Below, in pieces: positions 1-64,000 of a stretch of DNA of 64,000 nucleotides (position 1 is its first letter; each line of letters starts with the position of its first letter). The translations under genes and the position numbers were made by a program. The notes beneath the pieces are model-generated. The model saw nothing but the letters and a program-made list of their open reading frames with translations. It did no database searches and was not told where the DNA came from. The stretch is from positions 372,001-436,000 of the forward strand of contig NZ_CP059987.1 of the NCBI RefSeq assembly GCF_014483895.1, written 5' to 3'. The DNA comes from Protaetiibacter sp. SSC-01. Its GTDB lineage: Bacteria > Actinomycetota > Actinomycetes > Actinomycetales > Microbacteriaceae.

Positions 1-1
1 C

Positions 2-103
2 GCCTACGACGTGGTCGTGTCGGATGACGTCGTGTTCACCCGTGCCGCGTTCGACGCCTTCGTCGCGTCGAAGGGCGCCCAGACCGAGGAGGCTGCCAAG
101 TGA
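2..103 (+). CDS. rplD: 50S ribosomal protein L4, C-terminal end (partial)
   Basis: The window opens inside this gene. Only the last 33 codons are present, reading [20 protein letters not shown] and ending in TGA at 101-103. The segment matches the C-terminal end of bacterial L4, a 50S protein that reaches the exit tunnel and in some bacteria also controls the S10 operon. It is called from this tail and from its place directly before L23. The stop codon overlaps the GTG start of rplW by 4 nt, which indicates translational coupling. Confidence 0.9.
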
Positions 104-399
104 GCGGCTACAACAAGGACCCGCGCGACATCATCATCGCGCCGGTCGTGAGCGAGAAGAGCTACGGGCTCATCGACGAGGGCAAGTACACCTTCATCGT
201 CGACCCCCGCTCGAACAAGACCGAGATCAAGCTGGCGATCGAGAAGATCTTCGGCGTCAAGGTCGCCTCGGTGAACACCATCAACCGCGTGGGCAAGACC
301 CGCCGTACCCGGTTCGGCATGGGCAAGCGCAAGGACACCAAGCGCGCCATCGTCACGCTCAAGTCCGGCTCGATCGACATCTTCACGGCTGTCGGCTAA
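100..399 (+). CDS. rplW: 50S ribosomal protein L23
   Basis: 99-residue L23, an early-assembling 23S rRNA-binding protein at the tunnel exit, where trigger factor and SRP dock. The N-terminal stretch [19 protein letters not shown] and the central [16 protein letters not shown] are family hallmarks, and length is normal. The GTG start at 100 overlaps the rplD stop (GTGA); no later start fits the family N-terminus. Third-from-last position of the S10 order L4-L23-L2 is kept. Confidence 0.97.
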
Positions 400-417
400 G
401 GACCAGGGAAGAGAATC

Positions 418-1257
<840 letters not shown>

Positions 1258-1269
1258 AGGTAGTAGAAG

Positions 1270-1551
1270 ATGCCGCGCAGTCTCAAGAAGGGACCCTTCG
1301 TCGACGAGCACCTGTTCCGCAAGGTTCAGGCTCAGAACGAGGCGGGTTCGAAGAACGTCATCAAGACGTGGTCGCGTCGCTCGATGATCGTCCCGGCCAT
1401 GCTTGGCCACACGATCGCCGTGCACGACGGCCGCAAGCACATCCCGGTCTTCGTGACCGAGACCATGGTGGGTCACAAGCTCGGCGAGTTCGCGCCGACG
1501 CGCACCTTCCGTGGACACGAGAAGGACGACAAGAAGGGTCGTCGCCGCTGA
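1270..1551 (+). CDS. rpsS: 30S ribosomal protein S19
   Basis: 93-residue S19, which works with S13 in the head of the small subunit near the A site. The start [16 protein letters not shown] and the motif [19 protein letters not shown] are family signatures, and the end is the basic [12 protein letters not shown]. Length is normal. It follows rplB after 12 nt. Confidence 0.98.
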
Positions 1552-1575
1552 CGCGGTGACTGAGGAGGAAGAGAA

Positions 1576-1974
1576 ATGGTGGAGTCGATCGCCCGCGTGC
1601 GACACATCCGCGTGACGCCTCAGAAGGCCCGTCGCGTCGTGGACCTCATCCGGGGCAAGCAGGCCCAGGAGGCTCTCGCGATCCTGAAGTTCGCGCCCCA
1701 GGGTGCGAGCGAGCCCGTCTACAAGCTCGTGGCGTCCGCGATCGCGAACGCCCGTGTGAAGGCGGATGCGACCAACACGTTCCTGGACGAGTCCGACCTC
1801 GTCGTGGCGCGTGCGTTCGTCGATGAGGGCACCACGCTCAAGCGGTTCCAGCCGCGTGCCCAGGGCCGCGCGTTCCGCATCAACAAGCGCACGAGCCACA
1901 TCACCGTCGTGCTCGCCACGCCGGACGAGCCGGTGCTCGCCGGCACGGCCGCTGCGAAGAAGGCAGGTAAGTAA
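1576..1974 (+). CDS. rplV: 50S ribosomal protein L22
   Basis: 132-residue L22; its beta-hairpin lines the peptide exit tunnel and is a known site of macrolide resistance changes. The N-terminal [20 protein letters not shown] and the C-terminal [14 protein letters not shown] are diagnostic. A good ribosome binding site (GAGGAGGAAG) precedes ATG 1576. The TAA stop overlaps the rpsC ATG by 1 nt (TAATG). Confidence 0.98.
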
Positions 1975-2720
1975 TGGGCCAGAAGGTCAACCCCTACGGC
2001 TTCCGTCTGGGCATCACCACCGACCACACGTCGCGCTGGTTCTCGGACTCGACCAAGCCCGGTCAGCGTTACGCCGACTTCGTGGCCGAGGACGTCAAGA
2101 TCCGCGAGATGCTCAAGACGAAGCTCGACCGCGCCGGTGTGGCGAAGATCGAGATCGAGCGCACCCGCGACCGCGTCCGTGTGGACATCCACACGGCCCG
2201 TCCCGGCATCGTCATCGGCCGCCGCGGCGCCGAGGCCGAGCGCATCCGCGCCGACCTCGAGAAGCTCACCGGCAAGCAGATCCAGCTCAACATCCTCGAG
2301 GTCAAGAACCCCGAGGCCGAGGCCCAGCTCGTCGCTCAGGGCATCGCGGAGCAGCTCAGCGCCCGTGTCGCGTTCCGTCGCGCCATGCGCAAGGGCCTCC
2401 AGGGTGCCCAGCGCGCCGGCGCCAAGGGCGTGCGCATCCAGGTCTCGGGCCGCCTCGGCGGCGCGGAGATGAGCCGCTCGGAGTTCTACCGCGAGGGCCG
2501 CGTGCCCCTGCACACGCTCCGCGCGAACATCGACTACGGCTTCTATGAGGCCAAGACCACCTTCGGCCGCATCGGCGTGAAGGTCTGGATCTACAAGGGC
2601 GACATCACCAACAAGGAACTCGCTCGCGAGCAGGCGGCTCAGAAGTCGTCGCGCCCCGAGCGTCGTGACGGCGCGCGCCGTGGCCCCCGGGCCGAGGCCG
2701 CCGCAGGAGTCGAGGCGTAA
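1974..2720 (+). CDS. rpsC: 30S ribosomal protein S3
   Basis: 248-residue S3, part of the mRNA entry tunnel. The KH-type RNA-binding fold is marked by [18 protein letters not shown] around residues 78-95, and the C-terminal domain contains [17 protein letters not shown]. The final 25 residues are an Arg/Ala-rich tail common in actinobacterial S3. Starts at ATG 1974 overlapping the L22 stop. Confidence 0.98.
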
Positions 2721-2722
2721 TC

Positions 2723-3142
2723 ATGCTCATTCCCCGTAAGGTCAAGCACCGCAAGCAGCACCACCCGGGTCGTTCCGGGCAGGCCACCGGTGGCACGAAG
2801 GTCACCTTCGGCGAGTACGGCATCCAGGCCCTCACTCCCGCCTACGTGACCAACCGCCAGATCGAGTCCGCGCGTATCGCGATGACCCGTCACATCAAGC
2901 GCGGCGGCAAGGTGTGGATCAACATCTACCCCGACCGCCCGCTCACCAAGAAGCCCGCCGAGACCCGCATGGGTTCCGGTAAGGGTTCGCCCGAGTGGTG
3001 GGTCGCCAACGTCAAGCCCGGCCGGGTCCTCTTCGAGGTCTCCGGTGTCAGCGAGGAGCTCGCCCGCGGCGCGCTCACCCGGGCCATCCACAAGCTGCCG
3101 CTCAAGGCACGCATCATCAAGCGCGAGGAGGGCGACGCATAA
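2723..3142 (+). CDS. rplP: 50S ribosomal protein L16
   Basis: 139-residue L16, which organises the A-site region of the large subunit. The start [19 protein letters not shown] and the motif [19 protein letters not shown] are family hallmarks. Only 2 nt separate it from rpsC, and its TAA shares one base with the ATG of rpmC. Confidence 0.98.
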
Positions 3143-3465
3143 TGGCCGTCGGATCCAAGGAGCTCGCTCCCGTCGAGCTCGACACCTTCGAGGACGAGCG
3201 TCTCGTCGACGAGCTGAAGAAGGCCAAGGAGGAGCTGTTCAACCTCCGCTTCCAGGCCGCAACCGGTCAGCTCGAGAGCCACGGACGCCTGCGCGCCGTG
3301 AAGCGCGACATCGCCCGCATCTACACCGTCATCCGTGAGCGCGAGCTCGGCATCCGTGCCACGCCCGCCCCCGTGGAGGCGCCGGCCAAGGCCGCGAAGA
3401 AGTCCACCAAGAAGTCGGAGGCCGCCGAGGCCCCCGCCGAGTCCGCTGAGGAGGCGAGCAAGTAA
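3142..3465 (+). CDS. rpmC: 50S ribosomal protein L29 with C-terminal extension
   Basis: 107-residue L29, a small helical protein at the tunnel exit next to L23. The core is in residues 1-70 ([20 protein letters not shown] and the [18 protein letters not shown] helix). L29 is usually 60-75 residues; here about 35 extra residues rich in Ala, Lys and Glu follow, a low-complexity tail seen in several ribosomal proteins of this window. Start ATG 3142 overlaps the L16 stop by 1 nt. Confidence 0.96.
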
Positions 3466-3797
3466 TGGCCGACACCAAGAAGGCCGCCGTGAAGCCGGCG
3501 AAGGCCGGACACGAGTCCGCCGCCCACGACGTCAAGGACGCGGCCGCCCGTGGCTACCGCAAGGTGCGTCGCGGTTACGTGACGAGCGACAAGATGGACA
3601 AGACCATCGTCGTCGAGGTCGAGGACCGCGTGAAGCACCCGCTGTACGGCAAGGTCATCCGCCGCAGCTCGAAGATCAAGGCCCACGACGAGCAGAACTC
3701 GGCCGGCATCGGCGATCTCGTCGTCATCTCGGAGACCCGTCCGCTCTCGGCAACGAAGCGCTGGCGTCTCGTCGAGATCGTGGAGAAGGCGAAGTAA
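3465..3797 (+). CDS. rpsQ: 30S ribosomal protein S17
   Basis: 110-residue S17, an OB-fold 16S rRNA binder. The core from about residue 28 contains [20 protein letters not shown] and [19 protein letters not shown]. The first 27 residues (Lys/Ala-rich, with [19 protein letters not shown]) extend beyond the usual 80-90-residue protein, as in many actinobacteria. ATG 3465 overlaps the L29 stop by 1 nt. Confidence 0.97.
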
Positions 3798-3800
3798 CCC

Positions 3801-4169
3801 ATGATCCAGCAGGAATCCCGCCTCAAGGTCGCCGACAACACCGGCGCCAAGGAGCTCCTCACCATCCGCGTGCTCGGCGGCTCCGGCCGTCGCTACGCGG
3901 GCCTCGGTGACGTCATCGTCGCCACGGTCAAGGACGCGATCCCCGGCGGCAACGTGAAGAAGGGCGACGTGGTCAAGGCCGTCGTCGTCCGCACCAAGAA
4001 GCAGACGCGCCGTCCCGACGGCTCGTACATCAAGTTCGACGAGAACGCCGCCGTCATCCTGAAGAACGACGGGGACCCCCGCGGTACCCGCATCTTCGGA
4101 CCGGTCGGCCGTGAGCTTCGCGACAAGAAGTTCATGAAGATCATCTCGCTGGCGCCGGAGGTCATTTAG
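3801..4169 (+). CDS. rplN: 50S ribosomal protein L14
   Basis: 122-residue L14, which sits at the subunit interface and forms bridge B8. It begins with [20 protein letters not shown] and ends with [12 protein letters not shown], both textbook for the family; length exactly normal. First gene of the spc part of the superoperon, 3 nt after rpsQ. Confidence 0.98.
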
Positions 4170-4171
4170 TC

Positions 4172-4531
4172 ATGGCGAACATCAAGAAGGGCGACCTGGT
4201 CCAGGTGATCAGCGGCCCCTCGCAGGCCCGCGGCGGAGACCGCGGCAAGCAGGGTCGCGTCATCGAGGTCCTCGTCGACCAGAACCGCGTCGTGGTCGAG
4301 GGAGTCAACTACGTCACCAAGCACGTGCGCGTGGGCCAGACCCAGCGCGGCACGAAGACCGGTGGCATCGAGACGCACGAGGCCCCGATCCACGTGTCGA
4401 ACGTCGCGCTCGTCGACCCGAAGACCAAGAAGCCGACCCGCGTGGGTTTCCGTGAGGAGACCGTCGAGAAGGACGGCGTCAAGAAGACCGTTCGCGTGCG
4501 CTACGCGAAGAAGTCCGGAGAGAAGCTCTAA
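4172..4531 (+). CDS. rplX: 50S ribosomal protein L24
   Basis: 119-residue L24, an assembly initiator of the 50S subunit. The KOW motif lies at the N-terminus ([20 protein letters not shown]), followed by [20 protein letters not shown]. It starts 2 nt after rplN, and its TAA overlaps the ATG of rplE by 1 nt. Confidence 0.98.
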
Positions 4532-5109
4532 TGGCGAACGCGACTGCCGCGGTGGCTGGCAAGAACCAGCCCCGCCTGAAGCAGAAGTACCGTGACGAGA
4601 TCACCAAGTCCCTGACCGAGGAGTTCGGCTACGCGAACCCCATGCAGGTCCCGGGTCTCGTGAAGATCGTCGTCAACACCGGTGTCGGTGAGGCCGCTCG
4701 CGACTCCAAGGTGATCGACGGGGCCGTCAAGGACCTCACGCTCATCACGGGTCAGAAGCCGCAGGTCACCAAGGCCCGCAAGTCGATCGCCCAGTTCAAG
4801 CTCCGCGAGGGCATGCCCATCGGCGCCCACGTGACGCTCCGCGGCGACCGCGCGTGGGAGTTCCTCGACCGACTCCTGTCGCTCGCGCTCCCCCGCATCC
4901 GCGACTTCCGCGGTCTGAACCCGAAGCAGTTCGACGGCAACGGCAACTACACCTTCGGTGTGCAGGAGCAGTCGATCTTCCACGAGATCAACCAGGACCA
5001 GATCGACCGCGTCCGCGGCTTCGACATCACGGTCGTCACCACCGCCAAGACGGATGACGAGGGTCGCGCCCTGCTGCGCGCGCTCGGCTTCCCGTTCAAG
5101 GCGGAGTAA
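4531..5109 (+). CDS. rplE: 50S ribosomal protein L5
   Basis: 192-residue L5, the 5S rRNA-binding protein of the central protuberance. Motifs include [20 protein letters not shown] and [20 protein letters not shown], and the C-terminal [12 protein letters not shown] is typical. In most bacteria rpsN follows directly; here 108 non-coding bases lead straight to rpsH. Confidence 0.98.
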
Positions 5110-5167
5110 CACCCACCCACCCGCGGAGCTCGGCTCGCCGAGACCCGCACGAACCGAAGAAGGTCGG

Positions 5168-5221
5168 ATGCCGGTGAACCGGCTCCGAAACCGCCCAGGA
5201 AAAAGGAAACCAACGAAATGA
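5168..5221 (+). other. 17-codon basic mini-ORF in front of rpsH
   Basis: The rplE-rpsH gap holds an ATG-initiated frame of 17 codons, starting [17 protein letters not shown]. Its stop TGA overlaps the ATG of rpsH (ATGA), as coupled genes do. The upstream GAAGAAGGTCGG could serve as ribosome binding site. It shows no CXXC zinc pair and no S14 similarity, so it is not a recognisable rpsN remnant. It may be a chance frame that contains the rpsH ribosome binding site (AGGAAAAAGGAAAC), or a leader peptide. Confidence 0.25.
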
Positions 5222-5616
5222 CGATGACAGACCCGGTCGCAGACATGCTGACCCGTCTGCGCAACGCGAACCGTGCTTACCACGACACGGTCGCGCTTCC
5301 GAGCAGCAAGCTCAAGACCCACATCGCGGAGATCCTCAAGCGCGAGGGCTACATCGCCGACTGGAAGGTCGAGGACGCGCGCGTCGGCCAGACGCTCACG
5401 ATCGACCTCAAGTACGGCCCGAACCGCGAGCGGTCGATCGCCGGCATCAAGCGCGTCTCGAAGCCGGGTCTGCGCGTCTACGCGAAGTCGACCGAGATCC
5501 CCCACGTGCTGGGCGGCCTCGGTGTGGCGATCCTGTCCACCTCCTCCGGTCTGCTGACCGACCGTGAGGCGAGCAAGAAGGGCGTCGGCGGGGAAGTCCT
5601 CGCCTACGTGTGGTGA
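5218..5616 (+). CDS. rpsH: 30S ribosomal protein S8
   Basis: 132-residue S8, a 16S rRNA binder that in many bacteria is also the translational repressor of the spc operon. The start [18 protein letters not shown] and the C-terminal [18 protein letters not shown] are diagnostic. ATG 5218 is chosen because it gives the conserved N-terminus and has AGGAAA upstream. Confidence 0.98.
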
Positions 5617-5622
5617 TCTGAC

Positions 5623-6159
5623 ATGTCTCGTATCGGACGCCTCCCCATCGTCGTGCCCGCGAACGTCACCGTGACGATCGACGGCCAGGACGTCACCGTC
5701 AAGGGCCCCAAGGGCGAGCTCGCGCTCACCGTCAAGAGCCCCATCGAGGTCAAGCTCGAAGACGGCCAGGTCATCGTCACCCGTCCCGACGACGAGCGCG
5801 AATCGCGCTCGCTGCACGGCCTGACCCGCACGCTCATCGCGAACCAGATCATCGGCGTCACCGACGGCTACTCCAAGAGCCTCGAGGTCGTCGGCACCGG
5901 TTACCGCGTGCAGTCGAAGGGCAGCTCGGTCGAGTTCGCGCTCGGCTACTCGCACCCCATCACCGTCGACCCGCCCGCCGGCATCACCTTCGAGGTCGAG
6001 GGCAACAACAAGCTTCACGTCCGCGGCATCGACAAGCAGGCCGTGGGCGAGGTGGCCGCCAACATCCGCAAGCTGCGCAAGCCCGAGCCCTACAAGGGCA
6101 AGGGTGTCCGCTACGCCGGTGAGGTCGTCCGCCGCAAGGCCGGAAAGGCTGGTAAGTGA
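5623..6159 (+). CDS. rplF: 50S ribosomal protein L6
   Basis: 178-residue L6, two related RRM-like halves near the sarcin-ricin loop. [19 protein letters not shown] opens the protein, and the C-terminal signature [19 protein letters not shown] is intact. It starts 6 nt after rpsH and has normal length. Confidence 0.98.
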
Positions 6160-6161
6160 TC

Positions 6162-6521
6162 ATGGCTGCCATCAGCAAGTCGGCGCAGCGCAACCGTCGC
6201 CACGCACGTCTGCGCAAGCGCATCGTCGGGACCGCGGAGCGTCCGCGTCTCGTCGTCACCCGTTCGGCCCGCCACGTCTTCGTGCAGGTCGTCGACGACG
6301 CCAAGGGCCACACCGTGGCCTCCGCCTCGACCCTCGAGGCCGACCTGCGCACCTTCGACGGTGACAAGACGGCCAAGGCGCGCAAGGTCGGCGAGCTCGT
6401 CGCCGAGCGCGCGAAGAAGGCGGGCATCGACGCGGTCGTGTTCGACCGCGGCGGCAACAAGTACGCCGGACGTGTCGCGGCCATCGCCGAGGGCGCCCGC
6501 GAGGGAGGGCTGGAGCTGTGA
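6162..6521 (+). CDS. rplR: 50S ribosomal protein L18
   Basis: 119-residue L18, which binds 5S rRNA with L5. It has the Arg-rich N-terminus ([20 protein letters not shown]) and the core [18 protein letters not shown], ending [23 protein letters not shown] 6162 gives the family N-terminus; a GTG two codons upstream would overlap the rplF stop and is less likely. Confidence 0.97.
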
Positions 6522-7234
6522 GCGACGCCACCGAGAACAAGGAGAACCAGGACGTGCAGTCCGAGGAGATCACCGAGGGTCAGGTCGTGGAGACCGCCGC
6601 GGGCACCCAGCAGGCCCAGGAGCCTCGCGAGGCCCGTCGCGGCAGCCGCGAGCGCAACCCGCGCAACGACCGCGGCTCGCGCGGCGGTCGTGAGGACAGC
6701 CAGTTCCTCGAGCGTGTCGTGACCATCAACCGCGTGTCGAAGGTCGTCAAGGGCGGCCGCCGCTTCAGCTTCACGGCGCTCGTCGTCGTGGGCGACGGCA
6801 ACGGCATGGTCGGCGTCGGCTACGGCAAGGCCCGTGAGGTGCCGCTCGCGATCTCGAAGGGCGTCGAGGAGGCGAAGAAGAACTTCTTCCGCGTCCCGCG
6901 TGCCGGAGCGACCATCCCCCACCCCGTCCAGGGTGAGGCGGCCGCCGGTGTCGTGCTGCTCCGTCCCGCCGCCGCCGGTACCGGTGTCATCGCGGGTGGT
7001 CCCGTGCGCGCCGTGCTCGAGTGCGCCGGCATCCACGACGTGCTGTCGAAGTCGCTCGGCTCGTCGAACACGATCAACATCGTCCACGCGACCGTGACCG
7101 CCCTCAAGCAGCTCGAGGAGCCCCGCGCGGTCGCCGCGCGCCGCGGCCTCGAGTTCGAGGACGTCGCGCCGGAGCGCCTCATCCGCGCCGAGGCCGACGC
7201 ACGTGCCGCCGCTACCGCGAAGGTTGGTGCCTGA
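6518..7234 (+). CDS. rpsE: 30S ribosomal protein S5
   Basis: 238-residue S5, important for decoding accuracy and mRNA entry. The conserved part starts near residue 65 ([20 protein letters not shown]), with the double-stranded-RNA-binding-like fold and [19 protein letters not shown]. The first 60 residues are a charged, Gln/Glu/Arg-rich extension, longer than in E. coli (166 residues in total). GTG 6518 overlaps the L18 stop by 4 nt. Confidence 0.97.
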
Positions 7235-7419
7235 TGGCCGCCCGTCTCAAGGTGACCCAGATCAAGTCCGTTATCAGCGAGAAGCAGAACCAGCGCGACA
7301 CCCTGCGCAGCCTGGGCCTCAAGCGCATCGGCGACGTCGTCGTGCGCGAGGACACCCCGGCCAACCGCGGGTACGTCCGTACGGTCGCCCACCTCGTGAA
7401 GGTCGAGGAGATTGACTAA
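7234..7419 (+). CDS. rpmD: 50S ribosomal protein L30
   Basis: 61-residue L30. The family pattern is clear: [20 protein letters not shown] then [23 protein letters not shown] 7234 overlaps the rpsE TGA and its TAA overlaps the rplO ATG, so the three genes are tightly coupled. Confidence 0.97.
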
Positions 7420-8171
7420 TGGCTGACGAGAAGAAGACGGCGGCCGAGAAGCCGGCCGCCGAGAAGAAGGCTCCCGCCAAGGCTGCTGCCCCCAAGGCCG
7501 CCGCCGAGAAGAAGCCCGCTGCGGAGAAGAAGCCCGCCGCCGAGAAGGCCGCCCCCAAGGCTGCCGCCTCGAAGGCTGCCGCCGACAAGCCGGCCGCCGA
7601 GAAGAAGGCGCCGGCCAAGGCTGCTGCTCCCAAGGCCGCTGCTGCGAAGAGCGAGACCGAGGCCCCCAAGGCCGAGGCCAAGCCCGCCGCGAAGAAGGCC
7701 GCGCCCAAGAAGTCGGCCGACGTCGCGTCGCGTCCGCAGGTGCTCAAGGCCCACCACCTCCGCCCCGCCGAGGGAGCGAAGAAGGCCAAGACCCGCGTGG
7801 GTCGCGGTGAGGGCTCGAAGGGTAAGACCGCCGGACGTGGAACCAAGGGCACGAAGGCCCGGTACCAGGTGCGCGTCGGACTCGAGGGCGGCAACCTGAA
7901 CCAGGTCATGCGCGCCCCGAAGCTCCGCGGCTTCAAGAACCCGTTCCGTGTCGAGTACCAGGTCGTGAACCTGGACCGCCTCGCCGAGCTCTACCCGCAG
8001 GGCGGCGACGTCACCATCAGCGACCTGGTCGCCAAGGGTGCCGTCCGTAAGAACGAGAAGGTCAAGGTTCTCGGCACCGGCGAGATTGCGGTTAAGCTGA
8101 ACGTTGCGGTCGACAAGGTCTCGAGCTCTGCGGAGCAGAAGATCGTCGCCGCCGGCGGCTCCGTCAAGTAG
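7419..8171 (+). CDS. rplO: 50S ribosomal protein L15 with long Ala/Lys/Pro N-terminal extension
   Basis: 250 residues, against about 145-150 for most L15. The true L15 core starts near residue 107 ([20 protein letters not shown], then [20 protein letters not shown]) and runs to the end. The first ~105 residues are low-complexity repeats of the type [17 protein letters not shown], histone-tail-like and strongly basic. ATG 7419 is the only start coupled to the rpmD stop, and the extension stays in frame throughout, so it is probably translated. The tail may bind rRNA nonspecifically; that is inference. Confidence 0.93.
7422..7710 (+). repeat. Internal low-complexity repeats encoding the L15 extension
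   Basis: Irregular repeats of GCCGCCGAGAAGAAG-type units and GCTGCTGCCCCCAAGGCCGC-type units, encoding alternating AAEKK and [10 protein letters not shown]. The units differ in phase and length, which suggests expansion by slippage or unequal recombination. Copy number may vary between strains. Confidence 0.7.
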
Positions 8172-8181
8172 CCATCGGGAA

Positions 8182-8203
8182 GGTGGCCCCACCCGGGGCC
8201 ACC
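8182..8203 (+). terminator. Hairpin between rplO and secY
   Basis: Perfect 9-bp stem GGTGGCCCC / GGGGCCACC with a 4-nt loop, 10 nt after the rplO stop. No T-run follows, so it may act as an attenuator or processing site lowering secY-adk expression relative to the ribosomal genes rather than as a full terminator. Confidence 0.55.
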
Positions 8204-8259
8204 TCCTCGCCGCACCGACCCGTGTGCGGCACGCTCCAGAATCTCACCCGGGAGGCGTC

Positions 8260-9588
8260 GTGTTCAGTGCCGTCGCGCGGATCTTCCGCACGCCGGACCT
8301 CCGCCGCAAGATCGCGTTCACACTCGGCATCATCGCCCTGTTCCGGCTCGGGTCATTCGTCCCCGCGCCGTTCGTGGACTTCGGCAACGTCCAGCTCTGT
8401 CTCGCGGGGAACGCGGGCGCCTCGGGTCTCTACGACCTCGTCAACCTCTTCTCCGGCGGTGCGCTCCTGCAGCTGTCGATCTTCGCGCTCGGCATCATGC
8501 CGTACATCACCGCGTCGATCATCGTGCAGCTGCTGCGCGTCGTCATCCCGCACTTCGACACCCTCTACAAGGAGGGCCAGGCGGGCCAGGCGAAGCTGAC
8601 GCAGTACACGCGCTACCTCACGATCGCGCTCGGCGTCCTGCAGTCGACGACCCTCATCACCGTCGCCCGCTCCGGCGCGCTGTTCGGCGACACCGGCACC
8701 GCCGAGTGCTCGCAGCTCATCGTCGCGGGCGGCGACACCTGGTACGGCATCCTGCTCATGGTCATCACCATGACCGCCGGCACCGGCGTCATCATGTGGA
8801 TGGGCGAGCTCATCACCGAGCGTGGCGTCGGCAACGGCATGTCGCTGCTCATCTTCACCTCGATCGTCGCGGCCTTCCCCGGCTCGCTCGGCTCCATCGC
8901 GGCCCAGCACAACATCGAGACCCTGCTCCTCGTCATCGCGATCGGCATCCTGATCATGGTCGCCGTCATCTTCGTCGAGCAGTCGCAGCGGCGCATCCCC
9001 GTCCAGTACGCGAAGCGCATGGTCGGACGCCGCACCTACGGCGGCAACAACACGTACATCCCGATCAAGGTCAACATGGCGGGCGTCGTGCCGGTCATCT
9101 TCGCCTCATCGCTGCTGTACCTGCCCGCCCTCATCGCGCAGTTCAACCAGCCCGGCCAGGGCGAGGAAGCGCAGCCGTGGGTCGAGTGGATCTCCACCTA
9201 CCTCACGCGCGGCGACCACCCGCTCTACATGCTGCTCTACTTCCTGCTCATCGTCGGCTTCACGTACTTCTACGTCGCCATCACGTTCAATCCGGACGAG
9301 GTCGCCGACAACATGAAGAAGTACGGCGGCTTCATCCCGGGCATCCGCGCCGGCCGCCCCACCGCCGAGTACCTCGACTACGTGCTCACCCGCGTCACGC
9401 TCCCCGGCTCGCTCTACCTCGGAATCGTCGCGCTCGTGCCGCTCATCGCGCTCGTGCTCGTCGGGGCCAACCAGAACTTCCCGTTCGGCGGCACCTCGCT
9501 GCTGATCATGGTCGGCGTCGGTCTCGAGACGGTGAAGCAGATCGACTCGCAGCTGCAGCAGCGCCACTACGAGGGGCTCCTGCGATGA
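8260..9588 (+). CDS. secY: Preprotein translocase subunit SecY
   Basis: 442-residue SecY, the pore subunit of the Sec translocon in the cytoplasmic membrane. The N-terminus [20 protein letters not shown] is typical, as are [15 protein letters not shown] in TM2, [12 protein letters not shown], and the long cytoplasmic loop with [20 protein letters not shown]. About ten hydrophobic segments are visible, and length is normal. GTG 8260 is chosen because GGGAGG stands 6 nt before it and the family N-terminus begins there; an earlier in-frame start would run into rplO. Confidence 0.96.
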
Positions 9589-10178
9589 CGGTCCGGCTGC
9601 TCATCGTCGGACCCCCCGGGGCCGGCAAGGGAACCCAGGCCGCCCGCATCGCGGAGCACTTCGGCATCCCGACCATCTCGACCGGCGACATCTTCCGCGC
9701 CAACATCAAGAACGGGACCGAGCTCGGCAAGCGCGTCAAGGCGATCGTCGACGCCGGCGACTACGTGCCCGACTCGCTCACCAACGAGCTCGTCACCGAC
9801 CGCCTCTCCGAGGCCGACGCCACCACCGGCTTCCTCCTCGACGGGTACCCCCGCACCCCCGACCAGGTGCGCTACCTCGACGAGCTGCTCGCCTCCCACG
9901 GTCACAAGCTCGACGCCGTGCTCCGTCTCGTCGCCGACCAGGACGAGATCGTGCGCCGCCTCCGCAAGCGCGCCATCGAACAGGGCCGCGCCGACGACTC
10001 CGAAGAGGCCATCCGGCACCGCCAGGAGGTCTACCAGCGCGAGACCGCGCCGGTGCTCGAGATGTTCCGCGAACAGGGCCTCCTCATCGAGGTCGACGGA
10101 CTCGGCACGGTCGACGAGGTCACGGACCGCATCTGGGCCGCCTTCGCCGAGGCCGGCATCGGCGTCCCCGCCGAGTAG
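9585..10178 (+). CDS. adk: Adenylate kinase (short, LID-less form)
   Basis: 197 residues. Converts AMP and ATP into two ADP. The P-loop [11 protein letters not shown] is at residues 9-19, the AMP-binding [18 protein letters not shown] follows, then [11 protein letters not shown]. The LID is the short form without the zinc-binding insert, as in other actinobacteria. ATG 9585 overlaps the secY TGA by 4 nt. In most actinobacteria map and infA follow; here transcription meets a convergent PTS regulator gene. Confidence 0.97.
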
Positions 10179-10493
10179 CACCGCCTTGGCGGCCTGACGC
10201 CGCTTCACGAGGGAGCGGGGGGCGTTCCGAGCCGCATGCCCCCGCGGGCCTGAACGGCGCGCTCCCGCCAGTCCCGATGCCAGCGTCTCGGAAAGCCCCC
10301 GGCACCCTCGCTTCACTCGTGCGCCGTGCGGGTACGGCCGATGTGATCCGTTGGGGTGGTCTCGAGACGCGTCGCGCAGCGCGCGGCGCTCCTCGACCAC
10401 CTGGGTTCGGCCGCCGCTCGACCGACGCGAGATGGCTCGCAAGCGACCCCGCCCGCCCGTGGAGCGGCATCCGGCAGGGCCGCCGGGGATGAC
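10179..10493. other. 315-bp gap between adk and the PTS regulator gene
   Basis: Convergent intergenic region. Apart from the GAGAC/CTCGACCACC hairpin repeat at 10355-10401 no gene, tRNA or clear T-tailed terminator was recognised. Short frames here have neither ribosome binding sites nor protein-like composition. It marks the left edge of the PTS block inserted in the ribosomal superoperon. Confidence 0.6.
10355..10401. repeat. Intergenic hairpin repeat, family 1 (GGTGGTC...GACCACC)
   Basis: Imperfect inverted repeat: GGTGGTCTCGAGACGCGTCG on the left, CGGCGCTCCTCGACCACC on the right. The same motif vocabulary (GGTCGAG, GTCGAGACC around a CGCG-AA-CGCG centre) occurs at 17575-17652 between rpmJ and rpsM. 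Location between convergent genes suggests a REP-like element or terminator role. Confidence 0.55.
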
Positions 10494-12395
10494 TCAGTCG
10501 TCGATGAGGCGGGTGAGCTCGGCGACGAGGGTGGGGATGTCGGTCGCGCGGGCCACGAGGTTGCGGATGTTGTCGCGGTCGGCGAAGACCTCGACCAGCT
10601 GATCGAAGACCTCCTGGAAGGAGGCGCGACCCGACTCGCTGAAGGCGATGAACGCGACCACCTCGACCCGCGCGTCGCCCCACGGCATCGACGTCGAGTT
10701 GAGCACGAGGGCGATCGCGGTGCGCTCCGCCGTCATCTCCATGGCGTGCGGCATCGCGAGGCCGTCGGTGAACGCCGTCGAGGAGAGGCGCTCGCGCTCG
10801 ATCGCGCCGGCGACGTAGGCGTCGTCGACGATGCCCGCCTCGACCATGCGGGCCCCGAGCGTGCGGATCATGCTCTCGGCGTCGGGGGCGTACAGCTCGC
10901 GGAAGAAGAGCCGCTCGTCGAAGTAGGAGCCGAGGCGCTCGGCGAGCCGCGTGCGGCGCCGCTGCCGACGGATGCGGGCGATGGCGGCGTGGATGGCCTG
11001 CGCATCCGGCTCCCCGAGGAAGGGGTGCACGACGAGCACGCGCTCGCTCGGGGCGGGCGGGTCGATGACGGAGATGACGAGGTCGCCGGGAAGGGCGTCC
11101 CAGTCGACGTCGGAGCGGGTGTCGAGCTGCTCGATGCGCAGCTCGCCGCCGACGGACGCCTCGACGCGGCGCAGAAGCTCGAGGTGGAGCCGGTGATAGG
11201 CGGGCGCGACGATCGTTGCGGTGACGGCCTGCTCGGTCTGGCGCTGCTCCTCGAGGCGGGCGCCGAGGTGCATGGCGAGGTAGGCGATCTCGTCCTCGGG
11301 CACGGCGATGCCGGAGTCGAGCTGCAGCTCGCGCGCGAGGTACACGGCGAGCTCGTAGATCATCGGGTACCCCGACTTGATCGACCGGGTGAGCGGGTTG
11401 CGCGAGAACGAGCCCTCCTGCGCGCGGCGCTGGAGCTGGCGGATGTGCATGGCGAGTCGCAGGAGGAAGTCGTCGTCGCCGTCGAGGTCGACGAGATACT
11501 CGTGGGCGGCCTTCTCGACGATCGCGCGCACGCGTTCCAGCTGCTCGTCGTCGAGGGGCGGGGGACCGGCATCCACGGGGTCGACGGCGACGCGCGTGCC
11601 GAGCAGGAAGCCGAGGTAGCCGAGGTCGCCGGGCGGAAGCCGCACGCCGAAGTGGTCGGCGACGAGCTCGTCGAGGATCGCCGCGAAGACGCCCTCCTCG
11701 TCGCCGCCCGTGCGGTCGGGGAGGCTGTGGTGCGCCTGGGTGCGGTCGACGGCGATCGCGAGGTGCAGCAGCACGGTGCCGAGGCCGTAGTCGTTGATCT
11801 CGTAGCCGTCGGACACGAGCCGAGCGATGAGGTCGGTCTTGAACGCGGAGAGGTCGCCCGCGGCGAACCAGCTCTCGATGCGGTCGACCTCGCGCATGCC
11901 GCGGGTGGCCTCGTCGCGGAAGAGCGCGCCGATGAGACGGCGTCGGGCGGTCTCGGGGCCTTCGAGCTGCACGTGCTCGCGCGCGCGCACGATCGTGAGC
12001 CCGACGGCGCCGGCGCGCGACCGGGCGCGGGCGAGGTCGGATTCGAGGGTCGAGTCGCTCACGTGCAGCCGCTCGGCGAGCTCGTACACGTCGACGCCGT
12101 CGCTCTCGGGGTCGGCGTCGAGCAGCGCGCGCAGCACGGCGGAGACGCGCGCGGCGGGCGTCACGGCGTCGTCGTCCTGGCTCTCGCGGATGCGGCGCCC
12201 CCACTCGGTGCGGTCGAGCCGGTAGCCGTGGGGTCCCGACTCGATGACAGGGGTGTCGCCCGCCGCGTTGAGGGCGGCGACGTAGCCGCGGATGCTGCGG
12301 TCGGTGACGCCGAGGCGCGCGGCGAGGTCCGCGGCCGTGACCCAGCCGCCGTGCTGGGCGAGCGCATCCGTGAGCTGTTCGTGTCTCGCGACCAT
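10494..12395 (-). CDS. PRD-domain PTS-controlled transcriptional activator (MtlR/LicR type)
   Basis: 633-residue multidomain regulator. Domains in order: N-terminal winged HTH (residues ~5-60, WVTAADLAARLGVTDRSIRG), second HTH (~85-150), two PTS regulation domains (~190-290 and ~300-400), an EIIB-like part (~405-490), and a C-terminal fructose/mannitol-type EIIA domain with the phospho-acceptor site GLAMPHAMEM. Proteins of this build activate mannitol or related PTS operons when phosphorylated or dephosphorylated by HPr and EII proteins. It is divergent from the PTS operon starting at 12643, so it probably controls that operon. The EIIB-like part appears to lack an obvious Cys-containing GxGxxxS loop, so that site may be non-functional. 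No antiterminator RNA-binding domain is seen. Confidence 0.88.
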   Translation of the reverse strand: MVARHEQLTDALAQHGGWVTAADLAARLGVTDRSIRGYVAALNAAGDTPVIESGPHGYRLDRTEWGRRIRESQDDDAVTPAARVSAVLRALLDADPESDGVDVYELAERLHVSDSTLESDLARARSRAGAVGLTIVRAREHVQLEGPETARRRLIGALFRDEATRGMREVDRIESWFAAGDLSAFKTDLIARLVSDGYEINDYGLGTVLLHLAIAVDRTQAHHSLPDRTGGDEEGVFAAILDELVADHFGVRLPPGDLGYLGFLLGTRVAVDPVDAGPPPLDDEQLERVRAIVEKAAHEYLVDLDGDDDFLLRLAMHIRQLQRRAQEGSFSRNPLTRSIKSGYPMIYELAVYLARELQLDSGIAVPEDEIAYLAMHLGARLEEQRQTEQAVTATIVAPAYHRLHLELLRRVEASVGGELRIEQLDTRSDVDWDALPGDLVISVIDPPAPSERVLVVHPFLGEPDAQAIHAAIARIRRQRRRTRLAERLGSYFDERLFFRELYAPDAESMIRTLGARMVEAGIVDDAYVAGAIERERLSSTAFTDGLAMPHAMEMTAERTAIALVLNSTSMPWGDARVEVVAFIAFSESGRASFQEVFDQLVEVFADRDNIRNLVARATDIPTLVAELTRLIDD

Positions 12396-12474
12396 GCCAC
12401 TCCGCTCCGCGCCGACCGTGCGTCACCCCAGTCAAGCAGCCGTGGCGCGGCCGCGGCACGGGTCCGGGGGAGAT

Positions 12475-12490
12475 TTCCGGGGGCCCGGAA
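12475..12490. promoter_or_regulatory. Palindrome in the divergent PTS regulator/operon region
   Basis: Perfect inverted repeat TTCCGGG-GG-CCCGGAA, about 80 bp before the regulator start and 150 bp before the first PTS gene. Its position suggests an operator for the PRD activator or a global regulator. No convincing -10/-35 pair was assigned. Confidence 0.35.
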
Positions 12491-12642
12491 GCGACCGCGC
12501 TGGCAGGCGCTCCGCATCCGGGAGCACACTGGCCTCGCCCGCCGGGAGAGGGAACCGGCGGGCCCCGGACTCAGGTGCGGGACGGCAGCGCCGCCGACGC
12601 GGTCCCGTGGGCGGCAGAGCGGCAGGACGGGAGACGGACGCC

Positions 12643-12957
12643 ATGCGGGTGCTCATCGTGTGCGGCGCGGGCGCGTCGAGCACCTTCGTCGCCCAGCGCC
12701 TCCGCCGCGCCGCCGCCGCGCGGGGTGTCGACGTGACTCCCGTGCCGTCGTCGGCCGCTGCGGCCCCGAACCTCATCCCCGACGTCGACGTGGTGCTCGC
12801 GGGAGCCCACCTCGGCGGGCAGGTCGCCGTGTTGGGGGCTGCCGCCGCTGCCGCCGACGTGCCCTTCGTGGTCGTCGCGGATGCGGCGCGCGAAGACGGC
12901 GACCACCTCCTCGACACGACTCTGGCGGCCGCGGCCGCCGCAGGAAGGACGTCCTGA
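12643..12957 (+). CDS. PTS EIIB-like protein (lactose/cellobiose type), stand-alone
   Basis: 104-residue cytoplasmic protein. The N-terminus MRVLIVCGAGASSTFVAQRL has the Cys-7 loop of the lactose/cellobiose EIIB family, in which the cysteine carries phosphate. No matching EIIA or EIIC of that family is present, so its partner is unknown: either a permease elsewhere or a regulatory role beside the PRD activator. It opens the operon, and its TGA overlaps the HPr ATG by 1 nt. Ala-rich C-terminal half, slightly longer than the core domain. Confidence 0.75.
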   Translation: MRVLIVCGAGASSTFVAQRLRRAAAARGVDVTPVPSSAAAAPNLIPDVDVVLAGAHLGGQVAVLGAAAAAADVPFVVVADAAREDGDHLLDTTLAAAAAAGRTS

Positions 12958-13235
12958 TGGAACGCACGGTCACGATCGCCTCCGGCCACGGGCTGCACGC
13001 CCGCCCGGCGAAGCTCTTCACGCAGGCGGTCGCCGCATCCGGTCACCAGGTGACCATCGGGCGCCCCGGCGGCAAGGCCGTCAACGCCGCGAGCATCCTC
13101 GGCATCATCGCCGCCGGCTTCGAGAACGGCGACGAGGTCGTGCTCGACGTGCAGGGCGACGACGCCGAGCGCGTGCTCGACGAGCTCTGCGAGTTCCTGA
13201 CGACCGACCACGACGAGGCCGAGGCCGCCGGATGA
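12957..13235 (+). CDS. ptsH: Phosphocarrier protein HPr
   Basis: 92-residue HPr. It passes phosphate from enzyme I to EIIA proteins. The active site is His-14 in SGHGLHARPAKLF. A serine at position 46 (NAASILGIIA) corresponds to the regulatory serine of Gram-positive HPr. It sits directly upstream of ptsI with a 4-nt overlap, so general PTS enzymes are made together with the mannitol-type permease. Confidence 0.95.
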   Translation: MERTVTIASGHGLHARPAKLFTQAVAASGHQVTIGRPGGKAVNAASILGIIAAGFENGDEVVLDVQGDDAERVLDELCEFLTTDHDEAEAAG

Positions 13236-14950
13236 TCGAGGTGCGCGAGCTGCGCGGCGTCGGCGTCGGCACCGGGATCGTCGTCGGGCCGGTGCTGCAC
13301 GTGTCGCGTCAGGCGACCGCGGCGCCGACCGACGCCCCGAGCACGCTCGGCGCGGATGCGGAGCTCGCGCGCGCACGGGAGGCGCTCGCGGGTGTGTCGG
13401 CGCAGCTGCGGGAGCGTGCCGCAGGGGCCGACGAAGCGACGCGCGACGTGCTCGAGGCGCAGGCGCTCATGACCGACGACCCCGAGCTGCTCGCGGCCGT
13501 CGAACGCCACCTCGAGTCGGGGGTCACGGCCGAGAAGGCGGTGACGGATGCGTTCGGCGAGTTCTCGGCGCTCCTCGCGGATGCGGGCGAGTACTTCGCG
13601 GAGCGCGTCGCCGACCTGCACGACCTCGCCGACCGCGCGGTCGCCGCGCTGCAGGGACGCTCGACGGAGCTCGTGACCGACCCCGGGCATCCGTACGTGC
13701 TCGTCGCGCGCGACCTCGCGCCCGCCGACACCGCCGTGCTCGACCTCGACCGCGTGCTCGCCTTCGTCACGAGCGAGGGCGGACCGACCTCGCACACGGC
13801 GATCCTCGCCCGCCAGCGCGGCATCGTCGCGATCGTCGGCGCATCCGGTGTCGAGTCGCTGCCCGACGGCACGCGCGTGATCGTCGACGCCGAGCGCGGC
13901 CGAGTGTACGCCGACCCGGATGCCGCGGAGCTCGCCGACGCCGAGCAGCGCATCGCCGCGCGGCAGGCGGCCGCGGATGCCCCCGCGGGCCCCGGGGCGC
14001 TCGCCGACGGCACCCCGATCAAGCTCCTCGCCAACCTCGGCAAGCCGGGGGAGGCCGCGGAGGCCGTGCGCCTCGGCGCCGAGGGCGTGGGCCTCTTCCG
14101 CACCGAGTTCCTCTTCCTCGACGACGACGCGACGGCGCCGACCGTCGAGGACCAGCGGGCGAGCTACCGCGAGGTGCTCGCCGCGTTCCCGGGCAAGCGC
14201 GTCGTCGTGCGCTTGCTCGACGCGGGCGCCGACAAGCCGCTCGCGTTCCTCTCGCCGGGGGAGGAGGAGAACCCGGCCCTCGGTCGGCGCGGGCTCCGAG
14301 CGCTTCGCGCCTCGGAGTCCGTGCTCCGCGACCAGCTCGCGGCGCTCGCCGCGGCGCAGGCCGAGACGGATGCCGAGCTCTGGGTCATGGCGCCCATGGT
14401 CGCGACGGTCGAGGAGACCGTGTTCGTGACGCGCGCGATCCACGAGGCCGGCATCCGCACGGCGGGCGTCATGGTGGAGATCCCGTCGGTCGCGCTCGTC
14501 GCCGACCGCGTGCTCGCCCGCACCGACTTCGCGTCGATCGGCACGAACGACCTGACGCAGTACACGATGGCCGCCGACCGCCAGCTCGGCTCGGTCGCGG
14601 CCCTGCAGGATCCGTGGCATCCGGCGGTGCTGCGGCTCGTGAAGGAGGTGGGCGCCGCGGGCGCCGCCTCCGGCAAGCCGGTCGGTGTGTGCGGCGAGGC
14701 CGCCGCCGACCCCCTCCTCGCCGTCGTGCTGGCCGGGCTCGGTGTCACGAGCCTGTCCATGTCGCCGACGGCACTCGCAGACGTCCGCGTATCCCTCGCG
14801 CGGTACACCCTCGACGACGCGCGAGCGATCGCCGAGGCAGCCCTGGCGGCCGATGAGGCCGCCGATGCCCGAGAGGCGGCCCGGGCGGCCGCCGACACCA
14901 TCACCGCCGGGCGCTCGTCCGGCATCCGAGCCAGGAGGCACACACCATGA
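13232..14950 (+). CDS. ptsI: Phosphoenolpyruvate-protein phosphotransferase (enzyme I)
   Basis: 572-residue enzyme I. It takes phosphate from PEP and hands it to HPr. The swivelling phospho-histidine is His-188 in GGPTSHTAILARQRG, and the PEP-binding barrel carries GVGLFRTEFLFL, GIRTAGVMVEIPS and SIGTNDLTQYTMAADR near its end, with the Cys in PVGVCGEAAADP. Length is normal. ATG 13232 overlaps HPr, and the TGA overlaps the start of the EIICB gene. Confidence 0.97.
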   Translation: MIEVRELRGVGVGTGIVVGPVLHVSRQATAAPTDAPSTLGADAELARAREALAGVSAQLRERAAGADEATRDVLEAQALMTDDPELLAAVERHLESGVTAEKAVTDAFGEFSALLADAGEYFAERVADLHDLADRAVAALQGRSTELVTDPGHPYVLVARDLAPADTAVLDLDRVLAFVTSEGGPTSHTAILARQRGIVAIVGASGVESLPDGTRVIVDAERGRVYADPDAAELADAEQRIAARQAAADAPAGPGALADGTPIKLLANLGKPGEAAEAVRLGAEGVGLFRTEFLFLDDDATAPTVEDQRASYREVLAAFPGKRVVVRLLDAGADKPLAFLSPGEEENPALGRRGLRALRASESVLRDQLAALAAAQAETDAELWVMAPMVATVEETVFVTRAIHEAGIRTAGVMVEIPSVALVADRVLARTDFASIGTNDLTQYTMAADRQLGSVAALQDPWHPAVLRLVKEVGAAGAASGKPVGVCGEAAADPLLAVVLAGLGVTSLSMSPTALADVRVSLARYTLDDARAIAEAALAADEAADAREAARAAADTITAGRSSGIRARRHTP

Positions 14951-16509
14951 CGACGACGTCAGCACCGACGGCACAGCGGGGCGGGGGAGCCCGCGTCGCC
15001 GTCCAGAGATTCGGAACCTTCCTGTCGGGCATGATCATGCCCAACATCGCGGCCTTCATCGCCTGGGGCCTCGTGACCGCGATGTTCATCCCCAACGGCT
15101 GGTTCGGGGTGGAGAGCCCCGTCGCAGCCTGGCGCTGGGCGGACTCGGCGATCCTCGGCGGCGGGGAGGCGTCCGACGGCACCGTCTGGACGGGCCTCGT
15201 CGGCCCGATGATCACCTACATGCTGCCGCTGCTCATCGCCTATACGGGCGGTCGCATCGTCTACGGCGTGCGCGGCGCGGTCATCGGCGTCGTCGTGACG
15301 ATGGGTGTCGTCATCGGCGCCGAGGGCACGGTCATGTTCCTCGGCGCGATGATCTGCGGCCCCCTCGCGGCCTGGATCCTCAAGCAGCTCGACAAGCTGT
15401 GGGCCGGCAAGATCAAGCCGGGCTTCGAGATGCTCGTCGACAACTTCTCGTCGGGCATCCTCGGCTTCCTGCTCGCCCTCGCGGCGTTCTTCGGCCTCGC
15501 ACCGCTCATCAAGATCTTCAGCGATGCGCTCGGCGCGGCCGTCGGCTGGCTCATCGAGACGGGCCTCATCCCGCTCGCCTCGATCCTCGTCGAGCCCGCG
15601 AAGGTGCTGTTCCTCAACAACGCCATCAACCACGGCGTGTTCACGCCGCTCGGTACCGAGCAGGTCGTCGAGAACGGCAAGAGCCTGCTGTTCCTCGTCG
15701 AGGCGAACCCCGGACCGGGTGCGGGCCTGCTGCTCGCGCTCACGGTGTTCGGCGTCGGCGCGGCGCGCGCGACCGCCCCGGGTGCGTTCATCATCCAGTT
15801 CCTCGGCGGCATCCATGAGGTGTACTTCCCGTACGTGCTCGCGAAGCCGCTCCTCATCGTCGCCATGATCGGCGGCGGCGCGACGGGCGTGCTGACGAAC
15901 GTCATCTTCAACTCGGGTCTGCGGGCTCCCGCGGCACCGGGGTCGATCTTCGCGGTCGTCATCCAGACGGCGCCCGACAGCTACGTCGGCGTCATCCTCT
16001 CGGTCATCCTCGCGGCGGCCGTGACGTTCCTCATCGCGATGCCGATCCTGCTCGCGAGCCGCAAGCGCGACCTCGCGTCCGAGGCGGATGCGGATGCGCG
16101 CCTCGCCGCGTCGGTCGCGCAGACGAGCGCGAACAAGGGCAAGGAGAGCTCCGTGCTCTCGGGCCTCGCGACGAGCGTCGGCGCCGGAGCGGGCGGCGAC
16201 GTCGCGACGAAGACGATCGAGAAGGTCGTGTTCGCGTGCGATGCGGGCATGGGCTCGAGCGCGATGGGCGCATCCGTGCTGCGGAACAAGTTCAAGAAGG
16301 CGGGCATCGAGGTCGACGTGTCGAACGCGGCGATCGCGAACCTCACGGGCGACGAGGATCTCGTCATCACGCAGAATGAGCTCACGCCGCGCGCCCGGCA
16401 GAAGGCGCCGGATGCGGTGCACGTGTCCGTCGACAACTTCATGAACTCGCCGCGGTACGACGAGGTCGTGGAGCTCGTGAAGAACCAGAGGGAAGGGGCC
16501 GCCCAGTAA
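14947..16509 (+). CDS. mtlA: PTS mannitol-type permease EIICB
   Basis: 520 residues. The EIIC membrane domain spans residues ~20-350 (RFGTFLSGMIMPNIAAFIAW at the start, NNAINHGVFTPLG, and FLGGIHEVYFPYVL near the substrate site). A linker leads to the EIIB domain (from ~420) with the phospho-cysteine Cys-431 in VVFACDAGMGSSAMGAS. This is the mannitol family; the EIIA domain found fused in E. coli MtlA is a separate gene here (16546-16986). Mannitol is the likely substrate by family, though the dehydrogenase MtlD is not in the window. Confidence 0.93.
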   Translation: MTTTSAPTAQRGGGARVAVQRFGTFLSGMIMPNIAAFIAWGLVTAMFIPNGWFGVESPVAAWRWADSAILGGGEASDGTVWTGLVGPMITYMLPLLIAYTGGRIVYGVRGAVIGVVVTMGVVIGAEGTVMFLGAMICGPLAAWILKQLDKLWAGKIKPGFEMLVDNFSSGILGFLLALAAFFGLAPLIKIFSDALGAAVGWLIETGLIPLASILVEPAKVLFLNNAINHGVFTPLGTEQVVENGKSLLFLVEANPGPGAGLLLALTVFGVGAARATAPGAFIIQFLGGIHEVYFPYVLAKPLLIVAMIGGGATGVLTNVIFNSGLRAPAAPGSIFAVVIQTAPDSYVGVILSVILAAAVTFLIAMPILLASRKRDLASEADADARLAASVAQTSANKGKESSVLSGLATSVGAGAGGDVATKTIEKVVFACDAGMGSSAMGASVLRNKFKKAGIEVDVSNAAIANLTGDEDLVITQNELTPRARQKAPDAVHVSVDNFMNSPRYDEVVELVKNQREGAAQ

Positions 16510-16545
16510 GCCCCGAGGGGTCCGGCGGCGAGAGAGGAGCACACC

Positions 16546-16986
16546 ATGAGCGACGACATCCTGACGCCCGAGCGAGTGCTGCTCGCCGACCGGACCCCGA
16601 CCCGCGAGGAGGCGGTGCGCGACGTCGGCCGCCTCCTCGTGGAGGCCGGGGCCGTGCGGCCCGACTACGTCGACTCGATGCTCGCCCGGGAGGCGACCGT
16701 GTCGACGTCGATGGGGAACTTCCTCGCGATCCCCCACGGCACCAATGAGGGCCGCGAGTTCATTGACGCGACGGCGCTCGCCGTCATTCGCTATCCCGAG
16801 GCGATCGACTGGGACGGCGACGAGGTGCGGTTCGTGATCGGCATCGCGGGTCGCGAGAACGAGCACCTCGAGATCCTCGGACGGATCGCGGTGCTGTTCT
16901 CGGAGGACGACGAGGTGCAGGCTCTGCTCGCGGCGCCCACCGCGGAGGAGCTGTACGCTCGGATCTCCGCCGTCAACGAGGACTAG
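16546..16986 (+). CDS. mtlF: PTS mannitol-type EIIA
   Basis: 146-residue cytoplasmic EIIA of the fructose/mannitol family. The phospho-acceptor is His-64 in GNFLAIPHGTNEGREF. It transfers phosphate from HPr to Cys of the EIIB domain encoded just upstream. GAGAGGAG provides the ribosome binding site before ATG 16546. It is the last gene of the PTS operon; a long inverted repeat follows the stop. Confidence 0.93.
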   Translation: MSDDILTPERVLLADRTPTREEAVRDVGRLLVEAGAVRPDYVDSMLAREATVSTSMGNFLAIPHGTNEGREFIDATALAVIRYPEAIDWDGDEVRFVIGIAGRENEHLEILGRIAVLFSEDDEVQALLAAPTAEELYARISAVNED

Positions 16987-16987
16987 G

Positions 16988-17054
16988 TCCGCGAGAGTAC
17001 GTACTTTTCCCGCGACACGCCGCGTGGTCGCCGCAAAGTACGTACTTTCGCGGA
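16988..17054. repeat. Long inverted repeat built on two AGTACGTACT palindromes
   Basis: Two copies of a GTAC palindrome (AGTACGTACT at 16996-17005; AAAGTACGTACTTT at 17035-17048) stand in opposite orientation within flanking TCCGCGA (16988-16994) and TCGCGGA (17048-17054). The whole can fold into one stem of about 25 bp with a GC-rich loop. It lies after the last PTS gene and before the infA promoter region, so it may end PTS transcription, bind a regulator, or both. Confidence 0.65.
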
Positions 17055-17079
17055 TTATGCGTATTCGCTTCGGATCGGG

Positions 17080-17085
17080 TAGGAT
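17080..17085 (+). promoter_or_regulatory. Possible -10 box for infA
   Basis: TAGGAT about 90 bp before the infA start, in a locally A/T-richer stretch. No good -35 box lies 16-18 bp upstream. The infA-rplQ block needs its own promoter because the PTS insertion separates it from the spc promoters. Weak call. Confidence 0.3.
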
Positions 17086-17173
17086 CGATCTTTGGTGTCT
17101 TGTGCCTACACGGCCGTCCGCACCGAATCAATCACCCGCATGACCGAGTGTCACCGATAGCGATTTAGAGGGT

Positions 17174-17395
17174 ATGGCCAAGAAAGACGGCGTCATCGAG
17201 ATCGAGGGATCTGTCCTCGAGGCTCTGCCGAACGCGATGTTCCGCGTCGAGCTGAGCAACGGGCACAAGGTTCTCGCCCACATTTCGGGCAAGATGCGTC
17301 AGCACTACATCCGCATCCTCCCCGAGGACCGCGTGATCGTGGAGCTGAGCCCCTACGACCTGACCCGCGGCCGGATCGTCTACCGCTACAAGTGA
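17174..17395 (+). CDS. infA: Translation initiation factor IF-1
   Basis: 73-residue S1/OB-fold protein that occupies the A site during initiation. The sequence is near-canonical: [20 protein letters not shown] at the start, [20 protein letters not shown] in the middle and [12 protein letters not shown] at the end. It opens the infA-rpmJ-rpsM-rpsK-rpoA-rplQ block. Confidence 0.98.
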
Positions 17396-17451
17396 CCCTC
17401 GGGAAGTAACGGCCTGCGCACGCGCAGGTACGAGGACAGCGAGAAGGAAAA

Positions 17452-17568
17452 ATGAAGGTCAACCCGAGCGTCAAGCCCATCTGCGACCACTGCAAGGTCA
17501 TCCGCCGCAACGGCCGCGTGATGGTCATCTGCAAGTCGAACCCGCGTCACAAGCAGCGTCAGGGTTGA
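17452..17568 (+). CDS. rpmJ: 50S ribosomal protein L36 (zinc-binding form)
   Basis: 38-residue L36, beginning [20 protein letters not shown]. It carries the complete zinc ribbon: Cys-11, Cys-14, Cys-27 and His-33, so it is the C+ form. AGAAGGAAAA precedes ATG 17452. Its position after infA is standard. Confidence 0.97.
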
Positions 17569-17574
17569 GCCGAA

Positions 17575-17652
17575 GGTCGACACCGCGAAGCGGTTTCGAC
17601 CGAAGGCTCAAGGTCGAGTAGGCCCGCGCGAAGCGCGGACCGTGTCGAGACC
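17575..17652. repeat. Two adjacent hairpin repeats, family 1, between rpmJ and rpsM
   Basis: First hairpin 17575-17601: GGTCGA-C-ACCGC-GAA-GCGGT-T-TCGACC. Second 17612-17652: GGTCGAGTAGGCCCGCGC-GAA-GCGCGGACCGTGTCGAGACC-type arms, imperfect. Both share the GGTCGAG and GAGACC vocabulary with 10355-10401. The gap up to rpsM (230 bp) otherwise holds no gene. Confidence 0.6.
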
Positions 17653-17798
17653 CCACGTCAGCAGACGTCACAACTCAACAGATCAAGAAGCACCGCCAGA
17701 ACCACCTGCATCCGTGCGGTTGGGGACACCTCGGGTTCGGAGGCCCGGGCACCGGCGGCGCTCCACACCTCCGATCGACTCCATAAGGAGAAGCCGCC

Positions 17799-18179
17799 AT
17801 GGCACGTATCGCCGGCGTCGACATCCCGCGCGAGAAGCGCGTCGAGGTCGCCCTGACGTACATCTACGGCGTGGGCCGCACTCGCGCGCTCGCGACCCTC
17901 AAGGAGACCGGGATCTCCGGTGACATCCGCGTGAAGGATCTGACCGACGACCAGCTCGTCGCCCTTCGCGACTTCATCGAGGGCAACTACAAGGTGGAGG
18001 GTGACCTTCGCCGTGAGGTGCAGGCCGACATCCGCCGCAAGGTCGAGATCGGCTCCTACGAGGGCCTCCGCCACCGTCGCGGTCTGCCCGTCCGCGGTCA
18101 GCGCACCAAGACCAACGCACGCACTCGCAAGGGCCCGAAGCGCACCGTGGCCGGCAAGAAGAAGGCAGGTAAGAAGTAA
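17799..18179 (+). CDS. rpsM: 30S ribosomal protein S13
   Basis: 126-residue S13 of the 30S head, contacting P-site tRNA and S19. Begins [20 protein letters not shown], includes the helix-two-turn-helix [11 protein letters not shown] and the basic tail [24 protein letters not shown] precedes ATG 17799. TAA overlaps the rpsK ATG by 1 nt. Confidence 0.98.
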
Positions 18180-18577
18180 TGGCTGCTCCGAAGGCCGCCG
18201 CGCGCAAGCCGCGCCGCAAGGAGAAGAAGAACATCGCCGTGGGCCAGGCCCACATCAAGTCGACGTTCAACAACACGATCGTCTCCATCACCGACCCGTC
18301 CGGTGCCGTCATCAGCTGGGCCTCCTCGGGTGGCGTCGGCTTCAAGGGCTCGCGCAAGTCGACCCCCTACGCCGCGCAGCTTGCCGCCGAGTCGGCCGCC
18401 CGTCAGGCGCAGGAGCACGGCATGAAGAAGGTCGACGTCTTCGTGAAGGGCCCGGGCTCGGGTCGCGAGACGGCGATCCGCTCGCTCCAGGCCGCTGGTC
18501 TCGAGGTCGGCACGATCAACGATGTGACGCCCCAGGCGCACAACGGATGCCGTCCGCCCAAGCGTCGTCGCGTGTGA
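18179..18577 (+). CDS. rpsK: 30S ribosomal protein S11
   Basis: 132-residue S11 of the platform. Motifs [20 protein letters not shown] and [20 protein letters not shown] are intact; the end [15 protein letters not shown] is canonical. rpsD, which follows rpsK in many bacteria, is absent and rpoA comes next. Confidence 0.98.
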
Positions 18578-18583
18578 TCTCGC

Positions 18584-18621
18584 CGCTCGGATGACCGGGT
18601 CCTGATCCGGTCATCCGAGCG
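18584..18621 (+). terminator. Perfect 15-bp hairpin between rpsK and rpoA
   Basis: CGCTCGGATGACCGG and its exact complement CCGGTCATCCGAGCG flank an 8-nt loop, 7 nt after the rpsK stop. No T-run follows. It may be a partial terminator or RNase processing site that sets rpoA/rplQ levels separately from S13/S11. It stands where rpsD is missing. Confidence 0.6.
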
Positions 18622-18720
18622 CGCCAACGTCTTTCCACAACTCAACAAACGGCGGCCCAGCCACCCGCCGCATCTGTCGTGGGCGTCATATGGCGGACGC
18701 CCTCGCCGAAAGGAAACCAC

Positions 18721-19710
18721 GTGCTCATCGCACAGCGTCCCACCCTCTCCGAAGAGGTCATCTCGGAGTTCCGCTCCGCGTTCGTCATCGAGCCCCTCGA
18801 GCCCGGCTTCGGCTACACGCTCGGCAACTCGCTGCGTCGCACCCTTCTCTCGTCGATCCCCGGCGCGGCCGTCACGAGCATCCGCCTCGACGGCATCCAG
18901 CACGAGTTCGACACCATCCCGGGTGTCAAGGAGGACGTCGTCGAGATCGTCCTCAACATCAAGAACCTGGTCGTCTCGAGCGAGCACGACGAGCCCATCA
19001 CCGCCTACCTGCGCAAGACCGGCGCGGGCCAGGTGACCGCCGCCGACATCTCGGCGCCGGCGGGTGTGGAGATCCACAACCCCGACCTCGTCATCGCGAC
19101 CCTCAACGACAAGGCGAAGTTCGACCTCGAGCTCACGATCGAGCGCGGCCGCGGCTACGTCTCGGCCACCCAGAACCGCAGCGAGTTCTCCGAGGCCGGC
19201 CAGATCCCGGTCGACTCGATCTACTCTCCCGTGCTCAAGGTCACCTACCGCGTGGAGGCCACGCGTGCCGGTGAGCGCACCGACTTCGACCGCCTCGTGG
19301 TCGACGTCGAGACGAAGCCGGCGATCACGCCGCGCGACGCGCTCGCCTCGGCCGGTCGCACGCTCGTCGAGCTGTTCGGTCTCGCCCGCGAGCTGAACAC
19401 CGCCGCCGAGGGCATCGAGATCGGGCCCGCCCCGGTCGACGCCGTGCTCTCGAGCGAGCTGTCGATGCCCATCGAGGACCTCGACCTCTCGGTGCGCTCG
19501 TACAACTGCCTCAAGCGCGAGGGCATCAACACCGTCAGCGAGCTCGTCGCCCTCTCGGAGACGCAGCTCATGAACATCCGCAACTTCGGTCAGAAGTCCG
19601 TGGACGAGGTGAAGGACAAGCTCGTCGAGCTCGGCCTCTCGCTCAAGGACAGCGTGCCCGGCTTCGACGGCGCGCACTTCTACGGCGGATACGACGACGA
19701 GACCGTCTGA
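18721..19710 (+). CDS. rpoA: DNA-directed RNA polymerase subunit alpha
   Basis: 329-residue alpha subunit. The N-terminal dimerisation domain includes [20 protein letters not shown]; the C-terminal domain that binds UP elements and activators starts near 250 ([20 protein letters not shown]) with [20 protein letters not shown] 18721 is chosen: GAAAGGAAA stands 4 nt upstream and the family N-terminus [12 protein letters not shown] starts there. A more distant start would add a poorly conserved 14 residues. Confidence 0.97.
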
Positions 19711-19781
19711 GCCCGCACTGACCACAGAACCCTCTGCGCCGCGATGATCCGCGACGCGCAACTCCTGGAGAACGACTGATC

Positions 19782-20333
19782 ATGCCCCAGCCCACCAAGG
19801 GTCCCCGTCTCGGCGGCGGTCCGGCGCACGAGCGCCTGCTGCTCGCGAACCTCGCCGCGGCCCTGTTCACCCACAAGAGCATCACGACCACCGAGACGAA
19901 GGCCAAGCGCCTCCGCCCCGTGGCCGAGCGTCTCATCACCTTCGCCAAGCGCGGTGACCTGCACTCGCGTCGTCGTGTGCTCTCGATCATCAGCGACAAG
20001 TCGGTCGTGCACGAGCTCTTCACCGAGATCGCGCCGCTCGTCGCCGAGCGCGACGGCGGATACACCCGCATCACGAAGATCGGCAACCGCAAGGGCGACA
20101 ACGCCCCCATGGCGGTCATCGAGCTCGTGCTCGAGCCGGTCGTGAAGAAGTCGGCCGCCCGCGTCGAGACCCCGAAGGCGGAGGCGAAGCCCGCCGCCGA
20201 GGAGACCCCGGTCGAGGAGACCGAGGCCCCCGTCGAGGAGTCGACCGAGGTCGAGGCGCCCGCGGAGGAGACCGAGGCTGCTGCCGAGGAGACCACCGAG
20301 GACGCTCCCGCCGAGGAGTCGGAGGAGAAGTAA
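19782..20333 (+). CDS. rplQ: 50S ribosomal protein L17 with acidic C-terminal extension
   Basis: 183 residues; the L17 core is about 118 residues ([20 protein letters not shown] to [10 protein letters not shown]). The remaining ~65 residues are low complexity, dominated by Glu, Ala, Pro and Thr (for example [18 protein letters not shown]), so strongly acidic, the opposite charge of the L15 extension. It ends the alpha operon; a strong terminator follows 24 nt later. Confidence 0.96.
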
Positions 20334-20356
20334 CTCCCCGCATCCCTTTCCCAGAG

Positions 20357-20390
20357 GGCCCCGCTCACGTCGAGCGGGGCCTTCTGCTTT
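20357..20390 (+). terminator. Terminator of the ribosomal alpha operon
   Basis: GGCCCCGCT-CACGTCG-AGCGGGGCC stem-loop (9 bp) followed by TTCTGCTTT. It closes the infA-rplQ block and marks the left edge of the accessory segment that separates rplQ from truA. Confidence 0.75.
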
Positions 20391-20401
20391 CCCGCCTCCC
20401 G

Positions 20402-20421
20402 CTCAGATGAGCCGATAAGCT
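20402..20421 (+). promoter_or_regulatory. Promoter and operator-like half-site of the SorC-type regulator gene
   Basis: CTCAGATGAG (20402-20411) stands directly before a -10-like TAAGCT (20416-20421). The same ten bases form one half of the 30-bp motif at 22211-22240, and a closely related half is found at 35829-35858. If the regulator binds here it represses itself. An ATG at 20427 lies 5 nt after the -10 box, so a leaderless start is possible. Confidence 0.45.
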
Positions 20422-20483
20422 CCCACATGGGGTCGATCCGGGAACCCGACACCGCCCGGGCCCCTTCGAGGAATGACAGGGAC

Positions 20484-21425
20484 ATGCCTGACGGGACGCA
20501 GCTGCACTACGAGGTCGCTCGTGCGTACTACCTCGACGGCCTGTCGAAGATCGAGATCGGCGAGCGCTTCGGCGTGAGCCGCTTCCAGGTCGCCAAACTG
20601 CTCAAGGAGGCCGTCGATACGGGCGTCGTCCGCATCGAGTTGCGTCGCCCCCAGTCGGAGCTCACGACGACGCTCGCGGCCGAGGTCGCCGCGGCTCTCG
20701 GCGTGCGCCAGGTGCGCATCGCCGAGGCGGGTTCGGATGAGCTCGCGCCGAGCGAGGTGCTCGGACGCACCGTCATGGAGACCATCCAGGACCTCATCCG
20801 CCCGGGCATGACGGTGGGGCTCTCGTGGTCGCGCACGCTCGACATCGCGGCGAAGTTCATGAAGGAGCCGCCGCCCTGCGACATCGTGCAGCTCGCGGGC
20901 GCCCTCCAGCTGCCGGGCGTCGGCAGCCTTCCGCAGCTCATCTCGCGCCTCGGCGACAGCCCGGGCATCAACACCTGGCCCATCCACGCCCCGCTCGTCG
21001 TCGACGAGGAGTCGACGGCGCGCGATCTCCGCAAGCAGCCGGAGATCGCCCAGGCGCTCGACCGCGCGGACCGGCTCGACCTGGCGGTCGTCTCGCTCGC
21101 CGAGTGGAAGGGTGGGGAGTCGAGCGTGTGGGACAAGGTCTCGCGGGCGGACCGCGAGCTCGCGGCGGATGCCGGAGCGGTCGCGGAGATCTCGGGGCGC
21201 CTGCTCGGGGCGGACGGCGAGCCCGTCGTCACACGCCTCGACAAGCGCATCATCAGCGTGCGGCTCGAGCAGCTCGCGCGCACCCCCGAGGTCGTCGCGG
21301 TCGTGCCGAGCGCGGGTCGCCTCGAGGCGGTCTTCGCCGCCGCACGCGCCGGCTTCGTGACGACGTTCGTGATGGGGAGCGACCTCGCGGCCCTCATCAA
21401 GGAGCGCGCCGACGCCTCGCGGTGA
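20484..21425 (+). CDS. SorC/DeoR-type sugar-binding transcriptional regulator
   Basis: 313-residue regulator. The N-terminal HTH (residues ~8-50, YYLDGLSKIEIGERFGVSRF) precedes a SorC effector domain (phosphosugar-isomerase-like) that includes VGLSWSRTLDIAAKFM and GDSPGINTWPIHAPLVVD. Such proteins sense phosphorylated sugars or polyols. ATG 20484 has CAGGGA upstream; an in-frame ATG at 20427 would add 19 residues and could be used by a leaderless mRNA. First gene of the accessory segment. It is a candidate reader of the CTCAGATGA motif found before itself, before the beta-helix gene and before the alcohol dehydrogenase gene; that link is inference. Confidence 0.85.
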   Translation: MPDGTQLHYEVARAYYLDGLSKIEIGERFGVSRFQVAKLLKEAVDTGVVRIELRRPQSELTTTLAAEVAAALGVRQVRIAEAGSDELAPSEVLGRTVMETIQDLIRPGMTVGLSWSRTLDIAAKFMKEPPPCDIVQLAGALQLPGVGSLPQLISRLGDSPGINTWPIHAPLVVDEESTARDLRKQPEIAQALDRADRLDLAVVSLAEWKGGESSVWDKVSRADRELAADAGAVAEISGRLLGADGEPVVTRLDKRIISVRLEQLARTPEVVAVVPSAGRLEAVFAAARAGFVTTFVMGSDLAALIKERADASR

Positions 21426-21431
21426 CGGGAC

Positions 21432-22145
21432 TCAGCCGTCCTCTTCGCCCGCCGCGCTCACCGACACGATGCCGCGCGTCTCGGAGAGCTGTGAGATGAG
21501 CTCGTCGGGGGAGGCCCGACGCCGGTGGGTGAAGGTGATGTTCGCCTCGACGATCGTGTGCCCCTTGGGTGTCTCGAACTTGCGGGTCTGCAACAGCGCG
21601 ATCTTGTAGCCGAGGCGCGTCGCGGTCTCGACGATGACACGCATGACGCCGCGGTTCTCGCGGTAGCGCACGACGAGGGTCTCGCCCGTGTCGGACCGGG
21701 GGATGCGCCGCGCGGCGTAGCTGAGCGCCGTCACGGCGAGGAAGTACAGCAGGGTCGAGATGATCGCGAGCCCCGGCATCCCGGCCCCGCATGCCATGCC
21801 GATCGCGGCCGTGACCCAGACGGATGCGGCTGTCGTGAGCCCGTTGACGACGTTCTGCCGCACGAAGATGACGCCCGCGCCGAGGAAGCCGATACCCGAC
21901 ACGATCTGCGCCGCGATGCGCGAGGGGTCGACGATCGTGTCGGGGCCGACTGTGTGGCTGAAGCCGTAGGCCGAGACGAGCGTGAAGATCGCCGAGCCGA
22001 GGCCGACGAGGGTGTGCGTCCGCACGCCCGCGCTCTTGAGGCGGCGCTGCCGTTCGGCGCCGATGCTCGCGGACAGCACGAACGCGAGGCTCGCGAGCAC
22101 GACCTCGGTCAGCAGGGTCTCGCTGAAGAGGTCGAACTGCAGCAT
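21432..22145 (-). CDS. MgtC/SapB family membrane protein
   Basis: 237 residues. The N-terminal ~135 residues hold about four to five membrane segments with the MgtC signature: SIGAERQRRLKSAGVRTHTL, then GSAIFTLVSAY and GFLGAGVIFVRQNVVNGLTT. The C-terminal ~90 residues are a soluble ACT-like domain. MgtC proteins help growth at low Mg2+ and influence ATP synthase or membrane potential; transport itself is unproven. Convergent with the SorC-type regulator gene (6 nt apart). Substrate or role here unknown. Confidence 0.85.
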   Translation of the reverse strand: MLQFDLFSETLLTEVVLASLAFVLSASIGAERQRRLKSAGVRTHTLVGLGSAIFTLVSAYGFSHTVGPDTIVDPSRIAAQIVSGIGFLGAGVIFVRQNVVNGLTTAASVWVTAAIGMACGAGMPGLAIISTLLYFLAVTALSYAARRIPRSDTGETLVVRYRENRGVMRVIVETATRLGYKIALLQTRKFETPKGHTIVEANITFTHRRRASPDELISQLSETRGIVSVSAAGEEDG

Positions 22146-22210
22146 GGGTGCTCCATCCGGGTCGCCGGCGGCGTCGCGCGGGACCGAGAGACGAGAAAGT
22201 CTTGACAGAT

Positions 22211-22240
22211 CTCAGATGATACACCAGCCTCTCAGATGAG
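22211..22240. promoter_or_regulatory. 30-bp operator-like motif before the beta-helix gene
   Basis: CTCAGATGATAC, nine variable bases, then TCAGATGAG. The alcohol dehydrogenase gene has the same arms with the same spacing in its upstream region (complement of 35829-35858). A -35-like TTGACA lies at 22202-22207. The site is between the divergent mgtC-like and beta-helix genes, so it could control either. Confidence 0.55.
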
Positions 22241-22296
22241 CGAGCGCCCTTCAATCGGCACCCGCCCGATCGAGTCCATGCGACAAAGGGGTTTAC

Positions 22297-23766
22297 ATGG
22301 AGCACGTCACACGTCGAGGAGTTCTCGCCGGAGGTCTCGGGGCCGCGGTCGGCGCGGCCGCATCGCACGGCTGGGGGCGCGCATCCGGCGCCCAGGCCGC
22401 CCAGGCCGCGATGGCGGTGAGCAGCGTGCCGGGCGTCCACCACGTCGCCGACTTCGGGGCAGTCGGCGACGGCGTGACGGATGACACGGCAGCTCTGCAG
22501 GACGCCCTCGACGCCGCGGCGGGCGCGAGCCTCTTCTTCGACGCCGCGGTCTACGTCGTGAGCGCGGCGCTCATGGTCAAGCAGGGCACGATGCTCCACG
22601 GGCGCGGCGCCACCATCACGCGCGCGCCCTCCTACGGCGCGGAGCTGCTCGGCAACTGGTCGCTCACCGACACGACCACGACCGCCTACAACGGGCACGG
22701 CGACATCACGATCGAGGGCTTCACCTTCGACGGCGACGGCCGGGCGCTGCCCGCGAACATGGTCTCGTTCGTGCACTGCGAGAACATCGTCATCCGCGAC
22801 TGCACCTTCCTCGACTGCACCGCGATGCACCACCTCGAGCTCAACAGCACGCGGCACGCCCTCGTCGAGAACTGCCGGTTCCTGGGCATGCGGCCCGACG
22901 CCACCATCAGCGTGCGCAAGGAGGCCATCCAGATCGACCGCGCGCATCCGACACTCGGGATGGGCGGGGCACCCGACGGCACGATGTCGGCCGACATCAC
23001 GATCGTCAGCTGCTACTTCGGGCCGTCGGCGAGCTACCTGGCCCCCGCGATCGCGGTCGGCACGCACCAGGAGGCGCCCGCGGGGAGCATCTACCGGAAC
23101 ATCCGCGTGCTCAACTGCGTCGGCGAGGCGCTCACCCACGCCGGCACGCGGTGGGTCAACACCGAGGGCCTCCGTGTGATCGGCAACGAGTTCACGCTCA
23201 CGCGCCGCCCCACGCCCGTCGCGGACGGCGAGTCGGACGCGATGCTCTACGGCTTCGCCTGCACCGTGAGCACCGACGTGCTCGTGGCCGACAACCGCTT
23301 CGTCGTGGAGCCGGGCGAGAAGGCGATCTCGGTCGACATCCGCAAGGACTCGTCGTGGGCACAGGTGATCGGCAACATGCTCCGCTACGGCCGCTATGCC
23401 CTCTTCGTCGAGAACTCGAACGACACGAGCTTCCGCGACAACTACTGCCTGAGCCACAACTACGACGGCGTGCACCTGCGCAGCACGCGTCGCGCGCACA
23501 TCTCGACGAACACCTTCCACAACACGGGGGCCAACGGCGCGATCGCGGTCGTCGAAGGCAGCGGCACGAACGGCAACGCGATCTGGAACAGCTTCGACAG
23601 CAACGTCGCCCAGTACACGGGCAGCGTCAGCGCGCCCGCCGTCGGGGTCGTGTGCGATGTCTCGACCTCGCAGGGCACCTCGGTGCGGATGAACCGCTTC
23701 CGGCAGGTGCCGACCGTCCACTCCGGCTCGACGAGCGACGTCGTCGCCTACAACACCACCAACTAG
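22297..23766 (+). CDS. Tat-exported right-handed beta-helix protein (pectate lyase superfamily)
   Basis: 489 residues. The N-terminus has a Tat-type signal (TRRGVLAGGLGAAVGAAASH) with an Ala-rich cleavage region near residue 35. The mature part begins with the pectate_lyase_3/GH28-like signature VADFGAVGDGVTDDTAALQD, and then shows repeating beta-helix rungs rich in N and I/V (for example NIVIRDCTFLDCTAMHH, RVLNCVGEALTHAG, NTFHNTGANGAIAVVEG). Such folds occur in polysaccharide lyases, hydrolases, epimerases and phage tailspikes; the catalytic residues cannot be assigned. Paired with a second Tat-exported protein 20 nt downstream. Confidence 0.8.
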   Translation: MEHVTRRGVLAGGLGAAVGAAASHGWGRASGAQAAQAAMAVSSVPGVHHVADFGAVGDGVTDDTAALQDALDAAAGASLFFDAAVYVVSAALMVKQGTMLHGRGATITRAPSYGAELLGNWSLTDTTTTAYNGHGDITIEGFTFDGDGRALPANMVSFVHCENIVIRDCTFLDCTAMHHLELNSTRHALVENCRFLGMRPDATISVRKEAIQIDRAHPTLGMGGAPDGTMSADITIVSCYFGPSASYLAPAIAVGTHQEAPAGSIYRNIRVLNCVGEALTHAGTRWVNTEGLRVIGNEFTLTRRPTPVADGESDAMLYGFACTVSTDVLVADNRFVVEPGEKAISVDIRKDSSWAQVIGNMLRYGRYALFVENSNDTSFRDNYCLSHNYDGVHLRSTRRAHISTNTFHNTGANGAIAVVEGSGTNGNAIWNSFDSNVAQYTGSVSAPAVGVVCDVSTSQGTSVRMNRFRQVPTVHSGSTSDVVAYNTTN

Positions 23767-23786
23767 ACACCGGGAGCCACCACCAC

Positions 23787-25133
23787 ATGACCACCATCAA
23801 CCGTCGCGGACTCCTGCTCGGAGGCCTCGGCGTCGCCGCCGGTGCCGCGGGTGCCGTCGCGCTCGACACCGCCGCCGCGGCGCCCGCCGTCGCCGCCGCC
23901 AGCGCGGGCGCCACCGTCGCACAGTCGGCCGCACCGTCCAGTGCGGCCGGCCGCGCGCTCGCGGCCGGCTCGGCCGGGGTCTTCAACCCCTTCCTCCGCC
24001 AGTCGACGCTCTACTCCTACGGCCACAGCTTCACGGTCGTGCCGAGCCCGTACTGCACCCCCGACCGGGGCGAGTACCCGCTCCGACTCAAGGAGCTCAT
24101 CGGCTTCGCCGACGTCGTGCCCTTCGGCCGCGGCGCCACCTACCTGCCCGACACGCTCGCGCTCGCCCTCAACGGCATCCGGGCGACCGACAAGGACCGC
24201 ACGTGGCCGGGCCTCGCCACGATCGCGTCGTCCGAGCACGCGCACGGCGTCAACAACGACCCCGACCACAGGTCGATGCCGCGCGGCGTCGTGACGATCC
24301 AGAACTACCTCAACGAGACGGGCGACACGCACCCGTGGGCGCACACACCCGAGTACGTCGAGTTCTGGTCGCATTGCCTGCGTTCGCTCATCGCCGTCGT
24401 GTCGAGCAAGGGGCAGAAGGCGAGCACGGTGGATGTCGGCTCGACCGCGCCGGGCGGGCACGCCTGGCAGACGATGTCGTCGGCGCAGTACGTCAACATG
24501 TTCCCGGGAGGACACCTCTTCCGCTCGAACCAGGTGGGCGACTGGCGGCAGTTCAGGGTGAGCGGCGACGAGTGCTGGATCCTGATCTTCGCGGCGCTGT
24601 CGACGACGGCCACCCGCGGCCTCGACGTCTACGTGGGGAACACCAAGATCCAGGAGATCGACCCGACGGGCATGATGGCGCCCTACACCTCGGTGATCGC
24701 CGATTCGGCGGGCCTCAACCTCTGGCCGCTCGCCGTGCGTGTGACCGGCCTCAACGCGGCCGCGGGGACCGCCGACTTCAAGACGGTGCAGGTGCGGGTC
24801 GCCAACCGCGGCAGCGGCTGGGGCTTCCTGTCGACCGCGCTGTTCCCGCGGAAGACGCCGCCCGAGGTCTTCGTCGCGTACGAGCCGGTGCGGCGCAACG
24901 TGACGGACTGGCCGGCCCGCACCGCGATGTACCGGGCCGCCATCGACCAGGTCGTCTCGGAGTTCACGAACGTGCACGCCGTCGATCTCGAGGACGGCTG
25001 GGATCTCGAGGCGATGACGCTCGCGGGCGACATCCACCCGAACGACCGCGGGCAGGTGCACATCGCCGACCGCTTCGTCGAGGCGATCAACGACAACGTC
25101 ACCGACTTCACGAACGGCATCGCGATCATCTGA
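23787..25133 (+). CDS. Tat-exported SGNH/GDSL-type hydrolase
   Basis: 448 residues. The signal NRRGLLLGGLGVAAGAAGAV is Tat-like, followed by a ~30-residue Ala-rich stretch. The SGNH fold is suggested by block I YSYGHSFTVVPSPY (Ser of GHS as nucleophile) near residue 80 and by the C-terminal block GDIHPNDRGQVHIADRF holding the catalytic His. A ~100-residue insert in the middle (DWRQFRVSGDECWILIFAAL to TADFKTVQVRVANRG) looks like a beta-sandwich. Likely an esterase, for instance a deacetylase of extracellular polysaccharide. It forms an operon with the beta-helix gene, hinting at joint action on one polymer. Confidence 0.7.
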   Translation: MTTINRRGLLLGGLGVAAGAAGAVALDTAAAAPAVAAASAGATVAQSAAPSSAAGRALAAGSAGVFNPFLRQSTLYSYGHSFTVVPSPYCTPDRGEYPLRLKELIGFADVVPFGRGATYLPDTLALALNGIRATDKDRTWPGLATIASSEHAHGVNNDPDHRSMPRGVVTIQNYLNETGDTHPWAHTPEYVEFWSHCLRSLIAVVSSKGQKASTVDVGSTAPGGHAWQTMSSAQYVNMFPGGHLFRSNQVGDWRQFRVSGDECWILIFAALSTTATRGLDVYVGNTKIQEIDPTGMMAPYTSVIADSAGLNLWPLAVRVTGLNAAAGTADFKTVQVRVANRGSGWGFLSTALFPRKTPPEVFVAYEPVRRNVTDWPARTAMYRAAIDQVVSEFTNVHAVDLEDGWDLEAMTLAGDIHPNDRGQVHIADRFVEAINDNVTDFTNGIAII

Positions 25134-25147
25134 TCGCGGGCGGCGGC

Positions 25148-25963
25148 TCAGCCCGTCACGACCTCGGGCGCGAGCTCCGCGACGTGGAGGCCCGGATGCC
25201 GTGCCGTGAGAGTCGAGAGGGTGTCGGCATCCGTGCCGTCGTCGACGACGAGGTCGGTGAAATCGCTCAGCGGAGCGACGGAGTGCAGCGCCGTGCGGCC
25301 GATCTTGTGGTGGTCCATGAGCAGCACGCTGCGGTCGGAGGCCGACATCATGGCCCGCTTGACGAGCACGACGTCCTGCTCGGAGTGGAAGGCCTGCGTC
25401 GTCGACATGGCCGACGTCGAGGAGAAGTGGATGTCGGCCCGCACGCGCGCGACGGCGTCGATGCAGGGGAGGCCGAGGTAGGCGTCGTGCCCGGCGGAGT
25501 ACACGCCGCCGAGCATGATGAGGCGCACCTCGTCGCGCCCCTTGAGCACCTCCACGATCTCGGGGAAGTTCGTGATGACCGTGAGGGGGGCGATGTCGAC
25601 GAGCTCGTGCGCGAGCGCGAGCGTCGTCGTGGAGTCCTCGAGCAGCACGACCATGCCGGGCTCGACGAGCGACGCGGCGGTGCGCGCGATCGCGGACTTC
25701 TCGGCACGGGCCGAGCGGGACCGGAAGTGGATGCTCGAGTCGAACACCGCCGACGGCAGCGCCGTCACGCCGCCGTAGTACTTCTGCACGATGCCCGCCT
25801 TGACGAGCTGGTCGATGTCGCGGTGGGCGGTCATGAGGCTCACGCCGAAGATCTCGGAGATCTGCTGCGGCGAGACCGAGCCCTCGCGCATGACGAGGTC
25901 GGCGAGCTCGCTCTGGCGGTCGGCCGGCGAGAGTCGGCGCAGCGCCTGGGGATGCTGGGTCAT
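25148..25963 (-). CDS. DeoR/GlpR family repressor (AccR-like position)
   Basis: 271 residues. N-terminal DeoR HTH at ~15-70 (RQSELADLVMREGSVSPQQI, then FGVSLMTAHRDIDQLVKAGI), followed by the DeoR C-terminal sensor fold with EDSTTTLALAHELVD, VITNFPEIVEVL and SATSxxx-like SSTSAMSTTQAFHSEQD. These proteins repress sugar or sugar-phosphate operons until a phosphorylated intermediate binds. It is divergent from the transporter-phosphatase-phosphodiesterase operon, the same arrangement of repressor class as accR in the Ti plasmid acc operon. GAGGAGAG supports the ATG at 25963. Confidence 0.9.
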   Translation of the reverse strand: MTQHPQALRRLSPADRQSELADLVMREGSVSPQQISEIFGVSLMTAHRDIDQLVKAGIVQKYYGGVTALPSAVFDSSIHFRSRSARAEKSAIARTAASLVEPGMVVLLEDSTTTLALAHELVDIAPLTVITNFPEIVEVLKGRDEVRLIMLGGVYSAGHDAYLGLPCIDAVARVRADIHFSSTSAMSTTQAFHSEQDVVLVKRAMMSASDRSVLLMDHHKIGRTALHSVAPLSDFTDLVVDDGTDADTLSTLTARHPGLHVAELAPEVVTG

Positions 25964-26170
25964 GTCTCTCCTCGAGGTCCGATCATGTGGCGCCTCAACC
26001 TAACAACGTCTTTGTGATAGTCCTGGGGCCGCCCGGAGAAGCCGCGCGGGTACTTAACACTACTGCTCCGAATCGCGGAGCGCGACATCCGATCGCGTCG
26101 GCCTCTAGGTACCCGTGTGCCCACGATTTCTGAGGGTTCTTGACGGTCGGAACTTCCTTCTCGCCGAGGA

Positions 26171-26230
26171 TTGGACGTATCGCATACTGCGTGGTAACTT
26201 CGCACCATGCTTGTGATGATGCCAGCATGG
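26171..26230 (+). promoter_or_regulatory. Promoter and palindromic operator of the acc-like operon
   Basis: -35 TTGGAC (26171-26176), 18-bp spacer, -10 TAACTT (26195-26200). Directly downstream, at the expected start of transcription, lies a perfect 7-bp inverted repeat CCATGCT (26205-26211) / AGCATGG (26224-26230) with a 12-bp centre beginning TGTGATGATG. A related TTTGTGATAG stands near the DeoR gene at 26011-26020. The layout fits repression by the divergent DeoR protein. The remaining 287-bp intergenic DNA has a small GCTCCG-AATCG-CGGAGC hairpin (26065-26081) but no gene. Confidence 0.5.
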
Positions 26231-26250
26231 ACTCGGGGGGAGCCCGCCGC

Positions 26251-27126
26251 ATGACGCTTTCCAGCGCGAAGCCCGGCGCCGCCACCGACGCCCTGCCCGC
26301 GGCGCCCGCCTCCCTCGGATCCGAACTGCTCGGCATCGCCCGGCGAGCCGCCCAGGCGGCCGGAGCCGAACTGCTCGCCCGCGCCGACCAGCCCCACCGC
26401 GTCTCCACCAAGTCGAGCCCGACCGACCTCGTGAGCGAGGCCGACAGCGTGGCCGAGACCGTCATCCGCGAGACCCTCCTGGGCGCTCGCCCCGACGACG
26501 GCTTCGTCGGCGAGGAGGGCTCGCGCGACGGCGGCAGCACGGGCATCACGTGGGTCGTCGACCCGCTCGACGGCACCGTCAACTACCTCTTCGGCGATCG
26601 CGAGTGGTCGGTCAGCATCGCCGCCGTCGACGCCGACGGCCCGCTCGTCGGCGCCGTCATCGAGCCCGTCACCGGACGGATGTGGACCGGCATCCGCGGC
26701 GAGGGCGCCTGGCGCGACGACGTCGAGATCAGCGCCCGCCGCACGCCCGAGCTCGCCGACGCGATGGTGCTCGCGGGCCTCTCGTACGACGCGGCCCAGC
26801 GTCGCCGCCAGATGGAGATGTTCACCGACGTCGCCCCCGGCGTGCGCGACCTGCGCCGGCACGGCAGCGCCGCGCTCGAGCTGTGCCGCGTCGCAGAGGG
26901 CACGGCCGACGCCTACGTCGAGTCGCCCATCTTCCGCTGGGACATCGCCGCGGGCGCGCTCATCGCGCGCGAGGCCGGCGCGCGCGTGCACGTCACGCAC
27001 CTCGACGAGGTGCGCCGCTCGGTGCTCGCCGCGACCCCGTTCATCTTCGAGGAGCTGCTCATGCTCCTGCAGACGAGCGATTTCGGCGCCGAGTTCTTCA
27101 ACGTCGAGCAGGTGAACCCGCAGTAA
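26251..27126 (+). CDS. Inositol-monophosphatase family phosphatase (AccG-like)
   Basis: 291 residues. Mg2+-dependent phosphatase fold with all metal-site motifs: GEEG (VGEEGSRDGG), DPLDGTVNYLFGDREW and WDIAAGALIAREAGARV. The family removes phosphate from inositol phosphates, histidinol phosphate or other sugar phosphates; substrate cannot be read from sequence. ATG 26251 follows GGGGGAG at a good distance; ATG 26227 is an alternative that would fall inside the operator. First gene of the operon; its stop overlaps the permease start (TAATG). In the acc operon the equivalent enzyme (AccG) acts on the sugar phosphate released by the phosphodiesterase. Confidence 0.88.
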   Translation: MTLSSAKPGAATDALPAAPASLGSELLGIARRAAQAAGAELLARADQPHRVSTKSSPTDLVSEADSVAETVIRETLLGARPDDGFVGEEGSRDGGSTGITWVVDPLDGTVNYLFGDREWSVSIAAVDADGPLVGAVIEPVTGRMWTGIRGEGAWRDDVEISARRTPELADAMVLAGLSYDAAQRRRQMEMFTDVAPGVRDLRRHGSAALELCRVAEGTADAYVESPIFRWDIAAGALIAREAGARVHVTHLDEVRRSVLAATPFIFEELLMLLQTSDFGAEFFNVEQVNPQ

Positions 27127-28055
27127 TGGCCGCCTACATCGCCCGCCGGCTGCTCCTCTCGGTCTTCGTGCTGTGGGGCACGGTCAGCCTCGTCTTCGTC
27201 GTCATGCGCCTCGTGCCGGGCGACCCCGCGCTCATGATCCTGGGTCCGGATGCGCAGCTCGGCGAGCTCGAGGCCCTTCGGAAGCAGATGGGCCTCGACC
27301 AGCCCGTCATCCTGCAGTACCTCAACTACCTCTGGGGCGCGCTGCAGCTCGACTTCGGCGACTCGGTGCGCCTCGGCGGCGACGCCATGAGCCACGTGCT
27401 CGGACGGATGCCGCTCACGCTCGTGCTCGCGGCCGCCGCCCTCGTCGTCGCGGTCGTGGTCGGCGTCTCGATGGGCATCCTCGCGGCCCTCAACTTCGAC
27501 ACCCGGATCGACCGCACCGTCACGACGCTCTCGCTCGTGACGCACTCGGCGCCGTCGTTCTGGGTCGGCCTCGTGCTCATCCTCATCTTCGCCCGGCAGC
27601 TGCAGGTGCTCCCGAGCGGCGGCGCGGGCACCTTCGCCCACCTCGTCCTCCCCGCGCTCGCGGCGGGCCTCCCGTTCTCGGCGACGCTCACGCGCTTCAC
27701 GCGCTCCGGTCTGCTCGAGGTCGTCAACGAGGGCTACATCCAGACGGCCCGCTCGAAGGGCCTCTCGGAGCGCATCGTGATCGTCGCCCACGCCATCCGC
27801 AACTCGCTCATCCCGATCGTCACCGTCGTCGGCCTCTACGCGGGCGGCATCCTCGGCGGCACGGTCGTCATCGAGACGGTGTTCTCGTGGCCGGGCATGG
27901 GCCGACTCATCGTCGACTCGATCGGCTACCGCGACTACGCGGTCGTGCAGGCGGGAATCGTGCTCATCACCTTCGTCTTCGTCGCGATCAACCTGGTCGT
28001 CGACGTCCTCTACGGGTACCTCGACCCGCGCGTGCGATTGGCAGGGAAGCGATGA
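27126..28055 (+). CDS. ABC transporter permease, peptide/opine family (DppB type)
   Basis: 309 residues, six predicted membrane segments. N-terminal YIARRLLLSVFVLWGTVSLV and FVVMRLVPGDPALMILGP are DppB/OppB hallmarks, and the EAA-type loop lies at TARSKGLSERIVIVAHAIRN, where the ATPases dock. Pairs with the DppC-type permease that overlaps its 3' end by 4 nt. Imports an oligopeptide-like or opine/sugar-phosphodiester-type solute, depending on the binding protein at 31073. Confidence 0.93.
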   Translation: MAAYIARRLLLSVFVLWGTVSLVFVVMRLVPGDPALMILGPDAQLGELEALRKQMGLDQPVILQYLNYLWGALQLDFGDSVRLGGDAMSHVLGRMPLTLVLAAAALVVAVVVGVSMGILAALNFDTRIDRTVTTLSLVTHSAPSFWVGLVLILIFARQLQVLPSGGAGTFAHLVLPALAAGLPFSATLTRFTRSGLLEVVNEGYIQTARSKGLSERIVIVAHAIRNSLIPIVTVVGLYAGGILGGTVVIETVFSWPGMGRLIVDSIGYRDYAVVQAGIVLITFVFVAINLVVDVLYGYLDPRVRLAGKR

Positions 28056-28957
28056 CCGGGGTCACGGAAAGCACGCTCACGCCCACGGCGGCGCTCGCCG
28101 TGGCGCCCACGCGGGAGCGCGCACGCAAGCGCGGCAGCCTCCGCATCGGCGTCTCGATCGGCATCATCGCGCTCTACCTCGTGGCGGCCATCGTCGGCCC
28201 CATCCTCGTGCAGTTCGACCCGGTCGCGACCGACACCGCCAACCGGCTGCTGCCGCCGTTCGCGACGCGCCAGGACGGCTCGATCGCCCTCTTCGGCACC
28301 GATCAGGTCGGCCAGGACCTCTTCGCCCAGACGCTCCAGGGCGCCCGGATGTCGATGCTCGTGGGCGTCTCGGCGCTCATCATCGCGGGCGTCATCGGCG
28401 TGCTGATCGGCATCTTCTCCGGCTACTTCGGGGGCGTCGTCGACTCGGTGCTCATGCGCCTCGCCGACGTGCAGCTCGCCTTCCCCGGCATCCTGCTCGC
28501 CGTGCTCGTCGCATCCGTGCTCGGGCAGAGCGTCGTCAACGTCATCATCATCCTCGCGATCGGCGGATGGGTGACCTACGCCCGTGTGACGAGGAGCCAG
28601 GTGCTCGCGACGAAGAACCGCGAGTTCGTCGACGCGACGCGCACCCTCGGCGCCGGGCACTGGCACACCATCCGCACGACGATCCTCCCCGCGTGCGTCG
28701 CACCCGTCATGGTCATCGCGACGATGGACATCGGCAGCATCATCCTCGCGGAGGCGTCGCTGTCGTTCCTCGGACTCGGCACCCCGCCGTCGACCCCCAG
28801 CTGGGGCCTCACGATCGCCGGCGGCCGCAACTACCTCGCGAGCGCGTGGTGGATCTCGACGATCCCCGGCATCTGCCTCGCCATCCTCGTCATCGCGTTC
28901 GGCGTCCTGGGCGACGCGCTGCGCGACCGCTTCGACCCCCGCCTGAAGGAGGTGTGA
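28052..28957 (+). CDS. ABC transporter permease, peptide/opine family (DppC type)
   Basis: 301 residues. The short cytosolic N-terminus leads to TM1 (GVSIGIIALYLVAAIVGPIL), then the DppC motif FGTDQVGQDLFAQTLQGARM, the docking loop VDATRTLGAGHWHTIRTTIL, and the signature ASLSFLGLGTPPSTPSWG. Together with the preceding gene it forms the membrane channel. Five nt separate it from the first ATPase gene. Confidence 0.93.
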   Translation: MTGVTESTLTPTAALAVAPTRERARKRGSLRIGVSIGIIALYLVAAIVGPILVQFDPVATDTANRLLPPFATRQDGSIALFGTDQVGQDLFAQTLQGARMSMLVGVSALIIAGVIGVLIGIFSGYFGGVVDSVLMRLADVQLAFPGILLAVLVASVLGQSVVNVIIILAIGGWVTYARVTRSQVLATKNREFVDATRTLGAGHWHTIRTTILPACVAPVMVIATMDIGSIILAEASLSFLGLGTPPSTPSWGLTIAGGRNYLASAWWISTIPGICLAILVIAFGVLGDALRDRFDPRLKEV

Positions 28958-28962
28958 GCCCG

Positions 28963-30000
28963 ATGTCGGAAGCTCTCACGACGCTGCTCGAGCAGCCGCG
29001 TCCGGATGCGGGAGACGGGCCGCTGCTGTCGGTCCAGGATCTCGCGGTGTCGTTCGGGGCCCAGCGCGGCCGCGTGCGCGTGGTCGACGGGCTCTCGTTC
29101 GACATCCACCCGGGTGAGACGGTCGCGGTGCTCGGCGAGTCCGGCAGCGGCAAGAGCGTGACGGCGCAGACGATCATGGGCCTGCTGCCCAAGCCGATCG
29201 GCCGCGTCGACGCGGGCCGCATCCTCTACCGAGGGGTCGACCTGCTGCAGCAGCCGGCGAGCTACACGCGCTCTCTCGGCGGCACCGAGATCGCCATGAT
29301 CTTCCAGGACCCGCTGAGCTCGCTCAACCCGGTCATGCGCGTGGGCGCGCAGATCGGCGAGGCCATGCGGCGCCGCGCCGGGGTCTCCCGGCGGGAGGCC
29401 CGCGAGCGCGCGATCGAGCTCATGGAGCGCGTCGGCATCCCCGCGGCCCGCCGCCGCGTCGACGACTTCCCGCACCAGTTCTCGGGCGGCATGCGCCAGC
29501 GCGTCATGATCGCGATGGCGCTCGCCCTGCGGCCGTCGCTCATCATCGCCGACGAGCCGACGACCGCGCTCGACGTCACGGTGCAGGCGCAGATCATGGC
29601 GCTCCTCGCCGAGGTGCAGGAGCTCGACGGCACCGCCCTGCTGCTCATCACCCACGACCTCGGGGTCGTGGCGGATGTCGCCGACCGCACCGTCGTCATG
29701 TACAGCGGGCGCGTGGCCGAGAGCGGCGCGATCCGCGACGTCTACGACCGCCCCGCCCACCCGTACACGGTCGGGCTCATGGCCTCCGTTCCGGACCTCG
29801 AGGGTCCGCGCGGACGCCTCACCCCGATCGAGGGCTCGCCGCCCGACCCGCGGCGTGTCCCGCAGGGCTGCCCCTTCCACCCGCGCTGCCCCATGGCCGT
29901 CGCCCTGTGCGCAGAGGTGCGGCCCGAGCCGCGCGAGATGCCCGGGCGCACGGCACTCCACCTGTCCGCCTGCCACCGCGCCGAGGAGGTCGGAGCATGA
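28963..30000 (+). CDS. ABC transporter ATPase, peptide/opine family (DppD type)
   Basis: 345 residues. Walker [18 protein letters not shown] (near residue 65), Q-loop [13 protein letters not shown], signature [15 protein letters not shown], Walker [15 protein letters not shown] and switch His in [16 protein letters not shown]. The C-terminal oligopeptide-transporter extension contains the [15 protein letters not shown] cysteine cluster (possible Fe-S). Overlaps the next ATPase gene by 4 nt (ATGA). Confidence 0.95.
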
Positions 30001-31025
30001 CCCTCACGACCCCCACGCGGAGCGCGGTCCCCTCGGCGGCGGGCGAGCCGCTGCTGAGCGTGCGCGAGCTGCGCACGACCTTCCCCATCCGCTCGAACGT
30101 GCTGCGACGCAAGGTGGGCGAGATCGGCGCCGTCGACGGCGTGAGCTTCGACATCATGCCGGGGGAGACCTACGGCCTCGTGGGCGAGTCCGGTTCCGGC
30201 AAGTCGACCGTCGCACGCACCATCATCGGCCTCGAGACGCCGACGTCGGGCACGATCCGCTTCGACGGACGCGACCTCACGACGGTGCGCGGCGCGGCTC
30301 TCAAGAGCGTCCGCCGGGACATCCAGATGATCTTCCAGGACCCGCACGCTTCGCTCAACCCGCGCCGCACGGTCGTCGACATCGTGAGCGAGGGATGGCA
30401 GGTGCAGCCCGGCTTCGGGCCGCGCGGCAGCTGGCGGCAGAGCGCGCTCGAGCTGCTCGACCGCGTGGGGCTCAACCCCGACCACGCCGACCGCTACCCG
30501 CACCAGTTCTCGGGCGGGCAGCGCCAGCGCATCGGCATCGCCCGCGCCCTCGCGATGCGGCCGAAGCTCATCATCTGCGACGAGGCGGTCTCCGCGCTCG
30601 ACGTGTCGATCCAGGCGCAGGTGCTCAACCTCCTGCAGGATCTGCAGGCCGAGATGGGGCTCTCGTACCTCTTCATCGCCCACGACCTCGCGGTCGTGCG
30701 GCACATCTCCGACCAGGTCGGCGTCATGTACCTCGGCAAGCTCGTCGAGTCGGGCAGCTACGAGCAGATCTTCGCCGAGCCGCTGCACCCCTACACGCAG
30801 GCCCTGCTCTCCGCGATCCCCGTCACGCATCCGTGGCGCCAGGACCGCCGCGAGCGCATCGTCCTCAGCGGCGACATCCCCTCGCCGGCCGACCCGCCAT
30901 CCGGATGCCGCTTCCGCACCCGCTGCTGGATGGCCCGGGACATCTGCGCAGAATCCGTGCCGGCGCTCGCCCGACGCGGCCACGACCATCCCGACGCCTG
31001 CCATCTCACGGGGGAGCCCGAGTGA
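29997..31025 (+). CDS. ABC transporter ATPase, peptide/opine family (DppF type)
   Basis: 342 residues. Walker [19 protein letters not shown], signature [17 protein letters not shown], Walker [19 protein letters not shown], and the C-terminal cysteine region [15 protein letters not shown]. Partner of the DppD-type ATPase in a heterodimer. The short N-terminal extension carries the usual [15 protein letters not shown]. Next gene starts 47 nt downstream after a GAAAGGAAAA ribosome binding site. Confidence 0.95.
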
Positions 31026-31072
31026 AGGCGGCACCACGCAAGTCCCATGTCACACACCGAAAGGAAAACACC

Positions 31073-32587
31073 ATGAGCGTCACCCGACGCAGTCTCGGCG
31101 CGATCGCGATCGCGGTCAGCGCCCTGCTCACGCTCGGCGCGTGCGCGAACACGGGGTCCGACGGCGCGCCCCTCGCGGAACAGCAGGATCTCAAGGTCGG
31201 TCTGGCATCGCTGCCGATCAACCTCGACGTCCTCCAGAACTCGGCCGAGGGCAAGATCATCGGGCCCATGCAGCACGTGCTCGAGCCGCTCGTCAAGCGC
31301 GACGGCGACTCGTTCGAGCCGTGGCTCGCCGAGTCGTGGGAGAACCCCGACGACCTCACGTGGGTCTTCACCATCCGCTCGGACGTGAAGTTCAGCGACG
31401 GCACGGTCCTCACCGCCGAGGACGCGCGTGCGTCGCTGCGACGACTCATCGACACGGAGTCGCCGCTGGCGCCGCTGCTCGCCGCCGTCGAGAACATCGA
31501 GGCGACCGACGACTCGACCCTCACGATCGAGACGAAGACCCCGCTGGGAACCCTGCTGACGACGCTGTCGCAGATCCTCATCGGGCAGGGCGCGGTCATC
31601 AACGACGAGGCCTACTGGGCCAAGCCCATCGGCACCGGTCCCTTCGTGATCGACGAGTTCGTCGCCGACCAGCGCTTCGCGCTCAGCCGCAACGACGACT
31701 ACTGGGGTCCGGAGACGAAGCTCGACACGATCACCTACATCGGCATGCCCGAGGAGGCGGCGCGCATCTCGGCGCTCTCGACGGGTGAGGTCGACATCAT
31801 CGACGGAGTGAGCCCCGACGCCATCCCGGAGGTGCAGTCGCTCGACTCGGTGACGTTCGAGTCGGTGCCGAGCTACGCGATCCAGTACATCTGGTTCAAC
31901 AGCAGCCGCGAGCCCTACACCGACGTGCGGGTGCGCCAGGCGCTCTGGCACGCGCTCGACCTCGAGCAGATCGTGAGCGACCTCTACGGCGACCAGGCAT
32001 CCGTCGCGCAGGCGCCGGTTCCGCAGGCCGTGTTCGGCGCAGCCAAGCTCGAGCCCTACACCTACGACCCGGAGCTCGCGAAGGAGCTCCTCGCCGAGGC
32101 GGGCTACCCCGACGGGTTCTCGACGACGATGCAGTTCTCGAGCAGCACGGGCGTGCCGCCCTTCATGCAGACGGTCATCTCCTACTGGGCCGAGATCGGC
32201 GTGACCGTCGAGCCGCTGCCCAAGGAGCAGGCCATCTGGCTCGACGACCTGCTCGCGCTCAACTGGGACATGAACGTGCAGTCGCCGTCCGTCACGAGCG
32301 GTGACGCCGACTACCACCTCGGCCGTCTCTACGTGAGCAGCGCGAACCGCCTCGGTTACGCCAACCCGGAGTACGACGCCCTCGTCACGGCCGCCCGCGA
32401 GTCGGTCGACCAGCAGGAGCGCATCTCGCTCTACGCGGAGGCCTCGAAGATCCTCTGGGAGGATGCGCCCGCCATCTGGGCCGCCGACCAGACCGCGAAC
32501 GTCGCCTACCGCGACTACGTGACCGGTGTGACGATCGACGCGGGCAACCGCAACGACTACAGCGCCGTCGTGCTCCGTGCGAAGTGA
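31073..32587 (+). CDS. Family 5 solute-binding lipoprotein (AccA-like position)
   Basis: 504 residues. Lipoprotein signal [19 protein letters not shown] ending in LGAC with Cys-24 as lipidation site. Family 5 (peptide/nickel/opine) signatures follow: [32 protein letters not shown] and [20 protein letters not shown]. The ligand is not evident. In the acc operon the matching protein (AccA) binds a sugar phosphodiester, agrocinopine, and the antibiotic agrocin 84. The gene lies after the ATPases rather than first, unlike the Ti plasmid order. Confidence 0.92.
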
Positions 32588-32645
32588 ACGGCGACGGGTA
32601 CACCCGGCGCCGCACGGAACGACCGAGAACCAGATCGGAAGTGGA

Positions 32646-34031
32646 ATGAACGACACGATTCACGTCGACACGCAGGCGCGTGTGCGGGCGACGCCCGAGG
32701 TGCTCGTGGTCGGCGGGGGTCCCGCGGGGATCGGGGCAGCCATCGCCGCCGCGCGCCGCGGGGCCCGCACGATGCTCGTCGAGCAGCAGGGGTACCTGGG
32801 AGGGAATCTCACGGCGGGCCTGGTCGGCCCGTGCATGACCTCCTACAGCCTCGACGGCTCGAAGCAGCTGATCCGCGGGATCTACGACGAGCTGATCCTG
32901 CGGATGGAGGCCGCCGGTGAGGCGATTCACCCGTCGAAGGTGCCGGCGGGCAGCCCGTTCGCCGGATTCATCTACCACGGGCACGACAAGGTCACGCCGT
33001 TCGAGCCGGAGGGCATGAAGCTCATCGCGCAGCGGATGTGCCTCGAGGCGGGCGTGGAGCTGCTGTTCCACACCTTCGTCGTCGACACGATCGTCGAGGA
33101 CGGCGCCGTCCGCGGCGTCATCGTCGCCAGCAAGTCCGGGCTCGAGGCGATCACGGCCGACGTCGTGATCGACTGCTCCGCGGATGCGGACGTCGTCGCC
33201 TTCGGCGGCGGCGAGACCGTGACGGGACGCGAGGGCGACGGGCTCGTGCAGCCGATGACGCTCTTCTTCCGGGTGGGAGGTGTCGACGACGACGTCCTCG
33301 CGGACTACGTCGCGCAGTTCCCCTCGAAGACGGATGCGTTCGAGGTGCCGGTGCAGGCCGCTCGCGCCGCGGGCGAGTACACGATCGAGCGGAGGGGTCT
33401 CGGCTTGTACAAGACCCTCAAGCCGGGCGTGTGGCGCGTCAACACGACCCGCATCCTGCGCCGTGTCGGCACCGACGTGGGCGACCTCACGCAGGCGGAG
33501 ATCGAGGGTCGCGAGCAGGTCACCCAGCTCATGCGCCTCTTCCGGCGCGTGCCCGGCATGGAGAACTGCGAGCTCATCGACACGGCCGCGACGATCGGCG
33601 TCCGTGAGACCCGCAGGATCGTGGGCGAGTACACCCTCACTCACGAGGATCTCGCCAACGGGCAGGAGTTCGACGACGTCATCGCGCTCGCGGGGTACCC
33701 GATCGACATCCACAGCCCGACCGATTCCGGTGGCGGCCTGATCGACATGCCGGTCGCGAACGAGTACCAGATCCCGTACCGCTCCCTCGTGCCGAAGGAG
33801 CTCGACGGGGTGCTCGTCGCGGGGCGGAGCGTCTCGTCGACGCACGAGGCCCTCGGCGCGATCCGGATCATGCCGCCGGCCTTCGCGATGGGCCAGGCCG
33901 CCGGTACCGCCGCCGCTCTCGCCGTGCGCGGGGGCGCGCGGCCCCGGGACGTCGACGTGACGGAGCTGCAGAAGGCTCTCGTCGAGGACGACGCCTACAT
34001 CGGGGAGCGCGCGATGGAGCTGGTGCCGTGA
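32646..34031 (+). CDS. FAD-dependent oxidoreductase (FAD_oxidored family)
   Basis: 461 residues. Rossmann FAD-binding start [20 protein letters not shown] near residue 19, then [35 protein letters not shown], the family block [19 protein letters not shown], and a C-terminal FAD contact around [19 protein letters not shown]. No export signal, so cytoplasmic. Substrate unknown; it may oxidise the alcohol part of the imported compound. There is no counterpart in the Ti plasmid acc operon, making it the distinctive member here. GTG of the next gene overlaps its stop by 4 nt. Confidence 0.87.
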
Positions 34032-34750
34032 CAGCCGTTCCCCCGCGTGTCCGGGATGGCGGGCATCCGCGCATCTCCGGGCACCGGGGGGCGGCCGGCA
34101 CCGAGCCGGAGAACACCGTCCGGTCGTTCCAGCGGGCCATCGCGCTCGGGGCGGGCACCGTCGAGCTCGACCTGCAGCGCTCGGCGGACGGCGAGCTCAT
34201 CGTCATCCACGACGAGACCGTCGACCGCACGACCGGCGGCGCGGGGCGGGTCAACGACCTCACCCTGGCCGACATCCGGCTCCTGCGCGCCGACGGCGAG
34301 CCCGTGCCGACGTTCACCGAGGTGCTCGACTCGATCGACGCGCCCATCCAGGTGGAGGTCAAGGATCCGCTCGCGGTCGAGCCGCTCATCGCGCTGCTGC
34401 GGGCTCGGCCCGAGATCGGCCGCAGGGTCGTGCTCTCGGGCTTCTCCGAGGAGGTGCTGCGGCAGCTCGCCGAGGCCGTCCCCGACGTGCCGCGCGGCCT
34501 CATCTGCCGGGGCTACGAGGAGGGGCTGCTCGGCAGGCTCGCGGACCTCGGATGCGAGGTCGTCTACTCGGGCTGGCCCGGTCTCACGGTCGAGACGGTC
34601 CAGGCGCTGCACGACGCGGGGGTGTCGATCGCGGCCTGGAACGTCAACACGCGCGAGGAGCTCGCGCTCGCGCTCGCGCTCGGCGTGGACGAGATCTCGT
34701 CCGACTTCCCGGGTGAGGTGGCGCGCTGGTTGGGATCCGCGTCGGGCTGA
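34028..34750 (+). CDS. Glycerophosphodiester phosphodiesterase family protein (AccF-like)
   Basis: 240 residues. GDPD TIM-barrel motifs are complete: [20 protein letters not shown] (catalytic His, Glu-Asn), [20 protein letters not shown] (metal Glu/Asp and second His), VEVK ([14 protein letters not shown]) and the C-terminal [20 protein letters not shown]. No signal peptide, so it works on imported substrate. The family splits glycerol-3-phosphate or sugar-phosphate diesters; in the acc operon the related AccF opens agrocinopine. GTG 34028 overlaps the FAD enzyme stop. Last gene of the operon, followed by a bidirectional terminator. Confidence 0.9.
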
Positions 34751-34768
34751 CCGCACGCGAGCATGCGA

Positions 34769-34816
34769 AAGGGGCGCCGGGTCGTCCAGCCGTGAGGCTG
34801 GCGCCCGGCGCCCCTT
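34769..34816. terminator. Bidirectional terminator between acc-like operon and alcohol dehydrogenase gene
   Basis: Perfect 13-bp outer stem AAGGGGCGCCGGG / CCCGGCGCCCCTT enclosing an inner stem CCAGCC-GTGA-GGCTGG. It lies between convergent genes and can act in both directions (T or A residues at either end). Confidence 0.85.
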
Positions 34817-34822
34817 CCGTCG

Positions 34823-35815
34823 TCAGCTCTCGAGCGCGATCTGCGCCTTGAGGGCGGCACCGTTTGCGACGGCGTCGAGCGCGGTGGCGAACTCCTCGAG
34901 CGGGTAGGTGTGCGAGAGCAGCGCGTCGACGTTCACGACGCCGCGGGCCACGAGGTCGAGGGCCGCGTCGAAGCTGTGCAGCACGGCCATGGTGCCGATG
35001 ATCGTGATCTCGTCGTTGTAGATCTCGAACGGCGACACCTCGAGGCGCGCCTCGGCGGCGGCGACGCCGAACACCTGCAGGCGGCCTCCGCGGTCGAGGG
35101 CGCCGAGCGCCGCGGCCATCGCGGCGGGGGCGCCCGTGACGTCGACAGCGGCGTCGAAGCGGCGCGTCGAGAGCTCCTCGACGGAGGTGCCGACCTCGAC
35201 GGCGCCGAGCTCGAGCGCGGCGGCGGCCTTCGCAGCGACGCGGTCGACGACGCTGACGACCGCGCCGCCTGCCGTGAGCAGCTGCGCGACGATGAGCCCC
35301 ATCGGACCCGCGCCCATGACGAGCATGCGCTCGCCGGCCTCGACGCCCAGGCGGCGCACGCCGTGCACGGCGCACGAGACGGGCTCGACGAACGCGCCCT
35401 GCGCGAAGGTCATCGAGTCCGGCATCCGGTAGCAGTTCGCGGCGGGCACGGCGACGTACTGTGCGAACGCGCCGTCGACGGTGTCGCCGATGGCGCCCCA
35501 GTCGGCGCACAGGTTGCCGCGCCCGCGGCGGCACTGCGCGCACTTGCCGCAGAAGAGCGAGGGGTCGACGGCGACCCGCTGGCCCACGAGGCCCGCATCG
35601 ACTCCGGCGCCGACCGACGCGATCGTGCCCGCGAACTCGTGGCCCGGGATGATCGGGAACGGGGTGGGCGGGAACTCGCCCTTCACGATGTGGAGGTCGG
35701 TTCCGCAGATGCCGACCCGGGCAACCTCGACGATCACCTCCCCGTCGCGGGGGGTGGGGTCGTCGACCTCGGTGACCTCGATCTGGCCCGGCCGCGGGAG
35801 CAACACTGCACGCAT
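34823..35815 (-). CDS. Zinc-dependent medium-chain alcohol/polyol dehydrogenase
   Basis: 330 residues from the ATG at 35815. Catalytic zinc site VGICGTDLHIVKG and PGHEFAGTI, structural zinc cysteines in FCGKCAQCRRGRGNLC, and NAD(P)-binding MLVMGAGPMGLIVAQLL. It resembles sorbitol/threonine dehydrogenase types acting on secondary alcohols of sugars and polyols. An in-frame ATG at 35833 would add six residues but sits against the operator at 35829-35858, so 35815 is preferred. Convergent with the acc-like operon; it may oxidise a product of that pathway, or belong with the beta-helix/SGNH genes that share its operator motif. Confidence 0.88.
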   Translation of the reverse strand: MRAVLLPRPGQIEVTEVDDPTPRDGEVIVEVARVGICGTDLHIVKGEFPPTPFPIIPGHEFAGTIASVGAGVDAGLVGQRVAVDPSLFCGKCAQCRRGRGNLCADWGAIGDTVDGAFAQYVAVPAANCYRMPDSMTFAQGAFVEPVSCAVHGVRRLGVEAGERMLVMGAGPMGLIVAQLLTAGGAVVSVVDRVAAKAAAALELGAVEVGTSVEELSTRRFDAAVDVTGAPAAMAAALGALDRGGRLQVFGVAAAEARLEVSPFEIYNDEITIIGTMAVLHSFDAALDLVARGVVNVDALLSHTYPLEEFATALDAVANGAALKAQIALES

Positions 35816-35828
35816 GGGTTCCGCCAAT

Positions 35829-35858
35829 CTCATCTGATACGTCTGCGTATCATCTGAG
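35829..35858 (-). promoter_or_regulatory. 30-bp operator-like palindrome before the alcohol dehydrogenase gene
   Basis: Reading + strand: CTCA-TC-TGATACG-TCTG-CGTATCA-TC-TGAG, an 11-bp-arm palindrome (arms CTCA and TGATACG). Its complement has the same CTCAGATGATAC and TCAGATGAG blocks as 22211-22240 with identical 9-bp spacing. It overlaps or adjoins the start of the dehydrogenase gene, a place suited to repression. Confidence 0.6.
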
Positions 35859-35885
35859 CGTATCCGATGCGTGCGTGTGTGCCTA

Positions 35886-35957
35886 TGCGCAGCTGGAGCC
35901 GCAACACGGCGGCGGGGGAAACGCCTCCCGCCGCGCGGTCGTAGCTCCAGCCGCGCC
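35886..35957. repeat. Intergenic nested palindrome, family 2, copy A
   Basis: Contains CAGCTGGAGCCG, GGCGGCGGGGGAAACGCC, TCCCGCCGCGCGGTCG and GCTCCAGCCGCGCC. Outer arms GCTGGAGC/GCTCCAGC and inner GGCGGG/CCCGCC pair. Lies downstream of the acyltransferase gene. Same family as 55941-56011, 61892-61960 and 63006-63076. Confidence 0.75.
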
Positions 35958-36001
35958 GTGATCCGCCGGCTTGACGGGGGCGGCCGTTTGACGGGGGCGG
36001 G

Positions 36002-38158
36002 TCAGACGGGGCGGGGGAGGGACTCGTCGGCGAGGGGGTCGCGCGTGGGCGGCAGGGCCGCGAGACGCGTCAGCGCCTCCTGCACGGTCGCCGTGAAGAT
36101 GCGCGCGCCGGCCGAGCCGAAGTGCACGCGGTCGCGCGCGAGCACGTCGAGGTGCGGCTGGATCGCGGTGTACCAGTCGGCGAGCTCGACGTCGCGGTAC
36201 TGCCACGCGAACGACACGAGCTTCTCGTTGACGCCGGGGATCCATGCGCGCGGAGCCTGCGCCGTCGCGAGCACGAGCTCGCGCTCGGGCCCGATGATGT
36301 CGCGGATCGTCACGAGCGTGTCCCAAGAGATCGGGCCGTTCGTGCCGAGCGCGATGACGACGGTCGGCCGCAGCATCCCCGCATTGCGCAGCCCGCGCAG
36401 GATGTCGGGCGCGGCCGACATGGAGCGCGACACCGCGGCGTCGATGTGGATGCCGGGGAACGCCGCCTGCAACTCGGGCACCGCGGCGAGCATGACGGAG
36501 TCGCCGACGGCCGTGATCTGGTCGCCCTGCAGCTGCCTCGGGGGCCCCGTCGGGTCGCTCGTCGGCGTCGGCGTCGGGTCGCTCGTCGGCGTCGGGGTCT
36601 CGCGGATGGCGTCCTGCCCCGCCTGGATGCGGTCGGCGACGTCGCTCTGCTGCGGCTGCACGACGAGCGCGGCGGTCGTGCCCGCGACGCCGACGAGCAC
36701 GAGCACGAGGGCCGCGGCGCTGCCGGCCGTCGCGAGGCGGGCGGGCCGCCATCCGCTCGCCCACGCGCGCCACGTGGCGCGGAAGCCGTCGCGCCGGATG
36801 GGCGTCTCGACGTAGCGGTAGCTCAGGGCGGCCACGACGACCGTGATCGCGGCCGCGATCCCGCCGAGCGCCCACGCGAGCGCGGGCTCCGAGCTCCAGT
36901 CGGGCAGGAGCGCCACGAGCAGCACGAACACGGGCCAGTGCCACAGGTAGATGCCGTAGCTGCGTCGCCCGATCCAGCGCAGCGGTGCGACGTCGATCGC
37001 GCGCGCGAGCGGCGAACCCGGCACGAGGAACGCGGCGATGAGCACGGCCGTGAGCACCGCGACCGCGAGCAGCCCGCCCTGGTAGGCCCAGTCGGCCTCG
37101 CCGGGCATGGCGATCGAGAGCGCGACGAGCCCCGCGAGCGAGAGGGCTCCCGCGGTCCCGAGGATGCGGCGTGCGGCGAGCGGCCACTCGAGCGCCCGCG
37201 TCGACCACCAGCGGCTCACGACGGCGAGCAGGGCGCCGAGCGTGAGCCCGAACGCGTGCGTGCCCGTCGCGTAGTAGACGGATGTCGGGTCGCCCGGCGT
37301 GAGCATGAGCGCCATCGCGGTGGCGGATGCGACGGTCGCGAGGGCGAGCACGACGACGCGTGCGACGCGCGGCAGCCGCAGCACGACGAGCAGCAGCACG
37401 AGCGGCCACAGCAGGTAGAACTGCTCCTCGACCGCGAGCGACCACAGGTTGCGGAACAGCTCGGGCGCGGTGCTCGCGAAGTAGTCGGAGCCGCTCGCGA
37501 TGAAGTACCAGTTGCTCGAGAAGGTGAGCGCCGTGACGAGCTGCGCGCCGAGCCCCACGAGCACGTCGCCGCCGACGAGGAGGGCGGCGCTGCTGCATGC
37601 GAGCAGCAGCACGACGAGGGCCGGCAGCAGACGGCGGGCGCGGCGCAGCCAGAACGACCCGAGACGGATGCGCCCCGTGCTCACGTGCTCGATGAGCAGC
37701 AGGCGCGTGATGATGAAGCCGCTCACGACGAAGAACACGTCGACGCCGAGGTAGCCGCCGACGACGGCGCCGGGCGTCAGGTGGAACAGCACGACGACGA
37801 TGACGGCGAACGCGCGCAGCCCGTCGAGGCCCGCCACGTGCCCGCGGGGGGCGTCGCGCGGCGAGGTGGGACGCGCATCCGCGGGGGCCTTCGGGGGAGC
37901 GGCGGATGCCGTGGTCGCCGAATCGGGGGAGGGTACCGTCGCCTTCGCCGGGCTCTTCGCCGCCGGGCTCTTCGCCGCGCCGGGCTTCGTCCCCGAGGGC
38001 TTCGCCCCGGGCCGCGTCGCGGGCTTCGACCCCGGCCGCGTCTCCGGCTTCGCCGTCGGCGCCTTCCGGGCCGCCCCGCCGCCCGTCTTCGGGCGCGCCG
38101 AAGCGGACGAGGGCGCGACGGCGCGCTCGTCCTGGGGATCGGGCGTACGGGGTGTCAT
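36002..38158 (-). CDS. Membrane acyltransferase with C-terminal SGNH domain (OafA-like)
   Basis: 718 residues. Residues 1-105 are a cytosolic low-complexity region rich in Pro, Ala and Lys ([17 protein letters not shown]). The acyltransferase_3 membrane domain follows (~108-480): [38 protein letters not shown] and [17 protein letters not shown], with about ten membrane segments. A Thr/Pro/Asp linker leads to an extracellular SGNH domain (~550-718) with [15 protein letters not shown] and [14 protein letters not shown]. Such two-domain proteins O-acetylate cell-surface or secreted polysaccharides. Monocistronic; a -10-like TAGGCT (complement of 38177-38182) lies 19 bp before the start. Confidence 0.9.
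36552..36599 (-). repeat. Two tandem 24-bp units encoding the Thr/Pro/Asp linker
   Basis: Unit GGGTCGCTCGTCGGCGTCGG plus four bases, repeated twice with one mismatch. It encodes the PTPTSDPT-type linker before the SGNH domain and is a likely length-variable spot. Confidence 0.8.
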
Positions 38159-38192
38159 CGGCGGGTCACCCGCTCCAGCCTAAACTCGCTGC

Positions 38193-39092
38193 GTGGACAC
38201 TCCGGAAGCCCCGACGCGCATCCGGCTCGACCTCGCCTACGACGGCACCGACTTCACGGGGTGGGCCCGCCAGCCCGGTCTCCGCACCGTGCAGGGCGTG
38301 CTGGAGGAGGCCCTCGCGACGCTCTTCGGTCGCACCGGCGCCGAGCCCCCGCGGCTCACCGTCGCAGGCCGCACGGATGTCGGGGTGCACGCCGTCGGAC
38401 AGGTCGCCCACATCGACCTCGCGCCCGCGCAGCTGGACCAGCTCGAGCGCCGCCCGCGCGGTCGCGGCGCGGGAGCGGCCGGCGTCGGATCGCTCGCGCG
38501 GCGCATCAACGGCATCGTGGGGCAGGCCGCCGATGTGCAGATCCTGCGCGCGAGCGTGGCGCCCGCGGGCTTCGACGCGCGCTTCTCGGCCGTGTGGCGC
38601 CGCTACGAGTACCGCATCGCCGACGCCCGGGCGCTGCGCGACCCCCGCACGCGCGCGTTCACGCTGTGGCACCCGTCCGAGCTCGACGTCGAGACGATGG
38701 ACGCCGCCGCCCGCTCCCTGCTCGGCCTCCACGACTTCGCGGCGTACTGCCGTCCCCGGGAGGGTGCGACCACCATCCGCACGCTCCAGGAGTTCGGATG
38801 GCGGCGCGACGACGACGGCGTGCTCGTCGCCCACGTGCGCGCCGACGCGTTCTGCCACTCGATGGTGCGCGCGCTCGTGGGGGCGTGCGTCGCCGCGGGC
38901 GAGGGGCGGTTCGCTGCCGACCGGGCGGCCGGCATCCGCGACGAGGGCCGCCGCACGAGCGAGTTCATCGTCATGCCCGCGCGCGGCCTCACGCTCGTCG
39001 AGGTCGGCTACCCGGCGGATGCGGAGCTCGCCTCCCGCGCGGAGCAGACGCGGGCGAAACGCGGTTTGCCCGAAGACGCCCTCATCGACTAG
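38193..39092 (+). CDS. truA: tRNA pseudouridine(38-40) synthase TruA
   Basis: 299 residues. Isomerises uridines 38-40 of the tRNA anticodon arm. The catalytic Asp is in [38 protein letters not shown] at the N-terminus and [20 protein letters not shown] in the C-terminal half are hallmarks. A ~12-residue Arg/Gly-rich insertion ([14 protein letters not shown]) follows the active site. GTG 38193 lies 6 nt after TAAACT, so the mRNA is probably leaderless. In other actinobacteria truA directly follows rplQ. Confidence 0.96.
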
Positions 39093-39174
39093 TCTGTTGA
39101 GGTTGTCTGCGCGCCGCGCGGGCGACCAGTTGGGCCCTCCACCGTCGGGTTCCGTCTCCCTCGGAGACCGGAAC
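39090..39174 (+). promoter_or_regulatory. rplM promoter and leader hairpin
   Basis: TTGCCC (39066-39071), 18 bp, TAGTCT (39090-39095) forms a usable promoter at the end of truA. The leader contains a hairpin GTTCCG-TCTCC-CTC-GGAGA-C-CGGAAC (39149-39174) with one bulged base. L13 operons are often autoregulated through such leader structures. Confidence 0.4.
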
Positions 39175-39225
39175 GCACACCGGAGCGGGATTCACGAACA
39201 CCACCGACCAGAATCGAGTCATTCC

Positions 39226-39672
39226 ATGACGCGTACGTTCAGCCCCACGCCGGCGGATGTCAAGCGCGAGTGGGTCGTCATCGACGCCACCGACGTCGTG
39301 CTCGGCCGCCTCGCGAGCCACGCCGCCGCCATCCTCCGCGGCAAGCACAAGCCGACCTTCGCCCCCCACATGGACATGGGCGACTTCGTCATCATCGTGA
39401 ACGCCGACAAGGTGGCGCTCACGGGTGCGAAGCTCGAGCAGAAGAAGGCCTACCGCCACTCGGGTTACCCGGGCGGCCTCTCGGCCACCACCTACTCGGA
39501 GCTGCTCGAGAAGCACCCGACCCGCGCGGTCGAGAAGGCCATCCGCGGCATGCTGCCGAAGAACTCGCTGGGCCGTGCCCAGATCAAGAAGCTGAAGGTG
39601 TACGCCGGCGCCGAGCACCCGCACGCCGCGCAGCAGCCGAAGCCCTACACCCTCACCCAGGTCGCGCAGTAA
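39226..39672 (+). CDS. rplM: 50S ribosomal protein L13
   Basis: 148-residue L13, an early assembly protein. [20 protein letters not shown] and [20 protein letters not shown] are diagnostic, and the [20 protein letters not shown] helix is intact. Forms the usual pair with rpsI 29 nt downstream. Confidence 0.98.
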
Positions 39673-39701
39673 GCGCCGAGAGACTTCCAAGGACATCACC
39701 G

Positions 39702-40190
39702 ATGGCGAAGATCGAAGACACCGTGTCGGACGAGGTTCTCACCTCCTTCTCGACCGAGACCCCCGCTGACGAGGCCCCGCGCGCTCCGCGTGCCGTGCTC
39801 AACGTCTCGGGCGCGGCCGTTGGCCGCCGCAAGGAGGCAATCGCCCGCGTGCGCCTCACCCCGGGCGCCGGCGAGTTCACCGTGAACGGCCGCACGCTCG
39901 AGGACTACTTCCCGAACAAGCTGCACCAGCAGCTCATCAACGACCCCTTCAAGGTGCTCGACCTGCTCGGCTCCTACGACGTGAAGGCGAAGATCACGGG
40001 CGGCGGCCCCTCGGGCCAGGCGGGCGCTCTGCGTCTCGCGATCGCCCGTGCGCTCAACGAGATCGACCGCGAGAACAACCGCCCGGCCCTCAAGAAGGCC
40101 GGCTTCCTCTCGCGCGACGCCCGCGTCATCGAGCGCAAGAAGGCCGGTCTCAAGAAGGCCCGCAAGGCGTCGCAGTTCTCGAAGCGCTAA
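39702..40190 (+). CDS. rpsI: 30S ribosomal protein S9
   Basis: 162-residue S9, whose C-terminal tail reaches the P-site tRNA. The core starts near residue 38 ([20 protein letters not shown]) and ends in the invariant basic [12 protein letters not shown]. The first ~35 residues are an acidic extension (about 130 residues is usual in total). ATG 39702 follows CCAAGGA. Confidence 0.97.
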
Positions 40191-40211
40191 GGCGCATCGC
40201 AGGATACGCGC

Positions 40212-41579
40212 ATGCCGCGTCTCTTCGGCACGGACGGGGTCCGGGGGCTGGCGAACGGTGAGGTGATCACCGCCGACCTGGCCCTCGGCCTCGCCCAGGC
40301 CGCGGCCTACGTGCTGACCCGTGGTCGGCACGCCGACCAGGTGCGGGGCGAGGGCCGACGCCCTCGCGCCGTTCTCGCGCGCGACCCGCGGGTCTCGGGC
40401 GAGTTCATCTCGGCCGCCGTCGCCGCCGGGCTCGCGAGCTCGGGCATCGACGTGCTCGACGCGGGCGTCATCCCGACCCCCGCGGCGGCCTTCCTCGTCG
40501 CCGACATCGACGCCGACTTCGGCGTCATGGTCTCGGCGTCGCACAACCCCGCCCCCGACAACGGCATCAAGTTCTTCGCCATCGGGGGCGTCAAGCTGCC
40601 CGACGAGGTCGAGGACCGCATCGAGGCGGCGCTCGGCCAGCCGAAGCTCGCCCCGACGGGCGCGGGCGTGGGCCGCATCCGCCGTTTCGCGGATGCCGAG
40701 GACCGCTACCTGCTGCACCTGCTCGGCACGCTCGACGTGCGCCTCGACGGCCTCAAGGTCGTCATCGACGCCGCGCACGGCGCTGCCGCGGGCGTCTCGC
40801 CGCAGGTCTTCACGGATGCGGGTGCGCGCGTCACGGTGATCGGCGCCGACCCCGACGGCCTCAACATCAACGACGGCGTCGGCTCGACGCACCTCGAGAA
40901 GCTCCAGGCGACCGTGCGGCTCACGGGTGCCGACCTCGGCATCGCGCACGACGGCGACGCCGACCGCTGCCTCGCGGTCGACGCCCACGGCGAGGTCATC
41001 GACGGCGACCAGATCATGGCGATCCTCGCGATCTCGCTCCAGCGTCGCGGCCGCCTCGCGCACGACACGCTCGCGGTCACGACCATGAGCAATCTCGGGC
41101 TGCGCGTCGCGATGGCCGAGCACGGCATCCGACTCGTCCAGACCGCCGTCGGCGACCGCTACGTGCTCGAGGCGATGGGCGAGCACGGCCTCTCGCTCGG
41201 CGGCGAGCAGTCGGGCCACATCATCTTCAGCGAGCACGCCACGACGGGCGACGGCATCCTCACGGGCCTGCAGCTCGCGGCCGAGATGGCGCGCACGGGC
41301 AGGAGCCTCGCGGAGCTCGCATCCGTCATGACCGTGTACCCGCAGGTGCTCGTGAACGTGCGCGGCGTCGACCACCATGCGCTCCACGCCGACGAGGCGA
41401 TCGCGGATGCCGTGCGTCGTCACGAGGCCGCGCTCGGCGACGACGGCCGCGTGCTGCTGCGTCCCTCCGGCACCGAGCCGCTCGTGCGCGTCATGGTCGA
41501 GGCGCGCGAGCAGGACGAGGCCCAGCGGATCGCCGACGAGCTCGCGGGGATCGTGCGCGAGCGCCTCGCGTTGCCCTGA
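40212..41579 (+). CDS. glmM: Phosphoglucosamine mutase
   Basis: 455 residues. Interconverts glucosamine-6-P and glucosamine-1-P for UDP-GlcNAc and cell-wall synthesis. Start [18 protein letters not shown], phosphoserine loop [18 protein letters not shown], metal loop [15 protein letters not shown], sugar-binding [10 protein letters not shown] and phosphate-binding [15 protein letters not shown] are all present. Close to glmS (43102), the preceding enzyme of the same pathway. Confidence 0.97.
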
Positions 41580-41642
41580 CCCCGTAACCTCGAAGACGAC
41601 GGCCCGAAAGAGCCACCGCACGACGACGAGAAGGAGACACGG

Positions 41643-42086
41643 ATGCCGCTGACGGGGGAGTACGCACCGAGCACGTCCGAGTGGGCGCGCACGCAGGCCG
41701 AGGCCTATGAGGCATCCGGCGGCACCGAGGCGAACGAGCTGCGCGGCAAGCCGATCATCGTCATGACGTCGGTGGGGGCGAAGAGCGGCAAGCTCCGCAA
41801 GAACGCCCTCATGCGGGTCGAGCACGACGGCTCCTACGCCGTCGTCGCGTCGAAGGGCGGTGCGCCGCAGCACCCCGCCTGGTACTTCAACCTCATCGCG
41901 AATCCGCACGTCGAGCTTCAGGACGGCGCTCACCGCGCCGACTTCCGCGCGCGCGAGCTCTCGGGTGAGGAGCGCGAGCTCTGGTGGGGTCGCGCGGTCG
42001 AGGTGTGGCCCGACTACGCCGGCTACCAGGAGAAGACCGACCGCGTCATCCCCGTCTTCGTGCTGGAGCCCATCGAGGCCGCCTGA
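41643..42086 (+). CDS. DDN-family deazaflavin (F420)-dependent nitroreductase-like protein
   Basis: 147 residues. Single split-barrel domain with family motifs [40 protein letters not shown] and [20 protein letters not shown]. Members bind F420 and reduce quinones or nitro compounds; the physiological substrate is unknown. GAGAAGGAGA gives a strong ribosome binding site. Convergent with coaA. Confidence 0.9.
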
Positions 42087-42092
42087 CCGCGG

Positions 42093-43043
42093 TCACACCT
42101 TGCGGATGAGCACGTTCGACACGGTGTGATCCGCCGCCTTGCGCAGCACGAGCGAGGCACGGGCGCGCGTCGGTGCGATGTTCTGCTCGAGGTTGGGGCC
42201 GTTGATCTGGTCCCAGATCGAGCGGGCGCGCGCGATGGCGTCCTCCTCGCTCAGCTCGGCGAAGCGGTGGAAGAACGAGCGCGGGTCGGAGAAGGCGCCG
42301 CGTTGCAGGCGCAGGAAGCGCTCGACGTACCAGTTCTCGATGTCGACCGTGCGGGCGTCGACGTAGATCGTGAAGTCGAAGAGGTCGCTCACGGCGAGGC
42401 GCGCTCCGGGGCCCGGAGGCTGCAGCACGTTGAGGCCCTCGACGATGAGGATGTCGGGGCGCCGCACGACGATCTCGGCGTCGGGCACGATGTCGTACAC
42501 GAGGTGCGAGTAGACGGGCGCACGCACCTCGTCGACGCCGCTCTTGACGCGGCTCACGAACCGCAGCAGGGCGCGGCGGTCGTAGCTCTCGGGGAAGCCC
42601 TTGCGCTCCATGAGGCCGCGGCGCTCGAGCTCCGCGTTGGGCAGCAGGAAGCCGTCGGTCGTGACGAGCTCGACGCGCGGGGTGTCGTCCCAGCGGGCGA
42701 GCAGCTCGCGCAGGAGCCGCGCGGTCGTCGACTTGCCGACGGCGACCGAGCCGGCGACGCCGATGACGAACGGCGTGGGCGGCTCGTCGCCCGTGCCGAG
42801 GAAGTCGCGCGTCGAGCGGTGCAGCGCCTTCGCGCCGACGGCGTAGAGGTTGAGCAGCCGGCTGAGCGGGATGTAGACGTCGGCGACCTCGCGCAGGTCG
42901 AGCGCGTCGCCGATCCCGCGCAGGCGCACAAGCTCCTCCTCGGTCAGCGGATGCGCGGTGGTCGGGGCGAGTGCGGCCCACGCGGCGCGATCGAGCTCGA
43001 GGAACGGGGTCGCCGGAGCGTGACGCTCGCCGTTCTCAGCCAT
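42093..43043 (-). CDS. coaA: Pantothenate kinase (type I)
   Basis: 316 residues. First step of coenzyme A synthesis. P-loop [18 protein letters not shown], then [20 protein letters not shown] and NVLQPPG; the C-terminal [20 protein letters not shown] is typical. ATG 43043 is chosen because the family N-terminus follows and TACGCT stands 7 nt upstream, giving a leaderless transcript divergent from glmS. A longer frame upstream would cross the glmS promoter. Confidence 0.96.
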
Positions 43044-43050
43044 CCCATCG

Positions 43051-43094
43051 AGCGTAGTCCCGCCGGACGGGTGCCCATGCACGTCGCCTAGGAT
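43051..43094. promoter_or_regulatory. Divergent leaderless promoters of coaA and glmS
   Basis: On the minus strand TACGCT (43056-43051) is 7 nt before the coaA ATG; on the plus strand TAGGAT (43089-43094) is 7 nt before the glmS ATG. Both lack a ribosome binding site, so both mRNAs likely begin at or next to the start codon. Confidence 0.6.
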
Positions 43095-43101
43095 CGACCC
43101 C

Positions 43102-44952
43102 ATGTGCGGAATCGTGGGATACGTGGGTCCGGGGAGCAGCCTCGAGGTGCTGCTCGGAGGCCTCAAGCGGCTCGAGTACCGCGGCTACGACTCCGCGGGT
43201 GTGGCCGTCCTCTCACCCGAGGGGGCCATCGGTTCGCGCAAGCGCGCGGGCAAGCTCGGCGTGCTCGTCGACGACCTCTCCGCGTCCCCGATCGCCGACG
43301 GCGGCACGGGCATCGGCCACACCCGCTGGGCGACGCACGGCGGCCCGACCGACGGCAACGCGCATCCGCATTTCGGCGATGACGGTCGTCTCGCGCTCAT
43401 CCACAACGGCATCATCGAGAACTTCGCCGAGCTCAAGGCCGAGCTGCTGGAGGCCGGCGAGCAGTTCGAGAGCGAGACCGACACCGAGGTCGCGGCGCTG
43501 CTCGTGGGCCGCGCGTTCCGCGAGACGGGCGACCTCACCGAGGCGATGCGCCGCACGGTCGAGCGTCTCGACGGCGCCTTCACGCTCCTCGCGCTGCACC
43601 AGGACGCCCCGGGGGTCGTCGTGGGCGCCCGCCGCAGCTCGCCGCTCGTGATCGGGCTCGGCGAGGGCGAGAACTTCCTGGGCTCGGATGTCGCGGCGTT
43701 CGTCGAGCACACGCGCCGCGCCATGGAGATCGGCCAGGACCAGATCGTCACGATCCGCCCCGACTCGGTCGAGGTCATCGACTTCGCGGGGAACCCCGCC
43801 GAGGCCTCCGAGTTCGAGGTCGCGTGGGATGCCTCCGCCGCCGAGAAGGGCGGCTGGCCGAGCTTCATGAAGAAGGAGATCGACGAGGAGCCCGACGCGG
43901 TCGCCAACACGCTCCTCGGCCGCGTGCACGACGGCGCGACGGCGCTCACCGAGCTCGACGCGGTCGCCGACATCCTCACCGACATCGACCGCGTGCTCGT
44001 GCTCGGATGCGGCACCGCGGCCTACGCCGGACTCGTCGGCAAGTACGCGATCGAGGCGTGGGCGCGCATCCCTGTCGACGTCGAGCTCTCGCACGAGTTC
44101 CGCTACCGCGACCCCGTGCTGAACGAGCGCACCCTCGTCGTGTCGGTGAGCCAGTCGGGCGAGACGATGGACACCCTCATGGCCGTGCGGTACGCACGCG
44201 AGCAGGGCGCCCGCACCCTCTCGATCTGCAACACGCAGGGCGCGACGATCCCGCGCGAGTCGGATGCCGTGCTCTACACGCACGCGGGTCCCGAGGTCGC
44301 CGTCGCGTCGACGAAGGCGTTTGTGGCCCAGGTGACGGCCCTCTACCTGCTCGGCCTGCACCTCGCGTCGCTGCGCGGCACGCTCGACGCGGAGGGGGTC
44401 GCGGCGCAGCTCGCGGAGCTCGAGGCGGTGCCGGGCAAGATCCGCACGGTCGTCGACTCGGCATCCGCACGCATCGCCGAGCTCGCGCACTGGATGAGCG
44501 ACACCCAGTCGGTGCTGTTCCTCGGTCGTCACGTGGGCTATCCGGTGGCGCTCGAGGGCGCGCTCAAGCTCAAGGAGCTCGCGTACATCCACGCGGAGGG
44601 CTTCGCGGCGGGCGAGCTCAAGCACGGCCCGATCGCGCTCATCGAGCCGGGCCAGATCGTGTTCGTCGTCGTGCCGAGCCCGCGCGACCCGTCGTCGCTG
44701 CACAAGAAGGTCGTCTCGAACATCCAGGAGATCCGCGCGCGCGGGGCCCGCGTCATCGCGATCGCCGAGCTCGGCGACGTCGCCGTCGTGCCGTACGCCG
44801 ACGAGGTCATCCGCATCCCGCTCGCGGCCCCGCTCTTCGAGCCACTGCTCGCTGTCGTGCCGTTGCATGTCTTCGGCATGGAGCTCGCGACGGCGAAGGG
44901 CCTCGACGTCGACCAGCCGCGCAACCTCGCCAAGTCGGTCACGGTGGAGTGA
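43102..44952 (+). CDS. glmS: Glutamine-fructose-6-phosphate aminotransferase
   Basis: 616 residues. Makes glucosamine-6-P from fructose-6-P and glutamine. N-terminal amidotransferase with Cys-2 nucleophile ([11 protein letters not shown]) and [20 protein letters not shown]; two SIS domains follow with [20 protein letters not shown] and [20 protein letters not shown]; the C-terminus ends [16 protein letters not shown] 43102 is fixed by the need for Cys at position 2. First gene of a run with acpS, alr and the tsa genes. Confidence 0.98.
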
Positions 44953-44954
44953 GC

Positions 44955-45311
44955 GTGATCGTCGGATTGGGCGTCGACGTGGTCGACCTGGCCCGGTTCG
45001 AGCGCGCCGTCTCCCGCACGCCGCGGCTGCGCGAGCGACTGTTCGCCGAGAGCGAACGGATGCTGCCCCTGCGCTCGCTCGCGGGTCGCTTCGCCGCGAG
45101 GGAAGCGCTCGTGAAGGCCCTCGGCGACGTCGAGGACGTGCACTGGATCGACATGCGCATCGCCTCCGACGCCACCGGCAACCCGTCGTTCGCGCTCGAG
45201 GGCCCGCTCGCCGCGCTCCTCGAGCGCCGCGGCGTCTCGGCCCTCCACGTCTCGATGAGCCACGACGCGGGCGTCGCGGTCGCGACCGTCGTCGCGGAAC
45301 GGCTGCCGTGA
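44955..45311 (+). CDS. acpS: Holo-[acyl-carrier-protein] synthase
   Basis: 118 residues. Transfers 4'-phosphopantetheine from CoA to acyl carrier protein. Mg2+-binding Asp-8 in MIVGLGVDVVDLARFERAV and RFAAREALVKALGDVEDVHW are hallmarks; C-terminal SMSHDAGVAVATVV is typical. GTG 44955 has GGTGGAG 5 nt upstream; GTG 44949, overlapping the glmS stop, would add two residues. Overlaps alr by 4 nt. Confidence 0.95.
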   Translation: MIVGLGVDVVDLARFERAVSRTPRLRERLFAESERMLPLRSLAGRFAAREALVKALGDVEDVHWIDMRIASDATGNPSFALEGPLAALLERRGVSALHVSMSHDAGVAVATVVAERLP

Positions 45312-46402
45312 CCGCGCCGCTGCGCGAGGCGCGCATCCGTCTCGACGCGCTCGCGAGCAACCTCGAGACCGTGCGCGGCATCGTCGCGCCCGCGCGCGTG
45401 CTCGCGGTCGTCAAGGCCGACGCCTACGGGCACGGCGCCCTGCGCGTCGCGCGCACGGCCGTCGAGGCCGGTGCGGATTGGCTCGGTGTCGCCGACCTGG
45501 GCGAGGCGCTCGCGTTGCGCGAGGCCGGCATCCGGGCGCCCCTGCTCGCGTGGCTGCACGCCGCCGAGCCCGACTTCACCGCCGCCGTCGAGGCGGGCGT
45601 CGACGTCGGCGTCTCGACGCGCGCGCAACTCGAGGCGGCCGCCGCGGCGGGCGCGAGCGTGCACCTCAAGCTCGACACGGGGCTCAGCCGCAACGGCTTC
45701 GCGCCCGCTGAGTCCGACGAGGTCTTCGCGCGCGCGGCCGAGCTCGAGCGCGCGGGCCGCCTGCGGGTGCGCGGGCTCATGAGCCACCTCTCCGGCACCT
45801 CGCCCGCCGACGACGACGCCCAGCGCGCGGCCTTCGCGGATGCCGTGGCGCGCGCCGAGGCGGCCGGCCTGCGACCCGAGCTGCGCCACATCGCCGCGAG
45901 CCTCGCCGCTCTCACGGTTCCCGAGGCGCGCTTCGACATGGTGCGCGTCGGCATCGCGCTGTACGGCCTCTCGCCCGACCCCTCCGTCGACCCCGCTGCC
46001 CTCGGGCTGCGGCCCGTCATGCGGCTCGTCTCCGAGGTCGCCGCCGTGCGTCGCGTGCCCGCGGGCACGGGCGTCTCCTACGGCTACGTGCACCGCACGC
46101 CCGGCGAGACGACGCTCGCCCTCGTGCCGCTCGGCTACGCCGACGGCATCCCGCGCGCGTCGTCCGACGTGCTGCGCGTGCGCATCGGCGACCGCGTCCA
46201 CCGCCAGGTCGGCCGCATCGCGATGGACCAGTTCGTCGTCGACGTCGGCGACGCCGAGGTCTCGCCCGGCGACCCCGTCGTGCTGTGGGGCGACCCCGCC
46301 GACGGCGACCCGGGAGCCGACGAGCTCGCCGATGCGAGCGGCACGATCGGCTACGAGCTCGTGACGCGCGTCGGCCCGCGCGTCACCCGGGTCGTCTCGT
46401 GA
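45308..46402 (+). CDS. alr: Alanine racemase
   Basis: 364 residues. PLP enzyme giving D-alanine for peptidoglycan. PLP lysine Lys-36 in VLAVVKADAYGHGALRVA, catalytic Tyr in GVSYGYVHRTPGETTLALVP, and the LDTGLSRNGF barrel motif. GTG 45308 overlaps acpS; GTG of tsaE overlaps its stop, so the cell-wall and tRNA-modification genes share one message. Confidence 0.96.
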   Translation: MTAPLREARIRLDALASNLETVRGIVAPARVLAVVKADAYGHGALRVARTAVEAGADWLGVADLGEALALREAGIRAPLLAWLHAAEPDFTAAVEAGVDVGVSTRAQLEAAAAAGASVHLKLDTGLSRNGFAPAESDEVFARAAELERAGRLRVRGLMSHLSGTSPADDDAQRAAFADAVARAEAAGLRPELRHIAASLAALTVPEARFDMVRVGIALYGLSPDPSVDPAALGLRPVMRLVSEVAAVRRVPAGTGVSYGYVHRTPGETTLALVPLGYADGIPRASSDVLRVRIGDRVHRQVGRIAMDQFVVDVGDAEVSPGDPVVLWGDPADGDPGADELADASGTIGYELVTRVGPRVTRVVS

Positions 46403-46866
46403 GCGAGCAGCGCCTCGAGGTCGCCGACGCGGATGCCATGGAGGCTCTCGGCGCGCGTCTCGCGTCCCGGCTGCGCGCGGGCGACCTCGTGCTGCTGAAC
46501 GGCGAGCTCGGCGCGGGCAAGACGACTCTCACGCGTGGCATCGGGCAGGCTCTCGGCGCGCGCGGCCAGGTCACGAGCCCGACGTTCGTGCTCGCGCGCA
46601 CGCACCCCACGGCATCCGGTGTGCCGCTCGTGCACGTCGACGCGTACCGGCTCGCGACGGCCGCGGAGGTCGACGACCTCGACCTCGATTTCGAGGGCTC
46701 GATCACGGTCGTCGAGTGGGGCGCGGGCAAGGTCGACGGGGTCGTCGACTCGTGGATCGAGGTCGACATCGAGCGTCCCGTCGGCGGCGACCCCGAGGCC
46801 GACGACGCCCCGCGCCACGTGCGCCTCGCGACGTACGGCCCCCGCTGGGAGGGCGTCGAGCTCTAG
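46399..46866 (+). CDS. tsaE: tRNA threonylcarbamoyladenosine biosynthesis ATPase TsaE
   Basis: 155 residues. P-loop GELGAGKTTLTRGIGQALGA, SPTFVL motif (VTSPTFVLARTH), and HVDAYRL with switch residues; WGAGKVDG-like Walker B region. Works with TsaB and TsaD to make t6A37 in tRNAs; the partners are encoded next. Confidence 0.95.
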   Translation: MSEQRLEVADADAMEALGARLASRLRAGDLVLLNGELGAGKTTLTRGIGQALGARGQVTSPTFVLARTHPTASGVPLVHVDAYRLATAAEVDDLDLDFEGSITVVEWGAGKVDGVVDSWIEVDIERPVGGDPEADDAPRHVRLATYGPRWEGVEL

Positions 46867-46881
46867 CCGCGAGCACCGACG

Positions 46882-46893
46882 TAGGCTTGTCCG
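46882..46893 (+). promoter_or_regulatory. Leaderless promoter of tsaB
   Basis: TAGGCT (46882-46887) then six bases and the GTG at 46894. It would start a second transcript inside the glmS-tsaD run. Confidence 0.45.
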
Positions 46894-47505
46894 GTGCTGC
46901 TCGCGATCGACACCTCCACGGGGACGAGCGTCGCCGTCGTCTCCCGCGAGGGCACCCTCGCCGAGCGCACGAGCGCCGACACCCGCGGGCACGCGGAGGT
47001 CGTGGGCGCCTTCATCCGCGACGTGCTCGCCGAGGCGGGTGTCGCGCCGCACGAGCTCGAGGGCGTCGCGGCGGGCATGGGCCCCGGCCCCTTCACGGGC
47101 CTGCGGGTCGGCATCGCGGCCGCGCGCGCGTTCGCGGTCGGGATCGGCCGCCCCGTGCTGCCCGTCGTCTCGCACGACGCCGTCGCGTACGGCCGCACCG
47201 AGCGCGTGCTCGTCGTGACGGATGTGCGCCGCCGCGAGTACGCATGGTCGCGCTACGCGGCCCCCGGCTCCGACGGCCTGCCCGTGCGCCTCGAGGGCCC
47301 CTCGCTCACGCCCGTCGCGGATTTCGACGTCGTCACCTCCGTCGCCGGTTACGTGCGGATCGACGCCCCCACGATCGACGCGGGCCTGCTCGGCATCCTC
47401 GCGCTCGCGCGCCACGACGCGGGACTCGCCGCGGGCCCCGCCGAGCCCGTGTACCTGCGCGCTCCCGACGTGACGCTCTCGACGCCCAAGCGGGTCACGC
47501 CGTGA
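46894..47505 (+). CDS. tsaB: tRNA threonylcarbamoyladenosine biosynthesis protein TsaB
   Basis: 203 residues, ASKHA fold. [20 protein letters not shown] and [20 protein letters not shown] are family signatures. Non-catalytic partner of TsaD and TsaE. GTG 46894 gives the conserved N-terminus; overlaps rimI by 4 nt. Confidence 0.95.
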
Positions 47506-47963
47506 GCGCGACCGTCACCCTGCGGCTCGCCACGGCATCCGACCTCGACGCGATCGACGCGCTCGAGACGGCGACCTTCCCGAGCGACGCGTGGTCGCGC
47601 GAGGCGATCGCCTCCGAGCTCGCGAGCGCCCACACGCACTACCTCGTCGCGGTCGACGAGACGGATGCCGTGCTCGGCTACGCGGGGCTCCTCGCCCCTC
47701 GCGGCTCGGGCCAGGGCGACATCCAGACGATCGCGGTCGCCGAGCACGCCCGTCGCCGCGGCATCGGCGCGACGCTGCTCGACACGCTCCTCGCCGAGGC
47801 CCGCGCCCGCGACGCGCGCGAGGTGTTCCTCGAGGTGCGCGCCGACAACCCCGGCGCCGAGGCGCTCTACGTCACGCGCGGCTTCGAGCGCATCGCCGTG
47901 CGCCCCGCGTACTACCAGCCCGACGGCGTCGACGCCGTGGTCATGAAGGCGGAGCTGACATGA
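47502..47963 (+). CDS. rimI: GNAT acetyltransferase, RimI-type
   Basis: 153 residues. GNAT fold with the acetyl-CoA motif [20 protein letters not shown] and C-terminal [20 protein letters not shown]; ends [16 protein letters not shown]. RimI acetylates the N-terminus of S18 in E. coli; the tsaB-rimI-tsaD order is the conserved one, which supports the name although other substrates are possible. Confidence 0.9.
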
Positions 47964-49021
47964 GCGCACCCCTGGTGCTCGGCATCGAGACGAGCTGCGA
48001 CGAGACCGGCATCGGCATCGTGCGCGGCACCGAGCTGCTCGCAAACGTCATCGCGAGCTCGATGGACGAGCACGCCCGCTACGGCGGCGTCGTGCCCGAG
48101 ATCGCGGCGCGCGCGCACCTCGAGGCGCTCACGCCCGCGATCGAGGAGGCCCTGCGCACGGCGGGCGTCGCCCTCGACGAGCTCGACGCGGTGGCCGTCA
48201 CGAGCGGGCCGGGCCTCGCGGGGGCGCTCATGGTGGGCGTGGGCGCCGCGAAGGCGCTCGCTGTCGCGACCGGCAAGCCGTTCTACGCCGTCAACCACCT
48301 CGTGGGCCACGTCGGTGCGGACCTCCTCAACCACGACCCCCTGGTAGGCGAGGGCGAGCTCGAGTTGCCGACGATCGCCCTGCTCGTCTCGGGCGGCCAC
48401 ACCTCGCTCCTGCTCGTGCGCGACCTCGTCTCCGACGTCGAGCTGCTCGGCGAGACGATCGACGACGCGGCGGGGGAGGCCTTCGACAAGGTGGCCCGGC
48501 TGCTCGGCCTGCCCTACCCGGGCGGCCCCGAGATCGACCGTGCGGCCGCCGAGGGAAGAGCGGATGCCATCCGCTTCCCGCGCGGACTCACGGCCCCCAA
48601 GGACCTCGATCGGCACCGCTACGACTTCTCGTTCTCGGGACTCAAGACGGCCGTCGCGCGCCACGTCGAGGCGGCGCGCGCCGCGGGCGAGCCCGTGCCC
48701 GTCGCCGACGTCGCCGCGAGCTTCCGCGAGGCCGTCGTCGACGTGCTGCTCACGAAGGCGCTCGCCGCGTGCCGCGACCTCGGTGTTCCGCGCCTCCTGC
48801 TCGGCGGCGGCGTCGTCGCCAACCGGCGGCTGCGGGATGCGGCGGTCGAGCGGTGCGCGGAGGCGGGCGTCGCGCTCCGCATCCCCCCGCTCTCGCTGTG
48901 CACCGACAACGGCGCCATGATCGCCTCGCTCGCCGCCCAGCTCATCGCGGCGGGCCACGCGCCGTCGAGCCTCGACGTCGGCGCCGACTCGACGCTCCCC
49001 GTCACGCAGATCCAGGCCTGA
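47960..49021 (+). CDS. tsaD: tRNA N6-adenosine threonylcarbamoyltransferase TsaD
   Basis: 353 residues. Catalytic transferase of t6A synthesis. [15 protein letters not shown] at the N-terminus, metal-binding [28 protein letters not shown], and [17 protein letters not shown] are all intact. ATG 47960 overlaps the rimI stop. Last member of the glmS-tsaD run. Confidence 0.97.
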
Positions 49022-49037
49022 CGCCCGGATGGGTCGC

Positions 49038-49066
49038 TTGCCGGGCCCCCGCGCGGCTGCCAGCAT
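49038..49066 (+). promoter_or_regulatory. Promoter of the first DUF4190-like gene
   Basis: TTGCCG (49038-49043), 17 bp, CAGCAT (49061-49066). The bases around the -10 (GCTGC.AGCATGG) recur at the promoter of the next paralog. Confidence 0.5.
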
Positions 49067-49090
49067 GGCGGGGACCCCCGAGGGAGCCCC

Positions 49091-49597
49091 ATGTCCGACA
49101 CCACCACCCCGTCCGCGTCCGACCCCGTCGCGCCGCCCGTGCCGCCGCCGTCGCCCGCGGATGCACCGCCCGTGAACCCGTACGTGTCGGCGCCCGCCGC
49201 GCCGCAGGCCGCGCCCAACCCGTTCGTCTCGCCCGGTGCGCCCGCCGAGGCCTATGCCCCGGGCGCCTACCAGCCCGTGCCGACGAGCCCGCCGCCCACG
49301 GCGCTCGCGCCCTACTCGACGAGCGGCGTCGCCTACGCTTACGCGCCCCGCACGAACCCCGTCGCCATCACCTCGCTCGTGCTGTCGCTCGCGGGCATCC
49401 TCACCTGGATCACGGCGATCGGCGGCGTCATCGCGGGCCACATCGCGCTCAGCCAGATCAAGCGCACGGGCGAGGGGGGACGCGGGATGGCGATCGCGGG
49501 GCTCGTCGTCGGCTACGTGCTCTCGGGCTTCCTCCTGCTCTACGTGCTGCTCATGGTCTTCGTGTTCATCGGACTGTCGAGCGTGCGCTCCTACTGA
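49091..49597 (+). CDS. Small membrane protein, DUF4190-like, Pro/Ala-rich N-terminus
   Basis: 168 residues. Residues 1-90 are disordered and Pro/Ala-rich (PVPPPSPADAPPVNPYVSAP). Two membrane segments follow (AITSLVLSLAGILTWITAIG and AGLVVGYVLSGFLLLYVLLM) around the DUF4190 signature GHIALSQIKRTGEGGRGMAI. Function unknown; similar proteins are common in actinobacteria, some carry extra sensor domains. Paralog of the next gene. Confidence 0.75.
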   Translation: MSDTTTPSASDPVAPPVPPPSPADAPPVNPYVSAPAAPQAAPNPFVSPGAPAEAYAPGAYQPVPTSPPPTALAPYSTSGVAYAYAPRTNPVAITSLVLSLAGILTWITAIGGVIAGHIALSQIKRTGEGGRGMAIAGLVVGYVLSGFLLLYVLLMVFVFIGLSSVRSY

Positions 49598-49620
49598 ATC
49601 CCGGGCGCCGGCGCAACGCG

Positions 49621-49649
49621 TTGACAGCCCTGTGGCCCGCTGCGAGCAT
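49621..49649 (+). promoter_or_regulatory. Promoter of the second DUF4190-like gene
   Basis: TTGACA (49621-49626), 17 bp, GAGCAT (49644-49649), followed by GAAGGAG before the start codon at 49681. Confidence 0.6.
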
Positions 49650-49680
49650 GGGGCAGTCCCTCAGTCGAAGGAGTCCGGAC

Positions 49681-50214
49681 ATGACCGATCCCACCGCCCC
49701 CGGCACCCCCGAGGAGCCCACTCCGGGCGCCGACGCCGCGCCCTCCGCCCCCGGCACGCCCGCGACCCCGGCTGCTGAGCCCGTCGCGCCCGCCGAGCCC
49801 GTCGCTCCCGCGGCCCCCGCCGCCGAGCCGACCGCGCCCGCCGCCCCCGCGGCCGAGCCGACCTCGAACCCCTACGCGGCCCCCGCGGCGAGCCCCTACG
49901 CGGCCCCCGGTGCCGCGCCCGGCGGTGCCCCCGTCAAGCAGACGCTGAGCCTCGTGTCGTTCATCCTCGGCATCCTCGGCGTGCTGCTCGCCTTCGCGTG
50001 GGGCTTCGGCTTCATCCCGGGCCTCGCCGCCGTGATCCTCGGCTTCCAGGGCAAGAAGAAGGAGCCGGATGCCCCGAAGTGGATGGCCACGACGGGCATC
50101 ATCACCGGTTTCGTCGCGATCGCGATCGGCCTCATCTTCGCGATCCTGACGATCATCGGCATCGTGCTGTACTTCGCCGCGCTCTCGCAGATCGGCGACT
50201 ACTACAGCTACTGA
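49681..50214 (+). CDS. Small membrane protein, DUF4190-like, Ala/Pro repeat N-terminus
   Basis: 177 residues. The N-terminal ~85 residues are repeats of APAAPAAEPT type and YAAPAASPYAAPGAAP, then two membrane segments (LSLVSFILGILGVLLAFAWG and GIITGFVAIAIGLIFAILTI) separated by a short Lys-rich loop, and a Tyr-rich end QIGDYYSY. Tandem paralog of 49091-49597 with its own promoter. Role unknown. Confidence 0.72.
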   Translation: MTDPTAPGTPEEPTPGADAAPSAPGTPATPAAEPVAPAEPVAPAAPAAEPTAPAAPAAEPTSNPYAAPAASPYAAPGAAPGGAPVKQTLSLVSFILGILGVLLAFAWGFGFIPGLAAVILGFQGKKKEPDAPKWMATTGIITGFVAIAIGLIFAILTIIGIVLYFAALSQIGDYYSY

Positions 50215-51386
50215 GTGCGCTCGACGAGGATCGCCGTGCGCTTGCCGGCGATCCTCGTCAGCACGAGCGTGGCGCTCTCGTCGCCGCGCAGTGCGAGGCG
50301 CGTGCGGAACGACGCGGGGTCGACATCGACCCCGCGTTTCTTGATCTCGAGGGTGCCGATGCCGCGAGCCCGCAGCGCCTGCTTGAGCTTGCGCTCGTCG
50401 AACGGCAGCTCCTCCCGCACGCGGAAGGTCTGGCCGAACGCCGTCTCGGGCGCGGCATCCGTCGTGATCCACGCGATCGTCGGGTCGAGCATGCGTCCGC
50501 CGAGCGAGCGTGCGAGGTCGCCGATGAGGCGGGCCCGGATGACGGCGCCGTCGGGTTCGACGAGGTGCGTCCCGAGCTCCCCGGCCTCGGCATCCGGAGC
50601 GGGCGCCGGCGCCGTGAGCTCGTGGGCGCCGTTCGCGCCGAGCAGGAGCGCGGAGCGGCCCACACCCTCGCGCGCGAGCGCGCCCGACCACACGACGAGC
50701 TCGACGACCTCGCGGTCGACCGACACCCACTGCGCCTCGACGCCCTCGGGGATGAGCTCGTGGTCGAGCCCCGGGCCGAGCTTGACGCCCGTCGGCTTCG
50801 TCGCGGCGCGCGCGAACACCGCGTCGAGCGGGGGAGACCAGTCGGCGGGGTCGGAGTGGCGGCGGCCGCCGCCCCGGCGCGCGGGGTCGAACCACAGCGC
50901 GTCGACGTCGGCGGGCTCGTCGGCGAGCGCGTCACCCTGCACGACGCGGGCCCCGGGGAACGGCGCGAGGTTGTAGGCCGCGATCGCCGCCGTCGCCTCA
51001 TCGCGCTCGACCGCGATGACCCGCAGGCCGAGGCTCGCGAAGGCGAGCGAGTCGGCGCCGATGCCGCACCCGAGGTCGGCGACGGATGCGACGCCCGCGC
51101 GCGCGTAACGCCCCGCGTGCTGCGCAGCGACCTGCAGGCGGGTCGCCTGCTCGAGTCCGTCGGGCGTGAACAGCATGCGGTCGGCGAACTCGTGGAACCG
51201 GGCTCGCGCGCGCGTGCGCAGGCGCGCCTGGGTGAGCACGGCGGCGACGAGCTCGGGGGAGTGCCCGGCCGCGCGCAGCCTCGAGACGGTGCGCACGACA
51301 TCCGCGTCGGCCGCGATCGGGCCGACCTCGTCGAGCAGCCGCAGCCCCTCGGGCGTCAACAGCGCGCGCAGCTCCTCGGGCGTCAC
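50208..51386 (-). CDS. Class I SAM-dependent methyltransferase with THUMP-like C-terminal domain
   Basis: 392 residues from the GTG at 51386. Rossmann methyltransferase core with SVADLGCGIGADSLAFASLG (SAM loop) near residue 95 and DALWFDPARRGGGRRHSDPA. The C-terminal part (EELPFDERKLKQALRARGIG and KKRGVDVDPASFRTRLALRG) is the THUMP-like domain of this actinobacterial family. Target unknown, probably RNA. TACGGT lies 6 nt before the GTG, so a leaderless start is likely. A longer frame runs through the groES control region and is rejected. The last bases overlap the end of the DUF4190-like gene. Confidence 0.85.
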   Translation of the reverse strand: MTPEELRALLTPEGLRLLDEVGPIAADADVVRTVSRLRAAGHSPELVAAVLTQARLRTRARARFHEFADRMLFTPDGLEQATRLQVAAQHAGRYARAGVASVADLGCGIGADSLAFASLGLRVIAVERDEATAAIAAYNLAPFPGARVVQGDALADEPADVDALWFDPARRGGGRRHSDPADWSPPLDAVFARAATKPTGVKLGPGLDHELIPEGVEAQWVSVDREVVELVVWSGALAREGVGRSALLLGANGAHELTAPAPAPDAEAGELGTHLVEPDGAVIRARLIGDLARSLGGRMLDPTIAWITTDAAPETAFGQTFRVREELPFDERKLKQALRARGIGTLEIKKRGVDVDPASFRTRLALRGDESATLVLTRIAGKRTAILVERTQ

Positions 51387-51509
51387 TCCTTCACCGTACC
51401 GGGGTGCACAAACGCTGCAGCCCTTGCCGTCGCGCGCCAGGTATCTCTGCAGCGCCAGGGCAACCGCTGCTGCGTTTGGCCCACATGCCATGGGCTGAGC
51501 ACCCGTCGG

Positions 51510-51536
51510 TTGGCAGTCGGATTGAATGAGTGCTAA
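51510..51536. promoter_or_regulatory. CIRCE element (HrcA operator) of groES
   Basis: TTGGCAGTC - 9 bp - GAGTGCTAA, a match to the CIRCE consensus TTAGCACTC-N9-GAGTGCTAA with two changes in the left arm. It overlaps the -35 box and spacer of the groES promoter. Confidence 0.85.
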
Positions 51537-51580
51537 TCCGGGCCTATAGTTGTCCTGGCACTCTCGAAGTGAGTGTGCCA
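51522..51580 (+). promoter_or_regulatory. groES promoter with second CIRCE-like palindrome
   Basis: TTGAAT (51522-51527), 17 bp, TATAGT (51545-51550), a near-consensus housekeeping promoter. Just downstream TGGCACTC (51556-51563) and GAGTGTGCCA (51571-51580) form a second, imperfect HrcA-type palindrome with a shorter centre. Two operators suggest tight heat-shock control. Confidence 0.75.
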
Positions 51581-51610
51581 AACCCCTGAGTCTTCAGAAA
51601 GAGGTCACAC

Positions 51611-51907
51611 GTGTCGGTCTCCATCAAGCCGCTCGAGGATCGCATCGTCATCAAGCAGGTCGAAGCCGAGCAGGTCACCGCGTCGGGTCTGGTCATCCCG
51701 GACACCGCCAAGGAGAAGCCGCAGGAGGGCGAGGTCGTCGCCGTGGGCCCCGGCCGCATCGACGACAACGGCAACCGCGTGCCCCTCGACGTCGCCGTGG
51801 GCGACCGGGTCCTGTACTCGAAGTACGGCGGCACCGAGGTCAAGTTCGGCGGCGACGAGTTCCTCGTGCTGTCGGCCCGCGACGTGCTGGCGGTCGTCGT
51901 CCGCTGA
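51611..51907 (+). CDS. groES: Co-chaperonin GroES
   Basis: 98 residues. Lid of the GroEL chamber. [20 protein letters not shown], mobile loop [20 protein letters not shown], and [20 protein letters not shown] match the family throughout. GTG 51611 after AGAAAGAGGT. groEL is not next to it; a terminator follows, so it is a single-gene unit. Confidence 0.97.
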
Positions 51908-51964
51908 GTCCATCTGCGCTGCGATGATCCGCAGCGCATCCAGGATCGTCGACATCCTGCCGGA

Positions 51965-51998
51965 AGGCCCCGAGGCTCTGCCATCGGGGCCTTTCCCG
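51965..51998 (+). terminator. groES terminator
   Basis: AGGCCCCGA - 10 nt - TCGGGGCCT stem followed by TTCCCGTC. Lies 58 nt after the groES stop and isolates it from rarD. Confidence 0.8.
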
Positions 51999-52034
51999 TC
52001 ATCCGGGGCCCTCGCACGCGACTAGCCTCGAGTG

Positions 52035-52970
52035 GTGAGCACGCCCGATCCGTCCCCGCGCGCTCAGGGCCAGGGAGCGGGTCTCGCGTTCGCGATCACC
52101 GCCTACGGCCTCTGGGGCTTCCTGCCCGGTTTCTTCCTCCTGCTCGACCCCGCGAGCCCGTGGGAGATCGTCGCCTTCCGCGTGCTCATGTCGCTCGGCT
52201 TCTGCGCCGTGCTGCTGACCGTGACGCGCGGATGGCGCGCCTTCGTCGGCCTCGCGCGCCAGTGGCGCGTGCTCGGCACGATGGCGCTCGCGGGCCTGTT
52301 CATCTACATCAACTGGCAGGTCTTCGTGCTCGCCACCCTGAGCGGCCACGTCGTCGAGGGCTCGCTCGGGTACTTCATCAACCCCATCGTCACGGTCGCG
52401 CTCGGCGTCATCGTGCTGCGCGAGCGCCTGCGCCCCCTCCAGTGGGCGGCCGTCGGCATCTCGCTCATCGCGATCCTCGTCATCTCGATCGGCTACGGCG
52501 CCTTCCCGTGGATCGCGCTCATCCTCGCGCTCTCGTTCGGCTTCTACGGCTTCATCAAGAAGCGCGTCGGCGCGCAGGTCGACGCCATCTCGGGACTCAC
52601 GCTCGAGACCGCGTGGCTCACCCCCGTCGCGATCGTGCAGCTCATCATCACGGGCGCGACCGTCGGCCTGAGCTTCGGCGACGCCGGACCGGTGCACATC
52701 GTGCTCATGATCGCGACGGGCGTCATCACCGCGACGCCGCTGCTGCTCTTCGCCGCCGCCGCCCGTCGACTGCCGCTCGTCGCCCTCGGCCTCACCCAGT
52801 TCCTCGCCCCCGTGCTGCAGTTCCTCACGGGCGTCTTCCTGCTCGGCGAGCCCATGCCGGCCGGACGCTGGGCGGGCTTCGGGCTCGTCTGGATCGCGCT
52901 CGTGATCCTCGTCGTCGACATGGTGCGGGCGGCCCGCGAGGGACGCCGCGCCTCCCTTCCCGCGGCCTGA
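52035..52970 (+). CDS. rarD: EamA/RarD-family transporter
   Basis: 311 residues, about ten membrane segments in two EamA halves. YGLWGFLPGFFLLLDPASPW, ISxGYGAFPWIALILALSFG-type region and FYGFIKKRVGAQVDAISGLT are RarD hallmarks. Substrate unproven (related to drug/metabolite exporters). GTG 52035 lies 6 nt after TAGCCT, implying a leaderless start; the GTG one codon earlier is an alternative. Confidence 0.9.
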   Translation: MSTPDPSPRAQGQGAGLAFAITAYGLWGFLPGFFLLLDPASPWEIVAFRVLMSLGFCAVLLTVTRGWRAFVGLARQWRVLGTMALAGLFIYINWQVFVLATLSGHVVEGSLGYFINPIVTVALGVIVLRERLRPLQWAAVGISLIAILVISIGYGAFPWIALILALSFGFYGFIKKRVGAQVDAISGLTLETAWLTPVAIVQLIITGATVGLSFGDAGPVHIVLMIATGVITATPLLLFAAAARRLPLVALGLTQFLAPVLQFLTGVFLLGEPMPAGRWAGFGLVWIALVILVVDMVRAAREGRRASLPAA

Positions 52971-52978
52971 GCGCACGG

Positions 52979-52990
52979 TAGGGTCGCGGC
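52979..52990 (+). promoter_or_regulatory. Leaderless promoter of the first binding-protein gene
   Basis: TAGGGT (52979-52984), six bases, then GTG 52991 with no ribosome binding site. Confidence 0.5.
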
Positions 52991-54253
52991 GTGCGCACCC
53001 TGTCGACCCGCAGCCGATCCGTCGCGCTCGCCGCGGCATCCGCGTTCACCCTGGCCCTCGCGGGCTGCACGGCAGCAGCCCCCATGCCCACGCCCACCCC
53101 GACGCCCGTCGCGACGATCGCCCCGAGCGGCGACGGCGTGCTGCGCATCGGCACCCTCTTCCCCACGACGGGCGCGACGGCCTTCATCGGCGCGGCCCAG
53201 GTCGCGGGCGTCAACGCGGCCGTGCGCGAGATCAACGCGGCGGGCGGCGTGCTCGGCGCCCCTGTCGAGGTCGTCAACCGCGACTCGGGCGACGCGACCA
53301 CCGAGACGCTCGAGGCGTCGTTCGCCGCCCTCGTGGAGCGCGGCGTCGACGTCGTCATCGGGCCGAGCTCGTCGGTGCTCGCCGAGCGTCTCCTGCCCGC
53401 GGCGATCGAGGCGGGCATCCCGCTCATCTCGCCCGCCGCCACCTATCCCGGCGTCGGGCCGGATGCGCGCGGCTACTTCGCGCGCACCATCCCCGCCTAT
53501 GCGCACCAGGGCGTCGCGCTCGGCACCCTGCTGCCGGAGAAGGGCGCGAAGACGGTCGCGCTCGTCGTCGGCGCGGACGACGTCTCGTCGTCGATCACCG
53601 AGCCCCTCGAGACCACGCTCGCCGACAACGGCGCCGAGCTCGCCGTCGCGGCCGTCGTGCGCAACGCTTCCGGGGTCTCCCCCGCCGTGTCGGAGGTCAC
53701 CAAGGCGAAGCCCGACGTCGTCGTGCTCGCGACGCCCGACAACGGCGACGTCACGAAGGCGCTCATCACGGCCCTCACGCAGGCCGGCTACCGCGGCGCG
53801 AAGCTGTGGCTCACGAGCCAGAACCTCGCCGACTACTCGCAGGCCCTGCCCGCGGGCACGCTCGACGGCGTCAACGGCATCCTCGAGGGGCTGCGCCCGG
53901 ATGACGCGCTCGCCGCCAAGCTCAAGGTCGAGGACCCGGGGCTCGGCTCCTTCCGCTACGGCGCCGAGGCCTACGACGCGACGGTCATCGCGGCGCTCGC
54001 GGCGATCGTCGCGGGCGACGACGGAGGCCCCTCGATCGCGAGCCGGCTCATCGGCGCGACGCGCGACGGCATCCGCTGCACGAGCTTCGGCGAATGCGCC
54101 GACGTGCTGACGACCGAGCCCGATATCGCGTACGAGGGGGTTGTCGGGCCGCTGCGTCTCGACGACGCGGGGGACCCCACCTCGGGCGTCTACACGACCT
54201 TCGTCTACGGGGCCGGCAACACCTACAGCGCAAACGGTTCCGTCACCGGCTGA
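52991..54253 (+). CDS. Branched-chain-amino-acid-type ABC substrate-binding lipoprotein (first paralog)
   Basis: 420 residues. Lipoprotein signal with box LAGC, Cys-26, then a Pro/Thr spacer (PMPTPTPTPVAT). Periplasmic-binding-protein fold type I (LivJ/LivK-like): GTLFPTTGATAFIGAAQVAG, INAAGGVLGAPVEVVNRDSG and IGPSSSVLAERLLPAAIEAG. The C-terminal IRCTSFGECADVL carries a cysteine pair also present in the second paralog. Likely works with the liv permeases encoded at 56-60 kb. Own leaderless promoter, so it is expressed separately from the next gene. Confidence 0.88.
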   Translation: MRTLSTRSRSVALAAASAFTLALAGCTAAAPMPTPTPTPVATIAPSGDGVLRIGTLFPTTGATAFIGAAQVAGVNAAVREINAAGGVLGAPVEVVNRDSGDATTETLEASFAALVERGVDVVIGPSSSVLAERLLPAAIEAGIPLISPAATYPGVGPDARGYFARTIPAYAHQGVALGTLLPEKGAKTVALVVGADDVSSSITEPLETTLADNGAELAVAAVVRNASGVSPAVSEVTKAKPDVVVLATPDNGDVTKALITALTQAGYRGAKLWLTSQNLADYSQALPAGTLDGVNGILEGLRPDDALAAKLKVEDPGLGSFRYGAEAYDATVIAALAAIVAGDDGGPSIASRLIGATRDGIRCTSFGECADVLTTEPDIAYEGVVGPLRLDDAGDPTSGVYTTFVYGAGNTYSANGSVTG

Positions 54254-54284
54254 GCCGCGAACCGGCCGCGCGGGGCCTGCTGTT

Positions 54285-54355
54285 TGTAACGATTCGGTGG
54301 CGTTACAGAGTGTTAACACATCGCAACACTCGGGATACACGTGGGCCGTTAGGTT
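54285..54355 (+). promoter_or_regulatory. Control region of the second binding-protein gene, GlnR-like boxes
   Basis: Perfect inverted repeat TGTAACG (54285-54291) / CGTTACA (54301-54307), then palindrome GTGTTAACAC (54310-54319) and GCAAC (54323-54327). The GTNAC-type half-sites recur at about 10-16-bp steps, like GlnR nitrogen-regulator sites of actinobacteria. A -10-like TAGGTT (54350-54355) lacks a -35 box, as expected for an activator-dependent promoter. Confidence 0.5.
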
Positions 54356-54412
54356 TGAGCAACCGGGGGCGGCTCCATGCCGTCCCATGGACTTACCCAA
54401 GCAAGGAGCACA

Positions 54413-55762
54413 ATGAGCGTCTTCACACGTTCACGGCGTGCGAAGGTCATCGGCGGTATCGCCATGGCCGGCGCGAGCGCCCTCGTCCTGGTCGGATGTT
54501 CGACCGGAACCCCGAGTGACGGAGAGACGGGCGGCAGCGCCTTCGAGTTCCCGGTCGACTGCGACGCGGCAGCGCCCGCCTCGTACACGCCGGAGTACTC
54601 GTCGACGTCGACCGGTCCGGCCAGCGGCCTCACCTACAAGATCGGCACGGCTCTCCCCGTGACCGGCAACCTCGCCTTCCTCGGACCGCCCGAGATCGCG
54701 GGCACCGAGTACGCCGCATCCGTCGTCAACGAGGCCAACAAGGGCATCACGATCGACCTCATCCAGGGCGACTCGGGTGACACCGACAACAAGGCCTACG
54801 AGACCGAGATCCCGCGCATCCTCGGTGAGGGTGCGACCGCCGTCCTCGGTGCCGCCTCGTCCGGCACCTCGCTGCAGTTCATCGACCAGGTGATCGCGGC
54901 CGGCGCCATCCAGTTCTCGCCCGCCAACACCTCCGCCGCCTTCACGGGCTACGAGGACAACGGGCTCTACTGGCGCACCGCCCCCTCGGATGTCCTCCAG
55001 GGTGAGGTGCTCGGCAACCTGATCGCGGGCGACGGCGCCGAGACCCTCGGCATGCTGATCCTCAACGACTCGTACGGCACCGGTCTCGCGTGCTTCGCCA
55101 AGGCCGCGTTCGAGAACGCGGGCGGCGAGGTCGTCTCGGCCGCCCTCTACAACACCGGTGACACGAACTTCTCGTCGCAGGTGGAGGACGTGCTGGCGGC
55201 CGACCCCGACGCGATCGCGCTGATCACGTTCGAAGAGGTCAAGACCATCATCCCCGAGCTCCTCGGAGCCGAGTTCCCGGCCGACAAGCTGTACTTCGTC
55301 GACGGCAACCTCGCCAACTTCGGTGACGAGTTCGAGGAGGGTTCGCTGGAGGGCGCCAAGGGCACCTACCCGGCGGTCGACCCGGCCACGATCGAGGAGT
55401 TCCGCAACAACCTCCAGGCCTTCTGGACGGGTGCGGGCCAGCCGGAGCTGAAGGACTTCACCTACGCTCCGGAGTCGTTCGACGCGGTCATCCTGCTCGC
55501 CCTCGCGGCGCTCGAGGCCGGCTCGACGGCCGGCCCGGATGTCGCTGCGCACCTCCAGCAGGTGTCGGGCGGTTCCGGTGACGGCACGAAGTGCACCACC
55601 TACGCGGAGTGCGCGGACATCATCCTCGGAGGCGGCGTCGCCGACTACGACGGTGTGTCCGGCCCGATCACGTTCAACGAGGTCGGCGACCCGACCGAGG
55701 CGTCGATCGGCATCTTCCAGTACGGAGCAGACAACAACTACTCCTTCCTGAGCGTGGGCTGA
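54413..55762 (+). CDS. Branched-chain-amino-acid-type ABC substrate-binding lipoprotein (second paralog)
   Basis: 449 residues. Lipobox LVGC, Cys-29. Type I binding fold: IGTALPVTGNLAFLGPPEIA, GAASSGTSLQFIDQVIAAGA, GMLILNDSYGTGLACFAKAA. The C-terminal KCTTYAECADIILGGGVADY keeps the cysteine pair of the first paralog. ATG 54413 follows CAAGGAG. Ligand may be an amino acid, amide or urea; the GlnR-like boxes upstream fit a nitrogen source. Convergent with livF. Confidence 0.9.
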   Translation: MSVFTRSRRAKVIGGIAMAGASALVLVGCSTGTPSDGETGGSAFEFPVDCDAAAPASYTPEYSSTSTGPASGLTYKIGTALPVTGNLAFLGPPEIAGTEYAASVVNEANKGITIDLIQGDSGDTDNKAYETEIPRILGEGATAVLGAASSGTSLQFIDQVIAAGAIQFSPANTSAAFTGYEDNGLYWRTAPSDVLQGEVLGNLIAGDGAETLGMLILNDSYGTGLACFAKAAFENAGGEVVSAALYNTGDTNFSSQVEDVLAADPDAIALITFEEVKTIIPELLGAEFPADKLYFVDGNLANFGDEFEEGSLEGAKGTYPAVDPATIEEFRNNLQAFWTGAGQPELKDFTYAPESFDAVILLALAALEAGSTAGPDVAAHLQQVSGGSGDGTKCTTYAECADIILGGGVADYDGVSGPITFNEVGDPTEASIGIFQYGADNNYSFLSVG

Positions 55763-55780
55763 TCCACTCTCGATAGCGAG

Positions 55781-55809
55781 CGGCCCCGGTCTTCGGACCG
55801 GGGCCGTTT
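55781..55809 (+). terminator. Terminator after the second binding-protein gene
   Basis: Perfect 11-bp stem CGGCCCCGGTC / GACCGGGGCCG with a TTCG tetraloop and a short T tract. Confidence 0.88.
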
Positions 55810-55821
55810 CGCGTGCCCCTG

Positions 55822-55874
55822 GGCCCTGTGCGGGCGCGGGGGCCCTGTGCGCGCGACGGCCCTGTGCGCGCGCC
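55822..55874. repeat. Three short tandem units GGCCCTGTGCG
   Basis: GGCCCTGTGCG begins at 55822, 55841 and 55858, each followed by a GCGC-rich stretch (units of 19 and 17 bp). Non-coding; function not evident. Confidence 0.6.
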
Positions 55875-55940
55875 GAGCACGGCCGGCCGCATCCGCTCTC
55901 CCGCAGAGCGCGGTTCGCGGCTCTCCGGGAACCACGGATG

Positions 55941-56011
55941 GTGCGGCGGGAGAAACGACGACGCGGCGGGAGTCGTTTCTCCCGCCGCGTGGTCGTGGCT
56001 CCAGCCGCGCC
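55941..56011. repeat. Intergenic nested palindrome, family 2, copy B
   Basis: GCGGCGGGAGAAACGAC (55943-55959) pairs perfectly with GTCGTTTCTCCCGCCGC (55972-55988). Alternatively ACGCGGCGGGA (55961-55971) pairs with TCCCGCCGCGT (55980-55990); the two folds exclude each other. The element ends with GGCTCCAGCCGCGCC. Lies between convergent genes. Confidence 0.8.
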
Positions 56012-56029
56012 CTGAAGCGCGGGACGCGC

Positions 56030-56797
56030 TCAGGTGCCGAGCGTGCCGAGGTAGAGGCCGATGACCTTGGGGTCGTTGAGCAGCTCGCGGCCCGTGCCCG
56101 TGTAGGCGTCGCGGCCCTGGTCGAGCACGTAGCCGCGGTCGCAGATCTGCAGGCAGCGGCGGGCGTTCTGCTCGACCATGATCGTCGTGACGCCCGCCTT
56201 GTTGATCTCGGAGACGCGCAGGAACGCCTCGTCCTGACGCGACGGCGAGAGGCCCGCCGAGGGCTCGTCGAGCAGCAGCACGTGCGGGTCCATCATGAGC
56301 GCGCGGCCCATCGCGACCATCTGCCGCTCACCGCCCGACAGCGAGCCCGCGCGCTGCTGGAGGCGCTTGGCGAGGTCGGGGAAGATCGACGTGACGAAGT
56401 CGATGCGCTCGGCGACGACCTTGGGCCGCTGGTAGGCGCCCATCTGCAGGTTCTCGGCGATCGTGAGGCTCGGGAAGACGTTGTTGGTCTGCGGCACGAA
56501 GCCGACGCCCTTCGCGACGAGCTTGTTCGCGCGCAGGCCCGTGATGTCGTCGCCGTTGAGCTTGACGACGCCCGAGCGGATCTTCACCTGGCCGAAGATC
56601 GCCTTGAGCATCGTCGACTTGCCGGCTCCGTTGGGGCCGATGATGCCGATGAGCTCGCCCTTGGCGGCCGTGAGGTTCGCGCCGTTGAGGATGTTGACGC
56701 CCGGCAGGTAGCCCGCGACGAGGTCGGTGACCTCGACGACGTTCTCCGACGGGGCGGCGGTTGCAGCGGGGGCGCCGCCGGTCTTCGGGTCGCTCAC
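56030..56797 (-). CDS. livF: Branched-chain amino acid ABC transporter ATPase LivF
   Basis: 255 residues. Walker A IGPNGAGKSTMLKAIFGQ, LivF-type FVPQTNNVFPSLTIAENLQM, signature LSGGERQMVAMGRALMMDP, Walker B VLLLDEPSAGLSPS and switch VEQNARRCLQICDRGYVLDQ. GTG 56797 overlaps the livG stop by 4 nt. Last gene of the liv operon. Confidence 0.94.
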   Translation of the reverse strand: MSDPKTGGAPAATAAPSENVVEVTDLVAGYLPGVNILNGANLTAAKGELIGIIGPNGAGKSTMLKAIFGQVKIRSGVVKLNGDDITGLRANKLVAKGVGFVPQTNNVFPSLTIAENLQMGAYQRPKVVAERIDFVTSIFPDLAKRLQQRAGSLSGGERQMVAMGRALMMDPHVLLLDEPSAGLSPSRQDEAFLRVSEINKAGVTTIMVEQNARRCLQICDRGYVLDQGRDAYTGTGRELLNDPKVIGLYLGTLGT

Positions 56798-57819
56798 TTG
56801 CCGTCCTCCGTCTCGCCCGCATCCGCATCCGTCGCGTCCGCGCTCGCCTCGGCGGACGCCTCGCTCTCGGAGTCCTCGATGGCCGCGTCGATCTCGCGAG
56901 CCGTCTCGGCGAGCTCCTGGCCCTCCGCCGACAGCTCGCCCTCCACGCGGCCCGTCACGACGCCGAGGTCGACGTCCTGGTGGGCGCCGAGGTAGGCGTC
57001 GATGACGGCCTGCTCGCGCATGACCGTGTCGGGTGGGCCCTCGGCCACGATGCGGCCCTCGGCCATGACGACGACCCAGTCCGCGATGTGGCGCACCATG
57101 TGCATGTCGTGCTCGACGAACACGACCGTCATGCCGAGGTCCTTGAGGTCGAGGATGTGGTCGAGCAGCGACTGCGTGAGGGCCGGGTTCACGCCGGCCA
57201 TCGGCTCGTCGAGCATGACGAGGGTCGGGTCGCTCATGAGCGCGCGCGCCATCTCGAGCAGCTTGCGCTGGCCGCCCGAGAGCGAGGCCGCGAAGTCCTT
57301 CTCCTTGGCGTCGAGCTTGAAGCGGGCGAGCAGCTCGCGCGCCTTCTCCTCGATCTCCAGCTCCTGCTTGCGCCACAGGAACGGCAGGATGCCGGCCCAC
57401 AGGCGCTCGCCGGTCTGCTTGGGCGCGCCGAGCTTCATGTTCTCGAGCACGGTGAGCAGGCCGAGCGACTTCGTCAGCTGGAAGGTGCGCACCTGGCCCA
57501 TGCGGGCCGCCTTGTACGCGGGGATGCCGGCGAGCGAGGTGCCGTCGAACGACCACGTGCCCGCGTTCGGCTTGTCGAAGCCCGTCAGGAGGTTGAAGAG
57601 GGTCGTCTTGCCGGCGCCGTTCGGGCCGATGAGAGCGGTGATCGCGTTGCGCGGGATCTCGAGGTGCTCGACGTCGACGGCCGTGAGACCGCCGAAGACG
57701 CGACGCACGCCGTCGACGACGATGATCGGGTCGACCTTGGCGACGCCCGGGCGGATCTCGCCCTGGTGCAGCCCTGTCGACTTCGGGCGCGGGGCCGGGG
57801 GTGCGACGTCAGCGGACAA
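56794..57819 (-). CDS. livG: Branched-chain amino acid ABC transporter ATPase LivG with acidic C-terminal tail
   Basis: 341 residues; LivG is usually about 255. Walker A LIGPNGAGKTTLFNLLTGFD, signature LSGGQRKLLEMARALMSDP, Walker B VMLDEPMAGVNPAL, switch FVEHDMHMVRHIADWVVVMA. After the core (ends near residue 275) come ~65 residues rich in Glu, Ala, Ser and Asp (for instance SESEASAEASADATDADAGE). The start is a TTG at 57819 overlapping the livM stop by 11 nt; no ATG/GTG fits, and translational coupling may explain it. Confidence 0.9.
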   Translation of the reverse strand: MSADVAPPAPRPKSTGLHQGEIRPGVAKVDPIIVVDGVRRVFGGLTAVDVEHLEIPRNAITALIGPNGAGKTTLFNLLTGFDKPNAGTWSFDGTSLAGIPAYKAARMGQVRTFQLTKSLGLLTVLENMKLGAPKQTGERLWAGILPFLWRKQELEIEEKARELLARFKLDAKEKDFAASLSGGQRKLLEMARALMSDPTLVMLDEPMAGVNPALTQSLLDHILDLKDLGMTVVFVEHDMHMVRHIADWVVVMAEGRIVAEGPPDTVMREQAVIDAYLGAHQDVDLGVVTGRVEGELSAEGQELAETAREIDAAIEDSESEASAEASADATDADAGETEDGK

Positions 57820-58789
57820 AGGTCAGCTCCTTCTTGTTCCCGAGGATGCCCTGCGGGCGGAAGATGACGAGCAGCATGAGCGCGACGCCCACGAGCACGA
57901 AGACGAGCATCTGGCTCTGCTCGGTGGTGAGGAACGGGAGCCAGCCGATCTGCACGAGCGCGGGCAGCAGGTTCGAGAGGAACGCGCGCACGATCCAGAA
58001 CAGCACGGCGCCGAGCACCGGGCCGAAGATCGTCGCGGCGCCGCCGAGCAGGAGGGCCGTCCACACGTAGAACGTCTGCGAGGTCACGTACACGTTGGGG
58101 TTCACGTTGGTGCCCATCGCGGTGATGATGCCGCCCGCCGCGATGATGACGCCGCCGATGATGAGGGCCTGCATCTTGAAGGCGAACACGTTCTTGCCGA
58201 GCGAGCCCACCGCATCCTCGTCCTCGCGGATGCCGCGGATGACGCGGCCCCAGGGGCTGCGCATGAGCAGCCACACGAGCAGCACGGCGATCGCGATCGT
58301 GATGACGCCGACGATGATGACCCACCACTGGTCGGACTGGTAGGTCCACGGACCCCAGCCCCAGCGTCCGGGCGGCAGCGGGTTGCTCATGCGGAAGCCC
58401 GACTGGAAGCCCGAGAGGCCGTCGGCCGAGCCCGTGACGTTGCGGAATGTCGACGTGAGGAAGAGCAGACGCAGGACCTCGGCCGCCGCGATCGTCACGA
58501 TCGCGAGGTAGTCGCCGCGGAGGCGGAGGGTCGGGATGCCCATGATGAGGGCGAACACGACGGCCGCGGCGAGGCCGATGAGCGCGGCGAGCGGCCACGG
58601 GAGCCCGAACGTGAGGATCGAGATCGCGAAGCCGTATGCCCCGATCGCCATGAAGCCCGCGACGCCCATGTTGAGCAGGCCGGCGAAGCCGAAGTGCACC
58701 GACAGCCCGATCGCGGCGAGAACGTAGCCGAGCGTTGCCGGCGCGAGGATCTGCGCGAGGGTGTTGGAGATGATCTGCAGGAAGTTCAT
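57809..58789 (-). CDS. livM: Branched-chain amino acid ABC transporter permease LivM
   Basis: 326 residues, about eight to nine membrane segments. Family motifs: GLSVHFGFAGLLNMGVAGFM, RGDYLAIVTIAAAEVLRLL and the docking loop WGRVIRGIREDEDAVGSLGK. ATG 58789 lies 5 nt downstream of the livH stop. C-terminal FRPQGILGNKKEL is typical. Confidence 0.93.
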   Translation of the reverse strand: MNFLQIISNTLAQILAPATLGYVLAAIGLSVHFGFAGLLNMGVAGFMAIGAYGFAISILTFGLPWPLAALIGLAAAVVFALIMGIPTLRLRGDYLAIVTIAAAEVLRLLFLTSTFRNVTGSADGLSGFQSGFRMSNPLPPGRWGWGPWTYQSDQWWVIIVGVITIAIAVLLVWLLMRSPWGRVIRGIREDEDAVGSLGKNVFAFKMQALIIGGVIIAAGGIITAMGTNVNPNVYVTSQTFYVWTALLLGGAATIFGPVLGAVLFWIVRAFLSNLLPALVQIGWLPFLTTEQSQMLVFVLVGVALMLLVIFRPQGILGNKKELTFVR

Positions 58790-58794
58790 CGCGA

Positions 58795-60132
58795 CTACCC
58801 GATTCTCTCTCGGCGCCCGAGGATGCCCTGGGGACGGAACAGCAGGATGACGATCAGCACGACGAGCGCGCCCACGTACTTGAGGTCGGAGGGGATCCAG
58901 AGCGTCGACAGCTCGACGAGGAGGCCCACGATGATCGAGCCGATGAGGGCGCCGAACGCGGTGCCGAGGCCGCCGAGGGTGACCGACGCGAAGATGAGCA
59001 GCAGGATGCTGGTTCCCATGTCCCACTTGATGCCGGGGCGGAAGTAGGCCCACAGCACGCCCGAGAGGCCCGCGAGCGCCGCGGCGACGACCCAGACGAC
59101 GCGCACGACGCCGTCGACGTCGATGCCGCTCGCTGCGGCGAGCGAGGGGTTGTCGGAGACCGCGCGCGTCGCACGGCCGATGCGGGTGCGCATGAGCCAC
59201 CACGCGAAGATCACGATCACGATGAGCGAGACCGCCATGCTGATGACGTCGGTGACCGTGAGGCGGATCGGGCCGAGGCCCGGGATCACCTGCGTGACGG
59301 CGCCCGGCAGCTGCTGCGTGCGGCCGCCGACGAACATCTGGTACACGTAGCGCAGCGCGAGCGAGAGGCCGATCGAGACGATCATGAGCTGCACGGTGCC
59401 GAGGCCCTTGCGGCGCAACGGGCGCCACAATCCGCTGTCCATCGCGAGGCCGAGGGCGGCGGATGCCAGCACGGCGAGCGGGATCGCGATCCAGATCGAC
59501 AGCGAGAACCCGGTCGTGAAGAGCAGGGCCATGAGCGCGCCGAACGTCACCATCTCGCCGTGCGCGAAGTTCGAGAGGCCCGTCGTGCCGAACACGAGCG
59601 AGAGGCCGATCGCCGCGAGGGCGAGCATGAGGCCGAAGTTGAGGCCGTTCACGGCGCGCGAGAGGAACTGGTCCCAGAAGCCGACGAGCTGCCGTTCGGC
59701 CGCCCCGAGGGTGAAGTTGCGGGTGACGGAGCTCGTCGCGCCGAACGTGACCTCTTGCGTGAACTCGAAGCCGTCGGGCACCTCGACGCCCGAGGGGATG
59801 CTCGACTCGACGAGCTCGACCGTCCAGGTGCCCTCCTTGGTGGGCACGCCGACCGACCAGGCGCCGTTCTCATCCGTGGTCGCCTCGCCCTCGAACTCGG
59901 CGCCCTCCTCGTCCTCGCCCGTGACCCGCACGGTCGCGTCGGCGACCGGCTCGCCGGCAGCCCGCACATTGCCCTTGATCGAGTAGGGGAAGTCCTCGAA
60001 GGATGCCGCGGAGGCCCCGGATGCGGGACCCGCCAGGATCCCGACGCCCGCCGCCGCTGCGGCGAGGAACGCGAGCGCGGCGACGACCCTGCGATGCAGG
60101 CGTGGGATCGGCGCTGTTCGACCGTGAGCCAC
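58795..60132 (-). CDS. livH: LivH permease fused to an exported Ig-like (carboxypeptidase-regulatory-like) domain
   Basis: 445 residues; plain LivH is about 290-300. Residues 1-43 form a signal peptide (VVAALAFLAAAAAGVGILAG). Residues ~48-145 are a small beta-sandwich of the carboxypeptidase-regulatory type: SIKGNVRAAGEPVADATVRV, TTDENGAWSVGVPTKEGTWT. The permease proper starts near 150: FLSRAVNGLNFGLMLALAAI, GTTGLSNFAHGEMVTFGALM, with the docking loop GRATRAVSDNPSLAAASGID. The extra domain would face outside, where it could hold the binding lipoproteins. GTG 60132 has GGAGG 4 nt upstream and gives the complete signal. First gene of livHMGF. Confidence 0.9.
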   Translation of the reverse strand: MAHGRTAPIPRLHRRVVAALAFLAAAAAGVGILAGPASGASAASFEDFPYSIKGNVRAAGEPVADATVRVTGEDEEGAEFEGEATTDENGAWSVGVPTKEGTWTVELVESSIPSGVEVPDGFEFTQEVTFGATSSVTRNFTLGAAERQLVGFWDQFLSRAVNGLNFGLMLALAAIGLSLVFGTTGLSNFAHGEMVTFGALMALLFTTGFSLSIWIAIPLAVLASAALGLAMDSGLWRPLRRKGLGTVQLMIVSIGLSLALRYVYQMFVGGRTQQLPGAVTQVIPGLGPIRLTVTDVISMAVSLIVIVIFAWWLMRTRIGRATRAVSDNPSLAAASGIDVDGVVRVVWVVAAALAGLSGVLWAYFRPGIKWDMGTSILLLIFASVTLGGLGTAFGALIGSIIVGLLVELSTLWIPSDLKYVGALVVLIVILLFRPQGILGRRERIG

Positions 60133-60184
60133 GGAACCTCCAAGACCTCGGGAACGACAGACCCAGCGGCTCCGTCGACCTTGA

Positions 60185-61879
<1,695 letters not shown>

Positions 61880-61891
61880 CCGGGTGATCGT

Positions 61892-61960
61892 GGCGCGGCT
61901 GGAGCCGTGACCCGAGGGAGGGGGAAACGCCTCCCGCCGCGCGGTCGTATCTCCCGCCGC
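61892..61960. repeat. Intergenic nested palindrome, family 2, copy C
   Basis: Starts with GGCGCGGCTGGAGCC, the complement of the end of copies A, B and D, then GGGGGAAACGCCTCCCGCCG and CGCGGTCGTATCTCCCGCCG. It lacks the usual GGCTCCAGCCGCGCC end. Lies 13 nt after guaB. Confidence 0.75.
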
Positions 61961-62047
61961 TCCTCCACTGCGGGGCCGTAGCCGGTCCATCCCCGATCCT
62001 GCGCCGCGCCTGCTCGGCCGCCTCTGCGTTCGACCACCGTGAACGCC

Positions 62048-62998
62048 ATGACGCGACCCTTCGACCCCCAGTTCGACATCCTCTACGCCGACGAGGTGGC
62101 ACGCGCCGGCGACGACCCGCGACGGCTGCGCAAGCTGTTCGCGGCGGGCTACCTGCACCGCGTGCGCCGGGGCGCCTACGTCATCAAGGAGCGGTGGGAT
62201 GCCGCGGACGCCCGGCAGCAGCACCTCGCCCGGGTCTACGCCGCCGCCCACGATGCGCGCGAGGAGTTCGTCGTCGCGGGCGTGTCCGCAGCGGCGGTCT
62301 GGGACGTCCCGCTGTTCGATCCCTACGGGGTGGATGTCGAGGTGCTCTGCGAATATTGCGGCGGCGGCCGATCGGAGCCGGGCGTGCGACGGCTCACCGC
62401 ATCCGCCGAGCACGCCTCCGCGATCGGTCACGCGGGCCTCGTCGTCACCGATCTGCCCCGCACCGTCATCGATGTGGCCTGCGGTCGCCCGCTGCCGGAA
62501 GCGCTCGCGGCGGTCGACTGGGGGATCTCAGCACGCAATCCCGCCCGCACGTCGATCGCCGCCATCCGGGACCTCATGGGGGACATCGGCAAGCGGCCGG
62601 GTATCCGGCAGGTGTGGCGGGCGACGGAACTCGCCGTACCGGATTCCGGCTCCGGTGGCGAGTCATACGCGCGCGGCGTGATCCACGAGCTCGGGTTCGA
62701 GGCGCCGACGACGCAGCTCGAACTGCGCGACGCGGAGGGATCGATGTTCGCGGACTTCGGCTGGCTCGAGGTGCGTGTGCTCGGCGAATTCGACGGTTTC
62801 GTCAAGTACGCCGACGCGCGGTTCAACCATGGTGACCCGTTGGAGAAGCTCCGACGGGAGAGGGGGCGGGAGGCGCGATTGCGTGCGCTCGGGTGGACGG
62901 TGGTGCGGATCACGTGGGCGGATGTGCGCGACCCGGGGGCGCTCGCGCGCATCCTGGCGTCCGCAGGGGTGCCGCGGCAGCGCCGCTTCACGGCGTGA
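62048..62998 (+). CDS. AbiEi-like N-terminal HTH plus DUF559/Vsr-like nuclease-fold protein
   Basis: 316 residues. The N-terminal winged helix (residues ~8-55, FDILYADEVARAGDDPRRLR and GYLHRVRRGAYVIKERW) resembles the AbiEi antitoxin domain. The C-terminal half carries a PD-(D/E)XK-like pattern: GESYARGVIHELGF, ADFGWLEVRVLGEFDGFVKY and RLRALGWTVVRITWADV. Such proteins are abundant in actinobacteria and of unknown role; a nuclease or defence/toxin-antitoxin part is possible but no AbiEii-type toxin gene is adjacent. It stands alone between repeat copies C and D. A GTG at 62039 would add three residues. Confidence 0.75.
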   Translation: MTRPFDPQFDILYADEVARAGDDPRRLRKLFAAGYLHRVRRGAYVIKERWDAADARQQHLARVYAAAHDAREEFVVAGVSAAAVWDVPLFDPYGVDVEVLCEYCGGGRSEPGVRRLTASAEHASAIGHAGLVVTDLPRTVIDVACGRPLPEALAAVDWGISARNPARTSIAAIRDLMGDIGKRPGIRQVWRATELAVPDSGSGGESYARGVIHELGFEAPTTQLELRDAEGSMFADFGWLEVRVLGEFDGFVKYADARFNHGDPLEKLRRERGREARLRALGWTVVRITWADVRDPGALARILASAGVPRQRRFTA

Positions 62999-63005
62999 GC
63001 GGATG

Positions 63006-63076
63006 CGGCGGCGGGGGAAACGACCACACGGCGGGAGGCGTTTCTCCCGCCGTGTGGTCGCGGCTCCAGCCGCGCC
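63006..63076. repeat. Intergenic nested palindrome, family 2, copy D
   Basis: CGACCACACGGCGGGA (63021-63036) pairs perfectly with TCCCGCCGTGTGGTCG (63045-63060) over an 8-nt loop. A competing fold uses GGCGGGGGAAACG (63010-63022) with CGTTTCTCCCGCC. Ends with GGCTCCAGCCGCGCC like copies A and B. It lies 8 nt after the DUF559 gene. Confidence 0.8.
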
Positions 63077-63095
63077 ATGATCACACACGCGCGGG

Positions 63096-63107
63096 TAGGG
63101 TGGAGCG
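63096..63107 (+). promoter_or_regulatory. Leaderless promoter of guaB3
   Basis: TAGGGT (63096-63101), six bases (GGAGCG), then GTG 63108. The GGAG could also be a ribosome binding site if transcription starts further upstream. Confidence 0.45.
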
Positions 63108-64000
63108 GTGAGCGACATCGAGATCGGACGGGCCAAGCGCGCCCGCCGCGCGTACGCCTTCGACGACATCGCGATCGTGCCGAGCCGCCGCACGCGCGAC
63201 CCGAAGGACGTGAGCGTCAGCTGGACGATCGACGCGTTCACCTTCGACATCCCCGTGCTCGCGGCCCCCATGGACTCCGTCGTGAGCCCTGCGACGGCGA
63301 TCGCGATCGGCGAGCTCGGCGGCCTCGGCGTGCTCGACCTCGAGGGCGTGTGGACGCGTTACGAGAACCCCGAGCCCGTGCTCGCCGAGATCCGCGAGCT
63401 GCCCACCGAGGGTGCGACGGCCCGCATGCAGGAGCTGTACGCCGAGCCGGTCAAGCCCGAGCTCATCAAGGCGCGCCTCGCCGAGATCCGCGCCGCGGGC
63501 GTGCCCGTCGCGGGCGCCCTGAGCCCCCAGCGCACGCAGGAGCACTACAAGACGGTCGTCGACGCGGGCGTCGACCTCTTCGTCATCCGCGGCACGACCG
63601 TGAGCGCCGAGCACGTCAGCAAGTCGGTCGAGCCGCTCAACCTCAAGAAGTTCATCTACGAGCTCGACGTGCCCGTCATCGTCGGCGGCGCCGCGACCTA
63701 CACGGCCGCGCTGCACCTCATGCGCACGGGCGCCGCGGGCGTGCTCGTCGGCTTCGGCGGCGGCGCCGCGAGCACGACGCGCACGAGCCTCGGCATCCAC
63801 GCTCCCATGGCGACGGCGGTCGCGGATGTCGCGGGCGCGCGCCGCGACTACCTCGACGAGTCGGGCGGGCGCTACGTGCACGTCATCGCCGACGGCGGTC
63901 TCGGCACGAGCGGCGACATCGTCAAGGCCGTGTCGATGGGCGCCGACGCCGTCATGCTCGGCTCGACACTCGCGCGCGCCGAGGAGGCGCCTGGCGGCGG
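63108..64000 (+). CDS. guaB3: GuaB3-family IMP dehydrogenase-related protein (partial, 3' end outside window)
   Basis: First 297 residues; the gene runs off the window. Same TIM-barrel as GuaB but no CBS domains (RRAYAFDDIAIVPSRRTRDP; VLAAPMDSVVSPATAIAIGE; HVIADGGLGTSGDIVKAVSM). At the place of the catalytic cysteine the loop reads GGGAASTTRTSLGI, with Ser-222 instead of Cys, as is usual for actinobacterial GuaB3 whose active loop is degenerate. The motif ATAVADVAGARRDYLDESGG is typical of GuaB3. Role unclear; may not act as an IMP dehydrogenase. Confidence 0.93.
   Translation, partial: MSDIEIGRAKRARRAYAFDDIAIVPSRRTRDPKDVSVSWTIDAFTFDIPVLAAPMDSVVSPATAIAIGELGGLGVLDLEGVWTRYENPEPVLAEIRELPTEGATARMQELYAEPVKPELIKARLAEIRAAGVPVAGALSPQRTQEHYKTVVDAGVDLFVIRGTTVSAEHVSKSVEPLNLKKFIYELDVPVIVGGAATYTAALHLMRTGAAGVLVGFGGGAASTTRTSLGIHAPMATAVADVAGARRDYLDESGGRYVHVIADGGLGTSGDIVKAVSMGADAVMLGSTLARAEEAPGG

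Follow-up and report, generated by a model that had tools for sequence, protein, structure and literature searches.

We consider it reasonably probable (about 0.6) that the window, the whole 64,000-nucleotide stretch of Protaetiibacter sp. SSC-01 DNA analysed here, holds a DeoR-controlled operon for the uptake and breakdown of a small polyol- or sugar-bearing phosphodiester of the glycerophosphodiester or sugar-phosphodiester class. Gene content, gene order, motifs, clade membership and a recurrent enzyme pairing were observed, and from these we infer the biochemical steps, the ligand and the regulation. Open reading frames, Pfam matches and motifs bore out the preliminary description of a DeoR gene divergent from a tight run of eight genes (Table 1). 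The spacings along this run are, in order, -1, -4, +5, -4, +47, +58 and -4 bases, beginning with a 1-base overlap of the IMPase and DppB genes and ending with a 4-base overlap of the FAD and GDPD genes. All Pfam assignments exceed the curated cut-off of the respective family; the IMPase fell below the cut-off of every NCBIfam model that it matched. We found DPLDGT, GEE and WDIA in the IMPase, GHRG, ELDL and IHD in the GDPD, Walker A and signature motifs in both ATPases and the lipobox LGAC in the binding protein, which we take to be the functional motifs of these families.

Table 1. Features of the operon region (25148-34750), in window coordinates, with the matches behind each assignment.
Feature	Position	Strand	Evidence
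DeoR-family repressor, divergent from the operon	25148..25963	-	Pfam HTH_DeoR + DeoRC
Divergent promoter region	25964..26226	.	intergenic
Inositol-monophosphatase (IMPase)-family phosphatase	26251..27126 (start 26227 or 26251)	+	Inositol_P (PF00459), 195 bits
DppB-type permease	27126..28055	+	BPD_transp_1 (PF00528), PF19300; 58-63% to f38 and G004 transporters
DppC-type permease	28052..28957	+	BPD_transp_1 (PF00528); 62-69% to f38 and G004 transporters
DppD-type ATPase	28963..30000	+	ABC_tran (PF00005), oligo_HPY (PF08352); 60-73% to f38 and G004 transporters
DppF-type ATPase	29997..31025	+	ABC_tran (PF00005), oligo_HPY (PF08352); 64-69% to f38 and G004 transporters
Family 5 solute-binding lipoprotein	31073..32587	+	SBP_bac_5 (PF00496), 295 bits; lipobox
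PF12831 FAD-dependent oxidoreductase	32646..34031	+	FAD_oxidored (PF12831), 437 bits
GDPD-family phosphodiesterase	34028..34750	+	GDPD (PF03009), 128 bits

In the proposed pathway, the lipoprotein would capture the intact diester outside the cell and DppBCDF would import it. The GDPD, presumably cytoplasmic (no signal peptide by eye), would hydrolyse the diester to an alcohol and a phosphomonoester, and the IMPase-family enzyme would take the phosphate off the latter. The PF12831 flavoenzyme may then oxidise one released polyol or sugar, although this last step is a guess. These gene classes are also the ones used for agrocinopine in Agrobacterium, where the product of AccF is a partner with which AccR interacts (excerpts of PMC4526662); by analogy, the window DeoR probably senses the phosphomonoester.

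The main evidence comes from the relatives of the binding protein, which falls into a supported clade (100/99, 10 rows; 98/99, 9 rows in a second tree). Matches to a phosphodiesterase-class and a phosphatase-class enzyme lie within 8 kb of the transporter at eight of the nine other loci of this clade vs. none of 19 loci outside it, where 7/9 and 13/19 of the loci, respectively, are tree rows and the remainder were placed by similarity; since the EEP, histidine-phosphatase and metallophosphoesterase queries were taken from the same loci, other families outside the clade could escape this count, as at L105. The enzymes of the relatives are EEP (PF03372) and histidine phosphatase (PF00300), families unrelated to GDPD and IMPase. 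One of the eight enzyme-bearing loci (G004) belongs to the window's own genus, and its run comprises DppBCDF, histidine phosphatase, EEP, the binding protein, DUF6772, PF12831, DUF6385 and a polyol dehydrogenase. At seven f38 loci, histidine phosphatase, EEP and binding protein genes stand together (both enzymes Pfam-checked at L167 and L172, the phosphatase only at L168). These seven represent a single lineage, so the clade offers few independent cases, namely the window, G004 and f38. Around G017, also a clade member, no phosphodiesterase or phosphatase match was detected within 7-8 kb.

The transporters of the f38 and G004 operons look orthologous to that of the window (43-52% for the binding protein, 58-73% for the other subunits) and likewise come with a phosphodiesterase-class and a phosphatase-class enzyme, joined in G004 by PF12831. 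They differ in having EEP in place of GDPD and histidine phosphatase in place of IMPase, in the LacI or IclR genes nearby, in the presence of DUF6772 and DUF6385 and in giving no DeoR match. We know of no established name for Dpp operons with this enzyme pair. The preliminary description had made its reading depend on conservation of GDPD and IMPase with the transporter; none was seen in the relatives opened, where EEP and histidine phosphatase were found instead. The task appears to be the same in the relatives, carried out there by enzymes of unrelated families. EEP signatures are present, and EEP is rare, occurring in 3/183 class genomes and each time at this binding protein; the EEP frame of one f38 genome (G777) contains a stop. 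EEP proteins are not necessarily phosphodiesterases. That of G534 had no solved-structure relative at E 0.01 and that of G880 no match in the plasmid collection. The binding-protein matches in congeners were at 43% in G004 and 38% in G005, while the best matches in the eight congeners searched reached 34-36% for the GDPD and 42% for the FAD enzyme.

The relatives of the regulator lie in similar surroundings. The window DeoR belongs to a clade (95/96) in which GDPD or EEP occurs within 8 kb at all eight search matches, compared with 0/6 outside the clade, with a phosphatase match as well at only four of the eight places. Its sister (100/98), the nearest DeoR relative found, adjoins histidine phosphatase and EEP together with a CUT1 transporter. 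An operator search of the divergent promoter region against the promoter region of this sister gave no shared motif beyond shuffled controls, and no sigma-70-like site was seen in the window region. Among CUT1 loci, the related DeoR is at 39-52% and the GDPD at 40-44%; three loci hold DeoR, GDPD and IMPase (40-42%) together, and L127 has a GlpD-like dehydrogenase nearby. These actinobacterial importers, Ugp-like by gene class, differ from the window in that their binding protein and permeases belong to another transporter family. Judged by gene neighbourhood, all four combinations of transporter (Dpp or CUT1) and cassette (GDPD with IMPase or EEP with histidine phosphatase) were seen. Because both the binding-protein clade (8/9 loci) and the DeoR relatives (GDPD or EEP at 8/8 places) adjoin such enzymes, the proposal of phosphodiester import, cleavage and dephosphorylation gains support, whereas the kinship with acc that accompanied it does not.

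A wider reading, which we put forward only tentatively, is that these loci form an actinobacterial family of phosphodiester-uptake operons with exchangeable transporter and enzyme cassette, directed at an overlooked polyol or sugar diester nutrient, and that the window converged on the acc layout. Such diesters might derive, for example, from cell-wall teichoic acids or phospholipid head groups. As two unrelated enzyme pairs occur on the same transporter type, they indicate which bond the ligand contains even before the ligand is known, a handle that is missing from plain annotation of family 5 transporters. If true, uptake of this kind would mean that phosphodiesters are scavenged in actinobacteria along a path that has converged with that for opines; it would place EEP and PF12831 in a pathway and suggest an entry port of the kind used by agrocin 84 in Agrobacterium.

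We searched for the whole gene set from the side of the FAD enzyme (60 relatives, 42 named loci), the binding protein (299 family and 394 class genomes), the GDPD (60 relatives and 396 order genomes), and the IMPase and DeoR (297 order genomes each), using sampled species and E-value limits and opening part of the listed places (for the IMPase, 4/45 beside loci already covered). A second set of GDPD, IMPase and Dpp genes, or one including the FAD gene, was not found in any other actinobacterial locus opened. The IMPase relatives opened (L220, L224-L226) lie in mixed contexts. Likewise, no such actinobacterial system was evident by title or abstract start among the literature matches listed, subscription journals and preprints lying outside the scope. 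Excerpts of PMC10745273 mention agrocinopine and two Curtobacterium genomes and do not contain the words accA and accF; those of PMC12718374 describe GpxB and UgpB, both of other transporter families.

The best-surviving alternative, which we regard as unlikely, is that the transporter and FAD enzyme handle a common sugar, polyol or glycoside that carries no phosphate, the GDPD and IMPase being housekeeping passengers of lipid diester turnover. The FAD enzyme is indeed promiscuous: its relatives at 42 named loci (41 at 56-65%, one short match) stand beside Dpp and many other transporter types, and a GDPD match was present at none of the 42. At G797 the order is LacI-FAD(67%)-DppB-DppC-SBP(43-46%)-DppD-DppF, with neither enzyme there. 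The genes around the nearest GDPD relatives (60-64%, G387 and G564) are unrelated to the operon, so that these GDPDs are isolated. Against a passenger role speak the overlap of the GDPD and FAD genes, EEP and histidine phosphatase at eight of nine loci of the closest binding-protein clade, and the same pair beside the DeoR sister. Moreover, the genome already has other GDPDs: three further matches (37%, 34% and a 64-residue match of 42%) make the operon copy an additional one, which argues against housekeeping.

We also weighed the possibility, which appears improbable, that the transporter imports peptides, nickel or a metallophore and that the enzymes beside it have nothing to do with this. 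An importer of that kind is consistent with the family 5 fold, with NCBIfam best matches to NikA/Opp types, far under their cut-offs, and with peptide binders among the best Foldseek matches. The AlphaFold model of the binding protein, built from six sequences (mean pLDDT 71.6), confirmed the fold class and, with rmsd of 12-15 Å to the 50 listed Foldseek matches, is too poor for pocket work. However, the tree does not place the protein in one clade with E. coli DppA, NikA, GsiB and OppA, although the E. coli rows are long branches, and next to the members of its own clade lie phosphoesterase and polyol/sugar genes. The position of DppA Asp408, which presumably has a role in peptide binding, is Thr in the window and Gly in seven aligned f38 rows. 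The grouping with plain peptide binders that would have spoken against the preliminary description was not seen in this tree.

As had been described, the gene classes of acc from the Agrobacterium fabrum C58 Ti plasmid (accR, accA-E, accF and accG) all recur together, a DeoR regulator among them (Pfam vs. pTiC58 acc), and a further Agrobacterium plasmid carries an acc-like operon of the same classes. The window differs in gene order, in the extra PF12831 gene and in being chromosomal and actinobacterial. The analogy is only partly supported because the binding protein and DeoR group apart from their acc counterparts and the AccA residues are not kept. Orthology to AccA was rejected, as AccA and two Agrobacterium acc-like proteins form one clade (100/99) and the window protein belongs to another (100/99); AccR, absent from the window DeoR clade, pairs with another Agrobacterium DeoR (99/98). 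The least probable reading is that the operon is a genuine acc system, with agrocinopines or another kind of pyranose-2-phosphate compound as its substrate. It is favoured by the equal gene classes and by the AccF group as an unsupported neighbour (19/74) of the group (97/89) that the window GDPD forms with the stand-alone GDPDs of L124 and L125, but opposed by the separate AccA and AccR positions, the gene order and the absence of all six AccA ligand-anchoring side chains (N54, N284, Y375, Y376, S419 and E510 correspond to G, A, T, G, D and N in a low-identity sequence alignment). The acc-like system of the window was probably assembled independently. An Agrobacterium acc-like protein keeps five of the six side chains.

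Analysis of open frames, Pfam domains and motifs bore out the nine genes of the preliminary description, all of them intact and at the positions it gives: a divergent DeoR gene, followed on the plus strand by eight genes for an IMPase, DppB, DppC, DppD, DppF, a family 5 binding lipoprotein, a PF12831 FAD enzyme and a GDPD (successive spacings of -1, -4, 5, -4, 47, 58, and -4 bases). The simplest reading is import of a phosphodiester followed by its breakdown: the Dpp-type transporter would import the intact diester, the GDPD would hydrolyse it in the cytoplasm, the IMPase would dephosphorylate the product and the flavoenzyme would carry out an oxidation. Our comparisons partly support this reading, since the enzyme classes are tied to the transporter by neighbourhood, whereas we infer each reaction, their order, the inducer and the ligand.

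Features of the window and of loci (L) fetched from compared genomes (G)
Sequence	Feature	Coordinates	Strand	Remark
Window	MgtC-family gene	21432-22145	-	3 kb from the operon's DeoR gene
Window	Secreted-looking protein	22297-23766	+	pectate-lyase-like beta helix
Window	Secreted-looking protein	23796-25133	+	weak GDSL-lipase match, below cut-off
Window	DeoR gene	25148-25963	-	divergent from operon
Window	Zinc alcohol dehydrogenase	34823-35833	-	convergent, downstream of operon
L105	PF12831 gene between two phosphoesterase-type genes	9042-13613		Propionibacteriaceae MAG
L126 (G490)	MgtC relative	13350-14027
L223 (G331)	MgtC relative	14005-14682
L128	PF21311 protein	7738-8670	+
L220 (G267)	PF21311 protein	7591-8970	-
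L220 (G267)	DeoR, GDPD, metallophosphoesterase, CUT1 transporter	6097-12278		same family as the window's genome
L244	DUF6772 gene	10791-13433
L136	Binding-protein gene	768-2321		Agrobacterium plasmid
L136	Binding-protein gene	3774-5333		similar to the preceding

The closest binding proteins found (50–52% identity) came from seven genomes of one group, f38, and in all seven loci a histidine phosphatase (PF00300) and an EEP-family (PF03372) match are located immediately upstream of the binding-protein gene; these enzymes were called by Pfam in L167 and L172 (both) and L168 (phosphatase only), and by similarity in the remaining loci. In L167 the three genes overlap by 4 bases each, while the EEP frame of G777 contains one stop. 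The remaining f38 transporter subunits are 58–73% identical to those of the window. The congener G004 has a single run of DppB, DppC, DppD, DppF, histidine phosphatase, EEP, binding protein, DUF6772, PF12831 (35% identical to the window's protein), DUF6385 and a polyol dehydrogenase, whose top NCBIfam match, under the model cut-off, is D-arabinitol 4-dehydrogenase. The binding-protein tree united the window, G004, G017, and f38 proteins in one clade (branch support 100/99; 98/99 without G004). Both a phosphodiesterase-class and a phosphatase-class match accompany the binding-protein gene, at a distance of up to 8 kb, at eight of the nine other in-clade loci vs. none of the 19 outside, in a count for which the EEP, histidine-phosphatase and metallophosphoesterase queries were taken from the same loci, the seven f38 loci represent one lineage, and flanks in some rows were shortened by contig or locus ends. 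Seven of the nine are tree rows (6/7 positive), L170 and L171 being placed by 50% identity and likeness to L169; thirteen of the 19 are tree rows, and L178, L181, L183, L098, L069, and L070 come from outside the trees. L069 and L070 were scored at a distant second binding protein because a contig end cuts the nearer one. G017 was the sole in-clade exception, with neither kind of match within 7–8 kb. The EEP protein was detected in 3 of 183 class genomes, every time at this binding-protein locus, and has two further places, in G534 and G004. Its sequence retains the signatures of the EEP family (N, E, H, DxN, SDH). As the EEP superfamily spans phosphodiesterases, nucleases and phosphatases, it is a putative phosphodiesterase. 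The genomic data support the view that phosphodiesterase-class and phosphatase-class enzymes belong with this transporter. DUF6772 genes, in several cases with DUF6385, recur with this Dpp group (L244, L053, L057, L166–L172, and L176); a literature search on DUF6772 found no paper.

The window DeoR protein was placed as sister (100/98) to that of G534, which is flanked by a histidine phosphatase-EEP pair on one side (EEP 51% identical to that of f38) and a divergent CUT1 transporter on the other. A search of 297 order genomes gave fourteen places besides G534, eight in the window's clade (95/96) and six outside. All eight have a GDPD or EEP within 8 kb, four of them with a phosphatase match as well; among the six, where some contigs are short, none has a GDPD, EEP or metallophosphoesterase within 8 kb, and a histidine phosphatase occurs at one. 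L134 and L135, which also belong to the clade but were reached via a GDPD search, were excluded from the count of eight. An MgtC relative (56%) also adjoins the DeoR-GDPD-CUT1 locus in two genomes, and MgtC and phosphodiester uptake may have a common link to phosphate. The two secreted-looking proteins, encoded just short of the DeoR gene, could release the substrate extracellularly; among the fetched loci, only L181 gave a relative, matching the first of them weakly (31%).

The nearest GDPDs (60–64%, G387 and G564) are solitary, amid unrelated genes, which speaks for independent recruitment of the window GDPD, or for a passenger gene. The GDPD tree joined the window protein to this pair (97/89) and put the AccF group on an adjacent, unsupported branch (19/74). 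Since the host genome (a single contig of 2.96 Mb) has other GDPD matches elsewhere, the operon GDPD is an extra copy. In eight congeneric genomes its top matches reached just 34–36%, and those of the FAD protein 42% at most; the binding protein had a 43% match in G004 and, among the matches listed, 38% in the congener G005. The operon is therefore not a genus trait. CUT1 loci with DeoR carry GDPDs 40–44% identical to the window's; three of them (L127, L128, L222) additionally have an IMPase and RpiB, two of these an FGGY kinase, and a GlpD-like dehydrogenase lies nearby (classified in L127, recognized by eye in L128 and L222). Together with the G004 polyol dehydrogenase, the GlpD-like, RpiB, and FGGY genes suggest that the putative ligand contains a polyol or sugar. 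Four combinations were distinguished by neighbourhood, either transporter type (CUT1 or Dpp) being joined to either enzyme pair (GDPD–IMPase or EEP–histidine phosphatase); the window, like acc in Agrobacterium, pairs Dpp with GDPD and IMPase. The metallophosphoesterase of L220 is a third phosphoesterase type in such a context. A protein with PF21311, a phage receptor-binding propeller domain, recurs near DeoR-GDPD-CUT1 genes (L220, L128, L126, L223, L134); it is annotated as teichoic acid biosynthesis protein C in a Streptomyces record, and a link to teichoic acids is possible.

For the FAD enzyme, a scan gave 42 named loci, 41 at 56–65% identity and one short match; among them L071 is the contig stretch of L054, whose protein formed part of the query. 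Their transporters differ (CUT1 sugar, MFS-like by eye, and Dpp): L069, L070, L071, L092, L098, and L106 have a Dpp-type set and a related binding protein, L073 has a more distant set, and L067 a DppB start at the contig end. No GDPD match was found in any of the 42, some of which have short flanks (4.2 kb in L089), and phosphatase matches were limited to a weak IMPase (L107) and a weak histidine phosphatase (L099). The FAD gene alone is therefore little evidence for a phosphodiester. The PF12831 gene of L105 (60% to the window's) is preceded by a type I phosphodiesterase gene and followed by that of a metallophosphoesterase and PQQ-like propeller protein; these phosphoesterase-type genes escaped the query proteins used for neighbourhood scoring.

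The resemblance to acc held for gene classes, which are the same in the window operon, the acc region of the C58 Ti plasmid and a similar region on another Agrobacterium plasmid, but did not extend to the ligand pocket or the regulator. According to PMC4526662, the side chains N54, N284, Y375, Y376, S419, and E510 help AccA to hold a pyranose-2-phosphate. With residue numbering anchored on 12 of 13 named residues, the pocket comparison that had been suggested showed none of the six retained in the window protein (G, A, T, G, D, and N in a low-identity alignment), whereas sequence alignment shows five of them in the Agrobacterium acc-like protein. At the position of DppA Asp408, again at low identity, the window protein has Thr and the seven aligned f38 proteins have Gly. 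The predicted model (mean pLDDT 71.6) has a family 5 fold; its top PDB match is a family 5 protein with no ligand named in the title. Binders of peptides and of glutathione come next; AgaA ranks 23rd, and AccA entries begin at rank 39. AccR fell into a separate group of the DeoR tree. The likeness is one of gene classes and most likely convergent. On the Agrobacterium plasmid of L136, which has two GDPD genes, the two binding-protein genes each stand behind a DeoR gene, ahead of the acc-like operon.
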